In this document: positions 1 through 64,000 of the stretch, in pieces
Position numbering within the stretch: the first letter of the stretch is position 1
Layout of the letters: every line of letters starts with the position of its first letter
DNA from: Kordia jejudonensis
GTDB taxonomy: Bacteria > Bacteroidota > Bacteroidia > Flavobacteriales > Flavobacteriaceae
Assembly (NCBI RefSeq): GCF_001005315.1
Contig: NZ_LBMG01000019.1
Span: forward strand, 1 to 64,000
Direction of reading: 5' to 3'
Length of the DNA stretch: 64,000 bases
Translations under genes and position numbers: made by a program
Notes under the pieces: generated by a model
What the model was told of the DNA's origin: nothing
The model's database searches: none
What the model saw: the letters and a program-made list of their open reading frames with translations, nothing else

Positions 1-2
1 CG

Positions 3-40
3 CCCAAAACCCAAAACCCAAAACCCAAAACCCAAAACCC
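3..40. repeat. CCCAAAA heptanucleotide tract
   Basis: Five perfect CCCAAAA units followed by CCC, then degenerate CCCAA-type units. The tract touches the window edge and may continue to the left. Similar CCCAAnACC runs recur at about 213-238, 397-430 and 2041-2080, and downstream of the acyltransferase gene at 52546-52582. They look like dispersed AC-rich intergenic filler near gene ends. Confidence 0.9.
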
Positions 41-54
41 AACACCCAAGACCT

Positions 55-405
55 GTCACATTGAGCGCAGTCGAAATGCAAGACCCAACAACGAATATCG
101 AACAATAAATAATGAATTATGAAAATATCGAGAAATTTCCAACTAAACAACTCCACAAAGAACGAATAACAAAATACGAATGTCAAATACTAAATATAAA
201 AGTATTTCCTTTCACCCAAGACCCAAGACCTAAGACCCGTCACATTGAGCGCAGTCGAAATGCAAGACCCAACAACGAATATCGAACAATAAATAATGAA
301 TTATGAAAGTGTAGATAAATTTCAACTAAACAACTCCACAAAGAACGAATAACAAAATACGAATGTCAAATACTAAATATAAAAGTATTTCCTTTCACCC
401 AAGAC
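55..405. repeat. Two-copy direct repeat, period 184 bp
   Basis: Copy 1 runs from 55 to about 230 and copy 2 from 239 to about 405. Both start GTCACATTGAGCGCAGTCGA and continue through the same AT-rich text to a CACCCAAGACCCAA tail. They are nearly identical apart from a short divergent patch after the shared AATGAATTATGAAA. A short frame opens here, but its sequence is simply the repeat and it looks non-coding. The 1-430 interval holds only these repeats. Confidence 0.9.
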
Positions 406-430
406 CCAATACCCAATACCAAACACCCAA

Positions 431-901
431 CTATCCATGTTGATAACAATAACTTCCATTTTTCACCTTTCGCTTGCAACGTTTACCTGATTTTGTTTTG
501 CCACGACATTGGGTAGAAGTAGTTTGTTGTTTCGTTGGCGTATAATTCTTAGCATCTTGTTTGGTATGTTGAAAACAATAACCATTTGCCAATTTGGTTT
601 TGTGCTTACAACGCGTTCCTTTTTGTGTATATCCTTTACAACGTACAGAAGTAGCAGTGCCAACAGCTTTATTTTCAGAAGTTAATTGTTTTTGTAATTG
701 ATTTTTTGGTGGTGGTTTACAAATCTTACACGGAGTTAATTTATTGAGTTGTATAGTTTCTAAAGCAACTTTGCTAGAAACGTTTTCTACCATTCGACAC
801 GTACTTAGATGATACCGTTTTCCAGAAGGCGTTTTGTAGACGTCTTGTGCTTTAATATTTATAGAAATTATAAATAGAAATAAGGTTAGGCAGTATTTCA
901 T
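431..901 (-). CDS. Secreted Cys/His-rich protein with two DUF5763-like zinc motifs
   Basis: 156 aa with an N-terminal signal peptide (about residues 1-18, ending IKAQ). Residues about 22-65 resemble an Ada-like metal-binding segment (YKTPSGKRYH...CR...CKICKP). Two C-terminal motifs follow the pattern CxxxTxxGxRC...GxCxxH, starting CKGYTQKGTRC and CRGKTKSGKRC, which is typical of small DUF5763-type zinc modules. Its ATG overlaps the stop of the upstream gene by 4 nt (ATGA), so the two are probably translationally coupled. Zinc binding is inferred from Cys/His spacing; the biological role is unknown. Confidence 0.75.
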   Translation of the reverse strand: MKYCLTLFLFIISINIKAQDVYKTPSGKRYHLSTCRMVENVSSKVALETIQLNKLTPCKICKPPPKNQLQKQLTSENKAVGTATSVRCKGYTQKGTRCKHKTKLANGYCFQHTKQDAKNYTPTKQQTTSTQCRGKTKSGKRCKRKVKNGSYCYQHG

Positions 902-1953
902 TTCTTCTTCTTATTTGAATCTAAAAATGGTTTTAAATCAACAATCTTTTTTTGATACATTTTTTGTAAAGTAGCAATAATTAATAAAAGGCTAAAATGT
1001 AAAGCTTTAGGTATATCATCTGGAGAATTGTGATTTTCTTTGAATAAATTAATGTTTTGTTTGTGATATGGATAAAGTTCAGATTTTCCATGAAAAAAGT
1101 CAGAGCGAATCTCATACATATCTTTTATTTGTTTTTTAAATTTTGTCAACGTACCTAATAATAGCTGAATGTTTGTATCAAGTTGATTTCTCTTAGATTT
1201 TTTTTCATCAATTGCAAATACAATTTCAAGTATTCTCATTTGATACGTAAATATACTGATAAGACTATTTTCTGCATGTATATACGATAAGTTATTCAGT
1301 ACCTTTTGATAAGAATTTTTACAATCAAGAGGAAACAGTAGATCATTTTTAATAATCCATTTATAGAACACTTCAAAGTTTAAAAAAGTGATTTCTGGAT
1401 AATTATTTTCACGAAACATCAAATATGGTCTGAAATCTAGTATTTGTGGAATTTTTACAATGTGGAAATTTTTATTGTAAAACGACGTACCAAATCTGAT
1501 TTTTAAACTTCCTGGTCTTGCTATTTGTGATAAAATTATTAATTCAAACACAAAATCATTTAATAAATTACATAAACCACAAGGCATGCTAGATTTATAA
1601 AAAGAGTCTTTTCCAGGACCTTCTTTTTCAATATCAAAATCTGGTTCATATAATTTATAATTCGTGTCAAATTTAAACGTGAACTTTAAATTGTCTTCTT
1701 CTAAATGTGGATTTGTTCTATGATAATGGTGAACATGTTCAAAATCATCTAATCTTAAATCAGGATTATAAGCTTCTTCAACTACATGACTAGTATAGTT
1801 AATGACATATTTAGGAAATGGTATATATTTCTGAGAAAGTATTTTATTTAATTCAAGAAGAATTAATTTCTTTTGCTTAAAATCAAACTGATCATCATCG
1901 AAACCATCTTTTATAAATGGGAAATAAATTTCTATTAAATGTGAATGTTCCAT
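898..1953 (-). CDS. HEPN-like (Apea-type) hypothetical protein
   Basis: 351 aa from the ATG at 1953; a longer reading would need a TTG start inside the apparent promoter. There are no membrane segments or signal peptide. The C-terminal third (about residues 230-340) is helical and carries EIRSDFFHGK, with R283 and H288 spaced as in the Rx4-6H motif of HEPN domains and matching the 'RxxxxHG' signature of Apea-like HEPN proteins. The N-terminal two thirds are unrecognised. It is the first gene of a two-gene unit with the zinc-motif protein. Nuclease activity is possible from the motif but unproven. Confidence 0.6.
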   Translation of the reverse strand: MEHSHLIEIYFPFIKDGFDDDQFDFKQKKLILLELNKILSQKYIPFPKYVINYTSHVVEEAYNPDLRLDDFEHVHHYHRTNPHLEEDNLKFTFKFDTNYKLYEPDFDIEKEGPGKDSFYKSSMPCGLCNLLNDFVFELIILSQIARPGSLKIRFGTSFYNKNFHIVKIPQILDFRPYLMFRENNYPEITFLNFEVFYKWIIKNDLLFPLDCKNSYQKVLNNLSYIHAENSLISIFTYQMRILEIVFAIDEKKSKRNQLDTNIQLLLGTLTKFKKQIKDMYEIRSDFFHGKSELYPYHKQNINLFKENHNSPDDIPKALHFSLLLIIATLQKMYQKKIVDLKPFLDSNKKKK

Positions 1954-1968
1954 TTTCAAAAATATAAT

Positions 1969-1976
1969 CAAAACTA
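1969..1976 (-). promoter_or_regulatory. -7 promoter box of the HEPN-like gene
   Basis: The minus strand reads TAGTTTTG, an exact TAnnTTTG Bacteroidetes -7 element, placed 16 bp before the ATG at 1953. A TTACGG/CGTA motif (1998-2020) lies just upstream, around the expected -33 region. Confidence 0.5.
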
Positions 1977-1997
1977 AACTAATAGAAACATTTCATG

Positions 1998-2020
1998 TTA
2001 CGGTTTACCATAAAATCGTA
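1998..2020. promoter_or_regulatory. TTACGG-type operator candidate (site a)
   Basis: TTACGG at 1998-2003 is followed by an imperfect partner ending CGTA at 2020. It lies 45 bp upstream of the HEPN-like ATG. Comparable TTACGG...CCGTA pairs sit upstream of other minus-strand genes at 17484, 22981 and 24970. A shared regulator is inference. Confidence 0.3.
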
Positions 2021-2084
2021 TAAACAATAATCAAATATATTTAATTATTATGCTCAACAACTCAACAACTAAACAACCAACAAT

Positions 2085-3449
2085 CTAATCCTCTTTCAGC
2101 ATTTTTTTCAAATCACTGGCATATGAAGGATAGGTGAAAATCATCTTTTTAAACGCATCAACGGTCATTTTATGATGAATAGCCATCGCGAAAATATTGA
2201 TGGTTTCATTGGCTTCCGAACTCAACAAATGCGCGCCTACAATTTCCCTCGTGCGTTCATTTGCTAAAATTTTAAAAGCATAAGTATCAGAATTCTCCTT
2301 TTTCGAATTGTACCAATCTGATGCATCACCTTGAAACACGATAACATTTTTATAACGTTTTTTAGCTTCTTCTTCCGAATAGCCAACAGTCGCCATATTT
2401 GGATACGTAAACACCACCGAAGGTACCATCGGATTTGAGAATTTCTTAGAGTTTTCTTTCAAAATATTAGTTCCAACAATATAGCCTTGCAAGCCAGAAA
2501 GTGGCGTAAGTGGTAACGATTTACTAGAAACATCGCCGCAAGCATACACATGTTTATGAGTAGTACTTACCAAATAATCATTCACGAGAACGCCCGTTTC
2601 GTCATGTGCAATATTAGCATTTTCCAAATCTAACAATGCTACCGCAGGAACTCTTCCAGATGTATTAAACACTATCTTAGAACGCACCTTTTTGTTTTTC
2701 CCTTTTCGTTTATAATGAACGGTATATTTTTTCTTTTTCTTCTTCTTGTCTACCGATTCAATTTCGGCATCAAAAATAAATTTTACACCTTTTGCTTTCA
2801 TCGCACGTACCAATGTATTTACCAAAAACGCATCAAACTGTGACAAAGCGCGGGAGCCACTATCAATCATAGTTACCTTACAACCCAAAGTTGCTAACAG
2901 AAAACAAAACTCCATTCCAACATAACCTGCGCCAATAAATGTCGCTGTTTTTGGAACTTTTTTAAGATAAAAAATATCATCACTTGTTTTAAGGTATTTT
3001 GCTCCAGAAAACGATAAAGTTCTCGGTGTCAAACCTGAGGCAATTACAAAAGTAGTCGCGGTAATTTTTTTGCCTGCGACTACAATTTCGTTTTTAGAAA
3101 TAAATTTTGGCGACTCATGATACAAATCGATATTCAATTCCGATAAATCTTCTTTGGTATGTTCAGGAACTTCTGCTGTATATGATTGTTGAGATTCCTG
3201 AATATCGTTCCAGTTAATTTCAGGAACAGCTTCAATACCCAAACCTTTCAATTGTGTTGATTTTTGAACCAACGTTGCAAATTGTAACATTATTTTTTTA
3301 GGATCACAACCTCTCATTGCACAGGTGCCACCAAAAGCTTGCTTGTCTGCAATAGCAACGGAAAGTCCGTTTTTTGCACAAATTTTTGCAGCAGTTTGCC
3401 CCGCAATTCCACTACCAATTACAAATACATCATACTGTTGATTCGCCAT
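2085..3449 (-). CDS. FAD-dependent pyridine nucleotide-disulfide oxidoreductase
   Basis: 454 aa of the glutathione/mercuric reductase and dihydrolipoyl dehydrogenase superfamily. The N-terminal FAD site is VIGSGIAGQTA (residues about 10-20). The redox disulfide is in GGTCAMRGCDPKK (C43 and C48). An NAD(P) motif GAGYVGMEF lies mid-protein, followed by the FAD-contact segment YACGDV. In the C-terminal dimerisation domain the usual HPTxxE catalytic His/Glu pair is replaced by YPSYAS (about residues 440-445), so classical thiol-disulfide acid-base chemistry is questionable. A Lys-rich insertion lies near residues 225-250. The physiological substrate cannot be told. Confidence 0.85.
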   Translation of the reverse strand: MANQQYDVFVIGSGIAGQTAAKICAKNGLSVAIADKQAFGGTCAMRGCDPKKIMLQFATLVQKSTQLKGLGIEAVPEINWNDIQESQQSYTAEVPEHTKEDLSELNIDLYHESPKFISKNEIVVAGKKITATTFVIASGLTPRTLSFSGAKYLKTSDDIFYLKKVPKTATFIGAGYVGMEFCFLLATLGCKVTMIDSGSRALSQFDAFLVNTLVRAMKAKGVKFIFDAEIESVDKKKKKKKYTVHYKRKGKNKKVRSKIVFNTSGRVPAVALLDLENANIAHDETGVLVNDYLVSTTHKHVYACGDVSSKSLPLTPLSGLQGYIVGTNILKENSKKFSNPMVPSVVFTYPNMATVGYSEEEAKKRYKNVIVFQGDASDWYNSKKENSDTYAFKILANERTREIVGAHLLSSEANETINIFAMAIHHKMTVDAFKKMIFTYPSYASDLKKMLKED

Positions 3450-3542
3450 AATTTTTTAATTTTCACTAAATATAATGCAGTTGGAAAGATTTTATTAATC
3501 GAAACGATTCAAATGTGAACTCGTGTGAGTGATCACAACAAA

Positions 3543-3582
3543 AAAACGCCATCAAGAACCGAAAATTCTATGATGACGTTTT
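3543..3582 (-). terminator. Intrinsic terminator downstream of DUF4197 gene
   Basis: AAAACGCCATCA (3543-3554) pairs with TGATGACGTTTT (3571-3582), a 12-bp stem with one non-Watson-Crick pair. On the minus strand it is followed by a T-rich run. It lies 20 bp past the stop of the DUF4197 lipoprotein gene. Confidence 0.65.
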
Positions 3583-3601
3583 GTATATGTATAAATTCGT
3601 A

Positions 3602-4306
3602 TTAGTCCTGCAAAGCAAATACTTTCTGCAATAACGCAGTAGTTCTAGAACCAACTTTTGTACGAATCTCTGCTTCTTCCACAGCAATCATGGTATACAC
3701 ACCTTTCAGTGCTTCTGTAGTTACATAATCTGTTAAATCAGGATTTACCTTATTTACAAACGGAAGCTTATTATATCTATTAATCAAATCTGTCCAAATT
3801 TTATCGGCACCAACTTTGGCAAACGAATTCTGAATAACAGGTTGAAACTTACCATACAACGCCGTATTTGTTTTTCCTTCCAAATACTGAGTTGCCGCAT
3901 TATTAGTTCCTAATAAAATATTTTTTGCGTCCGCAAACGTAATATCTTTTACCGCATCTACGAAAATTGGCGTCGCTTCTTTTACTGCATCTTCGGCAGC
4001 TCTATTTAACAATTTAATACCATCATCAGCCAAACTTCCCAAACCAATATCACGCAACGCTTTATCTACTTTTTGCAATTCTGGCGGCATTAAAATCTTA
4101 ACCAAACTATTGCCATAAAAACCATCTTTTAAGGTTAACTTTTGAACTTGCTTATCTATTCCAAAATCCAATGCTTGACGCAATCCTGCTGCAATATCAG
4201 CGTTTCCAACTGTTCCGCCTTGTGGCAATTGATTCACGACTTGTTGCAACTCAGCGCAAGAGTTTAGCATCAATAATCCGACAAAAGCAATAATGATTTT
4301 TTTCAT
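3602..4306 (-). CDS. DUF4197 family lipoprotein
   Basis: 234 aa. The lipoprotein signal is MKKIIIAFVGLLMLNSC, with lipobox Cys at 17. The rest is a helical domain matching the DUF4197 pattern, including GLRQALDFGIDKQVQ, LPPELQ-like text (LMPPELQKV) and a conserved tail LKGVYTMIAVEEAEIR. The expected location is the periplasmic face of a membrane. No biochemical role is established for the family. It is a single gene with its own terminator. Confidence 0.8.
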   Translation of the reverse strand: MKKIIIAFVGLLMLNSCAELQQVVNQLPQGGTVGNADIAAGLRQALDFGIDKQVQKLTLKDGFYGNSLVKILMPPELQKVDKALRDIGLGSLADDGIKLLNRAAEDAVKEATPIFVDAVKDITFADAKNILLGTNNAATQYLEGKTNTALYGKFQPVIQNSFAKVGADKIWTDLINRYNKLPFVNKVNPDLTDYVTTEALKGVYTMIAVEEAEIRTKVGSRTTALLQKVFALQD

Positions 4307-4480
4307 AAGTTTAGGTTTAAAATTCTTAGACTACGATAAAGTACAAAAGTTTAATTGAAACTAAAATTGTACTTCACAAAAATACACGAATAAATAAAAG
4401 AAGCATTTGTTTTCTGCAAAATTTAATGGATATCAATCTAAAGAAAAACAGTATCTTATGCCTTCATTGAAGTACATATT

Positions 4481-4927
4481 ATGAAAAAAACAATTCACGT
4501 ATTCTTTTTATTTTTTTCTTTCATTACGGTTGCACAAGAAACTATTCCTAACAAAGTTGAAATGTGCGAAACACTCACTAAAATGATTGAAGATGACAGA
4601 ATGTATAGAGGAAAAGAAATTTTGAGAGATGGAACATTTGGAAGAAAAAGTACGTATCCGCAAAAAGTAATTGATTCTGTTTGGAAACTACAATGGAAAC
4701 TCGACAATGCAAATACCGAAAAACTCATACAACTCACCAAAAAATATGGTTGGATGAGTGATGAACGCATCAATTGTCCTGAACTCGATATTTGGTTGAT
4801 ATTCAGACATTCTCAAAAAAAATATTACAACGAAATTGACAAGATCATTGAAAAAGAACACACTGCGAAACGATTAAATGACTTTCAGTACAAACTCATC
4901 AAAGACCATGTTACTGGTAAATATTAA
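4481..4927 (+). CDS. Secreted hypothetical protein
   Basis: 148 aa with a cleavable signal peptide (about residues 1-18, ending TVAQ). The mature part is a charged helical domain with the segment YGWMSDERINCPELDIWLIFRHS. I do not recognise the family. The stop is 10 bp before the ATG of the metallo-hydrolase lipoprotein gene, so the two may share a transcript. Confidence 0.6.
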   Translation: MKKTIHVFFLFFSFITVAQETIPNKVEMCETLTKMIEDDRMYRGKEILRDGTFGRKSTYPQKVIDSVWKLQWKLDNANTEKLIQLTKKYGWMSDERINCPELDIWLIFRHSQKKYYNEIDKIIEKEHTAKRLNDFQYKLIKDHVTGKY

Positions 4928-4937
4928 AACTTCACAA

Positions 4938-5879
4938 ATGAAAAAAGCTTGTTTACTGCTACTTCCAATACTCTTCATGAGTTGTCCAAAAGAACAATTG
5001 CAACAATCAGTTTCAGAAGCAAAAGGACAATACATTACCGTACTAGGAACTGCGCAAGATGCTGGCTATCCACAAATCAATTGTAACAAATCATGTTGTA
5101 AACCGTATCACGATGGAAAAGTTGCTAAAAAAATGATTTCGTGTTTAGGTTTGATTGATCTTGAAGCAAAGAAAAAATGGTTATTTGATGCGACGCCAGA
5201 CATTGCACAACAAATCCAAAATCTTTCCAATGAGCTTGAAACGACAAGCGTTATCGATGACGTTTTCCTGACGCATGCACACATTGGACATTACACAGGA
5301 CTCATGTTTTTTGGGCGTGAAGCCATGGGCGCAAAAAATGTTCCCGTGTACGCCATGCCAAAAATGAAAACATTCCTAGAAACAAACGGACCTTGGAGTC
5401 AATTGGTTTCTTTAGAAAATATTGTCTTGCAAAAATTGCAGCATAACACTTCCGTAGAATTGACAAACGAACTCAAAATAACACCTTTTCTAGTGCCACA
5501 TCGCGACGAATTCTCGGAAACGGTCGGCTATAAAATAGAAGGAAAACATAAAACAGCATTATTCATTCCAGACATCAACAAATGGCAACTTTGGGAGAAA
5601 AATATAGTGGAAGAAGTCAAAAAAGTTGATTACGCTTTTTTAGATGCCACATTTTTCAAAAATGGCGAAATTCCAAGACCCATGAGCGAAGTACCACATC
5701 CGTTTATAGTAGAAACCGCAAAGTTGTTTGAAAATGAAGATAAAGTCACAAAAAACAAAGTCATTTTCATTCACTTCAATCATTCCAATCCAGCATTGCA
5801 AGATTCTAATACACTAAAAATGAACTTAGAAAGTAAAGGTTTCAAATTCGCAAAAGAAGGCATGCGTGTAGCACTTTAA
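4938..5879 (+). CDS. MBL-fold metallo-hydrolase, PqqB-like lipoprotein
   Basis: 313 aa from the ATG at 4938, chosen because it gives a lipoprotein signal (MKKACLLLLPILFMSC, Cys16); the frame itself is open upstream. GTAQDAGYPQINCNKSCC resembles the N-terminal signature of PqqB-like beta-lactamase-fold proteins. The metal motif is THAHIGHYTGL (H113, H115, H118), with later ligand candidates PHRDE and a C-terminal HFNHSNP. No other pqq gene is present, so a role in PQQ synthesis is unlikely. An envelope-anchored hydrolase of unknown substrate is the safest call. Confidence 0.8.
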   Translation: MKKACLLLLPILFMSCPKEQLQQSVSEAKGQYITVLGTAQDAGYPQINCNKSCCKPYHDGKVAKKMISCLGLIDLEAKKKWLFDATPDIAQQIQNLSNELETTSVIDDVFLTHAHIGHYTGLMFFGREAMGAKNVPVYAMPKMKTFLETNGPWSQLVSLENIVLQKLQHNTSVELTNELKITPFLVPHRDEFSETVGYKIEGKHKTALFIPDINKWQLWEKNIVEEVKKVDYAFLDATFFKNGEIPRPMSEVPHPFIVETAKLFENEDKVTKNKVIFIHFNHSNPALQDSNTLKMNLESKGFKFAKEGMRVAL

Positions 5880-6046
5880 AAATAGCACAAGTATGTTCCA
5901 ATGAAGTCTTTATTCTAAATTCTTTCAGCGTAGCGATCTCTAATCTTTTACGGAGTAACATTGGACTCTTATATATTTCTTAAAAAATGTTCGATTTTTT
6001 TGAATATTCCGTAAATTGCAGCCCTAAAATAGATACTTCATTACAG

Positions 6047-9000
6047 ATGGAACAAGCGCAACCTTACAAACCAACCTATAAAGTACGAATCGTAACGGCA
6101 GCATCACTCTTTGACGGACACGATGCCGCTATCAATATCATGCGACGAATCATTCAGTCAACAGGTGTTGAAGTCATTCACTTAGGACACGATAGAAGTG
6201 TGGAAGAAGTAGTAAATACAGCCATTCAAGAAGATGCAAATGCTATTGCAATGACTTCGTATCAAGGTGGACACAATGAGTACTTTAAATACATGTACGA
6301 TTTGCTACAAGAAAAAGGCGCTGGACACATCAAAATATTTGGTGGCGGTGGCGGTGTAATTCTTCCAGAAGAAATCAAAGATTTAATGGATTATGGAATT
6401 ACGCGTATCTATTCGCCTGATGATGGTCGAGAAATGGGATTGCAAGGAATGATCAACGATTTAGTGCAAAAATCTGACTTTGCTATTGGCGATTCATTAA
6501 ATGGAGAAGTAAACACTTTACACGAAAAAAATCCAAAAGCAATTGCGCGTGTGATTTCTTCCGCAGAAAACTTCCCAGAAGTTGCCAAAGATGCGTTAGA
6601 TACTATTCACGAAAAAAATAAAAACTCAAAAACACCTGTACTTGGAATTACAGGGACTGGTGGCGCAGGAAAATCTAGTTTAGTGGACGAATTGGTACGT
6701 CGATTTTTAATAGACTTTCCAGAAAAAACAATTGGTTTAGTTTCGGTTGATCCATCAAAACGTAAAACAGGTGGCGCATTATTGGGCGATCGTATTCGTA
6801 TGAATGCCATCAACTCACCAAGAGTCTACATGCGTAGTTTGGCAACACGTCAATCGAACTTAGCATTGTCAAAATATGTAAACGAAGCAGTACAAGTATT
6901 AAAAGCTGCGGAATACGATCTCATCATTCTAGAAACGTCTGGAATTGGACAATCGGATACAGAAATCATGGAACACAGCGATGTAGCTTTGTATGTAATG
7001 ACGCCAGAATTTGGAGCTGCAACACAATTGGAAAAAATTGACATGCTTGATTTTGCTGATTTAGTTGCCATCAATAAATTTGACAAAAGAGGTTCGTTAG
7101 ATGCGTTGCGCGATGTAAAAAAACAATACATGCGTAACAACAATTTGTGGGACGTTCATCAAGATGATTTACCAGTGTATGGAACCATTGCTTCACAGTT
7201 CAACGATCCAGGAATGAACACGTTGTACAAAGCCGTGATGGACAAATTGGTAGAAAAAACAGAAGCAGATTTACAATCGACTTCAAAGATTTCTAGTGAA
7301 ATGAGCGAGAAAATTTTCGTCATTCCACCATCAAGAACACGCTACTTATCTGAAATTTCAGAAAACAATAGAGCATACGACAAAAAAGCAAACGCACAAG
7401 TAGAAGTTGCGCAAAAACTATACGGAATCTACAAAACAATTGGTTCAGTTTCAAATGTAAAATCGCACGAAGTTGAGATGTCGTTCATGTCTAAAACTGG
7501 TTTGGATGAAAACATCATTCTTGAACGTTTGGATAGTGAATCAGACATTGAATTGGTAAAATTATTACTCAAAGAATTCGATCGCGTAAAGCTAAACCTT
7601 GATCCATACAACTGGGAAATCATTAACGGTTGGAATGATAAGGTAAACAAATATAAAAATCCGATCTATACGTTTAAAGTACGTGACAAAGAGATCAAAA
7701 TTAATACACATACAGAATCGTTATCGCATGTACAAATACCAAAAGTTGCCTTGCCAAAATATCAAGCTTGGGGAGACATTTTAAAATGGTGTTTGCAAGA
7801 AAATGTACCGGGAGAATTTCCATACACCTCAGGATTATATCCGTTCAAACGTACAGGAGAAGATCCAGCGCGTATGTTTGCGGGAGAAGGTGGCCCAGAA
7901 CGTACCAACAAACGTTTTCATTACGTAAGTGCAGGAATGCCAGCTAAACGTTTATCCACAGCGTTTGATAGTGTTACATTGTACGGAAACGATCCAGATT
8001 TGCGACCAGATATTTATGGTAAAATTGGAAATGCAGGCGTTTCTATCTGCTGTTTGGATGATGCGAAAAAACTCTATTCAGGATTCAACTTGGCAGACAA
8101 AATGACATCGGTAAGTATGACGATTAATGGTCCTGCGCCAATGTTGTTAGGTTTCTTTATGAATGCTGCCATTGATCAACAATGTGAGATTTACATCAAA
8201 GAAAACGGACTTGAAGCTGAAGTTGAAGCAAAAATTGCCGAAATCTACAAAGGAAAAGAACGTCCACGATACAACGGCGATTTGCCTGAAAGTAACGATG
8301 GTTTAGGGTTGATGCTTTTAGGAGTTACAGGAGATCAAGTATTGCCAAAAGAAATTTACGAAGACATCAAAGTAAAAACCATTGCACAAGTGCGTGGAAC
8401 GGTTCAGGCAGATATTTTAAAAGAAGATCAGGCACAAAATACCTGTATCTTTTCTACAGAATTTGCATTGCGTCTCATGGGAGATGTACAAGAATATTTC
8501 ATTGAAAACAATGTGCGTAACTTCTATTCGGTTTCTATTTCTGGATATCATATCGCGGAAGCAGGCGCAAACCCAATTACACAGTTAGCATTAACGTTAT
8601 CAAACGGTTTCACATACGTAGAATACTATCTAAGTAGAGGAATGGACATCAACAAATTTGGTCCAAACCTTTCGTTTTTCTTCTCAAACGGGATCGATCC
8701 TGAATATGCTGTTATTGGACGTGTGGCGCGTAAAATTTGGGCAAAAGCCTTAAAACACAAATACGGAGCAAACGCGAGAGCGCAAATGTTGAAATATCAC
8801 ATTCAAACCTCTGGGCGTAGTTTGCATGCGCAAGAAATTGACTTTAACGACATTCGTACCACGCTTCAAGCATTATACGCAATCTATGATAACTGTAACT
8901 CGTTGCACACAAACGCGTATGATGAAGCTATTACAACACCAACGGAAGAATCGGTTCGTAGAGCGATGGCAATTCAGTTGATTATCAACAAAGAACTTGG

Positions 9001-9487
9001 TTTAGCGAAAAACGAAAATCCAATTCAAGGTTCATTTATCATTGAAGAATTGACAGACTTGGTAGAAGAAGCCGTGTTACTAGAATTTGACCGAATCACA
9101 GAACGTGGTGGCGTTTTGGGCGCGATGGAAACCATGTACCAACGTTCAAAAATTCAGGAAGAAAGTTTATACTACGAAACCTTAAAACACAACGGACAAT
9201 TCCCGATTATTGGAGTCAATACATTCTTAAGTAGTAAAGGTTCGCCAACGGTAGTGCCAAAAGAAGTCATTCGCGCGACGGAAGAAGAAAAACAATATCA
9301 AATCAAGATCTTAGAAAATCTTCACAGTGCACATAATACCGATGAATTATTACTAGATTTACAACGAAAAGCAGTCAATAATGAAAACATCTTTGAAGCA
9401 TTGATGAATGTGTGTAAAGTATGTTCGTTAGGACAAATAACATCCGCATTATTTGAAGTTGGTGGACAGTATCGAAGAAATATGTAG
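6047..9487 (+). CDS. icmF: Fused isobutyryl-CoA mutase (IcmF)
   Basis: 1146 aa from the ATG at 6047; the frame is open from 5987, but homology to adenosylcobalamin domains begins just after MEQAQPYKP. Domain order is B12-binding ([10 protein letters not shown], lower-ligand His at residue 25), a MeaB-type GTPase chaperone (P-loop GTGGAGKSS near 202-211, NKFD), a linker, then the mutase barrel with [19 protein letters not shown] and [16 protein letters not shown]. This order is diagnostic of IcmF rather than two-subunit methylmalonyl-CoA mutase, which is encoded separately at 52.6-56.7 kb. The expected reaction is isobutyryl-CoA to n-butyryl-CoA; related mutases act on pivalyl- or isovaleryl-CoA. 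Confidence 0.93.
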
Positions 9488-9523
9488 TGTTGAAAAGTAA
9501 ATCATGCTTAGCTTTTTTAGAAA

Positions 9524-10060
9524 ATGATAACTAATTATAATGAATTTTATGATGGCGATTATGGAAATAAAAGACTGAAAAAAGAATTTATATTTTCATA
9601 CACTTTTGTCCCAGGACTTTATGACACGTTGTGTCGTGTTAATTTATTTGTAAAAAGTAACATGAGTTACCAGCTTTATCTATTTTTTTATGACACGCAA
9701 ATAGAAGAAGAATTCATGGAAACTCCTGAAGTAGCAAGAATTAAACATTATCAAGAAAGTAAATTACCATACATTGTAAGAACTAAACTATCTAGAATAT
9801 TAAAACAGAATTTTGTGCTAAAGAATTCTTATTTTAATTCCAATAATGTTTTTGGCATTCTAGATAGAACAGAAGTTAGTTGTAAAATAAACCACAAAAA
9901 TGATCAATTTTCAATTAATTTGAGCCCAGATATTTTGGACAAAAGTAAATTCAAAACGAAATCTGAAAAAGATTTTCTAGAAATGATTGAAATTATGGAA
10001 AAATGGTTAAAAGAATTGAAAGGCAATACGATGAAATTATATGAAGTAGATGATGATTAA
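9524..10060 (+). CDS. Hypothetical cytosolic protein
   Basis: 178 aa with no signal peptide or membrane segment. It is rich in Tyr, Phe, Asn and Lys. A run of beta-strand-like text in the first half (FIFSYTFVPGLYDTLCRVNL) is followed by a helical end (EKDFLEMIEIMEKWLKELK). It starts 36 bp after icmF on the same strand and may be read through from it, but its composition is plainer than that of icmF. Family not recognised. Confidence 0.5.
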   Translation: MITNYNEFYDGDYGNKRLKKEFIFSYTFVPGLYDTLCRVNLFVKSNMSYQLYLFFYDTQIEEEFMETPEVARIKHYQESKLPYIVRTKLSRILKQNFVLKNSYFNSNNVFGILDRTEVSCKINHKNDQFSINLSPDILDKSKFKTKSEKDFLEMIEIMEKWLKELKGNTMKLYEVDDD

Positions 10061-10250
10061 ATGAACTTAAAAAATATTCTCAACTTATATTTAAAGTTTA
10101 TGGACAATACCGAAGAAATACCTACTTTCATCTAACCAAAAAATAAATACTACCAAAAACGTACAAATCACGTCGGTCTATACATTTTTTGTTTTTGCTC
10201 CCTGAAAACACAGTACTTTCATGCTGTAAAACTAAATTCGGGGCAACTAC

Positions 10251-13200
10251 ATGAAAACAAAACTACTTTTGATAGTGATTCTCTTCACTACACTAAATAC
10301 CTATGCGCAAATTCCAGCAAACAACGATTGCGCCAATGCAGAAACAATTTCAGTTACAACGGCAACGAACACGTTGGTTACCTTCGACAATGGCATGGCA
10401 ACGCAAAGTCTGCTTAGTAGTTGTGATACAGCAACAACAACCTATCCTGATGTTTGGTATGAATTCACGATGCCTGTCAACGGAAACATCCGAATCACTG
10501 GCGTAAATTTCGCCGATGGTTTTTCACTCTACACTACCTGTGGCGGTGCAGAAATTGCCTGCTTTTACGGCGATGACTTCTTTTATGGGCTTTCAAGTGG
10601 TACAACATATAAACTTAGAGCTGTAAGTAATGCCAGTCAAGCTGGATTTGACAGTTTTCGAATTCAAGCTTTTGAAGCCGCAGCCAATGACGAATGTGCT
10701 AACGCCGAAGTTATTACAGACGATATTACCACACAAAGAACCATTAGCTTTAACAATGCAGCAGCCACCGAAAGTTTGGTAAGTAGTTGCGATACAAGTA
10801 CCACGGAAAATTATCTAGACCTTTGGTATCAATTTACAATGCCAGTTTCAGGAAACTTACGCATTACAGGTGTCAACTTTGCCGATGGGTTCACATTATA
10901 TGATACTTGCGGAAGTGTTCCCACAGAAATCGATTGTTTCTATGGCACTAATTTTACATACAACTTAGCCGCAGGAACGTACACTTTACGCGTTACAAGT
11001 ACCGCTAGTTTTGCTGGTTCGGACAGTTTTGTTATTCAGGCAATTGCAACGGCAATCAATGACGAATGTGCAACTGCAGAAGTTATTACAGACGATATTA
11101 CAACCGCACGAACCATCAATTTTAACAATGCTGCAGCGACGGAAAGTCTAGTAAGTAGCTGTGATACAACGAGTGATGATTATCTTGATTTATGGTACGA
11201 GTTTACAATGCCAGTGAACGGAAACCTGCGCATTTCAGGTGTCAACTTCGCCGATGGCTTTACGTTATATGATAATTGCGGAAGTGTTCCCACAGAAATT
11301 GACTGTTTTTACGATGACAATTTTACTTTCGGACTCACCACAGGAACGTACACCTTACGCGTAACAAGTACAGACGCCAATGCAGGAAACGACAGTTTTG
11401 TTATTCAAGCTTTTGAAACTGTTGCCAACGACGAATGTGCCAATGCAACGGTAATTATGGACGATATTACTACGGCAACTACCATCAACTTTAACAATGC
11501 AAATGCAACACAAAGTTTGGAAAGTAGTTGCGATACGAGCACAACGGAAGATTATTTAGACGTTTGGTATCAATTTACGATGCCAGTTTCAGGAAACTTA
11601 CAAATTTCAGGTGTCAACTTTGCCGATGGTTTCACATTGTATGACACATGCGGAAGTATTCCAACAGAAATTGATTGTTTCTACGGTACTAATTTTACAT
11701 ACAACTTACCGTTAGGAACGTACAATTTACGCGTTACAAGTACCGCTGGTTTTGCTGGCGACGACAGTTTCATTATACAAGCGTTTGAGACTGTAGCTAA
11801 TGACGAATGTGCCAATGCTATCATAATTGCAGATGATATTCGCACACCGATAACTATCAATTACAACAATGCTGGTGCTACCGAAAGTTTTCAAAGCAGT
11901 TGTGAAACTAGTAATACGGACTATTTAGATATTTGGTATCAATTTACGATGCCAGTCAACGGAAACATTACCATTACAGGAGTCAACTTCGCGGATGGTT
12001 TTACCTTATATGATAATTGCGGAAGTATTCCAACAGAAATTGATTGCTTCTACAGCGAAAAAATAATCACAGGACTTACCGCAGGAACATACACACTTCG
12101 CGTGGTTAGTACGGCTGATTTTGCGAATGCAGATAGTTTTACAATTACGGCGTATGAAGCAATATCTAATACAAATTGCGCTTCCGCAGAAATGGCTCAG
12201 GTCGCGGCAATTGGCGAATGTAGCACACAAAATGTTACTGCGGAGTTACGCGGATCGTCACTGACGAATTCGGTTGGAAGTTGCCAGAACAATACACAAG
12301 ATTGGTTGGACGCTTGGTATACGTTTGAAGCGCCATTGACAGGAAACATTACACTCAATAGCAATACGACCCTAAATAACTTTGCTGTATATGAAGCTTG
12401 TGGCGGAACAGAAGTTGCTTGCTTCACCGATGATGGCGTTATTCCTGTAGTATTTGGAAATACCTATTACATACAAGTTTCACGACTCGATTCAAATTTC
12501 ACAGCAGTTACATTCTGTTTAGAAGGCGCACCAATAGTAGCCACAGGAACAGCAGGAGTTTGTGAAACTATGACAGCGGTCGACATTTCAACATTACAAG
12601 GAAATACTAACGAATGGGTACCAATTTTAGATGCAAGTGGAAACATTGTAGCTGCAATTGATGCTAACGGAAACGATTTAGGTATAGTAACAACTACATT
12701 ATTCATTGACAATGCTGATACAAGAGACTTTTCAGGGCAACCGTATTCACGGAGAGAAGTCTCTATCAGTGCTTCAAATGCACCGTCAAGTAACGTGAGT
12801 GTTCGTTTGTATACTTTAGGTGATGAGGTTGATGATTTGATAGCAGCAGATATCAATCTAAATACTATCAACGATTTAGAAGTCATGAAAGTTAACGGAA
12901 ATACGTGTACTGCAGGATATATTTCAGGTGGCGATTTTATCAACGCAAGTGGTGTTTCGTATTTGGATGATTATTACATACAATTTTCTACCAATTCGTT
13001 TTCAGTATTTTATCCAACATCGACCAATTTAGACGGAACATTAAGTGTTTCATCAAATGAAGCGGATACTTCAGGAATCACAATTGTGCCAACGCTTACA
13101 GATGGCATTGTAAACATCAAAGCAAACTCAAGTGTACCAAATGTACAGGTTTCTGTCTTTGATATCACGGGAAGAAATATCTATCAACAAACATTCAATC

Positions 13201-13316
13201 AATTACATCAAGACAATCAAAAGATTAATTTAGGAAATTATGAAGCAGGCATGTATTTCATGAGAATTTCATACAATAATAAGCAATTTACAAAGCGAAT
13301 TGTTTTACGAAAATAG
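10251..13316 (+). CDS. Repeat-rich T9SS-secreted surface protein
   Basis: 1021 aa. A signal peptide (about 1-19, ending YAQ) precedes six tandem units of about 123 aa, each opening N(D)xCANAE and containing WYxFTMPV-GN, GVNFADGF, a CFY segment and a closing DSFxIQA. The fold is probably a jelly-roll like bacterial pre-peptidase C-terminal domains, with paired Cys per unit. A bridging beta domain follows (about 720-930). The C-terminal 75 residues match a T9SS type A sorting domain (VSVFDITGRNIY...GMYFMRI...KRIVLRK). The sixth repeat is the most diverged. Likely a cell-surface or secreted adhesin; ligand unknown. Confidence 0.85.
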   Translation: MKTKLLLIVILFTTLNTYAQIPANNDCANAETISVTTATNTLVTFDNGMATQSLLSSCDTATTTYPDVWYEFTMPVNGNIRITGVNFADGFSLYTTCGGAEIACFYGDDFFYGLSSGTTYKLRAVSNASQAGFDSFRIQAFEAAANDECANAEVITDDITTQRTISFNNAAATESLVSSCDTSTTENYLDLWYQFTMPVSGNLRITGVNFADGFTLYDTCGSVPTEIDCFYGTNFTYNLAAGTYTLRVTSTASFAGSDSFVIQAIATAINDECATAEVITDDITTARTINFNNAAATESLVSSCDTTSDDYLDLWYEFTMPVNGNLRISGVNFADGFTLYDNCGSVPTEIDCFYDDNFTFGLTTGTYTLRVTSTDANAGNDSFVIQAFETVANDECANATVIMDDITTATTINFNNANATQSLESSCDTSTTEDYLDVWYQFTMPVSGNLQISGVNFADGFTLYDTCGSIPTEIDCFYGTNFTYNLPLGTYNLRVTSTAGFAGDDSFIIQAFETVANDECANAIIIADDIRTPITINYNNAGATESFQSSCETSNTDYLDIWYQFTMPVNGNITITGVNFADGFTLYDNCGSIPTEIDCFYSEKIITGLTAGTYTLRVVSTADFANADSFTITAYEAISNTNCASAEMAQVAAIGECSTQNVTAELRGSSLTNSVGSCQNNTQDWLDAWYTFEAPLTGNITLNSNTTLNNFAVYEACGGTEVACFTDDGVIPVVFGNTYYIQVSRLDSNFTAVTFCLEGAPIVATGTAGVCETMTAVDISTLQGNTNEWVPILDASGNIVAAIDANGNDLGIVTTTLFIDNADTRDFSGQPYSRREVSISASNAPSSNVSVRLYTLGDEVDDLIAADINLNTINDLEVMKVNGNTCTAGYISGGDFINASGVSYLDDYYIQFSTNSFSVFYPTSTNLDGTLSVSSNEADTSGITIVPTLTDGIVNIKANSSVPNVQVSVFDITGRNIYQQTFNQLHQDNQKINLGNYEAGMYFMRISYNNKQFTKRIVLRK
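10321..12530 (+). repeat. Six tandem ~370-bp coding repeats
   Basis: Unit starts, read at the NDECAN codons, fall near 10321, 10686, 11058, 11427, 11798 and 12168, giving spacings of 365-372 bp. Units 2-5 keep long identical blocks at DNA level (for example GTCAACTTTGCCGATGG-like text), pointing to recent duplication or gene conversion. Units 1 and 6 have diverged. Confidence 0.85.
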
Positions 13317-13330
13317 TTTTGTACTATTAA

Positions 13331-13376
13331 AAAAGTGTCACAAAAAGAATGGGTCTTTTCTTGGCGTGACACTTTT
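13331..13376 (+). terminator. Intrinsic terminator of the T9SS repeat protein gene
   Basis: AAAAGTGTCAC (13331-13341) pairs perfectly with GTGACACTTTT (13366-13376) across a 24-nt loop, 14 bp after the stop codon. Confidence 0.8.
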
Positions 13377-13514
13377 ATATAAATCATATTTTAACGTGAG
13401 TTCGATGAAAGTTTATTATAGTAAAATTTCTAACTCATATTTAGAAATATCAATAAACACTTAATTTTCATTTAATTATTTACTGTTTAGCTCATATGTT
13501 TTCTATTTTATTAA

Positions 13515-13765
13515 ATAAGAATTCGTGAATCTTCGATGTCTTTGCTCGCACAAAGAAAAGTAACAAAAGAAAGTGCGCTTTTAGTTCATAACATTTACAT
13601 TTTAAATCAAAGTATTCATGAATGCAAGGCATTTCCAGAGGTATTTTTAATTTTTCTTTTTGGAAAAAACTAAAACCGCATAGACTTTTCTAAATTTTTT
13701 AGTTCACAATCTTTTTATTTTAAATTATGGAGTTCATGAATCTTCGATTTCCAAGGATTCGAAAA
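13515..13765. repeat. Decayed intergenic repeats in a 635-bp gene-free stretch
   Basis: The interval 13317-13952 has no convincing gene. Within it a block at 13580-13637 (TTTAGTTCATAACATTTACA...) recurs imperfectly at 13698-13754, a period of 118 bp. The phrase TTCATGAATCTTCGAT at 13733 also recurs as TTCGTGAATCTTCGAT near 13522. A purine-rich segment (CAAAGAAAAGTAACAAAAGA) precedes the first block. This looks like remains of a dispersed element rather than a functional gene. Confidence 0.6.
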
Positions 13766-13864
13766 TTTTTAACGAAAAATCTCTGCTATACTGCGGAAAA
13801 GTTAAAAAATACTCTTGACTTTTATATCGAACTGACGTTATTTTAGTACTACGAATTTATAAAT

Positions 13865-13889
13865 GCGTTCATACGTTTGTTGTGAACGC
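13865..13889 (+). promoter_or_regulatory. Promoter -7 box enclosed in an inverted repeat (operator candidate)
   Basis: GCGTTCA (13865-13871) and TGAACGC (13883-13889) form a perfect 7-bp inverted repeat. Directly between the arms lies TACGTTTG (13872-13879), an exact TAnnTTTG -7 element. Transcription from it would enter the GG-leader peptide pair. A repressor bound to the arms would cover the promoter. Alternatively the arms and following T-run could act as a terminator of transcription arriving from upstream. Confidence 0.45.
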
Positions 13890-13952
13890 TATTTTTTTGA
13901 ATTTAATTTACAGCATCAAACAAAACGAAACAATACTTTAAATTCAATACTC

Positions 13953-14099
13953 ATGAAAAAACAAACATTAAAAAAACTGGGATTAAAAAAAGCACAAGTT
14001 GCTAAATTAGAAACGATAAAAGGAGGTTTGCATGCAGCACAAACTTGTATCGGATTGATTTGTGCAAACACATTATTTATTGTCTGCGCGGCTAGATAA
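13953..14099 (+). CDS. GG-leader ribosomal peptide precursor 1
   Basis: 48 aa from the ATG at 13953. The leader MKKQTLKKLGLKKAQVAKLE and the GG site (IKGG) match the Bacteroidetes natural-product precursor type, often annotated as class I lanthipeptide-like. The core is short and hydrophobic with two Cys in CIGLIC plus VCAAR near the end. The frame is open upstream to 13863, but that part crosses the promoter and has no leader-like sequence. No LanB/LanC-type enzyme, protease or ABC exporter is encoded nearby, so any maturation must act in trans. Confidence 0.75.
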   Translation: MKKQTLKKLGLKKAQVAKLETIKGGLHAAQTCIGLICANTLFIVCAAR

Positions 14100-14147
14100 T
14101 ACGATTTATCAAAACTTTCATTAACTAATTATTTAAAATATACAATC

Positions 14148-14330
14148 ATGAAAAAACAAACATTAAGAAAACTATCATTAAAGAAAGCTCAAATTTCTAA
14201 ATTAGAAAACATCAACGGAGGAATGGATAACGCGCACGACGACGCGATCAGATGGCCACAAACGTGTTTAGGAGACGCTTGTCCGTTTACAATGTTCTTC
14301 ATTTGTCCATCAAGAGAAGCAGCACAATAG
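14148..14330 (+). CDS. GG-leader ribosomal peptide precursor 2
   Basis: 60 aa. The leader MKKQTLRKLSLKKAQISKLE is almost identical to that of the precursor 48 bp upstream, and the cleavage-type site is INGG. The core (MDNAHDDAIRWPQTCLGDAC...) keeps paired Cys but otherwise differs, giving a conserved-leader, variable-core pair. They are probably one transcript, closed by the hairpin at 14343-14416. Confidence 0.75.
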   Translation: MKKQTLRKLSLKKAQISKLENINGGMDNAHDDAIRWPQTCLGDACPFTMFFICPSREAAQ

Positions 14331-14342
14331 AAAAACAAACGA

Positions 14343-14416
14343 AAGGTTGTCTAATATTATAATATGGCATTCTGAACTTGATTCGGTTTCTTATTATCAT
14401 AATGTTAGACATCCTT
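14343..14416 (+). terminator. Long-stem terminator after the peptide pair
   Basis: AAGGTTGTCTAATATTAT (14343-14360) pairs with ATAATGTTAGACATCCTT (14399-14416), 18 bp with two imperfect positions, followed by a T run. It lies between two convergent transcription units and may serve both. Confidence 0.65.
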
Positions 14417-14437
14417 TTTTTATGTAGTAATACAATT

Positions 14438-15055
14438 TTATTGCAAACGTTTAAATACGTAACCCGCTTTTTCAGCGCCCCAAACATATTGGTCATTGGC
14501 ATCAAAACCACGATCCCAACTTTCAATGACATCTGCTTTTATGGTAACTTCTGAAGTTGCATAACTGGCGCCACGCATGCTACTTTTACAATCTTTTTCA
14601 TTGGTACTTCCAACATAATTATCGCCTTTTTGCTTTAAAATAACGGCGCAACCTTCGCGTTCTTTTAACATGGAAACATCAAACTGATCAAAATATTCAG
14701 GTGTTTTCCACTTGCCAATCGCTTCTTCAGGATTTTCCAAGGTATACACTTTGCTGGAAAATGAACCATCTTCAAGCTTTTCTAATTGATAAATACGTTG
14801 ACGATACGGTTTTGTTTGAGTTTTATTGAGCGCTTGTTCTACATACAACCAATGTCCATCTCTAGAAGTCCAAATAGGGTACATGTGCAATGAAATATCA
14901 AAATAGCTTTCATCATTAGCGGCTTGTTCACTACTGTCAAACGAACCTGTCATCAGTGTTTGCAAAGCTGTTAATTCATTTTTGCTATCATCGGCACAAC
15001 TTGAAATGACAACGCATAAAAGTGCTATGTATACGAGAAAATGTAGTTTTTTCAT
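14438..15055 (-). CDS. CpeT/CpcT-family lipoprotein
   Basis: 205 aa. The lipoprotein signal ends CVVISSC (Cys20). The body follows the CpeT/CpcT pattern: PIWTSRDGHWLYVEQA, PYRQRIYQLE, REGCAVIL, C-x-SSMRGASYATSEV, SWDRGFDANDQYVWGAEKAGYVFKR. In cyanobacteria this family attaches bilins to phycobiliproteins; in heterotrophic Bacteroidetes no phycobiliprotein exists and the role is unknown. The fold is a lipocalin-like barrel. Envelope-anchored and monocistronic here. Confidence 0.85.
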   Translation of the reverse strand: MKKLHFLVYIALLCVVISSCADDSKNELTALQTLMTGSFDSSEQAANDESYFDISLHMYPIWTSRDGHWLYVEQALNKTQTKPYRQRIYQLEKLEDGSFSSKVYTLENPEEAIGKWKTPEYFDQFDVSMLKEREGCAVILKQKGDNYVGSTNEKDCKSSMRGASYATSEVTIKADVIESWDRGFDANDQYVWGAEKAGYVFKRLQ

Positions 15056-15222
15056 AAGTTGATTTTGGTGTTTGGTGTTTTTTAAATTGATAAGGTATGT
15101 AAAATCGAGTTGCTATAAATGTAGAAAATACATTTTGCTTTTCAAATTTAGTGCTTCAAAATCACTCAAATAGACGTTCTAAACTATTTTTTACTTCTAA
15201 ATACAACGGTTTTTTTAGAATG

Positions 15223-16332
15223 TTATGAAAAATTCTTCTCGATATAGCGTGACGGTGTATCATTCATAATCATCTTAAATGATTTGTTAAATGTCGATTT
15301 TGAATTAAAACCTGAATCCATCGCGATTGCCAAAATGGTTTGCTTTTTATGTTCGCCTTCTTCAATTTTTGTCAAAAATGCTTTAATTCTGTATTCATTT
15401 ACAAATTCATAAAACGTTTTTCCATACACAGAATTCAGCAACCACGACAAATTATTCGCAGAAGTATCTACTTTTTTAGCGAGAATTTTTAGGCTTAAAT
15501 CCGATCGTATATAAATCTGTTCTTCAACAATCAATTGTGTTAGTTTTTGTTTTATAACTTCAATTTCTTCTTTCCGCAAGCGATCTTTTCTAGGTGTTTT
15601 TTCTTTAGCAGGCAAGCGAATAATTTCGGGTTGTGTAAAACTAAAATATCCAACAATAAACAGTAAAACTGTCATACTTACCCAAATAAGTTTATAGGTA
15701 AAGTAGTATCCGTAATTGTGCGCTATATAGGTATTATAAATACTAATTGCCCAAAATAACGACATAAAAAACACACCAAAGGAAGTATATTGAATAAATG
15801 GTACAATTCTTTTTCTGTACGTCGATTTTTCTTCCGAACGTTTTATTTGAATTCCAATTCTGTATGATAATGTAGCGTAGATTCCCAATGAAATTGTACC
15901 CATAAGTTCCATTATGAAATAAATATAATAGAAGGTTCTGGAATACGACATTTTATCATATTCTTCTTTCGTATATGCTAAACTCCAACAGAAATATAAA
16001 AAAAGAATAATACTGGGAATGGAATGTTTCAGGTAGACACTATTTTTTAGAGTATCATCATAAACTAATGTTCTGAAGTACAAATATAATAAAGGACCAA
16101 ATAAATAAATAGAGCATTCGATTAACCAAATCAAACGCCAAATTCCTACGGAACTTTCATCATAAACAATCATTTTGGACGTAAACATAAACGTGGCCAA
16201 AACGATAATAATGGTTAAAATTTTATTCGCTTTCTTATTCTTTTTCGTAATAAATTGCAAAGAAAATGCTAGGAATATTCCTTGTGTAATGCCCGCAAAC
16301 AACAGCAGGTCTGATAGAGAAAATGACATCAA
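15223..16332 (-). CDS. Membrane-bound AraC-type transcriptional regulator
   Basis: 369 aa. About seven hydrophobic helices occupy residues 1-235, followed by a cytosolic AraC/XylS helix-turn-helix domain (about 255-369) with LSLKILAKKVDTSANNLS and ILAIAMDSGFNSKSTFNKSFK. This 7TM-plus-AraC layout is common in Flavobacteriaceae for sensors of extracellular or membrane signals. It is divergent from the Cys-rich peptide gene at 16615, with 282 bp between them, so control of the peptides is plausible but unproven. Confidence 0.85.
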   Translation of the reverse strand: MMSFSLSDLLLFAGITQGIFLAFSLQFITKKNKKANKILTIIIVLATFMFTSKMIVYDESSVGIWRLIWLIECSIYLFGPLLYLYFRTLVYDDTLKNSVYLKHSIPSIILFLYFCWSLAYTKEEYDKMSYSRTFYYIYFIMELMGTISLGIYATLSYRIGIQIKRSEEKSTYRKRIVPFIQYTSFGVFFMSLFWAISIYNTYIAHNYGYYFTYKLIWVSMTVLLFIVGYFSFTQPEIIRLPAKEKTPRKDRLRKEEIEVIKQKLTQLIVEEQIYIRSDLSLKILAKKVDTSANNLSWLLNSVYGKTFYEFVNEYRIKAFLTKIEEGEHKKQTILAIAMDSGFNSKSTFNKSFKMIMNDTPSRYIEKNFS

Positions 16333-16614
16333 TTTTTTTACAGTTAAAGATAATCAGTTTTTATTTTCAAACGTGCGGTTGGGTACATTAATACGAAGAT
16401 AATCAGAAAAAAAATCGTTTTTTGTTACGATATGTACCTATTTGTTGTAAGTGAAAACTTTATATTCTAATTTGTTATTTTTTCAAAATTTTACATTTTT
16501 AACATTTGAGGAAAAGTATATATGTGTAGAGTTGTACGGATTTGTATGCAAAAAGACGCTTTTGAGCTTTTCAATATATAGTTTTAAGATATTATAAATC
16601 AAAAATTATTTATT

Positions 16615-16908
16615 ATGAAAAAGAAAAGATTAAAGAGTTTGCAACTAAGTAAAAAAACTGTTTCAAAATTAGATCATCATGTTTCTATTAGAGGTGGTGG
16701 ACTTTCAATGGCTTGTGGTTATACACCTAATACACGATGTGAATCACAAGAAGAATGTGTTTCAAGAGATCCAGGATGTTTAGAGCCAACAGGAATAAGT
16801 GCTTGTATTCGTTGCCTTGAAATTTTTACGGAAGGTTGCTCTCCAAGTTTCCTAGGACAATGCGGTACAGGACTTGAATGTCCTTCCAACTTTGATAATT
16901 GTGATTAA
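16615..16908 (+). CDS. GG-leader peptide with ten-Cys core
   Basis: 97 aa. The leader MKKKRLKSLQLSKKTVSKLD is of the same KKxxLKxLxLxKKxxxKL class as the 14-kb peptides and ends at a GGG site (SIRGGG). The core of about 68 aa has ten Cys (for example RCESQEEC, CIRCLE, QCGTGLEC), an even number that suggests five disulfides and a knottin-like fold. It is divergent from the AraC-type regulator and closed by a strong terminator. Confidence 0.75.
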   Translation: MKKKRLKSLQLSKKTVSKLDHHVSIRGGGLSMACGYTPNTRCESQEECVSRDPGCLEPTGISACIRCLEIFTEGCSPSFLGQCGTGLECPSNFDNCD

Positions 16909-16926
16909 GGTTATGTAAATCTACTG

Positions 16927-16958
16927 AAGGAACGCTACACAGCGTTCCTTTTTTTTTG
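16927..16958 (+). terminator. Strong intrinsic terminator
   Basis: AAGGAACGCT (16927-16936) and AGCGTTCCTT (16941-16950) form a perfect 10-bp stem with a 4-nt ACAC loop, followed by an unbroken T run. It lies 18 bp after the ten-Cys peptide stop. Confidence 0.9.
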
Positions 16959-16994
16959 TTGTATATTATCCTATAATTTAAAACCTATAGAATC

Positions 16995-17150
16995 ATGAAA
17001 AAAAGACACATGAAAAGTTTAGCATTATGTAAAAGAACAATTTCTTCATTAAAGTTTACCGAAAATATCAAAGGAGGAAATACGTCAAAAACAAGTTGTT
17101 TGTGTGGACCAAGTGAATGCGAATGTCTTCAAGACGCAGATAGCATGTAA
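16995..17150 (+). CDS. Short GG-leader Cys-rich peptide
   Basis: 51 aa, read directly from the ATG at 16995 to TAA at 17150. The leader MKKRHMKSLALCKRTISSLK and site NIKGG fit the neighbouring precursor class. The core NTSKTSCLCGPSECECLQDA has four Cys as two CxC pairs, a spacing that could bind metal or form disulfides. An A-rich leader sequence precedes the ATG. It lies just past a terminator, so it needs its own promoter or read-through. Confidence 0.7.
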   Translation: MKKRHMKSLALCKRTISSLKFTENIKGGNTSKTSCLCGPSECECLQDADSM

Positions 17151-17247
17151 CACTTTTAAAGTTTCATAAAAAGAGTAACTATGAAGTTGGAAGGTGCAAC
17201 TGTTTAAAAAAGCGATCCTGAGACCGCTCAATTGTGCTCATACTACA

Positions 17248-17439
17248 TTAATCGTCACATACACCATTCATACAACAGCCAACACCATCAGCAGAATTTG
17301 GATTGTCATAACAAGGACAACCTTCACTTTCTGGAGTGCAGGTAAATACACCACACCTTCCAAAACTTCCTTTTACTGTAGATTGTTCTGATTTGTTTAA
17401 GGATTTAACTCCCTTAAGATTTAAAATTGATTTTAACAT
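17248..17439 (-). CDS. Cys-rich secreted peptide precursor, minus strand
   Basis: 63 aa. The leader MLKSILNLKGVKSLNKSEQS is a different Bacteroidetes precursor class (MLKxIxxLxGVKxLxKxEQ) with a VKG processing-like site. The core has seven Cys, in RCGVFTC, GCPCYDN, GCCMNGVC. It faces the plus-strand 51-aa peptide gene. A TACGGT...ACCGTA pair lies 46-71 bp upstream of its ATG. Confidence 0.75.
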   Translation of the reverse strand: MLKSILNLKGVKSLNKSEQSTVKGSFGRCGVFTCTPESEGCPCYDNPNSADGVGCCMNGVCDD

Positions 17440-17483
17440 GATCTATAATTTTGGTTAATAAGTGAAGAAGTTACGAGGAATAC

Positions 17484-17510
17484 TTACGGTTGAAGTAAGG
17501 TTATACCGTA
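17484..17510. promoter_or_regulatory. TTACGGT...ACCGTA inverted repeat (site b)
   Basis: TTACGGT (17484-17490) and ACCGTA (17505-17510) form an inverted repeat with a 14-nt spacer, 45 bp upstream of the Cys-rich peptide ATG. Same motif class as sites a, c and d. Confidence 0.35.
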
Positions 17511-17537
17511 TTTTTTTTCTAAAAATCTTATGATCAA

Positions 17538-18257
17538 TTATTTGAAAGCTTTTCTAGTGCGCTTTTTAAGTTTTGCAATTCTGTCTTTATAATACAATTT
17601 TAATTCGTCAACAAACGTATACGGATTTTTGTAGGTCATCAAAACAGTATAGGTTGATTTGCGTTTAATTTGGTGCAATTGTTCTTTGATCGTTTCAATC
17701 TCAGCTAGTAGATGTACTTGTGAATTTGCTTGAAGCTTCACATTGGCATTTCCTGCTAAAGAACGCAAAGACGTATCACTAAAAATATGTGCATGATAGG
17801 CTTGCAAAGCTTTCAAATCTCCTTCTTTATAAATTTGAATCAACTTCGTGGTTACTTCTGTAGCTAATTCGGTTTCTGTAGCTTGCAGTGAAAATTTGTC
17901 AGGATGCACATGAAACATTGCTTCTCTGTACAAGCGTTTCTTTTCTTGCGAATCTTCTTTTATAGCAGTTTTAGGTGTCGCTTTTTCAACAACATTCAAA
18001 CCTGTAGGCGCTACATAATTCTTTCCGCGTTGTTTTTGTAATTGTCGTTGCTGCTTCTTGGCACGTTTCAATTCCTTGTAAATTACAGTCAACTCCTGTA
18101 CTTCTAAAATTTCATCACCCAAATGTCGATACAAAAGTGTTTCAAACTCGGTAACTTTTTGTGTCACCGCAGCAAATTCTTTCTGCAACTGTTCCAATTG
18201 AATCTTTAAATCAATGGAATCAAGATTGGTTGTTATGGGAAGTTTTTCTTGTGACAT
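17538..18257 (-). CDS. J-domain-like protein with coiled coil
   Basis: 239 aa from the ATG at 18257; the frame is open a little further but only with a TTG start. Residues about 15-75 are a charged coiled coil (QLEQLQKEFAAV..., ELKRAKKQQRQLQKQ). A partial J-domain follows with KKRLYREAMFHVHPDKF, the HPD signature at 118-120 and a preceding basic helix II. The C-terminal half (about 140-239) is helical and basic. There is no Gly/Phe linker or zinc domain, so it is a J-like co-chaperone of unknown client, not DnaJ. Confidence 0.65.
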   Translation of the reverse strand: MSQEKLPITTNLDSIDLKIQLEQLQKEFAAVTQKVTEFETLLYRHLGDEILEVQELTVIYKELKRAKKQQRQLQKQRGKNYVAPTGLNVVEKATPKTAIKEDSQEKKRLYREAMFHVHPDKFSLQATETELATEVTTKLIQIYKEGDLKALQAYHAHIFSDTSLRSLAGNANVKLQANSQVHLLAEIETIKEQLHQIKRKSTYTVLMTYKNPYTFVDELKLYYKDRIAKLKKRTRKAFK

Positions 18258-18365
18258 CAAACAAAAATACAATACAAATTCTAAAAAGAAACCAACAGTT
18301 TGTCGGATGCTGAAAAATTATTCAAAAAATAAGTACCTTTAAAACATCAATCAATTATACACTAC

Positions 18366-19499
18366 ATGTACGCACACATAGAATCTACAGTTACAGCTAT
18401 TGTTTGTTTGGTAACTGCGTTTGTGATTCAGCGAATTTATGAGAAAGAGCGAAAGCAACAAAACAGAATTACCATAAGCGGTATCAAATGGTTTGGTTTG
18501 GCTATTTTTTCTTGGGGAATTGGTGCGTTTGTTACCTTGCTATCTTCAAACTACTTTGACTTTTCAACGAGTTCTAAATGGTTGATTTATTGGAGCGTAT
18601 GTATTTCCTTAATCAATTCATTATTTATATTATTATCCTTACCATCTATTGAACATCAAAAACAGCGAAACATGATTGTACGCATGGTACAGCGATTCTC
18701 TGTAAAAGAATTTATCATGTTATTCTGCGGCGTTTTTAGCATGATTGCATTTGTATTTATCGCTACATCATTTCGTAATCAAGACATTAACAATAGTTTT
18801 ATTTGGTTGATTGACATTCCAATTTCGTTGGTTGTTGCGCTTGCGTTACTATTTGAACTCAACAAAGCGTTCACAAGTAGAAACATGAAATTTATGTATT
18901 TACCCTGTTTTTCATTATTCATTTTGATTGTCATTGCAGTTTCGCATCGCATCATTCCGTATGAAATGGTACAAGAATACATTAGTTTGCCAAACTGGAG
19001 TTTACTCGGAATTATCACAGCACTTTCGTTTAAATTTATTTTCATCTTACTATTCTCAATTCTTTTATACAGTTGGAAATTCCTTTCGGAAAAAGAGCAG
19101 CAACAATCGAAATTTGTATTGCTTGAAACAGAACGAAATACGTTACAGCTTGAAATAGAAAAACTCAAAGTTGCCAATGAAAGCCATATTGACACCATTC
19201 AATCGTTAACGAAAAAGCTAGATCGAAAGAAAAAGAAAGTGGCGCAACTCAAAGAAGCTTCCAAAACCGAATTATCTGACCGACAGAAAGAAGTCTTGGC
19301 AAACTTAGGTGTTTGTGGCGCTAAAAAATCATACACAGAAATTGCGGAAGCCATGCACATTAGTGTTGATGGTTTCCAAGCGCATATCTATCAAATCAAG
19401 AAAATCCTCAAAATAAGTGGTACAGGAGGAAAAGAACAACTAATTTCGTACGCTACAGAAAATGATTTGTTGCAATTTGCTACGATTGATTGTGCATAA
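18366..19499 (+). CDS. Membrane-anchored LuxR-type HTH regulator
   Basis: 377 aa. Seven or so hydrophobic helices fill residues 1-240. A Lys/Glu-rich coiled coil (about 245-300) leads to a LuxR/GerE-like helix-turn-helix (LSDRQKEVLANL, KSYTEIAEAMHISVDGFQAHIYQIKKIL). The usual GerE 'V..VHR' recognition helix is altered to DGFQAHIYQIKK. It precedes the symporter gene by 159 bp on the same strand. The ligand and targets are unknown. Confidence 0.75.
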   Translation: MYAHIESTVTAIVCLVTAFVIQRIYEKERKQQNRITISGIKWFGLAIFSWGIGAFVTLLSSNYFDFSTSSKWLIYWSVCISLINSLFILLSLPSIEHQKQRNMIVRMVQRFSVKEFIMLFCGVFSMIAFVFIATSFRNQDINNSFIWLIDIPISLVVALALLFELNKAFTSRNMKFMYLPCFSLFILIVIAVSHRIIPYEMVQEYISLPNWSLLGIITALSFKFIFILLFSILLYSWKFLSEKEQQQSKFVLLETERNTLQLEIEKLKVANESHIDTIQSLTKKLDRKKKKVAQLKEASKTELSDRQKEVLANLGVCGAKKSYTEIAEAMHISVDGFQAHIYQIKKILKISGTGGKEQLISYATENDLLQFATIDCA

Positions 19500-19658
19500 T
19501 ACTACCAATTATATTTTTTAAAAATCCCTTTGTTTGTTTATAAAAGAAGCATGCTTAAGTGTATGCTTAACCCATTGTAAACACTAGAAACAGCACTGCG
19601 TAACCTTTTCTAAAACCTGATTAAATTTCATCTTCGTGCCAATCAAAAACACGAACAA

Positions 19659-21263
19659 ATGAAATCAGTACGATTAGTAAATCTAGCTTTCTTACTTCCT
19701 TTCGTTACATATGCGCAACAAGAATCATCATCAGTTGATGCGCAGATTAATGAAAACTTTAAAAATGCAACAAGTTGGTTTACCGATGCCATTTTTGCAG
19801 AAATACCCGTTACCAATGAAGTAGGAATTCCGTGGGTTTTAATCGTGCTGATTATTGGTGCAAGTTACTTTACAGGATATTTTAAATTTATCAATATTAG
19901 AGGATTTTTCACCGCGATCAAAGTTGTCAAAGGAACGTATGATGATTTAGAAGAAAACCACAAAGTGGAAGTTTCTAGCTCTGTTCATTTGACAGAAAAT
20001 AACGATCAGCCTGATACCATCCGAGTAGAAGGACAAGAAGGCGAAGTGTCACACTTTCAGGCACTCACAGCTGCATTGTCCGCAACCGTAGGATTGGGAA
20101 ATATTGCAGGAGTTGCCATTGCATTGTCCATTGGTGGACCTGGTGCCACTTTTTGGATGATTGTCGTTGGATTTTTAGGAATGGCGTCTAAATTTGTAGA
20201 ATGTACACTTGGCGTGAAATACAGAGAAGTAGATGAAAACGGTGTTGTTTTTGGTGGTCCAATGTATTACTTGCGCAAAGGTTTGCACGAAAAAGGCTTG
20301 AAACGACTCGGAAAAGTATTGGCGGTTGTCTTTGCAATTATGTGTATTGGCGGTTCGTTTGGTGGCGGAAACATGTTTCAGGTAAATCAGGCATTTCAAT
20401 TATTTCAATATGTAACTGGCGGCGAAGAAAGCTTTCTATATGGAAAAGGTTGGCTCTTTGGAATCATTATGGCAATCTGTGTGGGAATCGTCATTATTGG
20501 CGGCATCAAGAAAATTGCAAAAGTTACAGATAAAATCGTGCCAGTCATGGTTGCTGTATATGTACTTGCTATTTTTATCATTTTAGGCATCAACTATCAA
20601 AGTATTCCAGCGGCTTTTGGCGAAATATTTTATGGAGCATTCAGTTATGAAGGTGTTGCAGGCGGATTTATTGGCGTCATGATTCAAGGATTCAAACGCG
20701 CCGCATTTTCCAACGAAGCAGGAATTGGCTCGTCATCTATTGCGCATTCGGCTGTAAAAACTAAGTATGCAGCGAGTGAAGGTTTGGTGGCGTTATTAGA
20801 ACCGTTTATTGATACTGTAGTCGTTTGTACCATGACAGCGTTGGTATTAATCATTACAGGACAACTCAATGTAGGAACTGAGGTTTCTTTTGAACAAGGC
20901 GCCATTTTAACCTCAAATGCTTTAGAAAGTGGAATATCTTGGTTTCCATATGTACTAACCGTTGCGGTCATACTATTTGCCTTTTCTTCTATGATTTCAT
21001 GGTCGTATTACGGACATCAAGCGTGGTCATATTTATTTGGAAGAAGCAAAAAAGCAGAATACATTTACAAAACCATCTTTTGTATGTTTGTTGTCATTGG
21101 CGCGGCGGCAAGTTTACAAGCGGTCGTTGATTTTGCCGATGCAATGGTATTTTCTATGTTAGTGCCTAATATGATCGGATTGTTCATCTTAGCCCCAAAA
21201 GTAAAAGAAGAACTAAAACGGTATAAAGAAGCGATTCGTACTAAAAAAGCGACTACTGAATAG
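19659..21263 (+). CDS. Sodium:alanine symporter family (AGCS) transporter
   Basis: 534 aa. The first 20 residues look like a cleavable signal (FVTYAQQES), followed by a soluble stretch and about ten membrane helices. AGCS signatures are ATVGLGNIAGVAIALSIGGPGATFWM, GGPMYYLRKGL, and FKRAAFSNEAGIGSSSIAHSAVKT. It should import a small neutral amino acid (alanine or glycine) with sodium at the inner membrane. Its 3' end overlaps the convergent TlpA gene by 11 bp. It is slightly longer than typical at the N-terminus, as often in Bacteroidetes. Confidence 0.9.
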   Translation: MKSVRLVNLAFLLPFVTYAQQESSSVDAQINENFKNATSWFTDAIFAEIPVTNEVGIPWVLIVLIIGASYFTGYFKFINIRGFFTAIKVVKGTYDDLEENHKVEVSSSVHLTENNDQPDTIRVEGQEGEVSHFQALTAALSATVGLGNIAGVAIALSIGGPGATFWMIVVGFLGMASKFVECTLGVKYREVDENGVVFGGPMYYLRKGLHEKGLKRLGKVLAVVFAIMCIGGSFGGGNMFQVNQAFQLFQYVTGGEESFLYGKGWLFGIIMAICVGIVIIGGIKKIAKVTDKIVPVMVAVYVLAIFIILGINYQSIPAAFGEIFYGAFSYEGVAGGFIGVMIQGFKRAAFSNEAGIGSSSIAHSAVKTKYAASEGLVALLEPFIDTVVVCTMTALVLIITGQLNVGTEVSFEQGAILTSNALESGISWFPYVLTVAVILFAFSSMISWSYYGHQAWSYLFGRSKKAEYIYKTIFCMFVVIGAAASLQAVVDFADAMVFSMLVPNMIGLFILAPKVKEELKRYKEAIRTKKATTE

Positions 21264-22923
21264 GTGTTGCAACCTGTGTTTTATCAATAATCTTTTCGAA
21301 GGCGATTTCATCTGATGGACTTGGTGCGCTGTTAATCATTACGGTATTATTTTTATCAAATACTACATATCTTGGAATTTGATATACATTTAATGCTTTT
21401 GCCAAAGCTGATTTTCTGCCTTTTACTAACAAATATGAATTTCTAAAATGCAAATGATTTTTTAATTCTCTGCCTTTTTTTAACCATTTTTCACGATCGG
21501 AATCAATAGAAAGATATATCCACTCTACATTATTTTCAACGGAAAGTCGATCTTTAAACGGTTTACTCTCTTGAATCTGTTGCACACATGGTGAACACCA
21601 ACTTGCCCAAAAATCCACTACTTTTACACGTTTCTTGGAACGATTAAAAATATCTTGCAACGTTAACGTATCTCCTAAATGATTGATTATTTTGGCATTC
21701 AATGCAGATTCAGATAACTTAAAATCATAGGTTTGAATATCTTCTTTAATGTCTTCCATTTTATCACGAAATGACTTTTTATGACCTACAGTTTCTAAAT
21801 ATTCATCAATCACAGCAATCATGAAGTTTTTATTTTCAGAACCATATGCGAAACCTTTATTATAATAATCCCAAATCATGCGTCCAATACCATAATCTCT
21901 AATCGTTCCCTTAAAATTTTTCTCAATAAATACTTTTTCAGCAATCAAACGTTCTTTAGAAAAAGGAGTTGCATCCGATTGCACAAAATGATGTCGAATA
22001 AAAGCATTTAAGCTATTTTTAAAGAAGAAGGTATTTCGCATGGCATCAAAATCTTGAAAATCGGCTACTGTTAAATTTTCTAGATAATCATTGACATCAA
22101 ATAATCTTTTTTCGTTGAACTTTTCATTTTGGATTAAAAAAGGCAACACATTGTAATCATTCACATGTATTTGTTCATCTTCATATTTTTGTATTCTAGG
22201 ACTCACAAGATTATCATAATACTCAAACTTTAGCATTTTTTCATAAATACTCGTTATTCTTTGTGAAAGATTATATGTGCTTGCATATGTAGTTAAGAAT
22301 GTTTTTTTCTTTTCATAGATTGCTGTTATATCTTTTTTGTATAAAAATAAATCTCCTTGATAAGGAGATTTAGAATATTTTGGTGTATTTGCATCTAGTG
22401 CTAACGAGAAATTATTTTGTGCGGCATTTTTTCCTGTAAAAACAAGTTTTTCATTCTTTACTTCAAATTCAATGGTATCATTTGGAGCAATGTACATATT
22501 AGCAAAATACATCTTTTTATTGCCGCTCGGGAGAAATTCCATTAACATAGGAGCTTCTACATTAGTAAGTGTTAGTATAGCAGTATCATCAATAATCGTC
22601 TTTTCAATATCTTGATGCGGTTTCCCAAATAAATATGTATTGTTCATAATATTAGGACGCTTAAAAATGCCAGGATCATCAGATTTACCGAGAATAACAA
22701 TCCTGTTTTGTGGCTCTTTTTCTGAATTGAAATTCATCTTTTCTCCAAATTCAGTTTGGTTTTCCTCTTCTTTGGGAACAGATCGTTCAAAAGTTTCTGA
22801 AGCGTTAGAAATGTTGTGGAACATTGAAGAACTGACATCAATGGTATCCGACATATATACTTTTGATACAAAGACGTATCCAGCTGTTAATAAAACAGCG
22901 TAAATAATTAACTTTTTTGACAT
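21253..22923 (-). CDS. TlpA-family thioredoxin-like protein
   Basis: 556 aa. The N-terminus is a membrane anchor (LIIYAVLLTAGYVFVSKVYM). The middle (about 70-420) has DUF4369-like beta text and helices. The C-terminal TlpA/ResA thioredoxin domain carries WASWCSPC (C443 and C446) and a cis-Pro in QIPRYVVF. It faces the periplasm and handles thiol-disulfide exchange. It lies downstream of the VKOR-fusion and Cys-peptide genes on the same strand, separated by a terminator and its own upstream motif, so it probably belongs to the same physiological unit. Confidence 0.85.
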   Translation of the reverse strand: MSKKLIIYAVLLTAGYVFVSKVYMSDTIDVSSSMFHNISNASETFERSVPKEEENQTEFGEKMNFNSEKEPQNRIVILGKSDDPGIFKRPNIMNNTYLFGKPHQDIEKTIIDDTAILTLTNVEAPMLMEFLPSGNKKMYFANMYIAPNDTIEFEVKNEKLVFTGKNAAQNNFSLALDANTPKYSKSPYQGDLFLYKKDITAIYEKKKTFLTTYASTYNLSQRITSIYEKMLKFEYYDNLVSPRIQKYEDEQIHVNDYNVLPFLIQNEKFNEKRLFDVNDYLENLTVADFQDFDAMRNTFFFKNSLNAFIRHHFVQSDATPFSKERLIAEKVFIEKNFKGTIRDYGIGRMIWDYYNKGFAYGSENKNFMIAVIDEYLETVGHKKSFRDKMEDIKEDIQTYDFKLSESALNAKIINHLGDTLTLQDIFNRSKKRVKVVDFWASWCSPCVQQIQESKPFKDRLSVENNVEWIYLSIDSDREKWLKKGRELKNHLHFRNSYLLVKGRKSALAKALNVYQIPRYVVFDKNNTVMINSAPSPSDEIAFEKIIDKTQVATPIQ

Positions 22924-22980
22924 GAGATGTAATGTAGTTAAAAAGCGTGACTAAATGTAAGATATTATTTTCAATACTTA

Positions 22981-22996
22981 TTACGGATAACCGTAA
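22981..22996. promoter_or_regulatory. TTACGGATAACCGTAA palindrome (site c)
   Basis: A perfect 6-bp inverted repeat TTACGG/CCGTAA with ATAA between, 58 bp upstream of the TlpA ATG. The minus strand has TACATTTA, a near -7 element, at 22952-22959, which places the palindrome near -33. Confidence 0.4.
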
Positions 22997-23025
22997 TTAT
23001 AAATATTTGATTATCAAAATATTAA

Positions 23026-23052
23026 AAAAGGCAGTTTGCTAAGCTACCTTTT
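23026..23052 (-). terminator. Terminator after the Cys-rich peptide gene
   Basis: On the minus strand AAAAGGTAG pairs with CTGCCTTTT (one U-G pair) around a 9-nt loop, followed by T-rich sequence. It ends the VKOR-fusion/peptide unit 22 bp after the peptide stop. Confidence 0.65.
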
Positions 23053-23073
23053 CTTTCAAATCAGGATTAAAAA

Positions 23074-23286
23074 TTAGTTACCACCACCGGAGCAAATTTT
23101 TGCACCTCCTTTTGAACCTTCACAAGCTTTATCCATTTCGCTGCAGTCGTTAACAGCCACTTCATCACCATTATTACATAAAACATAGGCTCCATCTCCT
23201 TGAATAAATGCGCCATTTCCAGCAATAATAGTTTTCATTTCATCTCTACTTAATTGGTTTTTAGAGTTTTTAAGGTTGATTTTCAT
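23074..23286 (-). CDS. Cys-rich peptide precursor next to VKOR fusion
   Basis: 70 aa. The leader is MKINLKNSKNQLSRDEMKTI, ending IIAGNG, a Gly-rich processing-like site. The core has four Cys (CNNGDE, DCSEMDKACEG, KICSGGGN) and ends in a Gly run. It starts 12 bp after the stop of the pseudo-C39/VKOR/thioredoxin gene and is followed by a terminator, so they are one operon. The even Cys number suits disulfide folding by that enzyme (inference). Confidence 0.75.
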   Translation of the reverse strand: MKINLKNSKNQLSRDEMKTIIAGNGAFIQGDGAYVLCNNGDEVAVNDCSEMDKACEGSKGGAKICSGGGN

Positions 23287-23298
23287 AATAAAATATAA

Positions 23299-24918
23299 TT
23301 AAATAATTGTGTCTACTCTATTAATAGCTTTTCGACTTTCCGCTAGTTGAATTGTATGATCGTGTATGATTTCTTCAATAAAATAGTTGAGATCTGTGAT
23401 AGAATACATTTCAGGAAACTTGTATCCATTGATTATTAATAAAGGAGTAAATGTCAATTGATGATCGACAAAATAGGAGCGATGCTTCTGTAACATTCGG
23501 TCAACTTCGAACGAATCAAACGTGTGCGAATGCTTTTGAAGCCAATGCGCTAAATTCTTTTCTTCATACCATGCGTCCAAAGCTTTCATAAATGCTTTCA
23601 CTCCATATGTTTGATATGTATACACAAGCTGCTGTACAAGTTGTGACGCTTCATTACGATTTTTATGGATGTCAAAATTGAAAAATAGTCGAATACAAAC
23701 ATCATTTTCATGTCGTTCCAATATATTCTTCAACATGAAATACGGAGCTTCACAAAATCCGCAAAAAGGGTTTGTGACAAACTCCAAGGTAAGTTTTGCT
23801 TTTTCGTTTCCAAAAATTAAAGCGGTTTGAGGTACTACAGTAATTGGGTTGGAAATTAGGGTGTTTTTAAAAAGTAAATAATTCTTTTTAAACGTGATCG
23901 CTTTACGTTCAGCAGTTTCTAAACGATTAATTTTAACATATGAATCTTTTATAAAATACCATAAAAGTACGATGATTCCTAAGCTGAAAACAGAAACAGT
24001 ATACTCAAAAAAAGTAATCTCAGAAGTATTATTTTGATGAAAAACGAATACGTATAGTAATTCTCCAAGAATAATTCCTCCAATAGAAATACAGATAGTA
24101 CACCATTTTTTAGCAATGAATTTTTGATAATATAAAGAAAGTATCAAAATTGGAACAGCCGCAAGAAGCATGATACTTTGCAACTGAAAAAAGATGTCAA
24201 AATTGGTTGTGAATCCAAAAATGAAAAAAAGCACAATTTGAAAACTAAAAAAAGTAATGCTTACATCACTAAAATTGATAAAGTCTAAAAATTTCCAATG
24301 TGTGGAATGGACGATTTCGGAACAATTTTCAGATGTTGCGCCGTGACAAAAAGAGTTGAAAATTGTATGCTCAATCTTAAAAAGATGTTTTAGAGCAATT
24401 ACGGAAAGAAAAAATCCGATAGCAGGAAATAGTAGAAATAAAAATTGTTCAGTAATAAGCAAATGTTGCTTTACTAGTGCTAAAAAGGATAAAAAACAGA
24501 CAAGAGTTACTGCATGAATAAATGTAAAAGAACTTAGTTTTTTCTGAAGTGCTGTATTTTCGGCAACTAAAAAAACAATGCCTTTCCATTTCTTTACAAA
24601 AGCTTCTTTTGAAAAAATAGTCTTTTTAGAATTTTGATAGACGATAAATTCATGATTTGTATCATGTGTTTCCACATAGCTTAATGTATCTTCTTTTGTA
24701 TCTTTGAGTTTCGTAATGAAATTAGTTGGTAACGAATCAATTTCACTTGCATGCACATGCAAAGCAGCATTTGCAACCTGAAACAAATTCAATGTATCGC
24801 TAAGAGCTGCTAAAGAAGGAAAATCGGGATGCGACTCAAGCTGGAAAGCAAACTCTTTTTGATCTAAATGAATATTCATTTTCTTCAAATACAAAAACAA
24901 TAATCTATAAATAGTCAT
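23299..24918 (-). CDS. Pseudo-C39 / VKOR / thioredoxin fusion membrane protein
   Basis: 539 aa. Residues 1-120 resemble a C39 peptidase domain (HPDFPSLAALSDTLNLFQV, EFIVYQNSKK, WKGIVFLVAE) but the CG catalytic Cys is absent. Residues about 130-325 form a vitamin K epoxide reductase domain with membrane helices; all four VKOR Cys are present (loop pair C191 and C199, active CTIC C273-C276). Residues about 340-539 are a DsbA/thioredoxin-like domain with CGFC (C386-C389). There is no ABC ATPase part. The domain order suggests a membrane oxidase that makes disulfides via quinone and may recognise GG-leader peptides. It heads an operon with a Cys-rich peptide. Confidence 0.85.
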   Translation of the reverse strand: MTIYRLLFLYLKKMNIHLDQKEFAFQLESHPDFPSLAALSDTLNLFQVANAALHVHASEIDSLPTNFITKLKDTKEDTLSYVETHDTNHEFIVYQNSKKTIFSKEAFVKKWKGIVFLVAENTALQKKLSSFTFIHAVTLVCFLSFLALVKQHLLITEQFLFLLFPAIGFFLSVIALKHLFKIEHTIFNSFCHGATSENCSEIVHSTHWKFLDFINFSDVSITFFSFQIVLFFIFGFTTNFDIFFQLQSIMLLAAVPILILSLYYQKFIAKKWCTICISIGGIILGELLYVFVFHQNNTSEITFFEYTVSVFSLGIIVLLWYFIKDSYVKINRLETAERKAITFKKNYLLFKNTLISNPITVVPQTALIFGNEKAKLTLEFVTNPFCGFCEAPYFMLKNILERHENDVCIRLFFNFDIHKNRNEASQLVQQLVYTYQTYGVKAFMKALDAWYEEKNLAHWLQKHSHTFDSFEVDRMLQKHRSYFVDHQLTFTPLLIINGYKFPEMYSITDLNYFIEEIIHDHTIQLAESRKAINRVDTII

Positions 24919-24969
24919 TAAATTCTTTTAAAAATTTAAGCTAATATATTTATTGATTTGTAAGAAAAA

Positions 24970-25023
24970 TTACGGTTTTTCTCAATAAATGAAAAAATAC
25001 TTATAAATAAGGATAAAACCGTA
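24970..25023. promoter_or_regulatory. TTACGGTTTT...AAAACCGTA inverted repeat (site d)
   Basis: TTACGGTTTT (24970-24979) and AAAACCGTA (25015-25023) form a wide inverted repeat 52 bp upstream of the VKOR-fusion ATG. Same motif class as sites a-c. Confidence 0.35.
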
Positions 25024-25159
25024 GCTATTTTTAATGAGTTTTAGGTGTTGATTTTCAGTGTTCTATAATTTTTAGAATCCATAAATTTGTAATTTTAGAA
25101 AATAAATGCATCTTTTTTAATCGTTTCACGTCTACTGTGTGAACTTTAAAATTTGTAAG

Positions 25160-25267
25160 ATGATGGAAAATCATAAAAACTGTACGTGCCACTGCACGAG
25201 TTGTAAAAATGGACAATGCAATCAATGTACTTGCGAAAACTGTACATGTGTAGATTGTAATTGTTAA
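25160..25267 (+). CDS. 35-aa metallothionein-like Cys-rich protein
   Basis: Read directly: ATG at 25160 (a second ATG follows at once), stop TAA at 25265-25267. Of 35 residues 11 are Cys, at 8, 10, 12, 15, 20, 23, 25, 28, 30, 33 and 35, in repeated CxC and CxxC spacing (CTCHCTSC, CTCENCTC, CVDCNC), plus two His. There is no leader or signal peptide, so it should stay in the cytosol. The pattern is that of a metal-binding mini-protein. It lies 129 bp upstream of a SigZ-like sigma factor whose tail is also Cys-rich, on the same strand. A regulatory leader peptide is an alternative. Confidence 0.65.
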   Translation: MMENHKNCTCHCTSCKNGQCNQCTCENCTCVDCNC

Positions 25268-25300
25268 ATAACGTAAGTTCGAAGTGAAAAATTTAGTTTG

Positions 25301-25322
25301 ATACTTCTCTTTTCCGAAGTAT
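25301..25322 (+). other. Hairpin between Cys-rich mini-protein and sigZ
   Basis: ATACTTC (25301-25307) and GAAGTAT (25316-25322) form a perfect 7-bp stem with an 8-nt loop in the mini-protein/sigZ spacer. Its position before a second, terminator-like hairpin raises the possibility of RNA-level control. Confidence 0.45.
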
Positions 25323-25357
25323 AGACTCATATCGAACCAATGTTAACTACTATACAG

Positions 25358-25391
25358 AAAGCCTGAATATTTTTCTATTTGGGCTTTTTTA
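25358..25391 (+). terminator. Terminator-like hairpin just before sigZ
   Basis: AAAGCC (25358-25363) pairs with GGCTTT (25382-25387), followed by more T. It ends only a few bases before the sigZ start region. It may end the mini-protein transcript or attenuate sigZ. Confidence 0.5.
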
Positions 25392-25395
25392 AAAA

Positions 25396-25944
25396 ATGAA
25401 ACGTATGACCACAACAGAAATTTGGGAAACCTATGCAAAAGATGTACAACGCTTGATTATGAATAAAGTAAAAGATGTTCAAATTACAGATGATTTGGTA
25501 CAAGAAGTTTTCATAAAAGTGCATACAAAATTAGAAACTGTGCAAGACGAACGCAAAGTGAAATCTTGGTTGCTAAGTGTGAGCCGAAATACAGTACTAG
25601 ATTATTTTAGGAAATCAAATACGGAAGTTCCGTTAGAAAAAGAAGAAACAATTGTAGGAGAAGAAACGTATGCACATTCTGAAAAAGACTGTTTGCCAGG
25701 CATCATTAAAAACCTACCCAAAAAATATAGAAATCCATTATTACTTTCAGACATCAAAGGTTTGAAACAAGCCGAAATTGCAGCTCAACTCAACTTGCCG
25801 CTTGCCACTGTAAAATCGCAAATACAACGCGGAAGAAAACTCATTGTGCAAGGTTATATGGATTGTTGCGATTATAAACTTAACGAGAAAGGTTTCCTTA
25901 CGGGAGAAGTTAAAGACAAAAAACAATGTAAAGTGTGCAATTAG
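25396..25944 (+). CDS. sigZ: SigZ-like RNA polymerase sigma factor with Cys-rich tail
   Basis: 182 aa, sigma-70 family ECF type. Region 2 includes DDLVQEVFIKVHTKL and VKSWLLSVSRNTVLDYFRK; region 4 includes NLPKKYRNPLLLSDIKGLKQAEIAAQLNLPLATVKSQIQRGRK. After region 4 comes a tail of about 29 residues, GYMDCCDY...KQCKVCN, with Cys at 157, 158, 178 and 181. This CC...CxxC set could bind a metal or form a redox switch. A second in-frame ATG at 25405 is an alternative start. No anti-sigma gene is adjacent. Confidence 0.85.
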   Translation: MKRMTTTEIWETYAKDVQRLIMNKVKDVQITDDLVQEVFIKVHTKLETVQDERKVKSWLLSVSRNTVLDYFRKSNTEVPLEKEETIVGEETYAHSEKDCLPGIIKNLPKKYRNPLLLSDIKGLKQAEIAAQLNLPLATVKSQIQRGRKLIVQGYMDCCDYKLNEKGFLTGEVKDKKQCKVCN

Positions 25945-26097
25945 TGTTGTACAGCACGTTGAAACACATTCAAGATTCTCAAAATCAAAAACATAATTAG
26001 AAAGCTTGTTTCACGAGTTGTCAAGAAAATATTTTCAAATTTTAAAAAAGCTTTATTGGAAAATTGTATTTTAGGCGTGCAACAACACTAACTGACC

Positions 26098-27453
26098 ATG
26101 AACTATATTGACAAGCTTGTCTTCAAATCAACGCATGTTTCCATACTTGCTATTTTCAGAATCATCTTTGGAATGTTTATGACATATCAAATGATTTATT
26201 ACTATGAAATCGATTATACGTTTCAATTTATATATGGTCCAGAAGTGTTATTCCCGTATCCAGGATTAGAATTTTTAAAACCTTTCTCATTAGGTCTTTT
26301 AAAAGCAATTCATGCAGGACTCTTACTATCTGCAATACTAATTACCGTTGGATTTTTGTACAGATATGCAATGGTGTTTTTCTTTCTAGGATTCTCGTAT
26401 TTTTCATTTATTGACAAAACATTGTACAATAATCATATCTATTTGATTGCTTTAATTGCTTTGGTAATGATATTCATCAATGCAGATTATAAATACAGTC
26501 TTCGTAGCAAATTTTCAAAAAAAGCATTGCCAAAATTTGTACCTGCTTGGCAACAAAATATCCTTATTTTTCTAATTTCTATCGTATACTTTTTTGGAGG
26601 AATCGCAAAACTATCTCCAAATTGGTTAGACAGTAATCTTATAAGTTATACAATTGATCAAGCACAAAGTAGTTTGCTTACCAACCTATTTTCTAAAGAA
26701 ACCTTGATTACGTTAATCAAATACGGCGGTTTACTATTCGATCTAAGCATAGCATTCATTTTACTAAACAAAAGAACCCGATTATTTGGTGTTATCTTGG
26801 TAGTTATCTTTAGCTACACAAACAATTCTATCCTTTTCAATGATATTGGAATCTTTCCATTCTTCATGATTTGTGCTACAATTTTATTCTTCGAGAGCGC
26901 AAAAGTTGGAAACTATATAGATAATATTTTTTCAAGTGCTTCAGCAAAGAAAACAACGGGTAGCGCAACACAAAATGAAACACCAAAATTTAAAACACTA
27001 ACACTTGCTTGCTTATTTATTTTTGTAACATTTCAACTCTTATTTCCTTTGCGACATATCTTCATGACTTCTAATCCTGAATGGACAGGCGTTGCACAAA
27101 GGTTTTCTTGGAGAATGAAAATGCAATCCAGAAATGTAACACAGTTCAAAATGTTTTTAACAGACCGAAAAACGGCTAAAACGTATGGTTTAGATGGCAC
27201 TTCATTTGTGACTAAAAATCAATTTATGCACATGGTAGAAGATCCATACACCTTTGTACATTTAGCAAAATATATAAGTGATAAGCTATATGTAGAACGC
27301 GGTTTGGTAGATCCTATCATAAAAGCAGAATTGATGGTGGAATTTAACGGAATGCCAACGCAATACATGCTTGATTCTTCAATTGATCTCACAAAAGTAG
27401 ATGAAAGTCACTTCGCTGATAACGCTTGGATTCCTGATTTTAATGGTTACTAA
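26098..27453 (+). CDS. HTTM / vitamin K-dependent gamma-carboxylase-like membrane protein
   Basis: 451 aa with about eight hydrophobic helices and an HTTM domain (residues about 8-300), then a soluble tail. FIDKTLYNNHIYL matches the region of human gamma-glutamyl carboxylase holding the CO2-site His (H113 here), and VYFFGGIAKLSPNWL matches the catalytic-base Lys region (K171 here). It therefore keeps both key residues known from the mammalian enzyme. Bacterial members have unproven substrates. It lies 1.2 kb from the VKOR fusion, which in animals recycles vitamin K for this enzyme, but on the opposite strand. Confidence 0.8.
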   Translation: MNYIDKLVFKSTHVSILAIFRIIFGMFMTYQMIYYYEIDYTFQFIYGPEVLFPYPGLEFLKPFSLGLLKAIHAGLLLSAILITVGFLYRYAMVFFFLGFSYFSFIDKTLYNNHIYLIALIALVMIFINADYKYSLRSKFSKKALPKFVPAWQQNILIFLISIVYFFGGIAKLSPNWLDSNLISYTIDQAQSSLLTNLFSKETLITLIKYGGLLFDLSIAFILLNKRTRLFGVILVVIFSYTNNSILFNDIGIFPFFMICATILFFESAKVGNYIDNIFSSASAKKTTGSATQNETPKFKTLTLACLFIFVTFQLLFPLRHIFMTSNPEWTGVAQRFSWRMKMQSRNVTQFKMFLTDRKTAKTYGLDGTSFVTKNQFMHMVEDPYTFVHLAKYISDKLYVERGLVDPIIKAELMVEFNGMPTQYMLDSSIDLTKVDESHFADNAWIPDFNGY

Positions 27454-27465
27454 TCAATCCAGAAA

Positions 27466-28167
27466 TTAATAGGCTACAGTTGTTCCAATTTCGTCAATTT
27501 CAGAGACAGATTCGTTAGTTTCCTTTAAAATAGTTTCCACTTTCGTGATTTTATGAATCACATACAGTACCAATATAAGTGCAATTATATTGATGATGTC
27601 CGAAATAATTAAATATTTATTAAGTTCCACAAAAGAATCAACATCGTTCGTATAAACTTGCTTTCTTGATGCAAAATTTGCAAAAATACCATTCACAATA
27701 TACGCAATCCACCAAATAACAATGAAGGAAGTATCTGTATCAACTTTAAAGTTAGAATTATATGCTCTAATGGCGTACTGTGTTTTTAAATAAATCTCTT
27801 TTGCCGTAGTAATTGGACGATATAAACTAACAATAGGAATAATAAATCCCCATGCTGAACCTGCTTTGCTATATTCTGTCTTTTGATTTTTGATGATAAG
27901 ATTTCCATAAGCTCTAGTAAACCAGCGAAGAAAGAAAATCACTGCTACAATGAATATAGAAAATTGCGCAACTCCCGAAATAGGCACCAAAATATCTAGC
28001 AACTCAATGGTAGCCATTTCTTCGTCAGTATTCGTGAAGTTTTCTAGTTTATAACTCTGAAAAAACAATAGTGCTATCGAAATTACATCAATACAAATTG
28101 CCATAATAAAAACCATAGTAATGTCTTTACTACGCTGTGAATTGTCTTTTAATTCGTCTTCAATCAT
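27466..28167 (-). CDS. DUF4328 family membrane protein
   Basis: 233 aa with about five hydrophobic helices. The DUF4328 signature is visible as FLRWFTRAYGNLI, GSAWGFIIPIVSLYRPITTAKEIY and FIVIWWIAYIVNGI. It is an inner-membrane protein of unknown role. Its start is 2 bp after the stop of the DJ-1-like lipoprotein gene, so the two are probably co-transcribed. Confidence 0.8.
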   Translation of the reverse strand: MIEDELKDNSQRSKDITMVFIMAICIDVISIALLFFQSYKLENFTNTDEEMATIELLDILVPISGVAQFSIFIVAVIFFLRWFTRAYGNLIIKNQKTEYSKAGSAWGFIIPIVSLYRPITTAKEIYLKTQYAIRAYNSNFKVDTDTSFIVIWWIAYIVNGIFANFASRKQVYTNDVDSFVELNKYLIISDIINIIALILVLYVIHKITKVETILKETNESVSEIDEIGTTVAY

Positions 28168-28169
28168 AA

Positions 28170-28937
28170 TTACTTTTTAATAATAGTATGCGGATAACCA
28201 TCCAATGTCCAATCGATCACTAAGCCGCCAGCCAAACTTTTTGCAATTTCTTTTCCGTATAAATGTTCGCACAAATATAATGCGGCTTCAAAACTTTTGG
28301 CGCCTCCAGCTGACGTAATATATTTTCCATCATGAACAAACAATGTATTAGCTCTAATATCTAACTTTGGAAACATTTCGCGCATCTTTTCCACATCACT
28401 TGGAAACGTTGTAGAAACTACATTATCAAGCAATCCAGCTTTCGCCAATACAAAAGCACCATCACAATGCGACGTTACAAATTTTGCATCTTTAGCAACT
28501 TTCTGTACAAAAGCAATCATCTTTGAATCTTCCAAATCGGTATCCAAATGATGTTCCGCACTTGGCACCACTAAAATATCAATTTTTGGTAAACTATCTT
28601 TCAAATAATTAAAATCAGGAAGAATTCGCATGCCTTCAAAAGTGGTAACTGCAGCATCCGTATTGGCAACGGTAAAAACGTTCATCGCTTTAATATTTTC
28701 ACGAAAAACAGTATGTTGAAAAATATCAAAAGGTGCTGTCAATTCTGTATTAAACACACCATCCATAATCAAAAAACCAACATTATAACGATTGGATTCA
28801 AGCTTTGGAAATTTCTTTTTAGGAGTAGCTTCTGAAGTCAATTTTCCTTCCACAACAGTTGCTTTAGTATCTTTTGTTGTCGGTGTACAACTCACAAAAC
28901 AGCTAAAAAAAGTTAAAACGGCGAGTATTTTTCTCAT
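28170..28937 (-). CDS. DJ-1/PfpI-family lipoprotein
   Basis: 255 aa. The lipoprotein signal ends FSCFVSC (Cys17). The DJ-1/PfpI domain spans about 50-250, with FLIMDGVFNTELTAPFDIF, the nucleophile elbow FVTSHCDGAFVLA (C158) and AGGAKSFEAALYLCEHL-like text after it. Most family members are cytosolic, so an envelope-anchored form stands out. The GlxA-like N-terminal pattern (amidase-type regulator domain) lacks a DNA-binding part here. Enzymatic activity is unknown. Confidence 0.8.
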   Translation of the reverse strand: MRKILAVLTFFSCFVSCTPTTKDTKATVVEGKLTSEATPKKKFPKLESNRYNVGFLIMDGVFNTELTAPFDIFQHTVFRENIKAMNVFTVANTDAAVTTFEGMRILPDFNYLKDSLPKIDILVVPSAEHHLDTDLEDSKMIAFVQKVAKDAKFVTSHCDGAFVLAKAGLLDNVVSTTFPSDVEKMREMFPKLDIRANTLFVHDGKYITSAGGAKSFEAALYLCEHLYGKEIAKSLAGGLVIDWTLDGYPHTIIKK

Positions 28938-29000
28938 AGAAACATGATAGCGATTAATATTTTGTAAATTTAGGCATTAAAATTTACGAACTATAACCAA

Positions 29001-30929
29001 ATGAAGACCTTTTTTAAATTTACCATTTTACTAGCTTTTCTAGTAACCTCTTGTACAAAATCGAATAAAACCACTACTGAAACAACAAAAGTAGAAGACA
29101 CGTATGTAGAAGAAAATTACGATAAGCTAGAAGTTACCATTGAAATGCGTGACGGAATCAAATTGCACACTACTATATATTCTCCAAAAGATAAAAGTCA
29201 AAAATATCCAATATTAATGATGCGAACGCCATATAGTTGCAGACCGTATGGAGAAGATAAGTTTAGAAAGAAAATTGGACCAAACACACATTTAATGAAA
29301 GAAGGAAACATCATTGTATATCAAGATGTGCGCGGTCGTTGGATGAGTGAAGGCGTATACGATAACATGCGTGCGTACATTCCGAACAAAACAGATAATT
29401 CACAAGTTGATGAATCTTCGGATACGTATGATACCATTGATTGGTTGGTGAAAAATGTAGAAAATAACAACGGTAATGTTGGAACTTGGGGAATTTCATA
29501 TCCAGGTTTCTATGCTACGTATTCTACAATTGACGCGCATCCAGCACTAAAAGCAGCATCTCCACAGGCATGTATTGGTGATTTCTTTTTTGATGATTTT
29601 CATCACAATGGCGCATTCTTACTTAGTTACTTTAGAGCCGTTTCTTTATTTGGTACGATGAAAAATGTGCCAAAAGATTCAGCTTGGTACAAATTACCCG
29701 ATTTAGGTACAAAAGATCAATACCAATTCTTCTTAGATGCTGGTCCGTTGAGCAATTTGAACAGTTACTTTGAATATGAAAAATTAGACAATGTAATTAC
29801 TTCTAAATCAGATCAAATTGATGATGTGTTTTGGAAAGAAATCATAGATCATCCAAATTATGATAGCGTTTGGAAACCAAAAGGATTGATTCAAAATTTA
29901 AAATATGCCAAGCCTACAGTTGCCACAATGATTGTCGGTGGTATGTTTGATGCAGAAGATTTATACGGACCTTTTGAAACGTATAAAGCAATTGAAAAAA
30001 ACAATCCAGATGCCTATAATACAATGGTTTTTGGCCCTTGGGATCACGGACGTTGGGCACGAACTGATGTAAAAAACTATGTTGGAAACTATTACTTTGG
30101 CGATTCGATTTCGTTGAACTTTCAACGTGATGTTGAAACGAAATTTTTCAATCATTTCCTCAAAGGAGATGGCAGCAAAAACTCAGGTTTGCCAGAAGCA
30201 TATGTATTTGATTCAGGAAAAAAATCATGGAGTAGTTTTGAAAGTTGGCCACCAGCAAATGTTACAAAACAAGCAATGTATTTAAATGCGAATCAAGAAT
30301 TATCTACAGAGAAAAAAGGCAATTCTAAAGAAATATTTATAAGTGATTTAAAACGTCCTGTTCCGTATTCGGAAGATATAAAAACGGTATTTACGCCTAG
30401 AAAATATATGACAGACGATCAACGATTTGCAGCGCGCCGTACCGATGTATTAGTTTTTGAAACAGAAGTCTTAACAGAAGATTTTACACTTGCAGGAGAT
30501 ATTATGGCAAAACTAAAAGTGGCAACTACAGGAACTGATGCCGATTGGATTGTAAAAGTAGTTGATGTACATCCACACGATGCAGAAGAACAAAAAGAAG
30601 GTATGCAAGACCATTTGGCAATGAGTAATTATCATCTAATGGTACGTAGTGAAGTAATGCGCGGACGTTTTCGCAATAGTTTTGAAAATCCAGAACCTTT
30701 TGTGCCAAACCAAAAAACGGCGGTAAATATCAAATTACAAGATGTGTATCATACTTTTAAAAAGGGACACAAACTGCAAATTCAAGTACAAAGTACGTGG
30801 TTTCCTTTAATTGACTTGAATCCGCAAACCTTTGTGCCAAACATTTATAAAGCCACAGAAGCAGATTTCAAAAATCAGACACATACGGTTTTCAATGATT
30901 CGGCTATTGAGTTTTCAGTGTTGAAGTAG
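29001..30929 (+). CDS. CocE/NonD-family hydrolase lipoprotein
   Basis: 642 aa. The lipoprotein signal is LLAFLVTSC (Cys18). An alpha/beta-hydrolase of the X-Pro dipeptidyl-peptidase (S15) type follows, with VYQDVRGRWMSEG, nucleophile motif GTWGISYPG (S166), acid-region GMFDAEDLYGPF and catalytic-His region GPWDHGRW. The C-terminal jelly roll (about 430-640) matches the PepX C-terminal domain. It should cleave acyl or peptide bonds at the cell surface or periplasm. The natural substrate is not predictable. Confidence 0.88.
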   Translation: MKTFFKFTILLAFLVTSCTKSNKTTTETTKVEDTYVEENYDKLEVTIEMRDGIKLHTTIYSPKDKSQKYPILMMRTPYSCRPYGEDKFRKKIGPNTHLMKEGNIIVYQDVRGRWMSEGVYDNMRAYIPNKTDNSQVDESSDTYDTIDWLVKNVENNNGNVGTWGISYPGFYATYSTIDAHPALKAASPQACIGDFFFDDFHHNGAFLLSYFRAVSLFGTMKNVPKDSAWYKLPDLGTKDQYQFFLDAGPLSNLNSYFEYEKLDNVITSKSDQIDDVFWKEIIDHPNYDSVWKPKGLIQNLKYAKPTVATMIVGGMFDAEDLYGPFETYKAIEKNNPDAYNTMVFGPWDHGRWARTDVKNYVGNYYFGDSISLNFQRDVETKFFNHFLKGDGSKNSGLPEAYVFDSGKKSWSSFESWPPANVTKQAMYLNANQELSTEKKGNSKEIFISDLKRPVPYSEDIKTVFTPRKYMTDDQRFAARRTDVLVFETEVLTEDFTLAGDIMAKLKVATTGTDADWIVKVVDVHPHDAEEQKEGMQDHLAMSNYHLMVRSEVMRGRFRNSFENPEPFVPNQKTAVNIKLQDVYHTFKKGHKLQIQVQSTWFPLIDLNPQTFVPNIYKATEADFKNQTHTVFNDSAIEFSVLK

Positions 30930-30937
30930 GCTCGCTT

Positions 30938-30963
30938 CACTTCGACAAGCTCAGTGCATGAGC
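30938..30963. repeat. REP-like TTCGACAAGCTCAGTG element
   Basis: CTTCACTTCGACAAGCTCAG, followed by TGCATGAGC, just after the hydrolase stop. It shares TTCGACnnnGCTCArTG with the revcomp of GTCACATTGAGCGCAGTCGA in the 184-bp repeats at 55 and 239, pointing to a dispersed repeat family. Confidence 0.55.
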
Positions 30964-31033
30964 TTTTAGATTGTTGGAAAGTTAGATGATTAGAAAAATT
31001 TTAAATGCAGCATTTAGCATTCAAAATTTATAA

Positions 31034-31408
31034 TTAAATCCACCACGGCGGATTTTTTCTGTTTTCGCCCGCTTTGAATAGAATCAGTTTGTTTCCGTCA
31101 AGGTCATTCAAATAGGCTTCACGCCATTTCCATGATTTGTCTTCGGGCAGACTTGTGAATTGAATTCCTTTGGCTTGCAAAGTTCTGACGGTTTCATCCA
31201 ACTCATCATTTTCAAAATATAAGGTTACATTGTGACTTTCTGAGATTTTTTCCACTTGATGGATAGAAAATGTAGCATCGCCATCAGGACATTCAAACCG
31301 AACATATCTAGGAAGTGCGTCCACAATAAGACGCAATCCTAGTGTTGTGTAAAATTCTGTTGCTTTGGCAACATCTATGGATGAAATTGTTATTTGATTT
31401 AAATTCAT
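31034..31408 (-). CDS. VOC-family (glyoxalase-like) protein
   Basis: 124 aa with a beta-alpha-beta-beta-beta layout. MNLNQITISSIDVAKATEFYTTLGL opens the domain and REAYLNDLDGNKLILFKAGEN closes it. The closing metal-ligand Glu of true glyoxalase I is replaced in the DLDGN segment, so catalysis cannot be assigned. VOC members include dioxygenases, bleomycin-binding proteins and isomerases. Cytosolic; downstream of the MFS gene by 36 bp and probably co-transcribed. Confidence 0.85.
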   Translation of the reverse strand: MNLNQITISSIDVAKATEFYTTLGLRLIVDALPRYVRFECPDGDATFSIHQVEKISESHNVTLYFENDELDETVRTLQAKGIQFTSLPEDKSWKWREAYLNDLDGNKLILFKAGENRKNPPWWI

Positions 31409-31444
31409 AAGTTCAAAAAATTTAATTTTTCAAATAGAAACCTA

Positions 31445-32656
31445 TTATAATCCTTTTTGGGTTCTTTTGTGCAACCAAATTGCTAAAATTGCTCCAATAA
31501 CACCAAATGTTCCTGTGACAAACCAGTTTACTTGATGCCCAAAATTTGCCACAATTTCCAATCCAGTTTTTGAACTAAAAATATGTGCTAACGAAAACGC
31601 CATGGCGTATAATGCCATATAACTTCCTTCGTTTCCATCTTTTGCTCGGTTAATGGCATACGCGTTTGTATATGGAAAACCAATCATTTCTCCAAGAGTA
31701 ATGATTACGATGCTGACAATCAACATACCAACCCAAACATTATAAAGTAACACATAAAAACTCAATCCGAATAATATAGAACCGTAAATGATGAGTTTTG
31801 TAGCCGAAATATTTCGTTGTTCTAAGTAATTGATAAATGGCATTTCAAAAATTACGATGATAGCAACATTGATAAACATGATCAATCCTGTGTCGAATTC
31901 AGTCAAACCGAATTGATCGTTTTGATAAATTGGCATTGTAATGATTAATTGAAAAAATGCCATACCCATAAAGAAGCAAATTGCAATGAAAATCCAGTAA
32001 CTTTTATCTTTATAAGCGGCGTTTTTATCAACAATTGTTACCTCTTCAGAATTTTCAGCAACAGGTCTTTTTTGTTCTTTTACCAACATGTAAAATATGA
32101 CAATAGCAATAATACAGGTAATGCCATCAATCCAGAATAATATATTATATCCTTTTGTTACAATAATCCAACCTGCTAATGTTGGTCCAATTCCCATACC
32201 GAGATTGATTGCCAAACGAATTAACGCTAATGATCGTGTTTGATTTTCAGGTTTGCTATATGCTTTGAGCGATACAAAAATGGCAGGACGAAACATATCT
32301 GCAATCGTCATGATTCCTAAAATTGCAAAACACAATCCCCAAAATGAGCTTACATATTGCAATCCGATAAACCCAAATCCTGTTACAAATAGGCTAAAAA
32401 TCATGATTTTATAAAACCCAACTTTGTCTACTAATTTTCCTCCTAAAAATGATCCAAATAAGGAACCGATTCCAAAAAAGACTAAAATTGATCCTGCATC
32501 ACTTTCACTAAAATTTAATTCTTTGGTTAAATACAAAGATAAAAACGGAATAACCATGGTTCCGGCTCTGTTTACTAACGAAATGAGCGCTAGAAACCAT
32601 ATTTCTTTTGACAATCCTTTGAATGAATCAATGTAATTTAAGTACATTTTTTTCAT
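31445..32656 (-). CDS. MFS transporter
   Basis: 403 aa with 12 predicted helices. The first loop motif GSFLGGKLVDKVGFYKIMIFS is a typical MFS motif A. A basic central loop (KEQKRPVAENSEEV) separates the halves. The family suggests a drug or metabolite exporter; substrate unknown. ATG at 32656 is taken, with another three codons in. The upstream region carries a short ORF and a terminator hairpin on the same strand, consistent with attenuation. Confidence 0.85.
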   Translation of the reverse strand: MKKMYLNYIDSFKGLSKEIWFLALISLVNRAGTMVIPFLSLYLTKELNFSESDAGSILVFFGIGSLFGSFLGGKLVDKVGFYKIMIFSLFVTGFGFIGLQYVSSFWGLCFAILGIMTIADMFRPAIFVSLKAYSKPENQTRSLALIRLAINLGMGIGPTLAGWIIVTKGYNILFWIDGITCIIAIVIFYMLVKEQKRPVAENSEEVTIVDKNAAYKDKSYWIFIAICFFMGMAFFQLIITMPIYQNDQFGLTEFDTGLIMFINVAIIVIFEMPFINYLEQRNISATKLIIYGSILFGLSFYVLLYNVWVGMLIVSIVIITLGEMIGFPYTNAYAINRAKDGNEGSYMALYAMAFSLAHIFSSKTGLEIVANFGHQVNWFVTGTFGVIGAILAIWLHKRTQKGL

Positions 32657-32719
32657 AATTCATATTTTTTGGTTGGTTAATTGTAGGTTGTTTTTTGATT
32701 TGAAACAGTATTAAAATAA

Positions 32720-32747
32720 AAAAGTCCGACGGTGAAGTCGGACTTTT
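32720..32747 (-). terminator. Perfect hairpin upstream of the MFS gene
   Basis: AAAAGTCCGAC (32720-32730) and GTCGGACTTTT (32737-32747) form an 11-bp perfect stem with a 6-nt loop and T runs on both sides. It lies 64 bp before the MFS ATG and 26 bp after the stop of a 25-codon ORF on the same strand. It is either a terminator of a tiny gene or an attenuator of the transporter. Confidence 0.85.
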
Positions 32748-32772
32748 AAAATTGTTATATATGATAGTTACA

Positions 32773-32850
32773 TCAACACAATACATAAGCGCCCGAGCTT
32801 CTTTCCCAAGAAGATCTTTGTACATACTTATTTACTGTGATACATTTCAT
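32773..32850 (-). CDS. 25-aa candidate leader peptide
   Basis: Read directly on the minus strand: ATG at 32850, TGA at 32773-32775. The peptide starts MKCITVNKYVQRSS and ends GAYVLC. The RNA for its middle can fold CUUCUU/AAGAAG. A TAnnTTTG box lies 19 bp upstream of the ATG, so the transcript would have a very short 5' leader. It is too short for homology; its order promoter-ORF-terminator-MFS fits a ribosome-mediated leader peptide. Confidence 0.4.
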   Translation of the reverse strand: MKCITVNKYVQRSSWERSSGAYVLC

Positions 32851-32868
32851 TTTTATCGTATTTGATAT

Positions 32869-32876
32869 CAAAACTA
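32869..32876 (-). promoter_or_regulatory. -7 promoter box for leader ORF/MFS
   Basis: The minus strand reads TAGTTTTG, an exact TAnnTTTG element, followed 19 bp later by the leader ORF ATG. It is identical to the box upstream of the HEPN-like gene (1969-1976). Confidence 0.45.
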
Positions 32877-33036
32877 CATAAAAATTAGATACAATAACTA
32901 ACTTTTTTAAGTTTTTGAAGATATTTTATTTTTTTGTAAAACATATTATTTCATGTCTGCACAAAAAAACAGCAACTCATATGACTATGAATTCCTGTTT
33001 GTATAAAGGGTTATTTTATCGTTTTATAATGGTATT

Positions 33037-34515
33037 TTATTTTACCATCATTTTCTTAGTTACGATAATTTTTCCTCTAGAAATAAGGCTGTATAAAAAC
33101 ATTCCTTTGCCAATTTCGTTTGAATTAATTACAAGTTCTCCAGTTTGTCCTTTTACGTCATATTCTCGAATATACTTTCCTGTCATGTCGAAAACTGTAA
33201 TAGTTGCTCTTGCATTTTTTGGCAATGTGTAACTTATTGTGGCACTATTACTAAACGGATTTGGGATGTTTTGTTCCATAGAAAAAACAACTTCTTTACT
33301 AGCTTTCTGAGAATCTTCAGAAGTTATAGTTGCACTTTTTTCGTTTTCTAATGCAATCACTTTTTCGTTCAATTCTTGAATACTTGAAGTCAAAATTGAA
33401 ATTAATCCTGTATAATTTACAGCTTTGTATTCGTATGTTTCTGTAACTTTATTTTCCGCATCTATAATAGGTTTTTGTATGGTAGTTACCAGTTCGGGAA
33501 ATATTTCTTCTAGGTCTTGTGCAATAAATCCATGTTGCAATCCTTCGGGTAAATTTAAATTCTTATTCGATTTAAATTTATAATTTACAGCATTCAATTC
33601 CATGATTCGTTCCAAAATATCTTTTTCATTGTTGATTTCTTCCTTTAGTTTTCTATCGGAAGATGTAAATAGTCCAGCTACAACTACATCGCCATCAAAG
33701 TATCCAGCGTACCAATTTGGATTGGTAATACTTGCACTTCCATAAATACTAGCTCCAAAACCACCTGTAAAGGAAGTACTAGAAATTGAACTATAAACAC
33801 CGTATGTATCACCTCCGATTGAATTAACGATAGCATTTACACCTTTAGTGTTGAAACCTCTGTTCAATTCAATATCTACACCAATGTCATTAAATGCTCC
33901 GCCATTTGTTGTAACGACAACACCTTTTTTTTCTTGGCATGAAACGTTGTTAATTGATTTCAATCCAACGACTGTGCCACTCGCTCCATTGGTGTTTTGT
34001 GCCGTAATTCCTGTTCGGTTAGTGGTTGCAATACTACTATAATCTACACCAACTAAGGTTTCGTCGGTTGGCGTAAACGGAATTCCGAAGTACGTTTTTC
34101 CGTCGTTTGTCATAGTTGCCACAATTCTGGAACCTGTTGAGGTAAAGCTGTCGGCGACTCTAAATTCTAAATCCGTTCCCGAGAAAGTACTGTCGCCAAT
34201 CCATTGAATTCTGGGATTTGCGTCGCTAATATCTTGATATCCCATCGTAATGGCTCTGTTAGGCAATTGAAAACGCAAACCGTATACATTTTGACTTCCT
34301 GTATTGAGTTTTCCCAAAGAAAACCATGTACTGTTATTAAAATCAAAGTTAATTCCTGTATCTAATTGTGTTACAAGACCTTGATCAAATCGGAATGTTT
34401 CTCCCACTAAAGGTAAAGGAGTGTTAATAGTTGATGCCACAGCACCGTTTGATTGATTTTGCGCAAAAGTGAATGCTGCAAAAAATAGTGTAATAGGTAG
34501 AATAAATTTTTTCAT
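33037..34515 (-). CDS. T9SS-exported protein with S74 chaperone-like domain
   Basis: 492 aa from the ATG at 34515, which begins a signal peptide (MKKFILPITLFFAAFTFAQ); the frame is open further upstream without one. The middle is beta-rich. Residues about 290-370 match the intramolecular chaperone of endosialidase/peptidase S74 (TSSDRKLKEEI, GLQHGFIAQDLEEIFPEL). A short coiled coil (QELNEKVIALENEK) and a T9SS type A sorting domain follow (NIPNPFSNSATISY, VFDMTGKY, KKMMVK). Without phage genes nearby this is a surface fibre-like protein, not a tail fibre. Confidence 0.85.
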   Translation of the reverse strand: MKKFILPITLFFAAFTFAQNQSNGAVASTINTPLPLVGETFRFDQGLVTQLDTGINFDFNNSTWFSLGKLNTGSQNVYGLRFQLPNRAITMGYQDISDANPRIQWIGDSTFSGTDLEFRVADSFTSTGSRIVATMTNDGKTYFGIPFTPTDETLVGVDYSSIATTNRTGITAQNTNGASGTVVGLKSINNVSCQEKKGVVVTTNGGAFNDIGVDIELNRGFNTKGVNAIVNSIGGDTYGVYSSISSTSFTGGFGASIYGSASITNPNWYAGYFDGDVVVAGLFTSSDRKLKEEINNEKDILERIMELNAVNYKFKSNKNLNLPEGLQHGFIAQDLEEIFPELVTTIQKPIIDAENKVTETYEYKAVNYTGLISILTSSIQELNEKVIALENEKSATITSEDSQKASKEVVFSMEQNIPNPFSNSATISYTLPKNARATITVFDMTGKYIREYDVKGQTGELVINSNEIGKGMFLYSLISRGKIIVTKKMMVK

Positions 34516-34713
34516 AATTTTAAATATTTGATTTATAATGTTTAAAATTAATTTGAAAACCGTAGGTAGAACGATGGCTTTACCGTAAGAAATTACGCCA
34601 TAAATACCTGTTAACATATATTTAAGACATTCAAAATAAAAACTTTTCACTTTATGAATGACAAGTTGTATTTTTGGATTCAATTGGAGAAAGTTAATTC
34701 TAAGACTTAGGAA

Positions 34714-35319
34714 ATGAAAAAAATACTTGTATTACTATGCGTGTTGATGTCTACAATAGGTTGTTCACAAGGCAAGAAAGAGATCGTTGGAAAAACGGCG
34801 TTTCAACGTGAATTGAATGCTTCATTTAAAGATGCTTCAACATCGCCACTGACAAAAAAAGATTTGAAAACCTTTAGTGGATTAGAATTTTTTCCTGTAA
34901 ATGAGAAGTTTAACGTAACCGCAAGTTTCAAGCTAACGCCTAATACGAAACCTTTTAAAATGCCAACATCGACCACACGAACGCCTATGTATAGATGTTA
35001 TGGAATTGCTACATTTACCATTGATGGAAAAGAATATTCGTTGGAAATCTATCAAAATCAAGATCCAGACAGAGATCCAGCGTATAAAGACGATTTATTT
35101 CTTCCATTCACGGATCAAACTAATGGATTTGCAAGTTACGGTGGCGGACGTTATATTGATTTAAAAATTCCAACAGAAAATACCATTGTTATCAATTTTA
35201 ATGAAGCATACAATCCATATTGTGCTTACAGTGATCGTTATTCGTGTCCAATTCCACCACGAGTGAATTTCTTACCAATTGAAATTAATGCAGGAGTAAA
35301 AGCGTATAAGAAGCATTAA
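34714..35319 (+). CDS. DUF1684 lipoprotein
   Basis: 201 aa. The lipoprotein signal ends LMSTIGC (Cys17). DUF1684 features are FFPVNEKFNVTASF, YRCYGIATFTIDGKEYSLEIYQ, FLPFTDQTNGFASYGGGRYIDLKIP and FNEAYNPYCAYSDRYSCPIPP. The family is small and beta-rich, of unknown function. It is divergent from the T9SS/S74 gene and monocistronic. Confidence 0.88.
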   Translation: MKKILVLLCVLMSTIGCSQGKKEIVGKTAFQRELNASFKDASTSPLTKKDLKTFSGLEFFPVNEKFNVTASFKLTPNTKPFKMPTSTTRTPMYRCYGIATFTIDGKEYSLEIYQNQDPDRDPAYKDDLFLPFTDQTNGFASYGGGRYIDLKIPTENTIVINFNEAYNPYCAYSDRYSCPIPPRVNFLPIEINAGVKAYKKH

Positions 35320-35410
35320 ATTTGTTGAAAACGTTCTCTGTGGAACCAATATGAAAGCGTAATCTATTTGAATATAGAAGTAGCAAGAATCAAACAATTA
35401 AGGTGCGTTT

Positions 35411-35707
35411 TTATCGCAATACAATATGTTGTATCAAATCTTTACCAAGACTTTCATTGAGCATTTTGATCATCTTTTCTTTTCCGTAGCTCAATTCTTC
35501 TCGCAAGACGGCAGAAGATAAGGAAACGTACAGTGTATCATTTTTGAGCATGATATTTGTTGTGTAATTATTTACACCATTTCCCATTAAATTTACCCAA
35601 GCATCGCGCGCGTCAATTTTGTCCAAACCGTCTTCTAATCGGTTTTCGGTTACAAAATCTTTTAAAACTTCGCTAATGGTTCTATGTTCGGTATGTCTTT
35701 TCTTCAA
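35411..35707 (-). CDS. DUF721 (DciA-like) protein
   Basis: 98 aa, with DAWVNLMGNGVNNYT and LYVSLSSAVLREELSYGKEKMIKMLNE, the DUF721/DciA pattern. DciA-type proteins load the replicative helicase in many bacteria. It lies 6 bp downstream of recF, a frequent pairing in Bacteroidetes. It is short (single domain), so a helicase-loader role is likely but not shown. Confidence 0.85.
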   Translation of the reverse strand: MKKRHTEHRTISEVLKDFVTENRLEDGLDKIDARDAWVNLMGNGVNNYTTNIMLKNDTLYVSLSSAVLREELSYGKEKMIKMLNESLGKDLIQHIVLR

Positions 35708-35713
35708 AATAAA

Positions 35714-36793
35714 TTACAATTTAAAAATCTCATACGATTGATGAATTTCTTTTACAATCGTTTCTGTTCGCTCTACATGCGTGTCACTGATAAAAATTTG
35801 TCCAAAATCTTCATGATTCACCAACGCCATTATTTGTGCAACACGCTGTTCATCTAGCTTATCAAAAATATCATCCAAGAGTAAAATAGGCGTTATGTTT
35901 GCCAATTGTTTAATAAAATCAAACTGAGCTAATTTTAACGCAATTAAAAACGATTTTTGCTGTCCTTGGCTTCCAAATTTCTTAATTGGATATGTCGCAA
36001 TGGAAAATAGCAAATCATCTTTGTGGATTCCGACACTTGTATATTGCAACACTCTATCTTTCGCTAAATTTTCTTCTAGCAAAGATCGAAAATCTTTTTC
36101 ATGTAACTGACTTTTATATTCAATATTAACAGTTTCTTTTTCGTTAGAAATGGCATTGTAGCGCGACATAAAAATTGGCACAAATGCTTCTAGAAATTGT
36201 TTTCGCTCAGCGTAAATTTTCACACCGTAATCATGCAACTGATCGTTGTAAATACTTAATGTATCTGCGTCAAACGTACTGTTTAGTGCAAAATACTTTA
36301 ATAATGAATTCCGTTGGGAAAGTACTTTGTTATAATTAATCAGATTTTGTAAATATTGTTTATTGGATTGTGAAATAACGCTGTCAATAAATTTTCTACG
36401 CGTATCACTTCCTTCAATAATCAAATCACGATCTGCGGGCGAAATAATGACCAACGGAAGAAAACCAATATGTTCTGAAAGTTTATCATATGCTTTTCCG
36501 TTTCGTTTTACAATTTTCTTTTGTCCTCTTTTTAGCGAACAAATAATATTTTCTTCACGTTCTCCTTTTTCATATGCGCCATCAATGACAAAAAACTCTT
36601 CTCCATGTTTTATGTTTTGTGTTGCTACAGGATTGAAATAGCTTTTTCCAAATGATAAATGATAGATAGCATCGAGCACATTGGTTTTTCCAACGCCGTT
36701 ATTCCCGACAAGACAGTTTATTTTAGGATTGAAATCAAAAGAATTTGTATCAAAATTCTTGTAATTTACAAGTGATAATTTCTTTAGAAACAT
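35714..36793 (-). CDS. recF: DNA replication and repair protein RecF
   Basis: 359 aa from the ATG at 36793 ([15 protein letters not shown]), the canonical RecF N-terminus; the frame extends upstream without homology. Walker A is GNNGVGKTN (residues 30-38); the signature region is [18 protein letters not shown]; Walker B is [16 protein letters not shown]. RecF binds ssDNA gaps with RecO and RecR to load RecA. It is co-transcribed with the DUF721 gene and divergent from the TPR gene. Confidence 0.95.
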
Positions 36794-36904
36794 GAAAATA
36801 GGAGCTTCATTACAATAAAAATGCAAATTATTGAAAAATATCAAATAAATAAGCTTTTAATTCTACTTAAAAATTTTATTTTTGCGCACATTAATATACA
36901 ATTT

Positions 36905-37717
36905 ATGGCAACTTACAAGAAAAGAGGATATAAAGCTAAGACTAAAGTAGAGAAAGAGAAAGAAGTTTCCGCTGAAGAACTAGATAGTACAACAGCAGAA
37001 GTTTTTAATACTTTAGACGAAACTGCGTCTAAAACGGAAGAATGGGTAGCAGGAAATCAAAAATATATCTTTATTGGTATTGGTGCAATTGCAGTTGTTC
37101 TTTTAGGATATTTAATTTACAGTAAAGTTTTCGCTGCTCCACAAGAGCAAGAAGCTGCAAATGAAGTATTTCAAGCAAACTCGTATTTCAATGAAGCGTT
37201 AAGCGTTAATTTGAATGACAAAGTCGTAGACGGATTGGCAACTAGAGATTCATTATTCAACTTGGCTTTACAAGGTGGAGAAGGGAAATTTGGATATTTG
37301 AATATCATCAAAAATTATCCTGGAACTAGTGCTGCAAATTTAGCATACTACAACGCAGGTATAGCGTATTTGAACCTAAATGATTATGAAAAAGCAATTG
37401 ATCATTTATCAGAATTTAAGTCTGATGATATCATTATAGGAGCAAAAGCAAAAGGTGCTTTGGGTGATGCATTTGCACAATTAGATCAGCAAAAAGAAGC
37501 ATTGGAATACTACGAAAAAGCATTTAAGCACAGTAATAACGAAGCTACAACTCCAATTTATTTATTAAAAGCTGGAATTACGGCATTGGATTTAGGTCAA
37601 GCTGGAAAAGCATTGCAATATTTCAATAGAATTGAAAGTGAGTTTGCAAACTTTAAAAATACTGCTGACGGAAAATTATTAGATATATATATCGGAAAAG
37701 CAGAAGCCTTGAAGTAA
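36905..37717 (+). CDS. TPR-repeat inner-membrane protein (YfgM-like)
   Basis: 270 aa from the ATG at 36905 (MATYKKRGYKAKTK); the longer frame lacks a leader. A cytosolic basic start is followed by one membrane helix (IFIGIGAIAVVLLGYLIYS, about 57-76) and periplasmic TPR units (ANLAYYNAGIAYLNLNDYEKAIDHL, GALGDAFAQLDQQKEALEYYEKAF, LLKAGITALDLGQAGKALQYF). The layout resembles YfgM-like periplasmic chaperone partners. It lies 5 bp upstream of ribH. Confidence 0.85.
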   Translation: MATYKKRGYKAKTKVEKEKEVSAEELDSTTAEVFNTLDETASKTEEWVAGNQKYIFIGIGAIAVVLLGYLIYSKVFAAPQEQEAANEVFQANSYFNEALSVNLNDKVVDGLATRDSLFNLALQGGEGKFGYLNIIKNYPGTSAANLAYYNAGIAYLNLNDYEKAIDHLSEFKSDDIIIGAKAKGALGDAFAQLDQQKEALEYYEKAFKHSNNEATTPIYLLKAGITALDLGQAGKALQYFNRIESEFANFKNTADGKLLDIYIGKAEALK

Positions 37718-37722
37718 AACAT

Positions 37723-38208
37723 ATGGCAACAGTAAATAAAAATTTATCTATATACGATAAAGCTACAATCCCAAATGCGAAAGACTTTCGATTTGGGATT
37801 GTTGTTTCTGAGTGGAACGAAAATATTACCGAAGGTCTTTGTGAAGGTGCCATCGCGGCGCTAACGGAGAATGGCGTAGTAGAAGAAAACATCATTCGTT
37901 GGAATGTGCCTGGAAGCTACGAATTGGTGTACGGAGCCAAGCATATGCAAAAAACACAACAAGTAGATGCAATTATTGCTATCGGAAGTGTAATTCAAGG
38001 GGAAACGAAACATTTTGATTTTGTATGTAGCGCAACAGCACATGGAATTAAAGATTTAAATGTACAATCGGATATTCCAGTGATTTTTTGTGTACTGACA
38101 GATGATACATTGCAACAAGCCATTGATCGTTCTGGTGGAAAACATGGAAACAAAGGAATTGAAGCAGCAGTTGCAGCGATAAAAATGGCAGCATTGCGTA
38201 CGTTTTAA
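37723..38208 (+). CDS. ribH: 6,7-dimethyl-8-ribityllumazine synthase
   Basis: 161 aa, full length for RibH. Signatures are FGIVVSEWNENITEGLCEGA, RWNVPGSYELVYGAK, IAIGSVIQGETKHFDFVCSAT (with the catalytic-His region) and VIFCVLTDDTLQQAIDRSGG with NKGIEAA. It condenses dihydroxybutanone phosphate with the pyrimidine precursor to lumazine, the penultimate step of riboflavin synthesis, and normally forms an icosahedral cage. No other rib gene is in the window. Confidence 0.97.
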   Translation: MATVNKNLSIYDKATIPNAKDFRFGIVVSEWNENITEGLCEGAIAALTENGVVEENIIRWNVPGSYELVYGAKHMQKTQQVDAIIAIGSVIQGETKHFDFVCSATAHGIKDLNVQSDIPVIFCVLTDDTLQQAIDRSGGKHGNKGIEAAVAAIKMAALRTF

Positions 38209-38231
38209 ATTTAATTTTTATTAAAATATAC

Positions 38232-38267
38232 AAACCGTTACAATAACTTCTGTAGCGGTTTTTTTAT
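38232..38267 (+). terminator. Terminator after ribH
   Basis: AAACCGTTACA (38232-38242) pairs with TGTAGCGGTTT (38251-38261) with one U-G pair and an 8-nt loop, then a T run. It lies 24 bp after the ribH stop. Confidence 0.85.
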
Positions 38268-38298
38268 GTTTTGTAGTTTTCTAGAAAGTGTGTAATAA

Positions 38299-39078
38299 TT
38301 ACTCGTTTACTAAAAGATTTGGGTAGTCCGTAATAACACCATCTACTCCCATTTCTTTAAGAAGTTGAATTTTATCTTCTGTATTTACCGTCCATGAATT
38401 TATTTTTTTATTAAGACTATGTATTTTATTCACAAGCTTTTGTGTTGTGAAAAAGTAATTTACAGAATACTCTTCTATATATGGGAGTTTATCAAAATCA
38501 TACAAAGCACCAGTCAATAATAACTTATGAATTGTAATATTGGGATTTTGTGTATGGATTTCTTCTATAATTTCATCTTCGAATGATTGTATGATACACC
38601 AGTTTTCAGCATCATATTCTTTAATGATAGAAAGTATCCGTTTTTCAATATTTGGGTAATAATCATTTCCTTCTTTGATTTCTATCAGTAATTTGGCTCT
38701 TTTGTCAATGACTTTCAAGGCTTCTTTAAGTGTTGGAATTGTAAGACTATCTTCAATATTGAATTGTTGTAATTCTTCATAGGTAAGATTTTTTATTTTA
38801 CCTTTTCCGTTTGTGGTTCTATTAATACTATTGTCATGTATAATAACAATAACACTGTCTTTGGTTTGGTGTACGTCAATTTCAACTCTATCAACCTTTA
38901 GTTCAATTGCTTTTTGAATACTTGCTAGTGTGTTTTCAGGACTCAATCCTGCAGCTCCTCGATGTCCAGTTACAGTTAATTTCGTAGTTTGTTTTGTGGG
39001 TTCACTAGTTGCACCACACATATACATGATAAATAGAAGAAACATACAGGCGCTAAAAATAAAATACTTTTTTCTCAT
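38299..39078 (-). CDS. Glycerophosphodiester phosphodiesterase lipoprotein
   Basis: 259 aa. The N-terminal lipoprotein-type signal ends FIMYMC (Cys21). The GDPD TIM barrel shows TGHRGAAGLSPENT (H39, R40, E48), VEIDVHQTKD (E66, D68), IIHD (H81) and the closing VDGVITDYP. It cleaves glycerophosphodiesters to glycerol-3-phosphate and an alcohol, in the periplasm given the signal. The ATG overlaps the stop of the upstream gene by 4 nt. Confidence 0.92.
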   Translation of the reverse strand: MRKKYFIFSACMFLLFIMYMCGATSEPTKQTTKLTVTGHRGAAGLSPENTLASIQKAIELKVDRVEIDVHQTKDSVIVIIHDNSINRTTNGKGKIKNLTYEELQQFNIEDSLTIPTLKEALKVIDKRAKLLIEIKEGNDYYPNIEKRILSIIKEYDAENWCIIQSFEDEIIEEIHTQNPNITIHKLLLTGALYDFDKLPYIEEYSVNYFFTTQKLVNKIHSLNKKINSWTVNTEDKIQLLKEMGVDGVITDYPNLLVNE

Positions 39079-40058
39079 TTTTTTATAACTTTTACTTCAT
39101 AATCACCAGAGTTGTTTCCTTTTTCATTATCGTTAACTTCAAATGCTAAAAAACCTTTCTTTTTTGGATAGTATGTAAGTTCTTCTCCAACAAATATCCA
39201 GTCAGTTTGATTGTTAATTCTCATCATTAAAGCCGCGTGATTGATATTGGGAACAATGTTGTAACGACTTATATCTGTGCCAAATAGACCAAATTTTTTA
39301 CCATTAGGATTACAATTTCCAAGAATTGCGCCTACAGTAATTGTTCCACTGGCTTTTATAATTATGGTGTCACCTGGAGATACTTCAATAGTTGTTTTTT
39401 GGTAGCTTCTAATTTTTAAAATATTTGTGTTTCTCTCTGGATTTGTTTTTATCTTATTAGGTGGCGTAATTCGCTTCTTTTTTTGCAATAAAGCTTCAAA
39501 AGGAGCCGTTATTTTTAGCATTTTTCGTTTGTCAATATAGTTTCCTGATTCATCTGTGAAATTAAATTCAAGTATTTTTTGATTGTTCAGTAAGTCTTTT
39601 TCAATGCTAAAGACAACTTCCCCAGCGCCATTCGTTTTTTTAGGAGGCAGTTTACCCAATTCGTCGTTCGATAAAATTTTTACCGTAATATTTTTGAGTC
39701 CACGTTTAGTTCTTAAGTCTTTGACTAATCCAGAAACAACAACAATGTTAGTCCTTTTTTCTATTTCAATAAATACGGTGTAATTGTTACTAATTGTTCT
39801 CAAAATTCTATGTGATCCGTATTCATCATTTGATATTGTAAATAGTATTGTTTGTCCTGGTTTACATTGGTTACAATTACTAGTACGTAATTCAAATTCT
39901 CCATTAGAATCGGTTAAGTCAGAATCGCCACCAGGAATCGTAACTCTGATATTAGAAATTGCAATCTTTGATGTACTTTGTACAGTTCCTTTAATGGTTT
40001 GTGAACTTACATAAGAAGTGAAAAACATAAAAATAACTAAGAGGAAAAGTCTTCTCAT
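39075..40058 (-). CDS. Secreted carboxypeptidase-regulatory-like protein
   Basis: 327 aa with a signal peptide (about 1-19, ending VSSQ). Two Ig-like carboxypeptidase-regulatory repeats are visible (IKGTVQSTSKIAISNIRVTI...DSNGEFEL and VVSGLVKDLRTKRGLKNITV...NGAGEVVF). The C-terminal domain (about 220-325) has VSPGDTIIIKASGTI, similar in style to LecA/PA-IL-like sugar-binding folds; that is only an impression. It overlaps both neighbours (4 nt and 1 nt), forming a three-gene operon. Confidence 0.65.
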   Translation of the reverse strand: MRRLFLLVIFMFFTSYVSSQTIKGTVQSTSKIAISNIRVTIPGGDSDLTDSNGEFELRTSNCNQCKPGQTILFTISNDEYGSHRILRTISNNYTVFIEIEKRTNIVVVSGLVKDLRTKRGLKNITVKILSNDELGKLPPKKTNGAGEVVFSIEKDLLNNQKILEFNFTDESGNYIDKRKMLKITAPFEALLQKKKRITPPNKIKTNPERNTNILKIRSYQKTTIEVSPGDTIIIKASGTITVGAILGNCNPNGKKFGLFGTDISRYNIVPNINHAALMMRINNQTDWIFVGEELTYYPKKKGFLAFEVNDNEKGNNSGDYEVKVIKK

Positions 40059-40450
40059 TATTTTTTTGGTTTTAAAATTACGTCGGCATTAAGTTTATTT
40101 GGGAGAAATCTTTGCGTTTCTGTTTTGAAACCTTCCTTTGAATAGTTAATTTTTATTCTTTCTGTACTTGATAAATATTGTTTCTTAAAACTAAGTTCGT
40201 ATTTTCCTAGACTATCGGAAAATACCACTTTTTCTGTTTTTGAGCTAAATATTCTGACATTCGAAATAGTGTTGTTATTTTTGTCTTTAACGATTCCAGA
40301 AATTTTAAAATCGGGCGTAAAAAGTTTTTGTCCTCCATCATTACTCGAGCACTGTATGGTGGTAAATGAAATGACAAGAACAAATACAATCAAAGATATT
40401 TTGAAGTCCCAAAGCCTATTTTTCCTGTGTAGTGTAATTTTTTTATTCAT
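40058..40450 (-). CDS. Carboxypeptidase-regulatory-like lipoprotein
   Basis: 130 aa. The hydrophobic start (LIVFVLVISFTTIQC) ends in a lipobox-type Cys (34). One Ig-like regulatory domain follows (FKISGIVKDKNNNTISNVRIF...DSLGKYELSFKK...YSKEGFKTETQRF). Its stop overlaps the ATG of the next gene by one base (TAATG). It is probably the first gene of the operon that ends with the GDPD gene. Function unknown; the domain is usually an accessory to surface proteins. Confidence 0.65.
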   Translation of the reverse strand: MNKKITLHRKNRLWDFKISLIVFVLVISFTTIQCSSNDGGQKLFTPDFKISGIVKDKNNNTISNVRIFSSKTEKVVFSDSLGKYELSFKKQYLSSTERIKINYSKEGFKTETQRFLPNKLNADVILKPKK

Positions 40451-40562
40451 TGAGTAAGTTTATCATTACACCTAATATAGAGTAATAAACTTATAAATAA
40501 AAATTAAATTTCAGTAAAAGTAGTAAATGCATTACTTTTTAATATGAAGTGTTTAATTGTAT

Positions 40563-41123
40563 TTATTCTTCTTCACCTAAAGCTTCAGGAAGTTGAAAAA
40601 AGCTAAATACTGAACCGCCATAGCCTTTTGAGAAGCTGAAATAAGGCGCATGATCGAGTTTTGTTTCTTTGGCATGTTCGAGTATTAAAAAACCATCTGC
40701 TAACAATAAATCTCGTTCAAATACAATTGAAGCAATACGCTCAAATTGTTCTTGCGTAAACGCATATGGTGGATCGGCAAAAATAATATCAGATTTCAAA
40801 TGTGTGCGTTCTAAAAATTTATACACATCACTTTTAATCGCCGTAATATCTAAATCTAATAGTGCAGCTGTCTTTTTTATAAAACTTACACAGCCATAAT
40901 CGCCGTCAACTGCCGTAATTTGTTCCGTACCTCGCGAAGCAAATTCGTAGCTTATATTTCCAGTTCCAGCAAACAAATCGAGCACGCTTATTTCATGAAA
41001 GTAATAATGATTGTTCAGAATGTTGAAGAGTGATTCTTTTGCCAAATCGGTTGTTGGTCGTACAGGCAGCTTTTTTGGTGCTGTCAATCGTCTCCCTTTA
41101 TGTTTTCCTGAAATTATTCGCAT
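40563..41123 (-). CDS. rsmD: 16S rRNA (guanine966-N2)-methyltransferase RsmD
   Basis: 186 aa from the ATG at 41123 (MRIISGKHKGRRLTAPKKLPVRPTTD), the canonical RsmD start; the extra upstream residues overlap DUF3822. Motif I is VLDLFAGTGNISYEFASRG; the catalytic DPPY motif is FADPPYAF. It methylates G966 of 16S rRNA during 30S assembly. The ATG shares its A with the last base of the upstream TAA (TAATG), implying translational coupling. Confidence 0.93.
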   Translation of the reverse strand: MRIISGKHKGRRLTAPKKLPVRPTTDLAKESLFNILNNHYYFHEISVLDLFAGTGNISYEFASRGTEQITAVDGDYGCVSFIKKTAALLDLDITAIKSDVYKFLERTHLKSDIIFADPPYAFTQEQFERIASIVFERDLLLADGFLILEHAKETKLDHAPYFSFSKGYGGSVFSFFQLPEALGEEE

Positions 41124-41959
41124 TAGATATTTGTTAGTAAGGTAAAATCGTTGTGATTGTCTAGCTTCGTGCAACTTTCGTCAAATGTAAACGGATATTT
41201 TTTGTCTACAAATGAAACATTCCGAACGTATGTATATGTAACAGTGTACAAACTATCTTCTTTAGAAATATCGCCTAAGAAATAAAGTTGCAATTCATTC
41301 GTGTTTAATTGGAGTTGTTCAATACTAAACAATACGTAATAAATAAAATCTTCGGAAGTTAGGTACTCAAAAGAATTGTAGAATAATAACTTTTTATTTT
41401 TGATGACAATAATCTCAAATTGATCTTTCTGAACATGCACATACACAACAGCTTCTTGATTATTATCTGCCAATTGAAAAATATTTTCTAACAAAATAGT
41501 AGCAAAATGTTTGTAGCTAAACGCTCCGTATTTGTCGAAAAATAAATTATTGATATTTACATACGGAATGTACACATTTACCATATCATTATTTGTCACA
41601 ACATCAAATGTGATGTAATCATTTGGTAGAATCTTGTTATTATACTTCAGGTAATCAGATAGATTTTTATCGGAAAACAAGGGTTTTGGGACAAAAGTCG
41701 ATAGCGAGTTGATATGACTTACAACAACTTCCTGAAAAGGTTGATCGAACAAATTTTTATGTGTGTTCAGCACAGTTATAATTTGTTTTTCTAACTGCAA
41801 AGGATTGGTAACGGTTTCAAAATGAAAACGTTCCAGCGAAGTAATTTCGTTTTTGACGGTATCTAGGATACAAAAAGAAAGTCCATTCAGAGCAATCTGA
41901 ATGGACAATTTATTATAATTTGATTCTTTTATGGTACTACTTTTTTTGGATAATTTCAT
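41123..41959 (-). CDS. DUF3822 family protein
   Basis: 278 aa from the ATG at 41959 (MKLSKKSS); a start at 41986 is possible and would overlap the upstream gene more. Features are SIQIALNGLSFCILD, ISKEDSLYTVTYTYVRNV and YVHVQKDQFEIIVIKNKKLLFYNSF, an ASKHA-like pattern described for DUF3822. Found beside rsmD in many Bacteroidetes; function unknown. Cytosolic, without membrane segments. Confidence 0.8.
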   Translation of the reverse strand: MKLSKKSSTIKESNYNKLSIQIALNGLSFCILDTVKNEITSLERFHFETVTNPLQLEKQIITVLNTHKNLFDQPFQEVVVSHINSLSTFVPKPLFSDKNLSDYLKYNNKILPNDYITFDVVTNNDMVNVYIPYVNINNLFFDKYGAFSYKHFATILLENIFQLADNNQEAVVYVHVQKDQFEIIVIKNKKLLFYNSFEYLTSEDFIYYVLFSIEQLQLNTNELQLYFLGDISKEDSLYTVTYTYVRNVSFVDKKYPFTFDESCTKLDNHNDFTLLTNI

Positions 41960-42794
41960 AACTCGTTGGCCAGTTTCCGCTATCACTTACTTTATCAAGT
42001 GAACCTACGAATATTTCGTCTCCATCAACTTCATCAACAGACATAATTCTCTTTTCTTGTCTCAATAAATCTTTATTCTGATCATGTAAAACAATATCTT
42101 TCGCTACAGAAACCTTAAATACTGGAGCTTCATATCCACTAACAGGTAATGTTTTTGTTTCCATTTTAAAAGTTTCCTTTTCATTTTTAGCAAAAGGAAC
42201 AAATTTCATTCGCTTGTAACGATCGCTTCCTTTGAATAAAGAGTCAATAACAGGCTCAAAACTCAGTGTATCTATAATTACAACCTCTTTCAGTTTATCA
42301 ATTTTATAAACTTTGTCAAACTCCGTATAACTAGAATCTCTTTTCTCAACAATAGCAAATTGTGCTGTGTCAATAAATTTTTCTAAAGAAGCAAAGTCTT
42401 TTGCATACGTTCCAGTAATCGTTTTGTGAGCAAGCTGAGAATCTCTAATATCTTTTAAATTATTAATAACAGCTGTATATCTTTTTATTTTTTCTTGTTT
42501 GAATTCAACTGGCGCCATGATGGAATTATAAATCTTGTATCCGAAAAATACAGATGCCAACATAAATACTATAGCAACGATTGGACGAATCTTTCTAGGT
42601 ACTATCTTTTCAACAAGGAATAAAAGACCAATAGCTACCGCAATAGCTAAAATTACAATAAGAGGTGTTTTAATCGTATCGAAAAAACCTCCACGAACTC
42701 CTTCCGATTTTTGTGCTATTGCTAAAGCAGGAAGTAGTAAGAAAACAGTTACTAATGATAAGACTAAATTGAATTTTTGTTTTACGTGTTTCAT
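41937..42794 (-). CDS. Membrane-anchored hypothetical protein (rsmD operon)
   Basis: 285 aa. The N-terminus is signal-like (VFLLLPALAIAQ) and two further membrane helices follow (IVILAIAVAIGLLFLV, IRPIVAIVFMLASVFFGYKIY). The soluble part opens with a helical stretch (YTAVINNLKDIRDSQLAHKTITGTYAKDFASLEKF) reminiscent of pseudopilin-like tips, then a beta-rich end. It overlaps DUF3822 by 23 nt and probably starts the rsmD operon. Function unknown. Confidence 0.65.
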   Translation of the reverse strand: MKHVKQKFNLVLSLVTVFLLLPALAIAQKSEGVRGGFFDTIKTPLIVILAIAVAIGLLFLVEKIVPRKIRPIVAIVFMLASVFFGYKIYNSIMAPVEFKQEKIKRYTAVINNLKDIRDSQLAHKTITGTYAKDFASLEKFIDTAQFAIVEKRDSSYTEFDKVYKIDKLKEVVIIDTLSFEPVIDSLFKGSDRYKRMKFVPFAKNEKETFKMETKTLPVSGYEAPVFKVSVAKDIVLHDQNKDLLRQEKRIMSVDEVDGDEIFVGSLDKVSDSGNWPTSYEIIQKK

Positions 42795-42985
42795 CTCTAT
42801 TAAGAATAGTTTTGTTTAAAGGAACATCAATATACGCAAATCTACAATTTTTTTTTAATCGTAAAAGTATTTCACTAAAAAAAGCATGTTTATATTTATA
42901 AAAAATCAATTGATACGCTTTACTTCAATTTACTTTTCTATTTTCGTTCTCTGATCGCCAAAAAGCGCAGGTAATTTTTACAATT

Positions 42986-44410
42986 ATGGATGCAACTACA
43001 TTTTATAAATTACTCAAAAGTAAATTTCCACACGAAGTTACTTTTAAGCAAGATGTAGTTTTACACAAACTTTCCGAGTTTATCTACGGAACTGACAAAG
43101 ATGCTTTATTCTTACTCAAAGGATATGCAGGAACCGGAAAAACCACTACAATTGGTACCTTGGTAACACATTTGTGGCACACCAAAAAAAAGTCGGTTCT
43201 CTTAGCACCAACTGGTCGTGCTGCAAAAGTAATTAGTAATTATGCAGGTCGTCAAGCACATACCATTCACAAAAAAATATATTTTCCTAAAAAAGACAAA
43301 GGTGGCGGCGTCAGCTTTGTATTGCAACCAAATAAGCATCGCGATACACTTTTTATTGTTGATGAAGCTTCTATGATTCCTGATGCGCCAAGCGATTCAA
43401 AACTATTTGAAAACGGCTCATTGTTAGATGATTTAATGATGTATGTATACAATGGTCATAATTGTAAACTCATTTTAATTGGAGATACCGCGCAATTACC
43501 GCCAGTAAAACTTGATATCAGTCCAGCATTAGATGAACGCACGTTAGAGCTAAATTATGATAAAAATGTAACCTTAATTGAATTGGATGAAGTGGTGCGA
43601 CAAGATTCTGACTCTGGAATATTAGTTAACGCGACCAATTTGCGGGAACAATTGCACGATGAATTTTATGCAGAATTCAAATTTCAAGTGGATAACTATC
43701 CCGACATTGTGCGATTGATTGACGGATACGAAATTCAAGATGCCATTAGCGATTCCTATTCTGATAGCGGAAAAGAAGAAATGGCAATCATTGTCCGATC
43801 AAACAAAAGAGCCAATATTTACAACCAACAAATACGAAATCGGATCTTATTTAATGAACATGAATTGTCTTCAGGCGATTATTTAATGGTTGTCAAAAAC
43901 AATTACTTTTGGTTGCCAGCCACATCAGAAGCAGGATTTATTGCCAATGGAGACATTATTGAAGTCTTAGAAATCTTTGCCATCAAAGAATTATATGGAT
44001 TTCGCTTTGCAGAAGTAAACATTCGTATGGTCGATTATCCAAATCAAAAACCATTAGAAACGGTATTGTTGTTAGATACAATTCATGCCGAAACACCAGC
44101 ACTTTCCTATGAAGATGGAAACAAATTGTACCAAGAAGTTATGAACGATTATGCTGATGAAACTTCAAAATACAAGAAATTCCTAAAAGTAAAAGCCAAC
44201 AAATATTTCAATGCATTGCAAGTAAAATTTAGCTATGCCATCACGTGTCATAAATCGCAAGGTGGACAATGGAAAACAGTTTTTATAGAACAACCTTATT
44301 TGCCAAATGGCGTTGGAAAAGAATACATGCGTTGGTTGTATACGGCAATGACACGCGCACAAGAAAAACTATACCTTATCGGGTTTACGGATGATTTTTT
44401 TATCTCCTAA
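42986..44410 (+). CDS. RecD-like SF1 DNA helicase/ATPase
   Basis: 474 aa. Walker A is LKGYAGTGKTTTIG; Walker B is LFIVDEASMIPD; motif III is LILIGDTAQLPPV; the C-terminal UvrD-like domain has YAITCHKSQGGQWKTVFIEQ and WLYTAMTRAQEKLYLIG. This is the compact, single-chain RecD/Pif1-like 5'-3' helicase type without N-terminal extension. A role in DNA repair or replication restart is expected. Divergent from the rsmD operon across 191 bp. Confidence 0.88.
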   Translation: MDATTFYKLLKSKFPHEVTFKQDVVLHKLSEFIYGTDKDALFLLKGYAGTGKTTTIGTLVTHLWHTKKKSVLLAPTGRAAKVISNYAGRQAHTIHKKIYFPKKDKGGGVSFVLQPNKHRDTLFIVDEASMIPDAPSDSKLFENGSLLDDLMMYVYNGHNCKLILIGDTAQLPPVKLDISPALDERTLELNYDKNVTLIELDEVVRQDSDSGILVNATNLREQLHDEFYAEFKFQVDNYPDIVRLIDGYEIQDAISDSYSDSGKEEMAIIVRSNKRANIYNQQIRNRILFNEHELSSGDYLMVVKNNYFWLPATSEAGFIANGDIIEVLEIFAIKELYGFRFAEVNIRMVDYPNQKPLETVLLLDTIHAETPALSYEDGNKLYQEVMNDYADETSKYKKFLKVKANKYFNALQVKFSYAITCHKSQGGQWKTVFIEQPYLPNGVGKEYMRWLYTAMTRAQEKLYLIGFTDDFFIS

Positions 44411-44475
44411 ATCATCTCAAAAAAATATTTTTCCTATTTTTAAAAAAATTAACCAAAAACCAATAATTGTATCGC

Positions 44476-45354
44476 ATGAATAATTTGTACTACAGACCTT
44501 CGGGTAAAGTGAATCCTCTTAGTATTTTATATCTACTGTTAGCCATTTGTGTTGCTGTGCCTATATTGGCGCTCATTTACACCTACGCAATTTTGTACAT
44601 TCCGTTAATTTATCTAAACTTTCTATGCGTAGCTGGAGTTGCGTTTGGACTTGGATTTATAGCAAGCTTTGTTATGGATTTAGGAAAAGTAAGGAATGTG
44701 CTTATAGCTGCACTTTTCGGGTTACTCATCGGAATTGCAGGTTTGTATACAAGTTGGATTATATGGCTTGCACATCATTACGAACAAGAATATATGGACA
44801 TAGCGTTCAATATGGAAGCATTATTTGCTGAAATAGAATATGCCAACGAACAAGGAACTTGGGGAATTGGTAGAAGTGGCGGACTTGTCAATGGAACAAT
44901 GCTAAGTATCGTTTGGGTTATTGAAGCTGTCGGAATGATTGGATTTCCTGTATTTTTTGCATATTCAAAAGCTTGTGAGCCTTTCATAGAAAATGATGAT
45001 AGCTGGGCAGAATTGACACCAATTGGTCCTTTTGAATTTATTCTTAACAAAGAGGAATTAAAACAACAATTAGAAACAAGAAACTATGAAACGCTTGTAA
45101 ACATGCCAGTAGCAAATAGCGAAACAGACGCTTCTCACTCCATATTTCAGTTACATCACGGCAAGCATATCAACCAAGCAAAAGAATTTTACCTTTCTGT
45201 GGTAAACATGAAAGCAGGAACCGATAAAGATGGAAACCTCAAGTTTGATGAAAACAATCTGATCAATTACATTCACATCACAAAAGAAGCAGGACAACAA
45301 TTAGTAGCACGTATTTCAAATACAGGCACAGAAGCGAAAGCAAATTCCGTTTAA
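44476..45354 (+). CDS. Hypothetical membrane protein
   Basis: 292 aa from the ATG at 44476; a TTG three codons earlier is also possible. Four to five hydrophobic helices occupy about 15-185 (ILYLLLAICVAVPILALIY, LIYLNFLCVAGVAFGLGFI, VLIAALFGLLIGIAGLY). The C-terminal cytosolic tail (about 190-292) is hydrophilic and ends with an aspartate/lysine-rich helix. Family not recognised. It lies 34 bp before kdsB. Confidence 0.6.
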   Translation: MNNLYYRPSGKVNPLSILYLLLAICVAVPILALIYTYAILYIPLIYLNFLCVAGVAFGLGFIASFVMDLGKVRNVLIAALFGLLIGIAGLYTSWIIWLAHHYEQEYMDIAFNMEALFAEIEYANEQGTWGIGRSGGLVNGTMLSIVWVIEAVGMIGFPVFFAYSKACEPFIENDDSWAELTPIGPFEFILNKEELKQQLETRNYETLVNMPVANSETDASHSIFQLHHGKHINQAKEFYLSVVNMKAGTDKDGNLKFDENNLINYIHITKEAGQQLVARISNTGTEAKANSV

Positions 45355-45388
45355 AAATTGTACTTTTGAGCTTATAAAATAGACACAT

Positions 45389-46117
45389 TTGAAAATAATA
45401 GCAATGATTCCGGCGCGTTATGCAGCTTCTCGATTTCCTGGAAAGCTCATGCAAGATTTGCACGGAAAAACCGTAATTACAAGAACCTATGAAGCTACAG
45501 TAGCTACCGAACTTTTTGAAGAAGTATATGTAGTGACAGATAGCGATATTATTCGTGAAGAAATAACACGTCATGGAGGAAAGGTAATCATGAGTACAAA
45601 AGAACACCAATCTGGAAGCGATCGTATTGCAGAAGCCGTACAAAATGTAGCTGCGGATATTGTCATTAATGTGCAAGGAGACGAACCATTTACGGAAAAA
45701 GAAAGTCTTGAAAAAGTCATCAATGTATTTTATGAAGACCCAAATAAGGAAATCGATTTGGCTTCGTTAATGGTAGAAATCAAAGATTGGGACGAAATCA
45801 ACAATCCAAATACCGTAAAAGTCATTGTAGATCAGCGCGATTTTGCGTTGTACTTTTCGCGTTCGCCAATTCCATATCCAAGAGATGATAAAGCTGGCGC
45901 TAGATATTTTAAACACAAAGGAATTTACGCCTTTCGGAAACAAGCGTTGTTAGATTTTTATGAACTGCCAATGAAATCGTTGGAAGCTACGGAAAAAATA
46001 GAATGCATTCGCTATTTAGAATTTGGCAAAAAAATAAAAATGGTCGAAACCTCAATAGAAGGTGTCGAAATTGATACACCTGAAGACCTTGAACGCGCAA
46101 AGAAAGTATGGAAATAA
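45389..46117 (+). CDS. kdsB: 3-deoxy-manno-octulosonate cytidylyltransferase (TTG start)
   Basis: 242 aa, full length for KdsB. The start is TTG at 45389: it gives the family-standard [21 protein letters not shown], and the only nearby ATG (45404) would delete the nucleotide-binding loop. Other motifs are [18 protein letters not shown] and [12 protein letters not shown]. It activates Kdo (or 8-amino-Kdo) with CTP for lipid A attachment. The nearby kdnB gene favours the 8-amino sugar. Confidence 0.93.
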
Positions 46118-46806
46118 CATATGACAATATAAAAGTCATCGCTTTTGATGCCGATGATACGCTTTGGGTTAATGAAACCTATTTTAGAGATGTCGAACAT
46201 AAATTTGCACAACTACTATCTGCGTATGAAACTGAAAATACAATCGATCAAGAATTGTTCAAGATGGAAATGAAAAACCTGTCAACGTACGGATACGGAA
46301 TCAAAGGTTTTATGCTGTCGATGGTAGAAAGTGCTATTGAATTGTCCAACGGGAAAATTTCAAACAAAGTACTTTCAGAAATCATCAACTTAGGAAAAGA
46401 AATGATTTCCATGCCTGTAGAATTGCTCGATGGTATTGAAGAAGTACTTGAAAAACTAAGCGGAAAATACAGACTATTGGTCTTAACTAAAGGCGATTTG
46501 CTCGATCAGGAACGAAAACTTGAAAAATCTGGCTTGACCAAATACTTTCACCATGTAGAAGTGATGAGCGATAAAAAAGAAAAAAATTACCAAGATTTGC
46601 TCGATCATTTAGAAATAAATATCAACGAATTTTTAATGATTGGAAACTCATTAAAGTCAGATGTATTACCAATTATAAATATAGGAGGAAAGGCAATTCA
46701 TGTACCATTTCATACGACTTGGCAACATGAAACGGTTTCTCCAAATGAAGAATCTGATGAATACCATGTCGTAAAAGACATTACACAAGTGTTAAATTAT
46801 TTGTAG
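46108..46806 (+). CDS. HAD-family hydrolase in the Kdo operon
   Basis: 232 aa. HAD motif I is [13 protein letters not shown]; motif II Thr lies in LLVLTKGD; motif III/IV region ends [12 protein letters not shown]. There is a helical cap, so it is not the small cap-less KdsC phosphatase. It overlaps kdsB by 10 nt and is translationally coupled. Phosphatase activity on a sugar or nucleotide phosphate is likely; the substrate is not known. Confidence 0.85.
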
Positions 46807-47429
46807 TGAAGAAACTAAACATTGACACTTGGAATCGGAAGCAACACTTTGAATTTTTTAACACGTTCAAAGATCCGTTTTTTGCAGTTGCAGCGCCCAT
46901 GGATGTTACCAAAGCGTATCATTTTGCGAAAGCGACAGGAAACAGCTTTTTTGCAGTGTATTTGCACGATTGTATGAAAGCTGTAAACTCGGTTGAAGCG
47001 TTTAAATATCGAATTGAAAACGAACATGAAGTTGTCATTCATGATCACATTCACGCGTCGCCAACGATAATGCGACCGGACAAAACATTTGGTTTCTCAT
47101 TCATCGATTACGATGCAGATTTTGAAATATTTGCGCAAAATATAAAAGCGGAAAAAGATCGAATTTTTAATTCAACAGACTTATTTCCGCCAAAAAACAC
47201 AGAAGATTGTGTGTTTTGTTCAGCATTGCCTTGGGTAGGTTTTACAGGACACAAAGAACCGTTTCATGGTAAAAAAGAATCGGTTCCAAGAATAGCTTTC
47301 AGTAAAATGGAAGCAAAAAAAGATAAAAAAATAATGACGGTTTCAGTATCGGTAAATCATGCATTGATGGATGGCTATCATGTTGGACAGTTTACCGAAA
47401 AGTTTCAAGAAAACTTGTTGAAGCACTAA
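46806..47429 (+). CDS. Chloramphenicol acetyltransferase-family protein (GTG start)
   Basis: 207 aa. GTG at 46806 overlaps the HAD stop by one base. CAT-fold features are DTWNRKQHFEFF, FKYRIE, SPTIMRPDKTFGFSFIDYD, and the catalytic motif SVNHALMDGYHVG (H185, D189). The length is just short of classical CATs (about 213-220). Position inside a Kdo gene set suggests an acyltransferase for a cell-envelope sugar or amino group rather than dedicated drug resistance, but resistance is not excluded. Confidence 0.85.
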   Translation: MKKLNIDTWNRKQHFEFFNTFKDPFFAVAAPMDVTKAYHFAKATGNSFFAVYLHDCMKAVNSVEAFKYRIENEHEVVIHDHIHASPTIMRPDKTFGFSFIDYDADFEIFAQNIKAEKDRIFNSTDLFPPKNTEDCVFCSALPWVGFTGHKEPFHGKKESVPRIAFSKMEAKKDKKIMTVSVSVNHALMDGYHVGQFTEKFQENLLKH

Positions 47430-47475
47430 ATAACTTAATGTAATATTTATATTTACACTATTAAACTAACAAACT

Positions 47476-48558
47476 ATGCAGTATAAAAACTTTCCAATGG
47501 TTCCCAGAGTAATCTTCGGAAGAGGAAGTTTTAACCAGATACAAGAAATTCTTGCGCCAAAACGTGTGAATACAAAAGCACCGTTTATCTTTTTAGTAGA
47601 CGATGTTTTTGAAAACAATCCGTGGCTGATTGATAGAATTCCACTTCGCTTTCTAGATCAAATTATCTTTGTTTCTGCCGATGAAGAACCAAAAACGTCA
47701 CAAGTTGATGCATTGGTGAGCGAACTCAAAGAACGTTTTACTGAAAATCCATCAGGAATTATTGGAATTGGCGGAGGAACATTGCTCGATATGGCAAAAG
47801 CCGTTGCAATAATGCTGACAAATGAAGGAAGTGCCGCCGATTATCAAGGTTGGGATTTGGTAAGCAGTGAAGCAACATATCATGTAGGAATTCCAACGAT
47901 ATCTGGAACTGGCGCGGAAGTTTCACGAACCACCGTTTTAACAGGACCAGAAAAGAAATTAGGAATCAACTCAGATTATACACCTTTTGATCAAGTAGTA
48001 TTAGATCCTGAATTGACACGTGGAGTGCCACAAAATCAGTGGTTTTACACAGGAATGGATTGCTACATTCATTGTATAGAATCGTTAACAGGAACGTACT
48101 TAAACGCGTTTAGCCAGAGTTACGGAGAAAAAGCTTTAGAACTTTGTAGAAACGTATTTCTTGAAAAAAATGTACGTGATGAAGATTCAGAAGATAAGTT
48201 GATGATGGCTTCTTGGCACGGCGGAATGAGCATTGCCTATTCGCAAGTTGGTGTCGCACACGCCATGAGTTACGGACTTTCATACTTATTAGGAACAAAG
48301 CACGGAATTGGAAACTGTATCGTATTCAATCATTTAGAAGAATTTTATCCGCAAGGAGTTTCTGAATTTAAGAAAATGGTGCGGAAACACGATATCGACA
48401 TTCCAACAGGAATTTGTAAAGACCTCACAGACAAAGAATTTGATAAAATGATTGATATTGCGCTGATGTTAGTTCCACTTTGGGAAAATGCATTGGGTAA
48501 AAATTGGCATGAAATCATCACCCGTGAAAAGTTGAAAAACATGTACATGAAAATGTAA
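47476..48558 (+). CDS. kdnB: KdnB-like iron-containing alcohol dehydrogenase (Kdo 8-oxidase)
   Basis: 360 aa. NAD-binding GIGGGTLLDMAKA (about 97-109). Metal ligands fit D195, H199 (GMDCYIHCIES), H262 (VAHAMSYG) and H276 (TKHGIGN). The start MQYKNFPMVPRVIFGRGSF resembles KdnB, which oxidises C8 of Kdo before transamination to 8-amino-Kdo in Shewanella. Proximity to kdsB supports this. The partner aminotransferase (KdnA) is not in the window, so the pathway assignment is inference. Confidence 0.8.
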   Translation: MQYKNFPMVPRVIFGRGSFNQIQEILAPKRVNTKAPFIFLVDDVFENNPWLIDRIPLRFLDQIIFVSADEEPKTSQVDALVSELKERFTENPSGIIGIGGGTLLDMAKAVAIMLTNEGSAADYQGWDLVSSEATYHVGIPTISGTGAEVSRTTVLTGPEKKLGINSDYTPFDQVVLDPELTRGVPQNQWFYTGMDCYIHCIESLTGTYLNAFSQSYGEKALELCRNVFLEKNVRDEDSEDKLMMASWHGGMSIAYSQVGVAHAMSYGLSYLLGTKHGIGNCIVFNHLEEFYPQGVSEFKKMVRKHDIDIPTGICKDLTDKEFDKMIDIALMLVPLWENALGKNWHEIITREKLKNMYMKM

Positions 48559-48579
48559 TAACAACTTCGTATAAAAACA

Positions 48580-48620
48580 AAAAAACGCTTTAAAAGTCTA
48601 AACTTCTAAAGCGTTTTTTT
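48580..48620. terminator. Bidirectional terminator between convergent genes
   Basis: AAAAAACGCTTTA (48580-48592) and TAAAGCGTTTTTT (48607-48619) form a 13-bp perfect stem with A and T runs on either side. It separates kdnB from the convergent outer-membrane gene. Confidence 0.85.
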
Positions 48621-48634
48621 ATACATAAATATCT

Positions 48635-49858
48635 TTAAAAGATTGTGTAACCAAAAACTAGCGCAACACTATTATAATCGGACGCGGCATAAAAACCATT
48701 TAGTGGCAACATTTCTCGTGCTGTTTTATATCGGAACTCAATACTATACTTATTGTTGTATTTATATCCCAATCCGAAAGCAAAATTTCCTCTCGGATCT
48801 AATACGATGTCAATAAAATTAGGTTGTTCAGACCGAATGTCTTTAGTCAATGAAATATTGAACATATAAAAAGCATTCACAAATAATTTTGACGAATCGT
48901 TAAGAAACATGTAATGACGAACTCCTACAGGAACTTCAATTGCGCTATAATCAACCTCTACGTTTGTTGTTCTATCTCCAGCAGTATCTTGTGCATAAAC
49001 CACTTCTTTATTCGTTTTATAAGAAACATAGGTTGGTTCAGCTACAATTGCCCATTTGTTTTTATTAAAATTTAAAACAAATTCTGCTTCCAGCCCAAGT
49101 TGAAGACTCGTATTCTGACCAAAATCAATTGTAAATCTTTGATTGACAGCATTCGTAATTCCAAATGAAGAAAAATTAACGCCAGGTTTTACAGATAAAT
49201 TAAAGCCTGTACTATTATCGCGAGCAGCAAAATTTGTGAATGTATTTCCTTCACAAGAATTATATGCAGCAAATAATTTGACCAATTTTGATTTGGTATA
49301 TAAGGTATTTTTTATTTTTTTCGAAGTAACTGCATCACACTTTAAATAATCCCACAATTGTTTTTTATACGTAGTATTTTCAGCGACTCTACTTTCAGCT
49401 TGTAAATACTTTTTATACACCAATTGTTCAATGTTTTTATCGTCTACACTAAAAAAGTACTTTCTCAAATTACTATCAACATACGAATATAAAGATGCTT
49501 TTCCTTCCACAAGTACTTTTAAAAAAAGCTGTTTCTGTTGCCATTGTGGCGCTTCTGAAGTTGGCAAATCATTCAGGTTTTGATACGAAACATCAATTGC
49601 AACGGTATGTCTTTCAAATTTCGATTGGTCATAAATTTCAAAAACAGCAACGTTTCTTATGCCAATTGATTTCTGTTCGGAAGTTTCTGTGAGTTTATAT
49701 TCAAAATCACTCGGATTGTTTTTCCAATCCATATTTTTAATGTAGCATTCTGTTTTTTGACCCGAATTGTCAATAAAATATCCTTTATCAAAAGAAATTT
49801 GAGCAAACGAATAATAGCTCATAAAAAGCAAAAGGATAACAGTTAGTTGTTTTTTCAT
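48635..49858 (-). CDS. Outer-membrane beta-barrel protein
   Basis: 407 aa from the ATG at 49858, giving a signal peptide (MKKQLTVILLLFMSYYSFAQ); the frame is open upstream without one. Residues about 20-200 are a soluble domain (FDKGYFIDNSGQKTECYIKNMDW) common in Flavobacteria. About 215-407 alternate polar and hydrophobic residues and end VALVFGYTIF with a terminal Phe, typical of an eight-stranded PorT-like barrel. Role unknown. Confidence 0.75.
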   Translation of the reverse strand: MKKQLTVILLLFMSYYSFAQISFDKGYFIDNSGQKTECYIKNMDWKNNPSDFEYKLTETSEQKSIGIRNVAVFEIYDQSKFERHTVAIDVSYQNLNDLPTSEAPQWQQKQLFLKVLVEGKASLYSYVDSNLRKYFFSVDDKNIEQLVYKKYLQAESRVAENTTYKKQLWDYLKCDAVTSKKIKNTLYTKSKLVKLFAAYNSCEGNTFTNFAARDNSTGFNLSVKPGVNFSSFGITNAVNQRFTIDFGQNTSLQLGLEAEFVLNFNKNKWAIVAEPTYVSYKTNKEVVYAQDTAGDRTTNVEVDYSAIEVPVGVRHYMFLNDSSKLFVNAFYMFNISLTKDIRSEQPNFIDIVLDPRGNFAFGLGYKYNNKYSIEFRYKTAREMLPLNGFYAASDYNSVALVFGYTIF

Positions 49859-50162
49859 GTAAGCATGTTTTATATTAGAGAATAAAATAGTGAAAAGCAT
49901 CTGTGTGCAAACGTTCACGCTGTTAGTGTTTAGAATAGCTCAAAAGTAACAGTTTATCAGATCAAAATAGATACGTTCATACTAAAATTCAGTGAATTAT
50001 CGTAAAAAGAAAGAAATTTTCACGTGTTGATTTTTAATGTAAAATACATATTTTCAGGTAGTTGTGGTTTGAATCGATAATTTGATGCTAAATAGACTGA
50101 TTTCTATAATTTCATTATCTTTTAGATGAAGAATTTTCAAGGAAGCTCTAAATTAGTATGAA

Positions 50163-51728
50163 TTAAAAATACTCTTTCATCGTTTTAATATCAAGCCAAC
50201 CAGTTTTTCCGTTTTTTACAATTTTATAAAATGAGCTAGTAACACGTTCAAGTAATTGATATGTTGATTTTTTCTGTTGTGGAAAAATACCAACTTTATC
50301 ATTTTTATATATAAGAATCAAATTGTCTTGATTTATCGTAATACGATCATACTTTACAGGAAGTTCCTGAATAGTTGTTACCAAAAGATCGTTGTATACA
50401 TTTCTTTTCAATGAATATTGATCGGATACGGTCGTTTTTAGCGTTTTATCATGATGTATCTTATCATAAGAATACAATCCATATTTTCTACCATTGAACA
50501 CTTTTATATAATTCGGAAATCCTGAAATTGCACCCGTAAATTCATCATTTTCATCCGAATAATCAGAAGTTGTATCATTTATAAAAGTTAGTTCTTCATC
50601 TTTTTTATGATTTTTAAAAATATACGTTTGCTCAGTATCTCCTTGTGGTCCAATATTTCTATGCATAACCTTTACGGAATATGGATATTTTTGGTCTTCA
50701 TTCTTGCTAATTTGATGTGAAATCGAAGAAACGGTTCCGCATACATTGAGGACTTTTTGTGGTAATTTTTGAAATTGATTTCCATAAATATCAACATACG
50801 CTGAAGTTTCAGCGGTCAAAAACTCTACATAATTGTCATGAAAGTAAGCTTTTTGAACGTTTGGAGTTTCAAACTTCGTACGTATTGAATTGTAAATGGT
50901 ATAGGTAGCATCTTTTTGACCAACAATAAAGTAATTAGAACACATAATAGTATCAAAACTTTGTTGTAAAAGATCGTTTTTAAAATTATCATACAAACGA
51001 TATTGCTCTGTTTCGTCTTTGACAATTTTATGCATATAATCAGGTTCTAAATAGGACAAAATTTCATAGTCATCAACAGGATACCTATTTCTTTCTACAG
51101 AAGTAATAAAGTCGATATCAATTTCATTTGAAACCATGACAATCTGATTATAAAGTGGAATTCCAAAAAAGATAATATCATCTTCTTCATTGAGTAACGT
51201 TATTTCTTTTCCATTGCCAAAATCGAGTACTACAACTTCAAGCCATATTGCATCATCAACTTGCCAATTAGAGCTGTTTACTGCATTTGAAGTTTCCTGA
51301 AATAATAACTCTTCATAAAGTGCTAAACCATTTCCCATAAATCGTAAGATGTTCACTGCTTTTTCAGAAGTATCTTCGGTTTGTACAAACCAATCATACT
51401 GTTGCCAACTTGTAGTATCTATAGTTTGAATATCGCTTACAAACACAAGATGTGCGTATGTTTCCTTTATATCTTCCATTGTATATGGTTCGTCCGATTC
51501 TTGTGTAACAAGTGTTTCCAAAAAACCTTCTGTAGTTTCAGTAAATTCTATAATTGTGTATACATAAGAATTGGAACCTACTTTTTCAAACATGCCAATT
51601 TCAGTATCATCGGTATCGTATGCAATAATATCAATATTGGACAAATGAATACGATGCTGCGCTTTCAGGGTTTGAAAGCCGAAAAGCAATAAAAAGAATC
51701 CGAACAATAGAGACATACAATTGCGCAT
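50163..51728 (-). CDS. Secreted hypothetical protein, WG-repeat-like C-terminus
   Basis: 521 aa with a signal peptide (about 1-23, ending LKAQ). It is rich in beta segments and acidic residues. Phrases such as NGRKYGLYSYDK, YKNDKVGIFPQQKK and VKNGKTGWLDIKTMK resemble degenerate WG repeats (GxxGxxD type) in the C-terminal third. I do not recognise the N-terminal part. No operon partner; flanked by 200-300-bp spacers. Confidence 0.6.
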   Translation of the reverse strand: MRNCMSLLFGFFLLLFGFQTLKAQHRIHLSNIDIIAYDTDDTEIGMFEKVGSNSYVYTIIEFTETTEGFLETLVTQESDEPYTMEDIKETYAHLVFVSDIQTIDTTSWQQYDWFVQTEDTSEKAVNILRFMGNGLALYEELLFQETSNAVNSSNWQVDDAIWLEVVVLDFGNGKEITLLNEEDDIIFFGIPLYNQIVMVSNEIDIDFITSVERNRYPVDDYEILSYLEPDYMHKIVKDETEQYRLYDNFKNDLLQQSFDTIMCSNYFIVGQKDATYTIYNSIRTKFETPNVQKAYFHDNYVEFLTAETSAYVDIYGNQFQKLPQKVLNVCGTVSSISHQISKNEDQKYPYSVKVMHRNIGPQGDTEQTYIFKNHKKDEELTFINDTTSDYSDENDEFTGAISGFPNYIKVFNGRKYGLYSYDKIHHDKTLKTTVSDQYSLKRNVYNDLLVTTIQELPVKYDRITINQDNLILIYKNDKVGIFPQQKKSTYQLLERVTSSFYKIVKNGKTGWLDIKTMKEYF

Positions 51729-51928
51729 AGTTATAAAGTTTAGGATAAACTTAGTAAAATGTATAGCAATTGTAAAATAGTAATACGTAAGTACGTCATT
51801 TGAATGCGTGAAAGAAACGTTTCAATGAGATCAAAAGACAAATTAACAGCTAACAAAGACAAGAATTCTTAAAACTTCACTAAATTAGCAAGCCATTCTT
51901 AAAAAAAGATAACACTAAAAATTCCCAA

Positions 51929-52486
51929 ATGATACGAGCGATATACAAATTTATTTTCTTCAAAATGATGGGTTGGAAAATCATTGGAAACTTTTCTGAT
52001 GAGGTAAAAAAATGTATCGTTGCTGTGGTACCACATACAAGTTGGCACGATTTCTATATTGGGTTGTTAATTAGAGGAATTACGCAGAAAAAAATCAACT
52101 ATGTAGGGAAGAAAGAACTCTTCAAATTTCCGTTTGGATGGTATTTCCGTTGGACAGGTGGTGCGCCAATTGATAGAACGCCAGGACAAAATAAAGTACA
52201 AGCAATGGCGGCCGTATTTGATGGAAAAGATGAGTTTAGACTTACCTTAGCACCTGAAGGAACACGAAAACGCGTTGACGAATTGCGAACAGGATTCTAT
52301 TTTATCGCAAAAGAAGCCAATGTGCCAATTACCTTAGTAGCTTTTGATTTTGGTAAAAAACAAGTCAAAATTGACGAACCTTTTTATCCAACAGACAACA
52401 TGGAAGCCGATTTTGAATACATTCACGAATTCTTCAAAGGAGTTGTTGGAAAAGTTCCCGAAAAAAGTTTTCGATACAATCAATAG
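51929..52486 (+). CDS. PlsC-like lysophospholipid acyltransferase
   Basis: 185 aa, compact. The acyltransferase motif I is VPHTSWHDFYIG (H-x4-D), motif II/III are YVGKKELFKFPFGWYFRWTGGAPIDR and LAPEGTRKR. No clear membrane helix beyond the N-terminal amphipathic segment. It should acylate a lysophosphatidic-acid-type acceptor or ornithine/glycine lipid precursor at the inner membrane. The short version is common in Bacteroidetes. Confidence 0.88.
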   Translation: MIRAIYKFIFFKMMGWKIIGNFSDEVKKCIVAVVPHTSWHDFYIGLLIRGITQKKINYVGKKELFKFPFGWYFRWTGGAPIDRTPGQNKVQAMAAVFDGKDEFRLTLAPEGTRKRVDELRTGFYFIAKEANVPITLVAFDFGKKQVKIDEPFYPTDNMEADFEYIHEFFKGVVGKVPEKSFRYNQ

Positions 52487-52589
52487 CAAATTTCAAAAAA
52501 GAAGTTTAAAGGTATAAGATTCATTAATACACTACATATTTTACCTAACACCCAATACCCAACACCCAACACCTAAAACCCAAAATCGC

Positions 52590-54746
52590 TTACTCGTCAA
52601 TTAAAATTTCCAACAACTGAATCGCAGCTTCACTAATTTTTGTTCCAGGACCAAAAACGGCAACAGCGCCAGCATCAAACAGAAATTGATAATCTTGATG
52701 TGGAATGACGCCACCAACAATGACCATAATATCTTCACGACCGTATTTCTTTAACTCTGCAATTACTTGTGGAACTAATGTTTTATGTCCAGCAGCTAAT
52801 GAAGAAACACCTAAAATGTGTACATCGTTTTCCATTGCTTGTTTTGCGGCTTCCGCTGGTGTTTGAAACAACGGTCCGATATCTACATCAAAACCAACAT
52901 CGGCATAACCCGTTGCAACAACTTTTGCGCCACGGTCATGTCCGTCTTGTCCCATCTTTGCAATCATAATTCGTGGTTGGCGACCTTCTAATTCGGCAAA
53001 TTTAGCTGCCAATTCTTTTGCTTTTTGAAACGAACTATCGTCTTTAATTTCTTTACTATACACGCCTGAAAATGATTTAATTTGTGCTTTATATCTTCCA
53101 AAAATAGCTTCCAATGCATCTGAAATTTCTCCTAAAGTGGCACGTTTACGCGCTGCATCAACCGCTAATGCTAATAGGTTATCATTCCCTTGAGGAAGAG
53201 AATCTTTTGAATCCGTACTTAAACGTGCAGCAGCCGTTAGTTTTGCTAATGCTTCCGTAACTTCCGAAGCATTTCTGTTTTTTTTCAATTCGTCCAAACG
53301 TGCCAATTGCGCAGTTCGAACTGTTTGATTGTCTACTTCTAAAATATGTAACGGATCTTCTTTTTCAAGTCTGTATTTGTTGACACCAACAATCACATCT
53401 TGTCCAGAATCAATGCGTGCTTGTTTTCTCGCAGCAGCTTCTTCAATGCGCATTTTTGGAATTCCCGCTTCAATGGCTTTGGTCATTCCGCCCAATTCTT
53501 CCACTTCTTCAATAAGTTTCATGGCTTTGTGCGCAATTTCATGTGTTAGTTTTTCCACATAATAACTTCCTGCCCACGGATCAACCGTTTTGGTAATTTT
53601 GGTTTCTTCTTGTAAATATATTTGTGTGTTTCGTGCAATTCGTGCAGAGAAATCTGTTGGTAAGGCAATGGCTTCATCCAATGCATTTGTGTGTAAACTT
53701 TGCGTGCCGCCAAAAGCTGCTGCAGCCGCTTCAATACAAGTTCGAGCTACATTGTTAAACGGATCTTGTTCCGTAAGACTCCAACCACTTGTTTGACAAT
53801 GTGTACGAAGTGATAATGATTTTTGATTTTTAGGATTGAATTGCTTCACAAGTTTTGCCCACAACATACGAGCTGCTCTCATTTTGGCAATTTCCATAAA
53901 ATGATTCATGCCAATTGCCCAGAAAAATGATAGTCGAGGTGCAAACGTATCAATATCCATTCCTGCGGCGAGTCCTTTTCGGATGTATTCCAAACCGTCA
54001 GCTAAGGTGTACGCCAATTCAATGTCGCACGTTGCGCCAGCTTCTTGCATATGATAACCGGAAATACTGATACTGTTGAATTTCGGCATGTGTGCAGAAG
54101 TATATTCAAAAATATCAGAAATGATCTTCATGGAAGGTGTTGGCGGATAAATGTACGTGTTACGCACCATAAATTCCTTCAAGATATCATTTTGAATCGT
54201 TCCTGCTAAATGTTCAGGTTTTACACCTTGTTCTTCAGCTGCGACAATATAAAACGCCATAATTGGTAACACGGCGCCATTCATCGTCATGGAAACCGAC
54301 ATTTTATCCAATGGAATTTGATCGAATAGAATTTTCATGTCTTCTACCGAATCAATGGCAACTCCTGCTTTTCCAACATCGCCAACCACACGTTCATGAT
54401 CGCTGTCATACCCGCGATGTGTTGCCAAATCGAACGCAACTGACAATCCTTTTTGTCCAGCCGCTAAATTACGTCTGTAAAAGGCATTGCTTTCTTCTGC
54501 GGTAGAAAATCCTGCATATTGACGAATGGTCCACGGTCTGCGCACATACATCGTAGAATATGGTCCACGTAGATTTGGTGCAATTCCTGCCACAAAATCC
54601 AAATGTTCCACTTCTTGCATATCATCTTTTGTGTACGATGATTTTACCTCAATATCTTCCGCAGTTGTAAACGAAGTTGTTGTATGTTCGTTTTCAATCG
54701 TTTTCGTACTGTCAAGTGTGATATGTTGAATATTTTTCCTTTTCAT
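52590..54746 (-). CDS. mcmA: Methylmalonyl-CoA mutase, large (B12-binding) subunit
   Basis: 718 aa. The mutase barrel has [43 protein letters not shown] and [13 protein letters not shown]. The C-terminal cobalamin domain has [13 protein letters not shown] (the DxHxxG lower-ligand motif), then [10 protein letters not shown] and [11 protein letters not shown]. It converts (R)-methylmalonyl-CoA to succinyl-CoA. Last gene of the udk-divIC-mcmB-lipoprotein unit; its ATG lies 1 bp from the stop of the lipoprotein gene. Confidence 0.95.
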
Positions 54747-54747
54747 A

Positions 54748-55368
54748 TTACAGTTTTAAATTCCACATGTATTCATCAAAATATTGCTCGTCTTTAGAAA
54801 TAATAGTCGCCACAAAGGTTCTTCCTCTCATGTTAAGGATGTAACAATAGGTTAGCATGGATCTTTGCGCATTCATAGAATTTTCATCGCCTTGGTATAA
54901 AAAAAGAGCTCTAAACATGGTATTGCCATTGCGTCTTTTTATGCTAGATTTTTCAATTGAAGCTGTCATATTCATCAAGCTGGCATTTCTTTGATGTTCT
55001 TTTTCAAGTCGTGTAAGTATATAGCTTGAAATGTCTCTGTTGATTTCAACATGTGGCATTTCTTCAAAAAAGTATCGAATGGTTTTACTTTTATTTCTTA
55101 ATAGGTATTTCTTATTGGATTGATTAGCGATTTCATGATACTGCGCAAGTTGACTTTGTTTTACTTGCGGATTTTTTATTTCTTCAATATCTTTTTTATA
55201 CTGTTCTAGCGTGATTAATTCTACGTCTGATGGAACAAATAATTCTACACCAAATTTATCCAATGTATAATATTTCCCTAAGAGTTTATTTTCCGTATTG
55301 TTTTTATTTCCATCACATTGAATGAATAAAAAACCAATTAAAATGATATATAGTAGTTTACTTTTCAT
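54748..55368 (-). CDS. Lipoprotein inserted between the mutase genes
   Basis: 206 aa. The signal is [13 protein letters not shown] (Cys18). The mature part shows [21 protein letters not shown] and a C-terminal segment ([27 protein letters not shown]) like small beta-rich envelope proteins. It overlaps mcmB by 11 nt and abuts mcmA. There is no evident link to acyl-CoA chemistry. Family not recognised. Confidence 0.7.
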
Positions 55369-56722
55369 TTTTTAAACGCTCTTTTTCAAGTTTCGTCGCC
55401 AAACGTCTTAGGTTTATAGGAATGACCAATACTTTTCGGATTTCGTTTTTTGAGAATGGTTCAATTTCCAAATCGTGCTTCATACGATCTTCCGAATTTG
55501 GATATTTGTTTGTTCCGAGTAAAACTTCTTTTCCGTCATCAAATAACGCTTGCTCTTTAAGGTCGCATTCTTTTATTTTTCGTTGAATGGTGCCTTCTTT
55601 TAATTGTTTCAAGAATCCACCAGAAGCTTCAATGTCTTTGAAAAGTGCTAAGGCTTTTTCTGCCAATTGATGTGTAATACTTTCTATGTAATATGAACCT
55701 TCCGTGGGATTGTCCGTTTTGTCAAAATAACTTTCATCTTTTAAGATTCGAAGTTGATTTCGCGCAATACGATCACCAAATTCGTTGGCTTCATGATACA
55801 AAGCATCGTATGGTAAATTGTATACAACATCGGCGCCACCTAAAACTGCACTCATACATTCTGTGGTAGTTCGTAGCAGATTTACATTGTAATCGTACAA
55901 GGTTTTGTTCCGTTTGGAAGGCGAAGCAATGATGATACATTCTTGATTTAAGTTGTATTCTTTTGCCAAAACGTTCCACAATTGGCGCAACGCTCTGAGT
56001 TTGGCAATTTCAAAGAAATAATGTGAGCCAACTGTGACGTTGAATATGAGTTTGTTAGTAATTTTTGATCCGAAATGATTCAGGTATTCATTTGCATGCG
56101 AAAGTGCGTAGGCGAGTTGTTGCACCATACTTGCACCTGCATTTTGATACGTGTCCACATGAATCGTCAACCTAGGCTGAGATGCTTCAAGCTGAAGGAT
56201 CGTTTCAAGTTGTGCATGATCGTTTGTAAGATTTTCGAACCAATTTCCAGTTGCGGCTAGTTGTCCTATGATATCTATTCCAATTGTGATGTTTGCAGCA
56301 TGTGCTTTCGCGAAAGCGGTAATTTTAGAAACATATTCCGAAGACAAAAATTCCATTTCTAGATGAATCGGAATTGCTTGGACATTTACATTTTGTAAAA
56401 GCGTTTCTATGGAAATTTCTTTGTTTGCGATGACTAAAACCAGACTTTCAGCACCACGATTTAGGATATCTTTTATGTTTTTGTTTGCTACTTCTGCATT
56501 GGTAACTCGAATGTGTTGTGCTACTTTCCATTGCGTAGTTTTGGTAGCAATTGGCTGAACAGCACCAAAATTTTCACTGTGGTAAAATGGCGTAATGTCA
56601 ATACCTTCCTGCGTAGCTGTGATCAGTGTATCGTTGTAATCGGCACCTTTTAAGTCTACTTGTATTTTTTGTTTCCATTGTGCAGCAGAAACGTTGTCAA
56701 ACTCGTTGAATAAGTTACTCAT
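55358..56722 (-). CDS. mcmB: Methylmalonyl-CoA mutase, small subunit
   Basis: 454 aa. A mutase-fold protein (WKVAQHIRV, IHVDTYQNAGASMVQQLAYALSHANEYLNHFG, FNVTVGSHYFFEIAKLRALRQLW) without a cobalamin domain, the typical non-catalytic partner of the large subunit. It is shorter than actinobacterial MutA, as usual for Bacteroidetes. Overlaps divIC by 8 nt and the lipoprotein gene by 11 nt, indicating coupled translation. Confidence 0.9.
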   Translation of the reverse strand: MSNLFNEFDNVSAAQWKQKIQVDLKGADYNDTLITATQEGIDITPFYHSENFGAVQPIATKTTQWKVAQHIRVTNAEVANKNIKDILNRGAESLVLVIANKEISIETLLQNVNVQAIPIHLEMEFLSSEYVSKITAFAKAHAANITIGIDIIGQLAATGNWFENLTNDHAQLETILQLEASQPRLTIHVDTYQNAGASMVQQLAYALSHANEYLNHFGSKITNKLIFNVTVGSHYFFEIAKLRALRQLWNVLAKEYNLNQECIIIASPSKRNKTLYDYNVNLLRTTTECMSAVLGGADVVYNLPYDALYHEANEFGDRIARNQLRILKDESYFDKTDNPTEGSYYIESITHQLAEKALALFKDIEASGGFLKQLKEGTIQRKIKECDLKEQALFDDGKEVLLGTNKYPNSEDRMKHDLEIEPFSKNEIRKVLVIPINLRRLATKLEKERLKNEK

Positions 56723-57023
56723 TGTCTTCTAAATTTAGGCTGTCTGCGTACTCGATGATATAAATTTCTTCATTTTCTTTTTTCATGAAATAGCGCTCAC
56801 GTGCAAATTTTTCCAATTCGTCCATGCTAGAGAATTTTTTAATGCTTTGGCGATCTTTTGTGATTTCGCGTTGCAAGTTTGCTTTTTGTTGTTCTAACAG
56901 TTCAATTTGTCGATTGAGTTCTTTGTGTGTAGAAAACCACGAATTTGCATCTAAAAACAGCATCCACACGATAAATATCGCTGAAATGATGATGTATATG
57001 TTTTTGAACTTGTTGAGATTCAT
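56715..57023 (-). CDS. DivIC/FtsB-family septum formation initiator
   Basis: 102 aa. One N-terminal membrane helix (IYIIISAIFIVWMLFLD) followed by a coiled coil (LNRQIELLEQQKANLQREITKDRQ) and the family end KFARERYFMKKENEEIYII. It should join FtsL/FtsQ in the divisome. It overlaps mcmB by 8 nt, a frequent Bacteroidetes arrangement linking udk, divIC and the mutase genes. Confidence 0.9.
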   Translation of the reverse strand: MNLNKFKNIYIIISAIFIVWMLFLDANSWFSTHKELNRQIELLEQQKANLQREITKDRQSIKKFSSMDELEKFARERYFMKKENEEIYIIEYADSLNLEDNE

Positions 57024-57073
57024 GAGGTTTGCAATTGCGCCGCACTAAAAAATGCTATGTAAATGTACTAAAA

Positions 57074-57682
57074 TTAGGCTAATCGTTCGCTAATAATTGT
57101 TCTAACAATGTCTACGGCAACCGTATTGTAGCGATTATTTGGAATGATGATATCGGCAAATTCTTTTGTAGGCTCAATAAATTGCTCGTGCATTGGTTTT
57201 AATGTTGTTTGGTAACGCACTAAAACTTCGTTGATATCGCGTCCGCGTTGGGTAATATCGCGTTTTATTCTTCGGATGAGTCGTTCGTCAGAATCTGCAT
57301 GTACAAATATTTTGATGTCGAACATTTTACGAAGTTCAGGATTTGTCAAAATTAGAATTCCTTCGACAATGATAACTTTTCGTGGTAATGTGTGAATTGT
57401 GTCGCCTGTACGGTTGTGTTTTACGAACGAATATACAGGTTGATCGATGGCATTTCCTTTCTTTAATTCGGTCAAATGTTCACAGATTAAGTCAAAATCA
57501 ATAGATCGTGGATGATCGAAATTTATTTTCGTTCGTTGTTCGTAATCTAAGTGTGAAGTATCATTATAGTAGGAATCTTGCGAAATGATTCCAACTTCAT
57601 TTTCGGGTAATTGTTTTATGATTTCGTTAACTACGGTTGTTTTTCCACTTCCTGTTCCGCCGCCAATACCAATAATGAGCAT
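57074..57682 (-). CDS. udk: Uridine kinase
   Basis: 202 aa. P-loop GIGGGTGSGKTTV (residues 5-17); then SQDSYYND, FDHPRSIDFDLI and IIVEGILIL, with RLIRRIKRDITQRGRD. Phosphorylates uridine and cytidine for pyrimidine salvage. It is the first gene of the divIC/mutase operon, 50 bp upstream of divIC. Length is standard. Confidence 0.95.
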   Translation of the reverse strand: MLIIGIGGGTGSGKTTVVNEIIKQLPENEVGIISQDSYYNDTSHLDYEQRTKINFDHPRSIDFDLICEHLTELKKGNAIDQPVYSFVKHNRTGDTIHTLPRKVIIVEGILILTNPELRKMFDIKIFVHADSDERLIRRIKRDITQRGRDINEVLVRYQTTLKPMHEQFIEPTKEFADIIIPNNRYNTVAVDIVRTIISERLA

Positions 57683-57935
57683 ATGTTATTTAGTTTTTTA
57701 GATGCTACAAAATTAAGTAAATTATTCATTTAATTTAGATAAAAGCGTTGAGATCACTACAAGATATTCTACAGCTATGAAATTGGTTGAAATTTTCTTT
57801 TTTCGAGGTTCTTTTTTTTAGAAGTAGGAATGATTTAAGAAGTGTTTTTATTGGCGATGTAAGTTCTTGAATCGCTATGCGCTTGCAATTCATTTTACAG
57901 TAGTTATTTGGGGAGAATTAAGTATACGGCATAAA

Positions 57936-57962
57936 AAAAGTCTTGCAGAAAGCAAGACTTTT
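57936..57962 (-). terminator. Terminator of the tRNA-Pro transcript
   Basis: AAAAGTCTTGC (57936-57946) and GCAAGACTTTT (57952-57962) form an 11-bp perfect stem with an AGAAA loop, with T residues beyond on the minus strand. It lies 6 bp past the tRNA 3' end. Confidence 0.9.
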
Positions 57963-57968
57963 AAGTTG

Positions 57969-58043
57969 TCGGGGTGGCAGGATTCGAACCTGCGACCTCC
58001 GCGTCCCAAACGCGGCGCGATAACCGGGCTACGCTACACCCCG
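57969..58043 (-). tRNA. tRNA-Pro (UGG)
   Basis: The minus strand folds as a standard tRNA: acceptor CGGGGTG/CACCCCG, anticodon arm CCGCG-TTTGGGA-CGCGG with anticodon UGG, T arm containing GGTTCGAATCC. Discriminator base A; CCA is not encoded. A small frame over this region is an artefact. Confidence 0.95.
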
Positions 58044-58434
58044 AAAAGTGTTTTGTAGTTTTATAGACATGATGAATATAGTACTACACCCGAAAATTTG
58101 GATTGCAAATATAAGATTTTTTCAGAAACACAAACACAAAAACTATTTATTTTTAAAATAATTTTGAATTATGTGCGATTGAGTATTCAGCTTGGTTCAA
58201 ATGTAGCGTATTGTATTGCTTTTTTAGAAATACGGACCTTAATTTAACCTAAAATATTGTGCTCTCTTGTTGGCTGTTTTTTGAAACTGAGTAAACTATT
58301 GACAGATAAAGTGAAGTAACGCTTGAAAGAAACGTATCATAGAAACCTGTTTATTTTAGACGAAATCGATTATGTTGATTTCACAATACTAAAAAATCAA
58401 TATCTTAGATCACTTCAAAATTTAAGTATTTGAC
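58044..58434. other. 391-bp gene-free stretch
   Basis: AT-rich spacer between tRNA-Pro and the lipoprotein gene, expected to hold the divergent promoters of both. I see no hairpin, repeat or small coding frame that I would defend. Confidence 0.5.
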
Positions 58435-59325
58435 ATGAAAATAAAATTAGTATTCGTTTGTTTATTTTTTCTAATAATTGCTTGTGGAAATGATAAAAAG
58501 GAAACCGAAACACCAACTGAAACCTCTGAAACTGTTCAAGTGACAACAAAGGTTGAAAGCTCAAAACCTAAAACAGTAGATGAACACATAGCTGAAATCA
58601 AAGAAAATTTTGCTAAAATTGAAAGTCAACAAGCTTCATATACGCTGAAAAGTGACAAAGAAGATATTGGAGGTGGCGTCTTAGAATTGCAAGGATATTT
58701 TAACGGCAATACGCCTGTAAAAATTGTAAAAGGAGCGTTTGGTGAACATGGTTCGGTGAAGACTACATACTATTTTAATGAAAATACATTATTTTTTGTG
58801 TTCCAAGAAAAATTTAGTGAAGCTACTATGCGAGGACCTTTTACAAAAAAAGAAAATCGTTTTTATATTGCTGATGGAAAATTAATTCGAGTATTAGAAA
58901 AAGAACAAACAATTACATCTGGGGATTTTAAGATGGACAATGCTCAAAATATTGACGTTACCGAAGCTTGGAAAAACGAAACTTATGTTGTGGCAAATTT
59001 CACAAAATTGGGTAGAGAAGTCAGTAGTTTATTATTGGAGAAGAGTATAGGTTTGGATAATGGCCGCTGGATAAGTACAGAAGATTCAAATACTGGCGTT
59101 GAAATAAAAGATGGAAAATTTATCATGTTTTATCAAAGTGAGACAATCTCTTCAAATGATGTGTATGATTATAAATTAACAGAACATGAAGGTGTAGAAT
59201 ATTTAACATTAATTGATGAAACTGGAGATAAACTTGAATATTCAATTTTAGAATATACTGATGAAATTTTTGTGATCAGTTATTTGGCGCGTGGAAATCG
59301 ATTAACGTATGAAAAAGAAAAATAA
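58435..59325 (+). CDS. Hypothetical lipoprotein
   Basis: 296 aa. The signal is LVFVCLFFLIIAC (Cys17), followed by a Thr/Glu-rich linker (ETETPTETSETVQVTT). The body is beta-rich (YTLKSDKEDIGGGVLELQGYFNGNTPVKIVKGAFGEHG) with a second domain from about 200. The first domain resembles outer-membrane-lipoprotein-like sheets but no family is recognised. First of three same-strand genes. Confidence 0.65.
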   Translation: MKIKLVFVCLFFLIIACGNDKKETETPTETSETVQVTTKVESSKPKTVDEHIAEIKENFAKIESQQASYTLKSDKEDIGGGVLELQGYFNGNTPVKIVKGAFGEHGSVKTTYYFNENTLFFVFQEKFSEATMRGPFTKKENRFYIADGKLIRVLEKEQTITSGDFKMDNAQNIDVTEAWKNETYVVANFTKLGREVSSLLLEKSIGLDNGRWISTEDSNTGVEIKDGKFIMFYQSETISSNDVYDYKLTEHEGVEYLTLIDETGDKLEYSILEYTDEIFVISYLARGNRLTYEKEK

Positions 59326-59334
59326 TTTAAGTGT

Positions 59335-59808
59335 ATGATTTACAAAAACGAACAATCCATCAAAAAGAATGGAAGTTATTATCATTTAGAAGTTTCGGCT
59401 GAAATTGTAAATCAATTTGAAAAGAAACGTGCTACACGACTGATTTGTACTATTGACGACAAAGTGCGTTTGCAATGTGGTTTGAATCATTCAGGCGATG
59501 GAAATTACTATATTATGCTTGCCAAACGCTACATAAAAGCGTTGGATAAAGACGAACATGATATGGTTTCGTATACGTTGGAAGAAGATCCAAATCCGCT
59601 TGGTGTGGAAATTCCAGAAGTTTTGGAAGCATTTTTAGCACAAGATGAAGATGGAAAACGAATTTTTGATCAATTAACCGACGGACGAAAACGCACCTTG
59701 ATTTTTTCCATACTGCGAATTAAGAATTTTGACAAACAAGTGCAAACCATTCAAGATTTTTTGATAGCTGAGCACGAAAAACAACAAGCCAAAAAAAGAA
59801 AATGGTAA
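59335..59808 (+). CDS. DUF1905 / YdeI-like protein
   Basis: 157 aa. The N-terminal half has DUF1905 features (GSYYHLEVSAEIVNQF, CGLNHSGDGNYYIMLAKRYIKAL); the C-terminal third has EAFLAQDEDGKRIFDQLTDGRKRTLIFSI, typical of YdeI/OmpD-associated 'bacteriocin-protection' domains, with only one such helix set. Cytosolic. Starts 9 bp after the lipoprotein stop. Function is unproven. Confidence 0.75.
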   Translation: MIYKNEQSIKKNGSYYHLEVSAEIVNQFEKKRATRLICTIDDKVRLQCGLNHSGDGNYYIMLAKRYIKALDKDEHDMVSYTLEEDPNPLGVEIPEVLEAFLAQDEDGKRIFDQLTDGRKRTLIFSILRIKNFDKQVQTIQDFLIAEHEKQQAKKRKW

Positions 59809-59838
59809 CTATTTACTACAAAATCGCACTTATAACCT

Positions 59839-60624
59839 ATGATTGAATTCACCGCACGTTACCAACAATTATCCGATAGGGAACTTTTAGAAATATTAGC
59901 AAATGCTTCCAGTTATCAAGCTGCAGCAGTAGCAACTGCCCAACAAGAATTGGCTTCTCGTAAACTTAGTGAAGCGCAAATAGCAACAGTAAACTCAGAG
60001 GTTGAAAGAGAAAAAGAACTCAAAAAAACACAAGCTTTAAGGCGAAAAGAAGAAAACGAAACGTTGAAAAGAGACTTCTTTGCCTTATTCAAAAATGTAA
60101 ATCCTTTTGCGAAAGAATTGGAATTGTATGAAAAGCAAATTCGTTTTATGTGTTGGTTTTATGCGGGAATCGCTTTGTACACTATTGTTACGAACTTTTC
60201 ATTAATGGGTTTCTATATGGATGATATGTTGAAAGGAAAAATCGATGCAGATTTTTTTATTTATGTTGCACATATACTTTCCATCGTTTTGGGTGCAATT
60301 TTATTTTGGAAACGAAAAATGCTAGGCTGGATTTTAATTACCTTTTTTATGGTTACAGGAATTGCAGGCGTTATTGTTTCGTTTATCTATCACGTAATTT
60401 CGCCAACACCACAATATTATACCTTTATTGATGATGTTATGCAGCCATCAAATATTGTAGGAATGTTATTAATTTCAGCATTTTTCTATGGAACTAATAT
60501 GTATGTATTACTGAAAGAAAAGGTAAAAAGCGTTTTTAAGATCGACACTACGATTGCAGTAGTTACCATAACGGCAGCAGCAGCGATACAGGTGGCAATT
60601 TGGATAACACTTTTTGTAGATTAA
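59839..60624 (+). CDS. Hypothetical membrane protein
   Basis: 261 aa. The N-terminal 85 residues are helical and soluble (RYQQLSDRELLEILANASSYQAAAVATAQQELASRKLS); about five membrane helices follow (about 105-260). The first part resembles small helical modules seen in other Flavobacterial membrane proteins. Its end overlaps the convergent TetR gene by 4 bp. Family not recognised. Confidence 0.65.
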   Translation: MIEFTARYQQLSDRELLEILANASSYQAAAVATAQQELASRKLSEAQIATVNSEVEREKELKKTQALRRKEENETLKRDFFALFKNVNPFAKELELYEKQIRFMCWFYAGIALYTIVTNFSLMGFYMDDMLKGKIDADFFIYVAHILSIVLGAILFWKRKMLGWILITFFMVTGIAGVIVSFIYHVISPTPQYYTFIDDVMQPSNIVGMLLISAFFYGTNMYVLLKEKVKSVFKIDTTIAVVTITAAAAIQVAIWITLFVD

Positions 60625-61202
60625 TCTAATAACGTCAATACTGTATCTACAGAAGTTAACAACTCTTCTTCGTTCGGATCTGTTTTTGAAACGACTTTCA
60701 TTCCATTGTAAAATGTATGCAAAATTGAAGCTAAATTTTTTAGGTTTTTCGTTGCCGAAATTTCTCCTGAGTCAACACCAGTTTGAAGAAAATCATGAAA
60801 AGTACATTCCATAAACACTTTATTTTCTTGAATAACGTTTAACATTTCTTCATCATTCGGAACCAATTCTGTAGTCACATTAATAACAAAACAACCTTTG
60901 CGTTCGGTATCGCAAACGGCTTCTGAAATACCATTTTCAAACAATTTTTTAAATCCATTTTTTACACTTTCTTGACTTTCCAAGAATGCTTTTAATTGTG
61001 TTCTGCTTGTCGTTCTATAATGTGCAAAAGCTTTGTCAAACAGTTCTTTTTTTCCACCATACGTATCATAAATACTTGCACGATTGATGCCTAAATAATT
61101 CACTAAATCTTGCATCGATGTTGCGTGAAAACCATTGCGCCAAAAAAGGCACATTGCCTTGTTTAGCGTTTCTTCTTCATTAAATTTTTTAACTCTTGGC
61201 AT
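60621..61202 (-). CDS. TetR-family regulator
   Basis: 193 aa from the ATG at 61202 (MPRVKKFNEEETLNKAMCLFWRNG), the standard TetR start; upstream residues lie over a terminator hairpin. HTH is MQDLVNYLGINRASIYDTYGGKKELF. The C-terminal domain holds two Cys (AVCDTERKGCFV), as in several oxidant- or electrophile-responsive TetR proteins. It is downstream of the SDR gene and likely binds the palindromes at 62064-62110. Confidence 0.88.
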   Translation of the reverse strand: MPRVKKFNEEETLNKAMCLFWRNGFHATSMQDLVNYLGINRASIYDTYGGKKELFDKAFAHYRTTSRTQLKAFLESQESVKNGFKKLFENGISEAVCDTERKGCFVINVTTELVPNDEEMLNVIQENKVFMECTFHDFLQTGVDSGEISATKNLKNLASILHTFYNGMKVVSKTDPNEEELLTSVDTVLTLLD

Positions 61203-61213
61203 ACAAATAAAAA

Positions 61214-61243
61214 TTGTAGAGACGGCAAAAACCATCTCTACAA
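61214..61243 (-). terminator. Hairpin between SDR and tetR genes
   Basis: TTGTAGAGA (61214-61222) and TCTCTACAA (61235-61243) form a 9-bp stem, extendable to 12 with a wobble pair, and a T run follows on the minus strand. It sits in the 71-bp SDR-TetR spacer and may reduce tetR read-through. Confidence 0.75.
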
Positions 61244-61273
61244 AAATACATATATTCTATAAATGAAGTTGCA

Positions 61274-62029
61274 TTAACTCAATAAAGGATTTACATTCAT
61301 TCCGCCATCCACATTATATTCGCTTCCAGTGATAAATGAAGCTTCATCAGAAGCCAAGAAAGCTACTAAGTTTGCAACATCTTGTGGTTGTCCAAATCGT
61401 TTCAATGGGATACGTTCTTGCATTGCTTGTGCAAAACCGTTCAATTGTTCTTCGGGCATTCCAGTTTTTCCAAAAATTGGCGTTTCAACAGGTCCAGGAT
61501 TTACAGCATTCACACGAATTTTTCGTGGTGCCAATTCAGTTGCAGCCGTTCGCGTATACGAATTTAACGCAGCTTTTGTTGCAGCATAAATAGCCGTATT
61601 TGGCATTCCTGTGTATGCATTAATAGATGATAAATTGATGATAGACGCGCCATCATTCAAAATGGGTAAAAACTTTTCTGTCGTAAATACAGCACCTTTA
61701 AAGTTGATTCCAAACTGATGATCAAACATTTCTTCTGTGATTTGTCCGACAGGCGCAGGTGCAAAAATTCCAGCATTTACAAACAATACATCTACATTTC
61801 CATGTTTTTCTTTTACTTCATTTACCAAATTATCAATCGCGCTCAGCGAAGTCACATCGGCCACAATTCCTGTAACGTCTAAGTCGTTTGCAGCTTTTTC
61901 AACACGTTCTGCTGATCTTCCTGTGATGACAACTGTTGCACCTTTAGCTTTTAACGTTGCTGCCGAAGCATAACCAATTCCACTATTTCCGCCAGTAACT
62001 ACGGCAACTTTTCCTTGTAATGTATTCAT
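61274..62029 (-). CDS. SDR-family NAD(P)-dependent oxidoreductase
   Basis: 251 aa. TGGNSGIG (residues 13-20) nucleotide loop, NAG in LFVNAGIF, catalytic Ser/Tyr/Lys in NLSSINAYTG and YAATKAAL, and the C-terminal SDR end SFITGSEYNVDGG. GR at 37-38 (VITGRSAERV) suggests NADP. The substrate is a ketone or aldehyde that cannot be predicted. It appears to be regulated by the adjacent TetR protein through palindromes upstream of its ATG. Confidence 0.93.
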   Translation of the reverse strand: MNTLQGKVAVVTGGNSGIGYASAATLKAKGATVVITGRSAERVEKAANDLDVTGIVADVTSLSAIDNLVNEVKEKHGNVDVLFVNAGIFAPAPVGQITEEMFDHQFGINFKGAVFTTEKFLPILNDGASIINLSSINAYTGMPNTAIYAATKAALNSYTRTAATELAPRKIRVNAVNPGPVETPIFGKTGMPEEQLNGFAQAMQERIPLKRFGQPQDVANLVAFLASDEASFITGSEYNVDGGMNVNPLLS

Positions 62030-62063
62030 TTCTATATAATTTTTTATGAGTATTTTTATTTTA

Positions 62064-62110
62064 GAACGATCGTTCCGAATACAAATATATAAATAACAGA
62101 ACGATCATTC
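62064..62110. promoter_or_regulatory. Two palindromic TetR operators
   Basis: GAACGATCGTTC (62064-62075) is a perfect 12-bp palindrome; GAACGATCATTC (62099-62110) is a one-base variant. The centres are 35 bp apart. They lie 35-81 bp upstream of the SDR ATG and 62-108 bp before the divergent gene. The TetR protein two genes away is the natural candidate binder. Confidence 0.7.
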
Positions 62111-62171
62111 CAAATTAAAAATGAATTATTTTTTAATACATTTGAAATAACCAACCAAAAATTACTTCCAA

Positions 62172-62669
62172 ATGCAATCAAACATACAAGGATTGACGCC
62201 GAATAAGTTTGTACAAACATTGACGATTATTTACATGGCATTGTTAAGCGGATTGCTCTTCTTTATGGCTATTGTCTTTTTTCAATTCGATGGCGCAATG
62301 ACACCAACCTTTGACACCAGTGATACATTATTATTAGTATATCCTGTAATTGCTGTTGGCGCCATTTTGGGAAGTCAAACGATATTTAAAAAACTACTTG
62401 CAAGTGCAGAAAGTAAACCGAGTTTAAAAGCAAAACTTGCGAGTTACCAAACGGCTTCAATCATAAAATTTGCAATGATTGAAGGTCCAGCATTTTTTGG
62501 AATTATATTATCTATGATTACAGGAAATACAGCATTTATGGCAATTGCAGGCGTTTTAGTTCTTTTTTTGATGCTACAAAGACCGTCAAAAACGAAGGTT
62601 GAAAGTGATTTGAAACTTCGCGGAGATCATAGAAATCAATTTAATACGTATGATGAGGTTATTGATTAA
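62172..62669 (+). CDS. Hypothetical membrane protein in the TetR divergon
   Basis: 165 aa with four hydrophobic helices (TIIYMALLSGLLFFMAIVFFQF, LLLVYPVIAVGAILGSQTIF, IIKFAMIEGPAFFGIILSM, AFMAIAGVLVLFLMLQ). The last 20 residues are charged and cytosolic. The divergent SDR gene shares its palindromic promoter region. The family is not recognised. It is followed 6 bp later by the MepB gene. Confidence 0.7.
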   Translation: MQSNIQGLTPNKFVQTLTIIYMALLSGLLFFMAIVFFQFDGAMTPTFDTSDTLLLVYPVIAVGAILGSQTIFKKLLASAESKPSLKAKLASYQTASIIKFAMIEGPAFFGIILSMITGNTAFMAIAGVLVLFLMLQRPSKTKVESDLKLRGDHRNQFNTYDEVID

Positions 62670-62675
62670 ATCTTC

Positions 62676-63188
62676 ATGAAAAACCTAAATAAAGAACTTC
62701 CATTTTATGTCGCAAAAGCTAAAAAACGTGTGTATGATGTTTGCGGTTTCGATTTTTTAAATTTTCACGAAAGTGAAGAAAGTAAGGAATATGAAGCCTG
62801 TACATTTCAGTTAGATACTTTTCAAATTATCTCTAGAACGGCAAAAATTACCCCTAAAAAAGTTGGACAGTTTGTCACGATTTGGAAACGAAATTCAGCA
62901 GGAATTACAATGCCTTTTCAGGAAACTGATGCATTTGATTTTATCATCATTAATGTGCAAAAAGATGAAAATTTCGGTCAGTTTGTATTTCCAAAATCGG
63001 TGTTGATTCAAAAACGCATTGTTTCCACAAAAACTAACGATGGAAAACGTGGAATTCGAGTATATCCAGTTTGGGACAAACCCACAAGTACACAAGCCAT
63101 GAAGACACAAATGTGGCAATTGCAGTATTTTTTCCAGATTGATGCAGGAATAGAGTTAGTACATTTTAAATCATTACTTACAATCTAA
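62676..63188 (+). CDS. mepB: MepB-family protein
   Basis: 170 aa, full length for MepB. Signatures are YEACTFQLDTFQIISRTAKITPKKVGQFVTIWKR, DFIIINVQKDENFGQFVFPKSVL and KRGIRVYPVWDKP. In Staphylococcus mepB sits with the mepRA multidrug operon, but its activity is unknown. Here it follows a small membrane protein in a divergon with a TetR/SDR unit. Confidence 0.9.
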   Translation: MKNLNKELPFYVAKAKKRVYDVCGFDFLNFHESEESKEYEACTFQLDTFQIISRTAKITPKKVGQFVTIWKRNSAGITMPFQETDAFDFIIINVQKDENFGQFVFPKSVLIQKRIVSTKTNDGKRGIRVYPVWDKPTSTQAMKTQMWQLQYFFQIDAGIELVHFKSLLTI

Positions 63189-63198
63189 AAAGTAAATA

Positions 63199-64000
63199 TT
63201 AAGGGACTTCAGCTGCATTTTCAAAACTCAATTTAAACGTTGTCAGACCATTTTCAGAAGTAAAGAAAATATTTCCATCATGTGCTTCCACAATACTTTT
63301 GGTAAGTGTTAAGCCAATTCCAGAACCGTCTTTTCGAGTCGTAAAATACGGAATAAAGATATTTTTTTGAATCTTCTTAGAAATTCCAATTCCGTTATCG
63401 GAAACTGTCAAATGTACACGATTTTGATCTGTAGAAAGTTGTATAGTAATAGTTGGCGTTGAAGCTTCTTTAAGTGCATACAAACAATTAGAAATCAAGT
63501 TGATAATCACTTGCTCTAATTGTTGCTTATCTGCGAAAAGACTTACATTTTCTTCATGCTGAAAGTGCAATTGAATATCATTTTCTTTGAACTCTTGTAC
63601 AAACAAGTCCAAGGTATTTTTGATGGTTTCTGTAAAATTGATTTCTTTCCGATCAGGCAATGGCAATTCGGATAATTGACGATAGGTTGTCACAAAATTA
63701 TTCAAGTGTAACGAACGCTTTTTAATGATTTTCAAACCCTGTGATAATTCTTCCAACGTATCTTCATCAGGTTCGTCTTGCAACAGCGAATCTAAGTTTT
63801 CCGCCAAACTCGTAATTGGTGTAATCGTATTGATAATTTCATGCGACATTACTGTCATCAATTTATACCACGATTCTTTTTCCTTCTTGTCAATTAATTG
63901 CTGAATGGTTTCCATCGTGACAATTAAATACTCAAATTCGTTCGTTTGTGTCACAGAAGTTTTCAAGAAAAATGATTCCAATTGATCGTTTACGGTTAAC
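63199..64000 (-). CDS. Sensor histidine kinase, partial (cut by window end)
   Basis: The visible 3' part covers about 267 residues and the frame stays open to base 64000, so the N-terminus (and any sensor domain) lies outside. The HisKA box is KLMTVMSHEIINTITPITSL (phospho-acceptor His); HATPase motifs are IINLISNCLYALKEA (N box), VSDNGIGISKK (G1) and KDGSGIGLTLTKS (G2). A two-component sensor; partner not visible. Confidence 0.9.
   Translation of the reverse strand, partial: LTVNDQLESFFLKTSVTQTNEFEYLIVTMETIQQLIDKKEKESWYKLMTVMSHEIINTITPITSLAENLDSLLQDEPDEDTLEELSQGLKIIKKRSLHLNNFVTTYRQLSELPLPDRKEINFTETIKNTLDLFVQEFKENDIQLHFQHEENVSLFADKQQLEQVIINLISNCLYALKEASTPTITIQLSTDQNRVHLTVSDNGIGISKKIQKNIFIPYFTTRKDGSGIGLTLTKSIVEAHDGNIFFTSENGLTTFKLSFENAAEVP

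Follow-up and report, generated by a model that had tools for sequence, protein, structure and literature searches.

We found in Kordia jejudonensis, and in many of its relatives, a gene for a predicted three-part membrane enzyme in which a C39-like domain without its catalytic residues is fused to a VKOR domain and a DsbA-like thioredoxin. The enzyme appears to grip the leader of small cysteine-rich peptides and to form their disulfide bonds, probably on the cytoplasmic side before export, although leader binding, oxidation and topology are inferred from sequence and from a structural model. The window analyzed is a stretch of 64,000 nucleotides (NZ_LBMG01000019.1, positions 1 to 64,000; assembly GCF_001005315.1), in which the fusion gene is followed, after 12 bp, by a gene for a leader peptide with four core Cys and then by a TlpA-like gene (Table 1).

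Table 1. Coordinates of the fusion, its predicted domains and neighboring genes in the window
Position	Strand	Feature	Size or residues	Remarks
23299..24918	(-)	C39-like / VKOR / DsbA-like thioredoxin fusion	539 aa	
24544..24918	(-)	C39-like domain	1-125	Starts after the place of the catalytic Cys; His and Asp not conserved
24463..24537	(-)	Extra TM helix, TM0	128-152	Outside the VKOR match; proposed to invert the VKOR (inferred)
24019..24459	(-)	VKOR four-helix core	154-300	C191/C199 and C273/C276
23854..24012	(-)	TM5 and long helical linker	303-355	
23356..23844	(-)	DsbA/ScsC-like thioredoxin domain	359-521	CGFC 386-389; conserved T491-P492
23074..23286	(-)	Precursor peptide	70 aa	Four core Cys
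23218..23286	(-)	Leader	23 aa	L-12, E-8, M-7, I-4; predicted cut after AG (cut site inferred)
21253..22923	(-)	TlpA-like thioredoxin	556 aa	CSPC; N-terminal hydrophobic stretch; probably periplasmic (location inferred)
17248..17439	(-)	Second, lone precursor		Same leader motif (ends GS); 7 core Cys; perhaps served in trans
26098..27453		Gamma-carboxylase-like gene		HTTM + VKGC domain; 1.2 kb away

Domains of the fusion and the adjacent peptide

We searched the fusion against Pfam, and matches were obtained to Peptidase_C39 (residues 12-121, E 5.5e-4, 20.2 bits, under the 22-bit cut-off, but 22.9 bits and over it in the genome search), VKOR (PF07884; residues 161-285, E 8.5e-6, 26.4 bits against a cut-off of 27.5, but 30.7 bits and over it in another search) and Thioredoxin_4 (residues 365-515, E 1e-5, 26.3 bits, cut-off 23.2). 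No ABC domain was found in the chain. An AlphaFold2 model (pLDDT 84.5) compared with the PDB matched all three folds, with Z 14.7 for the C39 fold, Z 13.0 for VKOR and Z 15.5 for the ScsC/DsbA fold, the thioredoxin matching ScsC and BdbD structures. A Z of 13 alone could reflect a common helical arrangement, but the cysteines and the Pfam match add to the VKOR assignment. C191, C199, C273, C276, C386 and C389 are invariant in 27 of 27 aligned sequences. The similarity of residues 1-125 to C39 is weak in Pfam, but was also given by a profile-profile comparison (98.1%, E 4.8e-13). However, the column of the catalytic Cys of 33 PCAT exporters is a gap in 53 of 53 fusions, the Asp column is D in only 8 of 53, and His is not among the four commonest residues in its column, so the domain is C39-like and not a peptidase. 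By sequence alone, the PDB gave one weak thioredoxin-type hit (E 2.1) for the fusion and none for the second fusion of the genome, and no NCBIfam family matched the fusion at E up to 1.

The preliminary description had proposed this domain order, the four Cys of the VKOR and an adjacent Cys-rich peptide of the Gly-Gly type, and these are confirmed with one correction. The window peptide has no Gly-Gly at its leader end. Its leader instead ends in AG (..LSRDEMKTIIAG, followed by NGAF..), with L-12, E-8, M-7 and I-4 in the register of double-glycine leaders, and the peptide of a sister genome ends likewise (LSRSEMKSILAG). No Pfam or NCBIfam family named the peptide over cut-off, and no terminator was found between the peptide and the TlpA-like gene. 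TlpA-like neighbors were present in 11 of 53 loci.

Recurrent association with Cys-rich leader peptides

The association between fusion and peptide recurs well above controls. A leader peptide with 3 or more core Cys lay within 1.2 kb downstream in 37 of 51 family loci and in 57 of 65 named loci, compared to 10 of 275 and 9 of 101 control ORFs. The two sets share 6 loci and are not independent; the named set is the best 80 of 138 from a scan built on one subclade's motifs, and 12 of the 80 gave no ORF under our motif rule. In addition, the peptide rule was written after some of the peptides had been seen. Of the 14 family loci that failed it, 7 have a peptide by eye (two with leaders ending in AG, two further away and three upstream), whereas 7 have none nearby with 3 or more Cys, four of these being a branch beside DUF6734 genes. 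A 190-aa fragment was excluded from all counts of fusions, one of two fusions in one locus was not included, and a further fragment was not retrieved. The association was also seen in 4 of 4 plasmid loci examined, of 8 records matched, with Cys counts made by eye for the plasmid peptides and for four loci (L242, L248, L255 and L259 in our numbering).

To ask whether PCAT operons alone could account for the association, we applied one rule to fusion loci and to exporter loci without the fusion. In the former, 99 of 119 leader-like small ORFs had 3 or more Cys, as opposed to 2 of 23 in the latter, and PCAT operons were thus rejected as the sole reason. This control used 20 of 52 PCAT matches, chosen away from known fusion loci; in one of the 20 the PCAT was not recognized by our script, and some small ORFs in both sets are probably chance. 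Among 219 peptides taken from 3 kb downstream and 1.5 kb upstream of fusions and chosen for 3 or more core Cys, the number of core Cys is even in 194. Of the 219 peptides, 199 have L-12 and 207 have I/V-4, positions that a C39 protease needs (PMC6363468). However, 174 of 219 have Q at -7, where the LahT protease wanted a hydrophobic residue (PMC6363468). The residue at -7 follows the tree of the fusion, with 10 changes against a shuffled mean of 16.2 (0 of 200 as low), and the window branch is all M (4 of 4, support 100/100). In this test 40 of 53 rows were labeled, two of them by hand (including the window) and one with a false peptide, and co-inheritance alone could give the agreement.

The preliminary description had suggested that an inactive C39 domain recognizes the leader while VKOR and thioredoxin oxidize the core, without an ABC exporter in the same protein. 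This interpretation is supported by the C39 similarity and by the adjacent peptides of homologues, although binding and oxidation remain inference. Two refinements can be made. An exporter is usually near, since a PCAT is present in 32 of 53 fusion loci, though not in the window locus. The genome carries two fusions, a single PCAT on another contig and about 26 such precursors (for 5 of the 31 leader matches no peptide was read), and no DsbB and no other VKOR were found in it, so that service in trans is likely. Furthermore, the charge pattern would place the chemistry in the cytoplasm, which had not been considered.

Predicted topology and proposed mechanism

An extra TM helix and inverted loop charges predict that the active sites face the cytoplasm, where the leader is. 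The density of K+R was higher beside the active sites in 53 of 53 fusions (781 against 57 residues). Loop E exceeded loops D+F in 42 of 53 fusions, with 8 ties and 3 opposite, but in 0 of 22 ordinary VKORs, and the named fusions gave 60 of 68, with 6 ties and 2 opposite. The loops on the far side are short, so few charges are expected there, and the orientation of the 22 ordinary VKORs is assumed; 8 of 30 VKOR loci had been left out of this set (five with a wrong reading frame, two C39 fusions and one odd sequence). Moreover, hydropathy showed exactly six TM peaks in 44 of 53 fusions, not all, and of four fusions outside the family the charge test favored inversion in one and tied in three.

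The explanation that we favor, with moderate confidence, is that the fusion is a leader-guided, quinone-coupled disulfide synthase for small secreted peptides. In this model, the dead C39 domain binds the amphipathic leader in the cytoplasm, the tethered DsbA-like domain oxidizes pairs of core cysteines through CGFC, and its electrons pass to the loop pair C191/C199, then to C273/C276 and then to membrane quinone. Because TM0 would turn the VKOR upside down, these steps would take place on the cytoplasmic side, before a PCAT exporter cuts the leader and exports the folded or partly folded peptide. The cytoplasm is reducing, so the peptide must be shielded or exported at once. In this genome the exporter and most substrates are encoded elsewhere, and maturation and export would work in trans. 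The TlpA-like neighbor probably acts on the exported peptide in the periplasm. More tentatively, one or two such naturally inverted enzymes may serve the scattered library of precursors as a new class of peptide maturase, with the two fusions of this genome split by leader type (M-7 for the window copy, Q-7 for the other).

Alternative explanations appear less likely. The same enzyme could act on the same substrates in the usual VKOR orientation, with the active sites, thioredoxin and C39-like domain all in the periplasm, on peptides after export and perhaps on leaders that escape cutting. The solved VKORs that the model matches (Synechococcus, human and pufferfish) are ordinarily of this orientation, and the TlpA-like partners look periplasmic by their N-termini. 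However, the positive-inside counts point the other way, a 125-residue N-terminal domain without signal peptide would have to be moved across the membrane, and PCAT normally cuts leaders in the cytoplasm; we consider this reading unlikely. It is still less likely that the C39-like domain docks the oxidase onto the exporter, or mimics its protease, instead of binding leaders. Its homology to the exporter's own domain and the frequent nearby PCAT are consistent with docking, but 21 of 53 loci, including both in this genome, have no intact PCAT in the span retrieved, yet 16 of these 21 have a leader peptide with 3 or more Cys as counted by eye, and the leader type follows the tree of the fusion. 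A general disulfide enzyme with a chance peptide neighbor would fit the absence of another VKOR or DsbB from the genome search, but is very unlikely given the recurrence against controls. A vitamin K cycle with the neighboring gamma-carboxylase-like gene (Pfam HTTM E 1.3e-57, VKGC lumenal domain E 1.4e-26) was rejected, as no relative of that gene was found in the 133 fusion stretches searched (flanks of 6-8 kb at most) and the domain occurs in 230 of 299 family genomes but the fusion in 40 of 299.

Comparison with known systems and significance

We compared the locus with related systems. Bacteroidetocin loci (class IIf bacteriocins of Bacteroidales, PMC6671954) encode a double-glycine leader peptide with four Cys, a thiol oxidoreductase whose deletion attenuates the toxin and a PCAT exporter, and a gel shift on reduction suggests disulfides. 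The window locus likewise has a leader peptide with four Cys and a thiol oxidoreductase gene, but no adjacent PCAT. The bacteroidetocin oxidoreductase is described as a separate protein, the leaders there are 15-16 aa, the words VKOR, C39 and thioredoxin do not occur in the main text, and leader guidance of the oxidation is not described in the parts we consulted. C39-like domains of HlyB-type exporters (PMC6363468) also have a C39 fold without catalytic Cys that recruits substrate, and a HlyB/D structure matched the model at Z 12.6, but in the present protein the domain is fused to a redox enzyme and not to an ABC transporter. Synechococcus VKOR (4nv2, Z 12.6) shares the four-helix core, four Cys and fused thioredoxin, whereas the fusion has in addition an N-terminal C39-like domain, TM0 and inverted loop charges. 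Inverted VKOR/DsbB used for cytoplasmic disulfides (PMC4727284 and PMC5471842, which cite Hatahet and Ruddock 2013) have an active site facing the cytoplasm, but are general tools for which no leader-recognition domain or dedicated substrates are mentioned there. No paper was found in searches for VKOR with bacteriocin and disulfide or for vitamin K epoxide reductase with bacteriocin and gene cluster, and those retrieved for C39 with VKOR were unrelated by their titles, although only open-licence literature (PMC10352776, PMC11208910 and PMC4460558 among the papers consulted) was searched and absence in print is not shown. A VKOR phylogeny (PMC4555120) has no occurrence of C39, peptidase, Bacteroidetes or fused.

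Disulfide bonds in secreted bacterial peptides are generally held to form outside the cytoplasm. A dedicated, leader-steered, quinone-coupled oxidase on the cytoplasmic side would be a new route to disulfide-rich peptides and could serve as a tool to fold such peptides in the E. coli cytoplasm. The fusion gives a genome-mining handle for many unstudied peptides, including those on gut Parabacteroides plasmids, and such an enzyme could explain how Bacteroidota without DsbB make disulfide-rich peptides.

Predicted architecture and redox centers of the fusion

Three genes follow each other on the minus strand, encoding a fusion protein, a small peptide 12 bp later, and a TlpA-like protein. Pfam recognized Peptidase_C39 (E 5.5e-4, below its cut-off), VKOR, and Thioredoxin_4 in the fusion. 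We built an AlphaFold2 model from 64 sequences (pLDDT 84.5, pTM 0.66) and compared it with known structures using Foldseek. Among the top chains, residues 1-125 matched PCAT1 (8vp5_B, Z 14.7, rmsd 2.8 over 124), the leader-bound C39 protease 6mpz_B (Z 13.8), and HlyB/D (7sgr_A, Z 12.6). Residues 154-300 matched VKORs (6wv8, Z 13.0; Synechococcus 4nv2, Z 12.6), and residues 359-521 matched ScsC-like thioredoxins (4gxz_D, Z 15.5).

The C39 part is dead. A profile of 53 fusion N-termini compared with 33 PCAT C39 domains gave a probability of 98.1% and an E of 4.8e-13 over 136 columns. However, the Cys, His, and Asp conserved in 33 of 33 PCATs are lost in the fusions. The Cys column is a gap in 53 of 53 fusions, the Asp column holds D in 8 of 53, and His is not among the four commonest residues of its column. 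The catalytic role of such a triad rests on the work on LahT, in which it is formed by Cys27, His101, and Asp117 (PMC6363468). In the same study, leader residues -4, -7, and -12 lie in a groove about 20 Å from the active site, so binding could outlive catalysis.

The redox parts, in contrast, look intact. C191, C199, C273, C276, C386, C389, Q265, K270, and P492 are invariant in 27 of 27 aligned sequences. The genome search found two VKORs, both of which are such fusions, and no DsbB, while the E. coli control was detected. It also found one true PCAT, which lies on another contig (locus L090) beside HlyD, Cys-rich leader peptides of another type, and what look by eye like split lanthipeptide dehydratase genes. 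A vitamin K-dependent gamma-carboxylase homologue (HTTM + VKGC lumenal domain) lies 1.2 kb from the VKOR fusion. The domain is present in 230 of 299 family genomes and the fusion in 40 of 299, so many flavobacterial carboxylases must do without such a VKOR.

Table. Features discussed in the window and in related loci
Location	Coordinates	Strand	Feature
Window	24918-23299	-	C39-like/VKOR/thioredoxin fusion, 539 aa
Window	23286-23074	-	Precursor peptide, 70 aa
Window	22923-21253	-	TlpA-like protein, 556 aa
Window	17248-17439	-	Lone precursor, 63 aa, same leader motif ending GS, 7 core Cys
Window	25139-25267	+	42-aa ORF with 12 Cys, metallothionein-like by eye, no Pfam match; just upstream of the ECF sigma factor gene
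Window	25396-25944		ECF sigma factor gene
Window	26098-27453	+	Gamma-carboxylase homologue (HTTM + VKGC lumenal domain)
L090 (locus with the genome's only PCAT)	8257-17958		PCAT, HlyD, and neighboring genes
L260 (plasmid locus, Parabacteroides distasonis)	8577-14721		Fusion with glycosyltransferase genes and a LanC-family gene
L262 (plasmid locus, Spirosoma)	5959-12486		Fusion with glycosyltransferase genes

Association with cysteine-rich leader peptides

In the family of the window genome, 40 of 299 genomes have a match to the fusion at E up to 1e-10. We read 54 loci including the window, 53 of them with a full-length fusion. A leader peptide with at least 3 core Cys starts within 1.2 kb downstream in 37 of 51 loci (median 84 bp), compared to 10 of 275 other ORFs of the same loci. 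In a second set from named genomes (Tenacibaculum, Aquimarina, Winogradskyella, Lacinutrix, Bizionia, and others), which shares 6 loci with the first, the numbers were 57 of 65 (median 110 bp) and 9 of 101, respectively. PCAT is present in 32 of 53 loci, HlyD in 33, and a TlpA-like gene in 11. The link is with cysteine-rich cores and not with exporters. By one rule, 99 of 119 leader-like small ORFs in the 53 fusion loci have 3 or more Cys (64 of 74 in the 32 loci with PCAT), as opposed to 2 of 23 in 20 PCAT loci where tblastn found no fusion. Furthermore, across 219 non-redundant peptides, chosen for 3 or more core Cys, the number of core Cys is even in 194, as expected of paired cysteines (binomial p 7e-34 if the peptides were independent, which relatives are not).

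Fusions were also found on plasmids of Parabacteroides distasonis, Emticicia, Spirosoma, and Aureibacter, where they are annotated as vitamin K epoxide reductase family proteins. Of 8 records matched, 4 were opened, and 4 of 4 have 6-Cys leader peptides (Cys counted by eye) and a PCAT. The glycosyltransferase genes in the Parabacteroides distasonis and Spirosoma loci suggest that the peptides may carry sugars as well as disulfides. However, one fusion branch (loci L070, L073, L074, and L075) has no credible leader peptide or PCAT nearby. Here the fusion is followed by a DUF6734 gene and a gene of 207-208 aa (no Pfam match in the one tested), perhaps indicating other substrates.

Among the 219 peptides, the leader carries L-12 in 199, E-8 in 136, Q-7 in 174 (L in 30, M in 6), and I or V at -4 in 207. 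The window peptide fits this pattern with AG as the cut site (L-12, E-8, M-7, and I-4), and its sister-genome counterpart (locus L034) keeps the AG and four Cys. The window fusion and its three nearest relatives form one branch (support 100/100) whose peptides all have M-7, whereas the other labelled rows have mostly Q or L. Over the tree, the label needs 10 changes compared to 16.2 in shuffles, with 0 of 200 as low, although co-inheritance can explain this too. A leader profile found 31 matches in the genome at E up to 10, 24 of them below 0.005. Of these, 26 peptides could be read, 22 by script (12 with 4 core Cys, 4 with 6, and the rest with 2, 3, 5, or 7) and 4 by eye, and by eye only the window peptide has M-7. 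We hence propose a split between the two fusions and that most of these about 26 scattered Cys-rich peptides are served in trans. One of the loci concerned (L095) also holds neighbors with a different leader type (MKKRNLKxLKLNK).

Predicted orientation and proposed mechanism

The model shows six TM helices, namely the four of VKOR, TM5 leading to the thioredoxin, and an extra TM0 before them. Hydropathy gave exactly six peaks in 44 of 53 fusions. Both end domains would therefore lie on the side of the VKOR cysteines. In the 53 fusions, the mean K+R per loop is 2.75, 4.25, 1.87, and 3.57 beside the active sites and 0.25, 0.08, and 0.26 on the other side, and the density is higher on the active-site side in 53 of 53. 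Using one script for the loop charges, 22 of 22 ordinary Bacteroidota VKORs had E < D+F, whereas the fusions had E > D+F in 42 of 53, with 8 ties and 3 opposite. The corresponding numbers were 60, 6, and 2 for 68 named fusions, and 1, 3, and 0 for four plasmid-borne fusions. By the positive-inside rule, the active sites are thus predicted to be cytoplasmic, suggesting that the added helix inverts the enzyme and puts it where the leader is. Inverted VKOR or DsbB is used as a catalyst in the E. coli cytoplasm (PMC4727284, PMC5471842).

The nearest studied system is that of the bacteroidetocins, which has a thiol oxidoreductase gene whose deletion attenuates the toxin (PMC6671954). Among the open-licence papers searched, no title joined leader recognition to a quinone-coupled oxidase. 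The association of the fusion with the peptides, whose function is unknown (class II bacteriocin-like by leader and cysteines), is near certain, whereas leader guidance and orientation are likely but unproven. In the mechanism we propose, a leader-bound precursor would be oxidized in the cytoplasm by the tethered thioredoxin, the VKOR would pass the electrons to quinone, and a PCAT would then cut and export the peptide.
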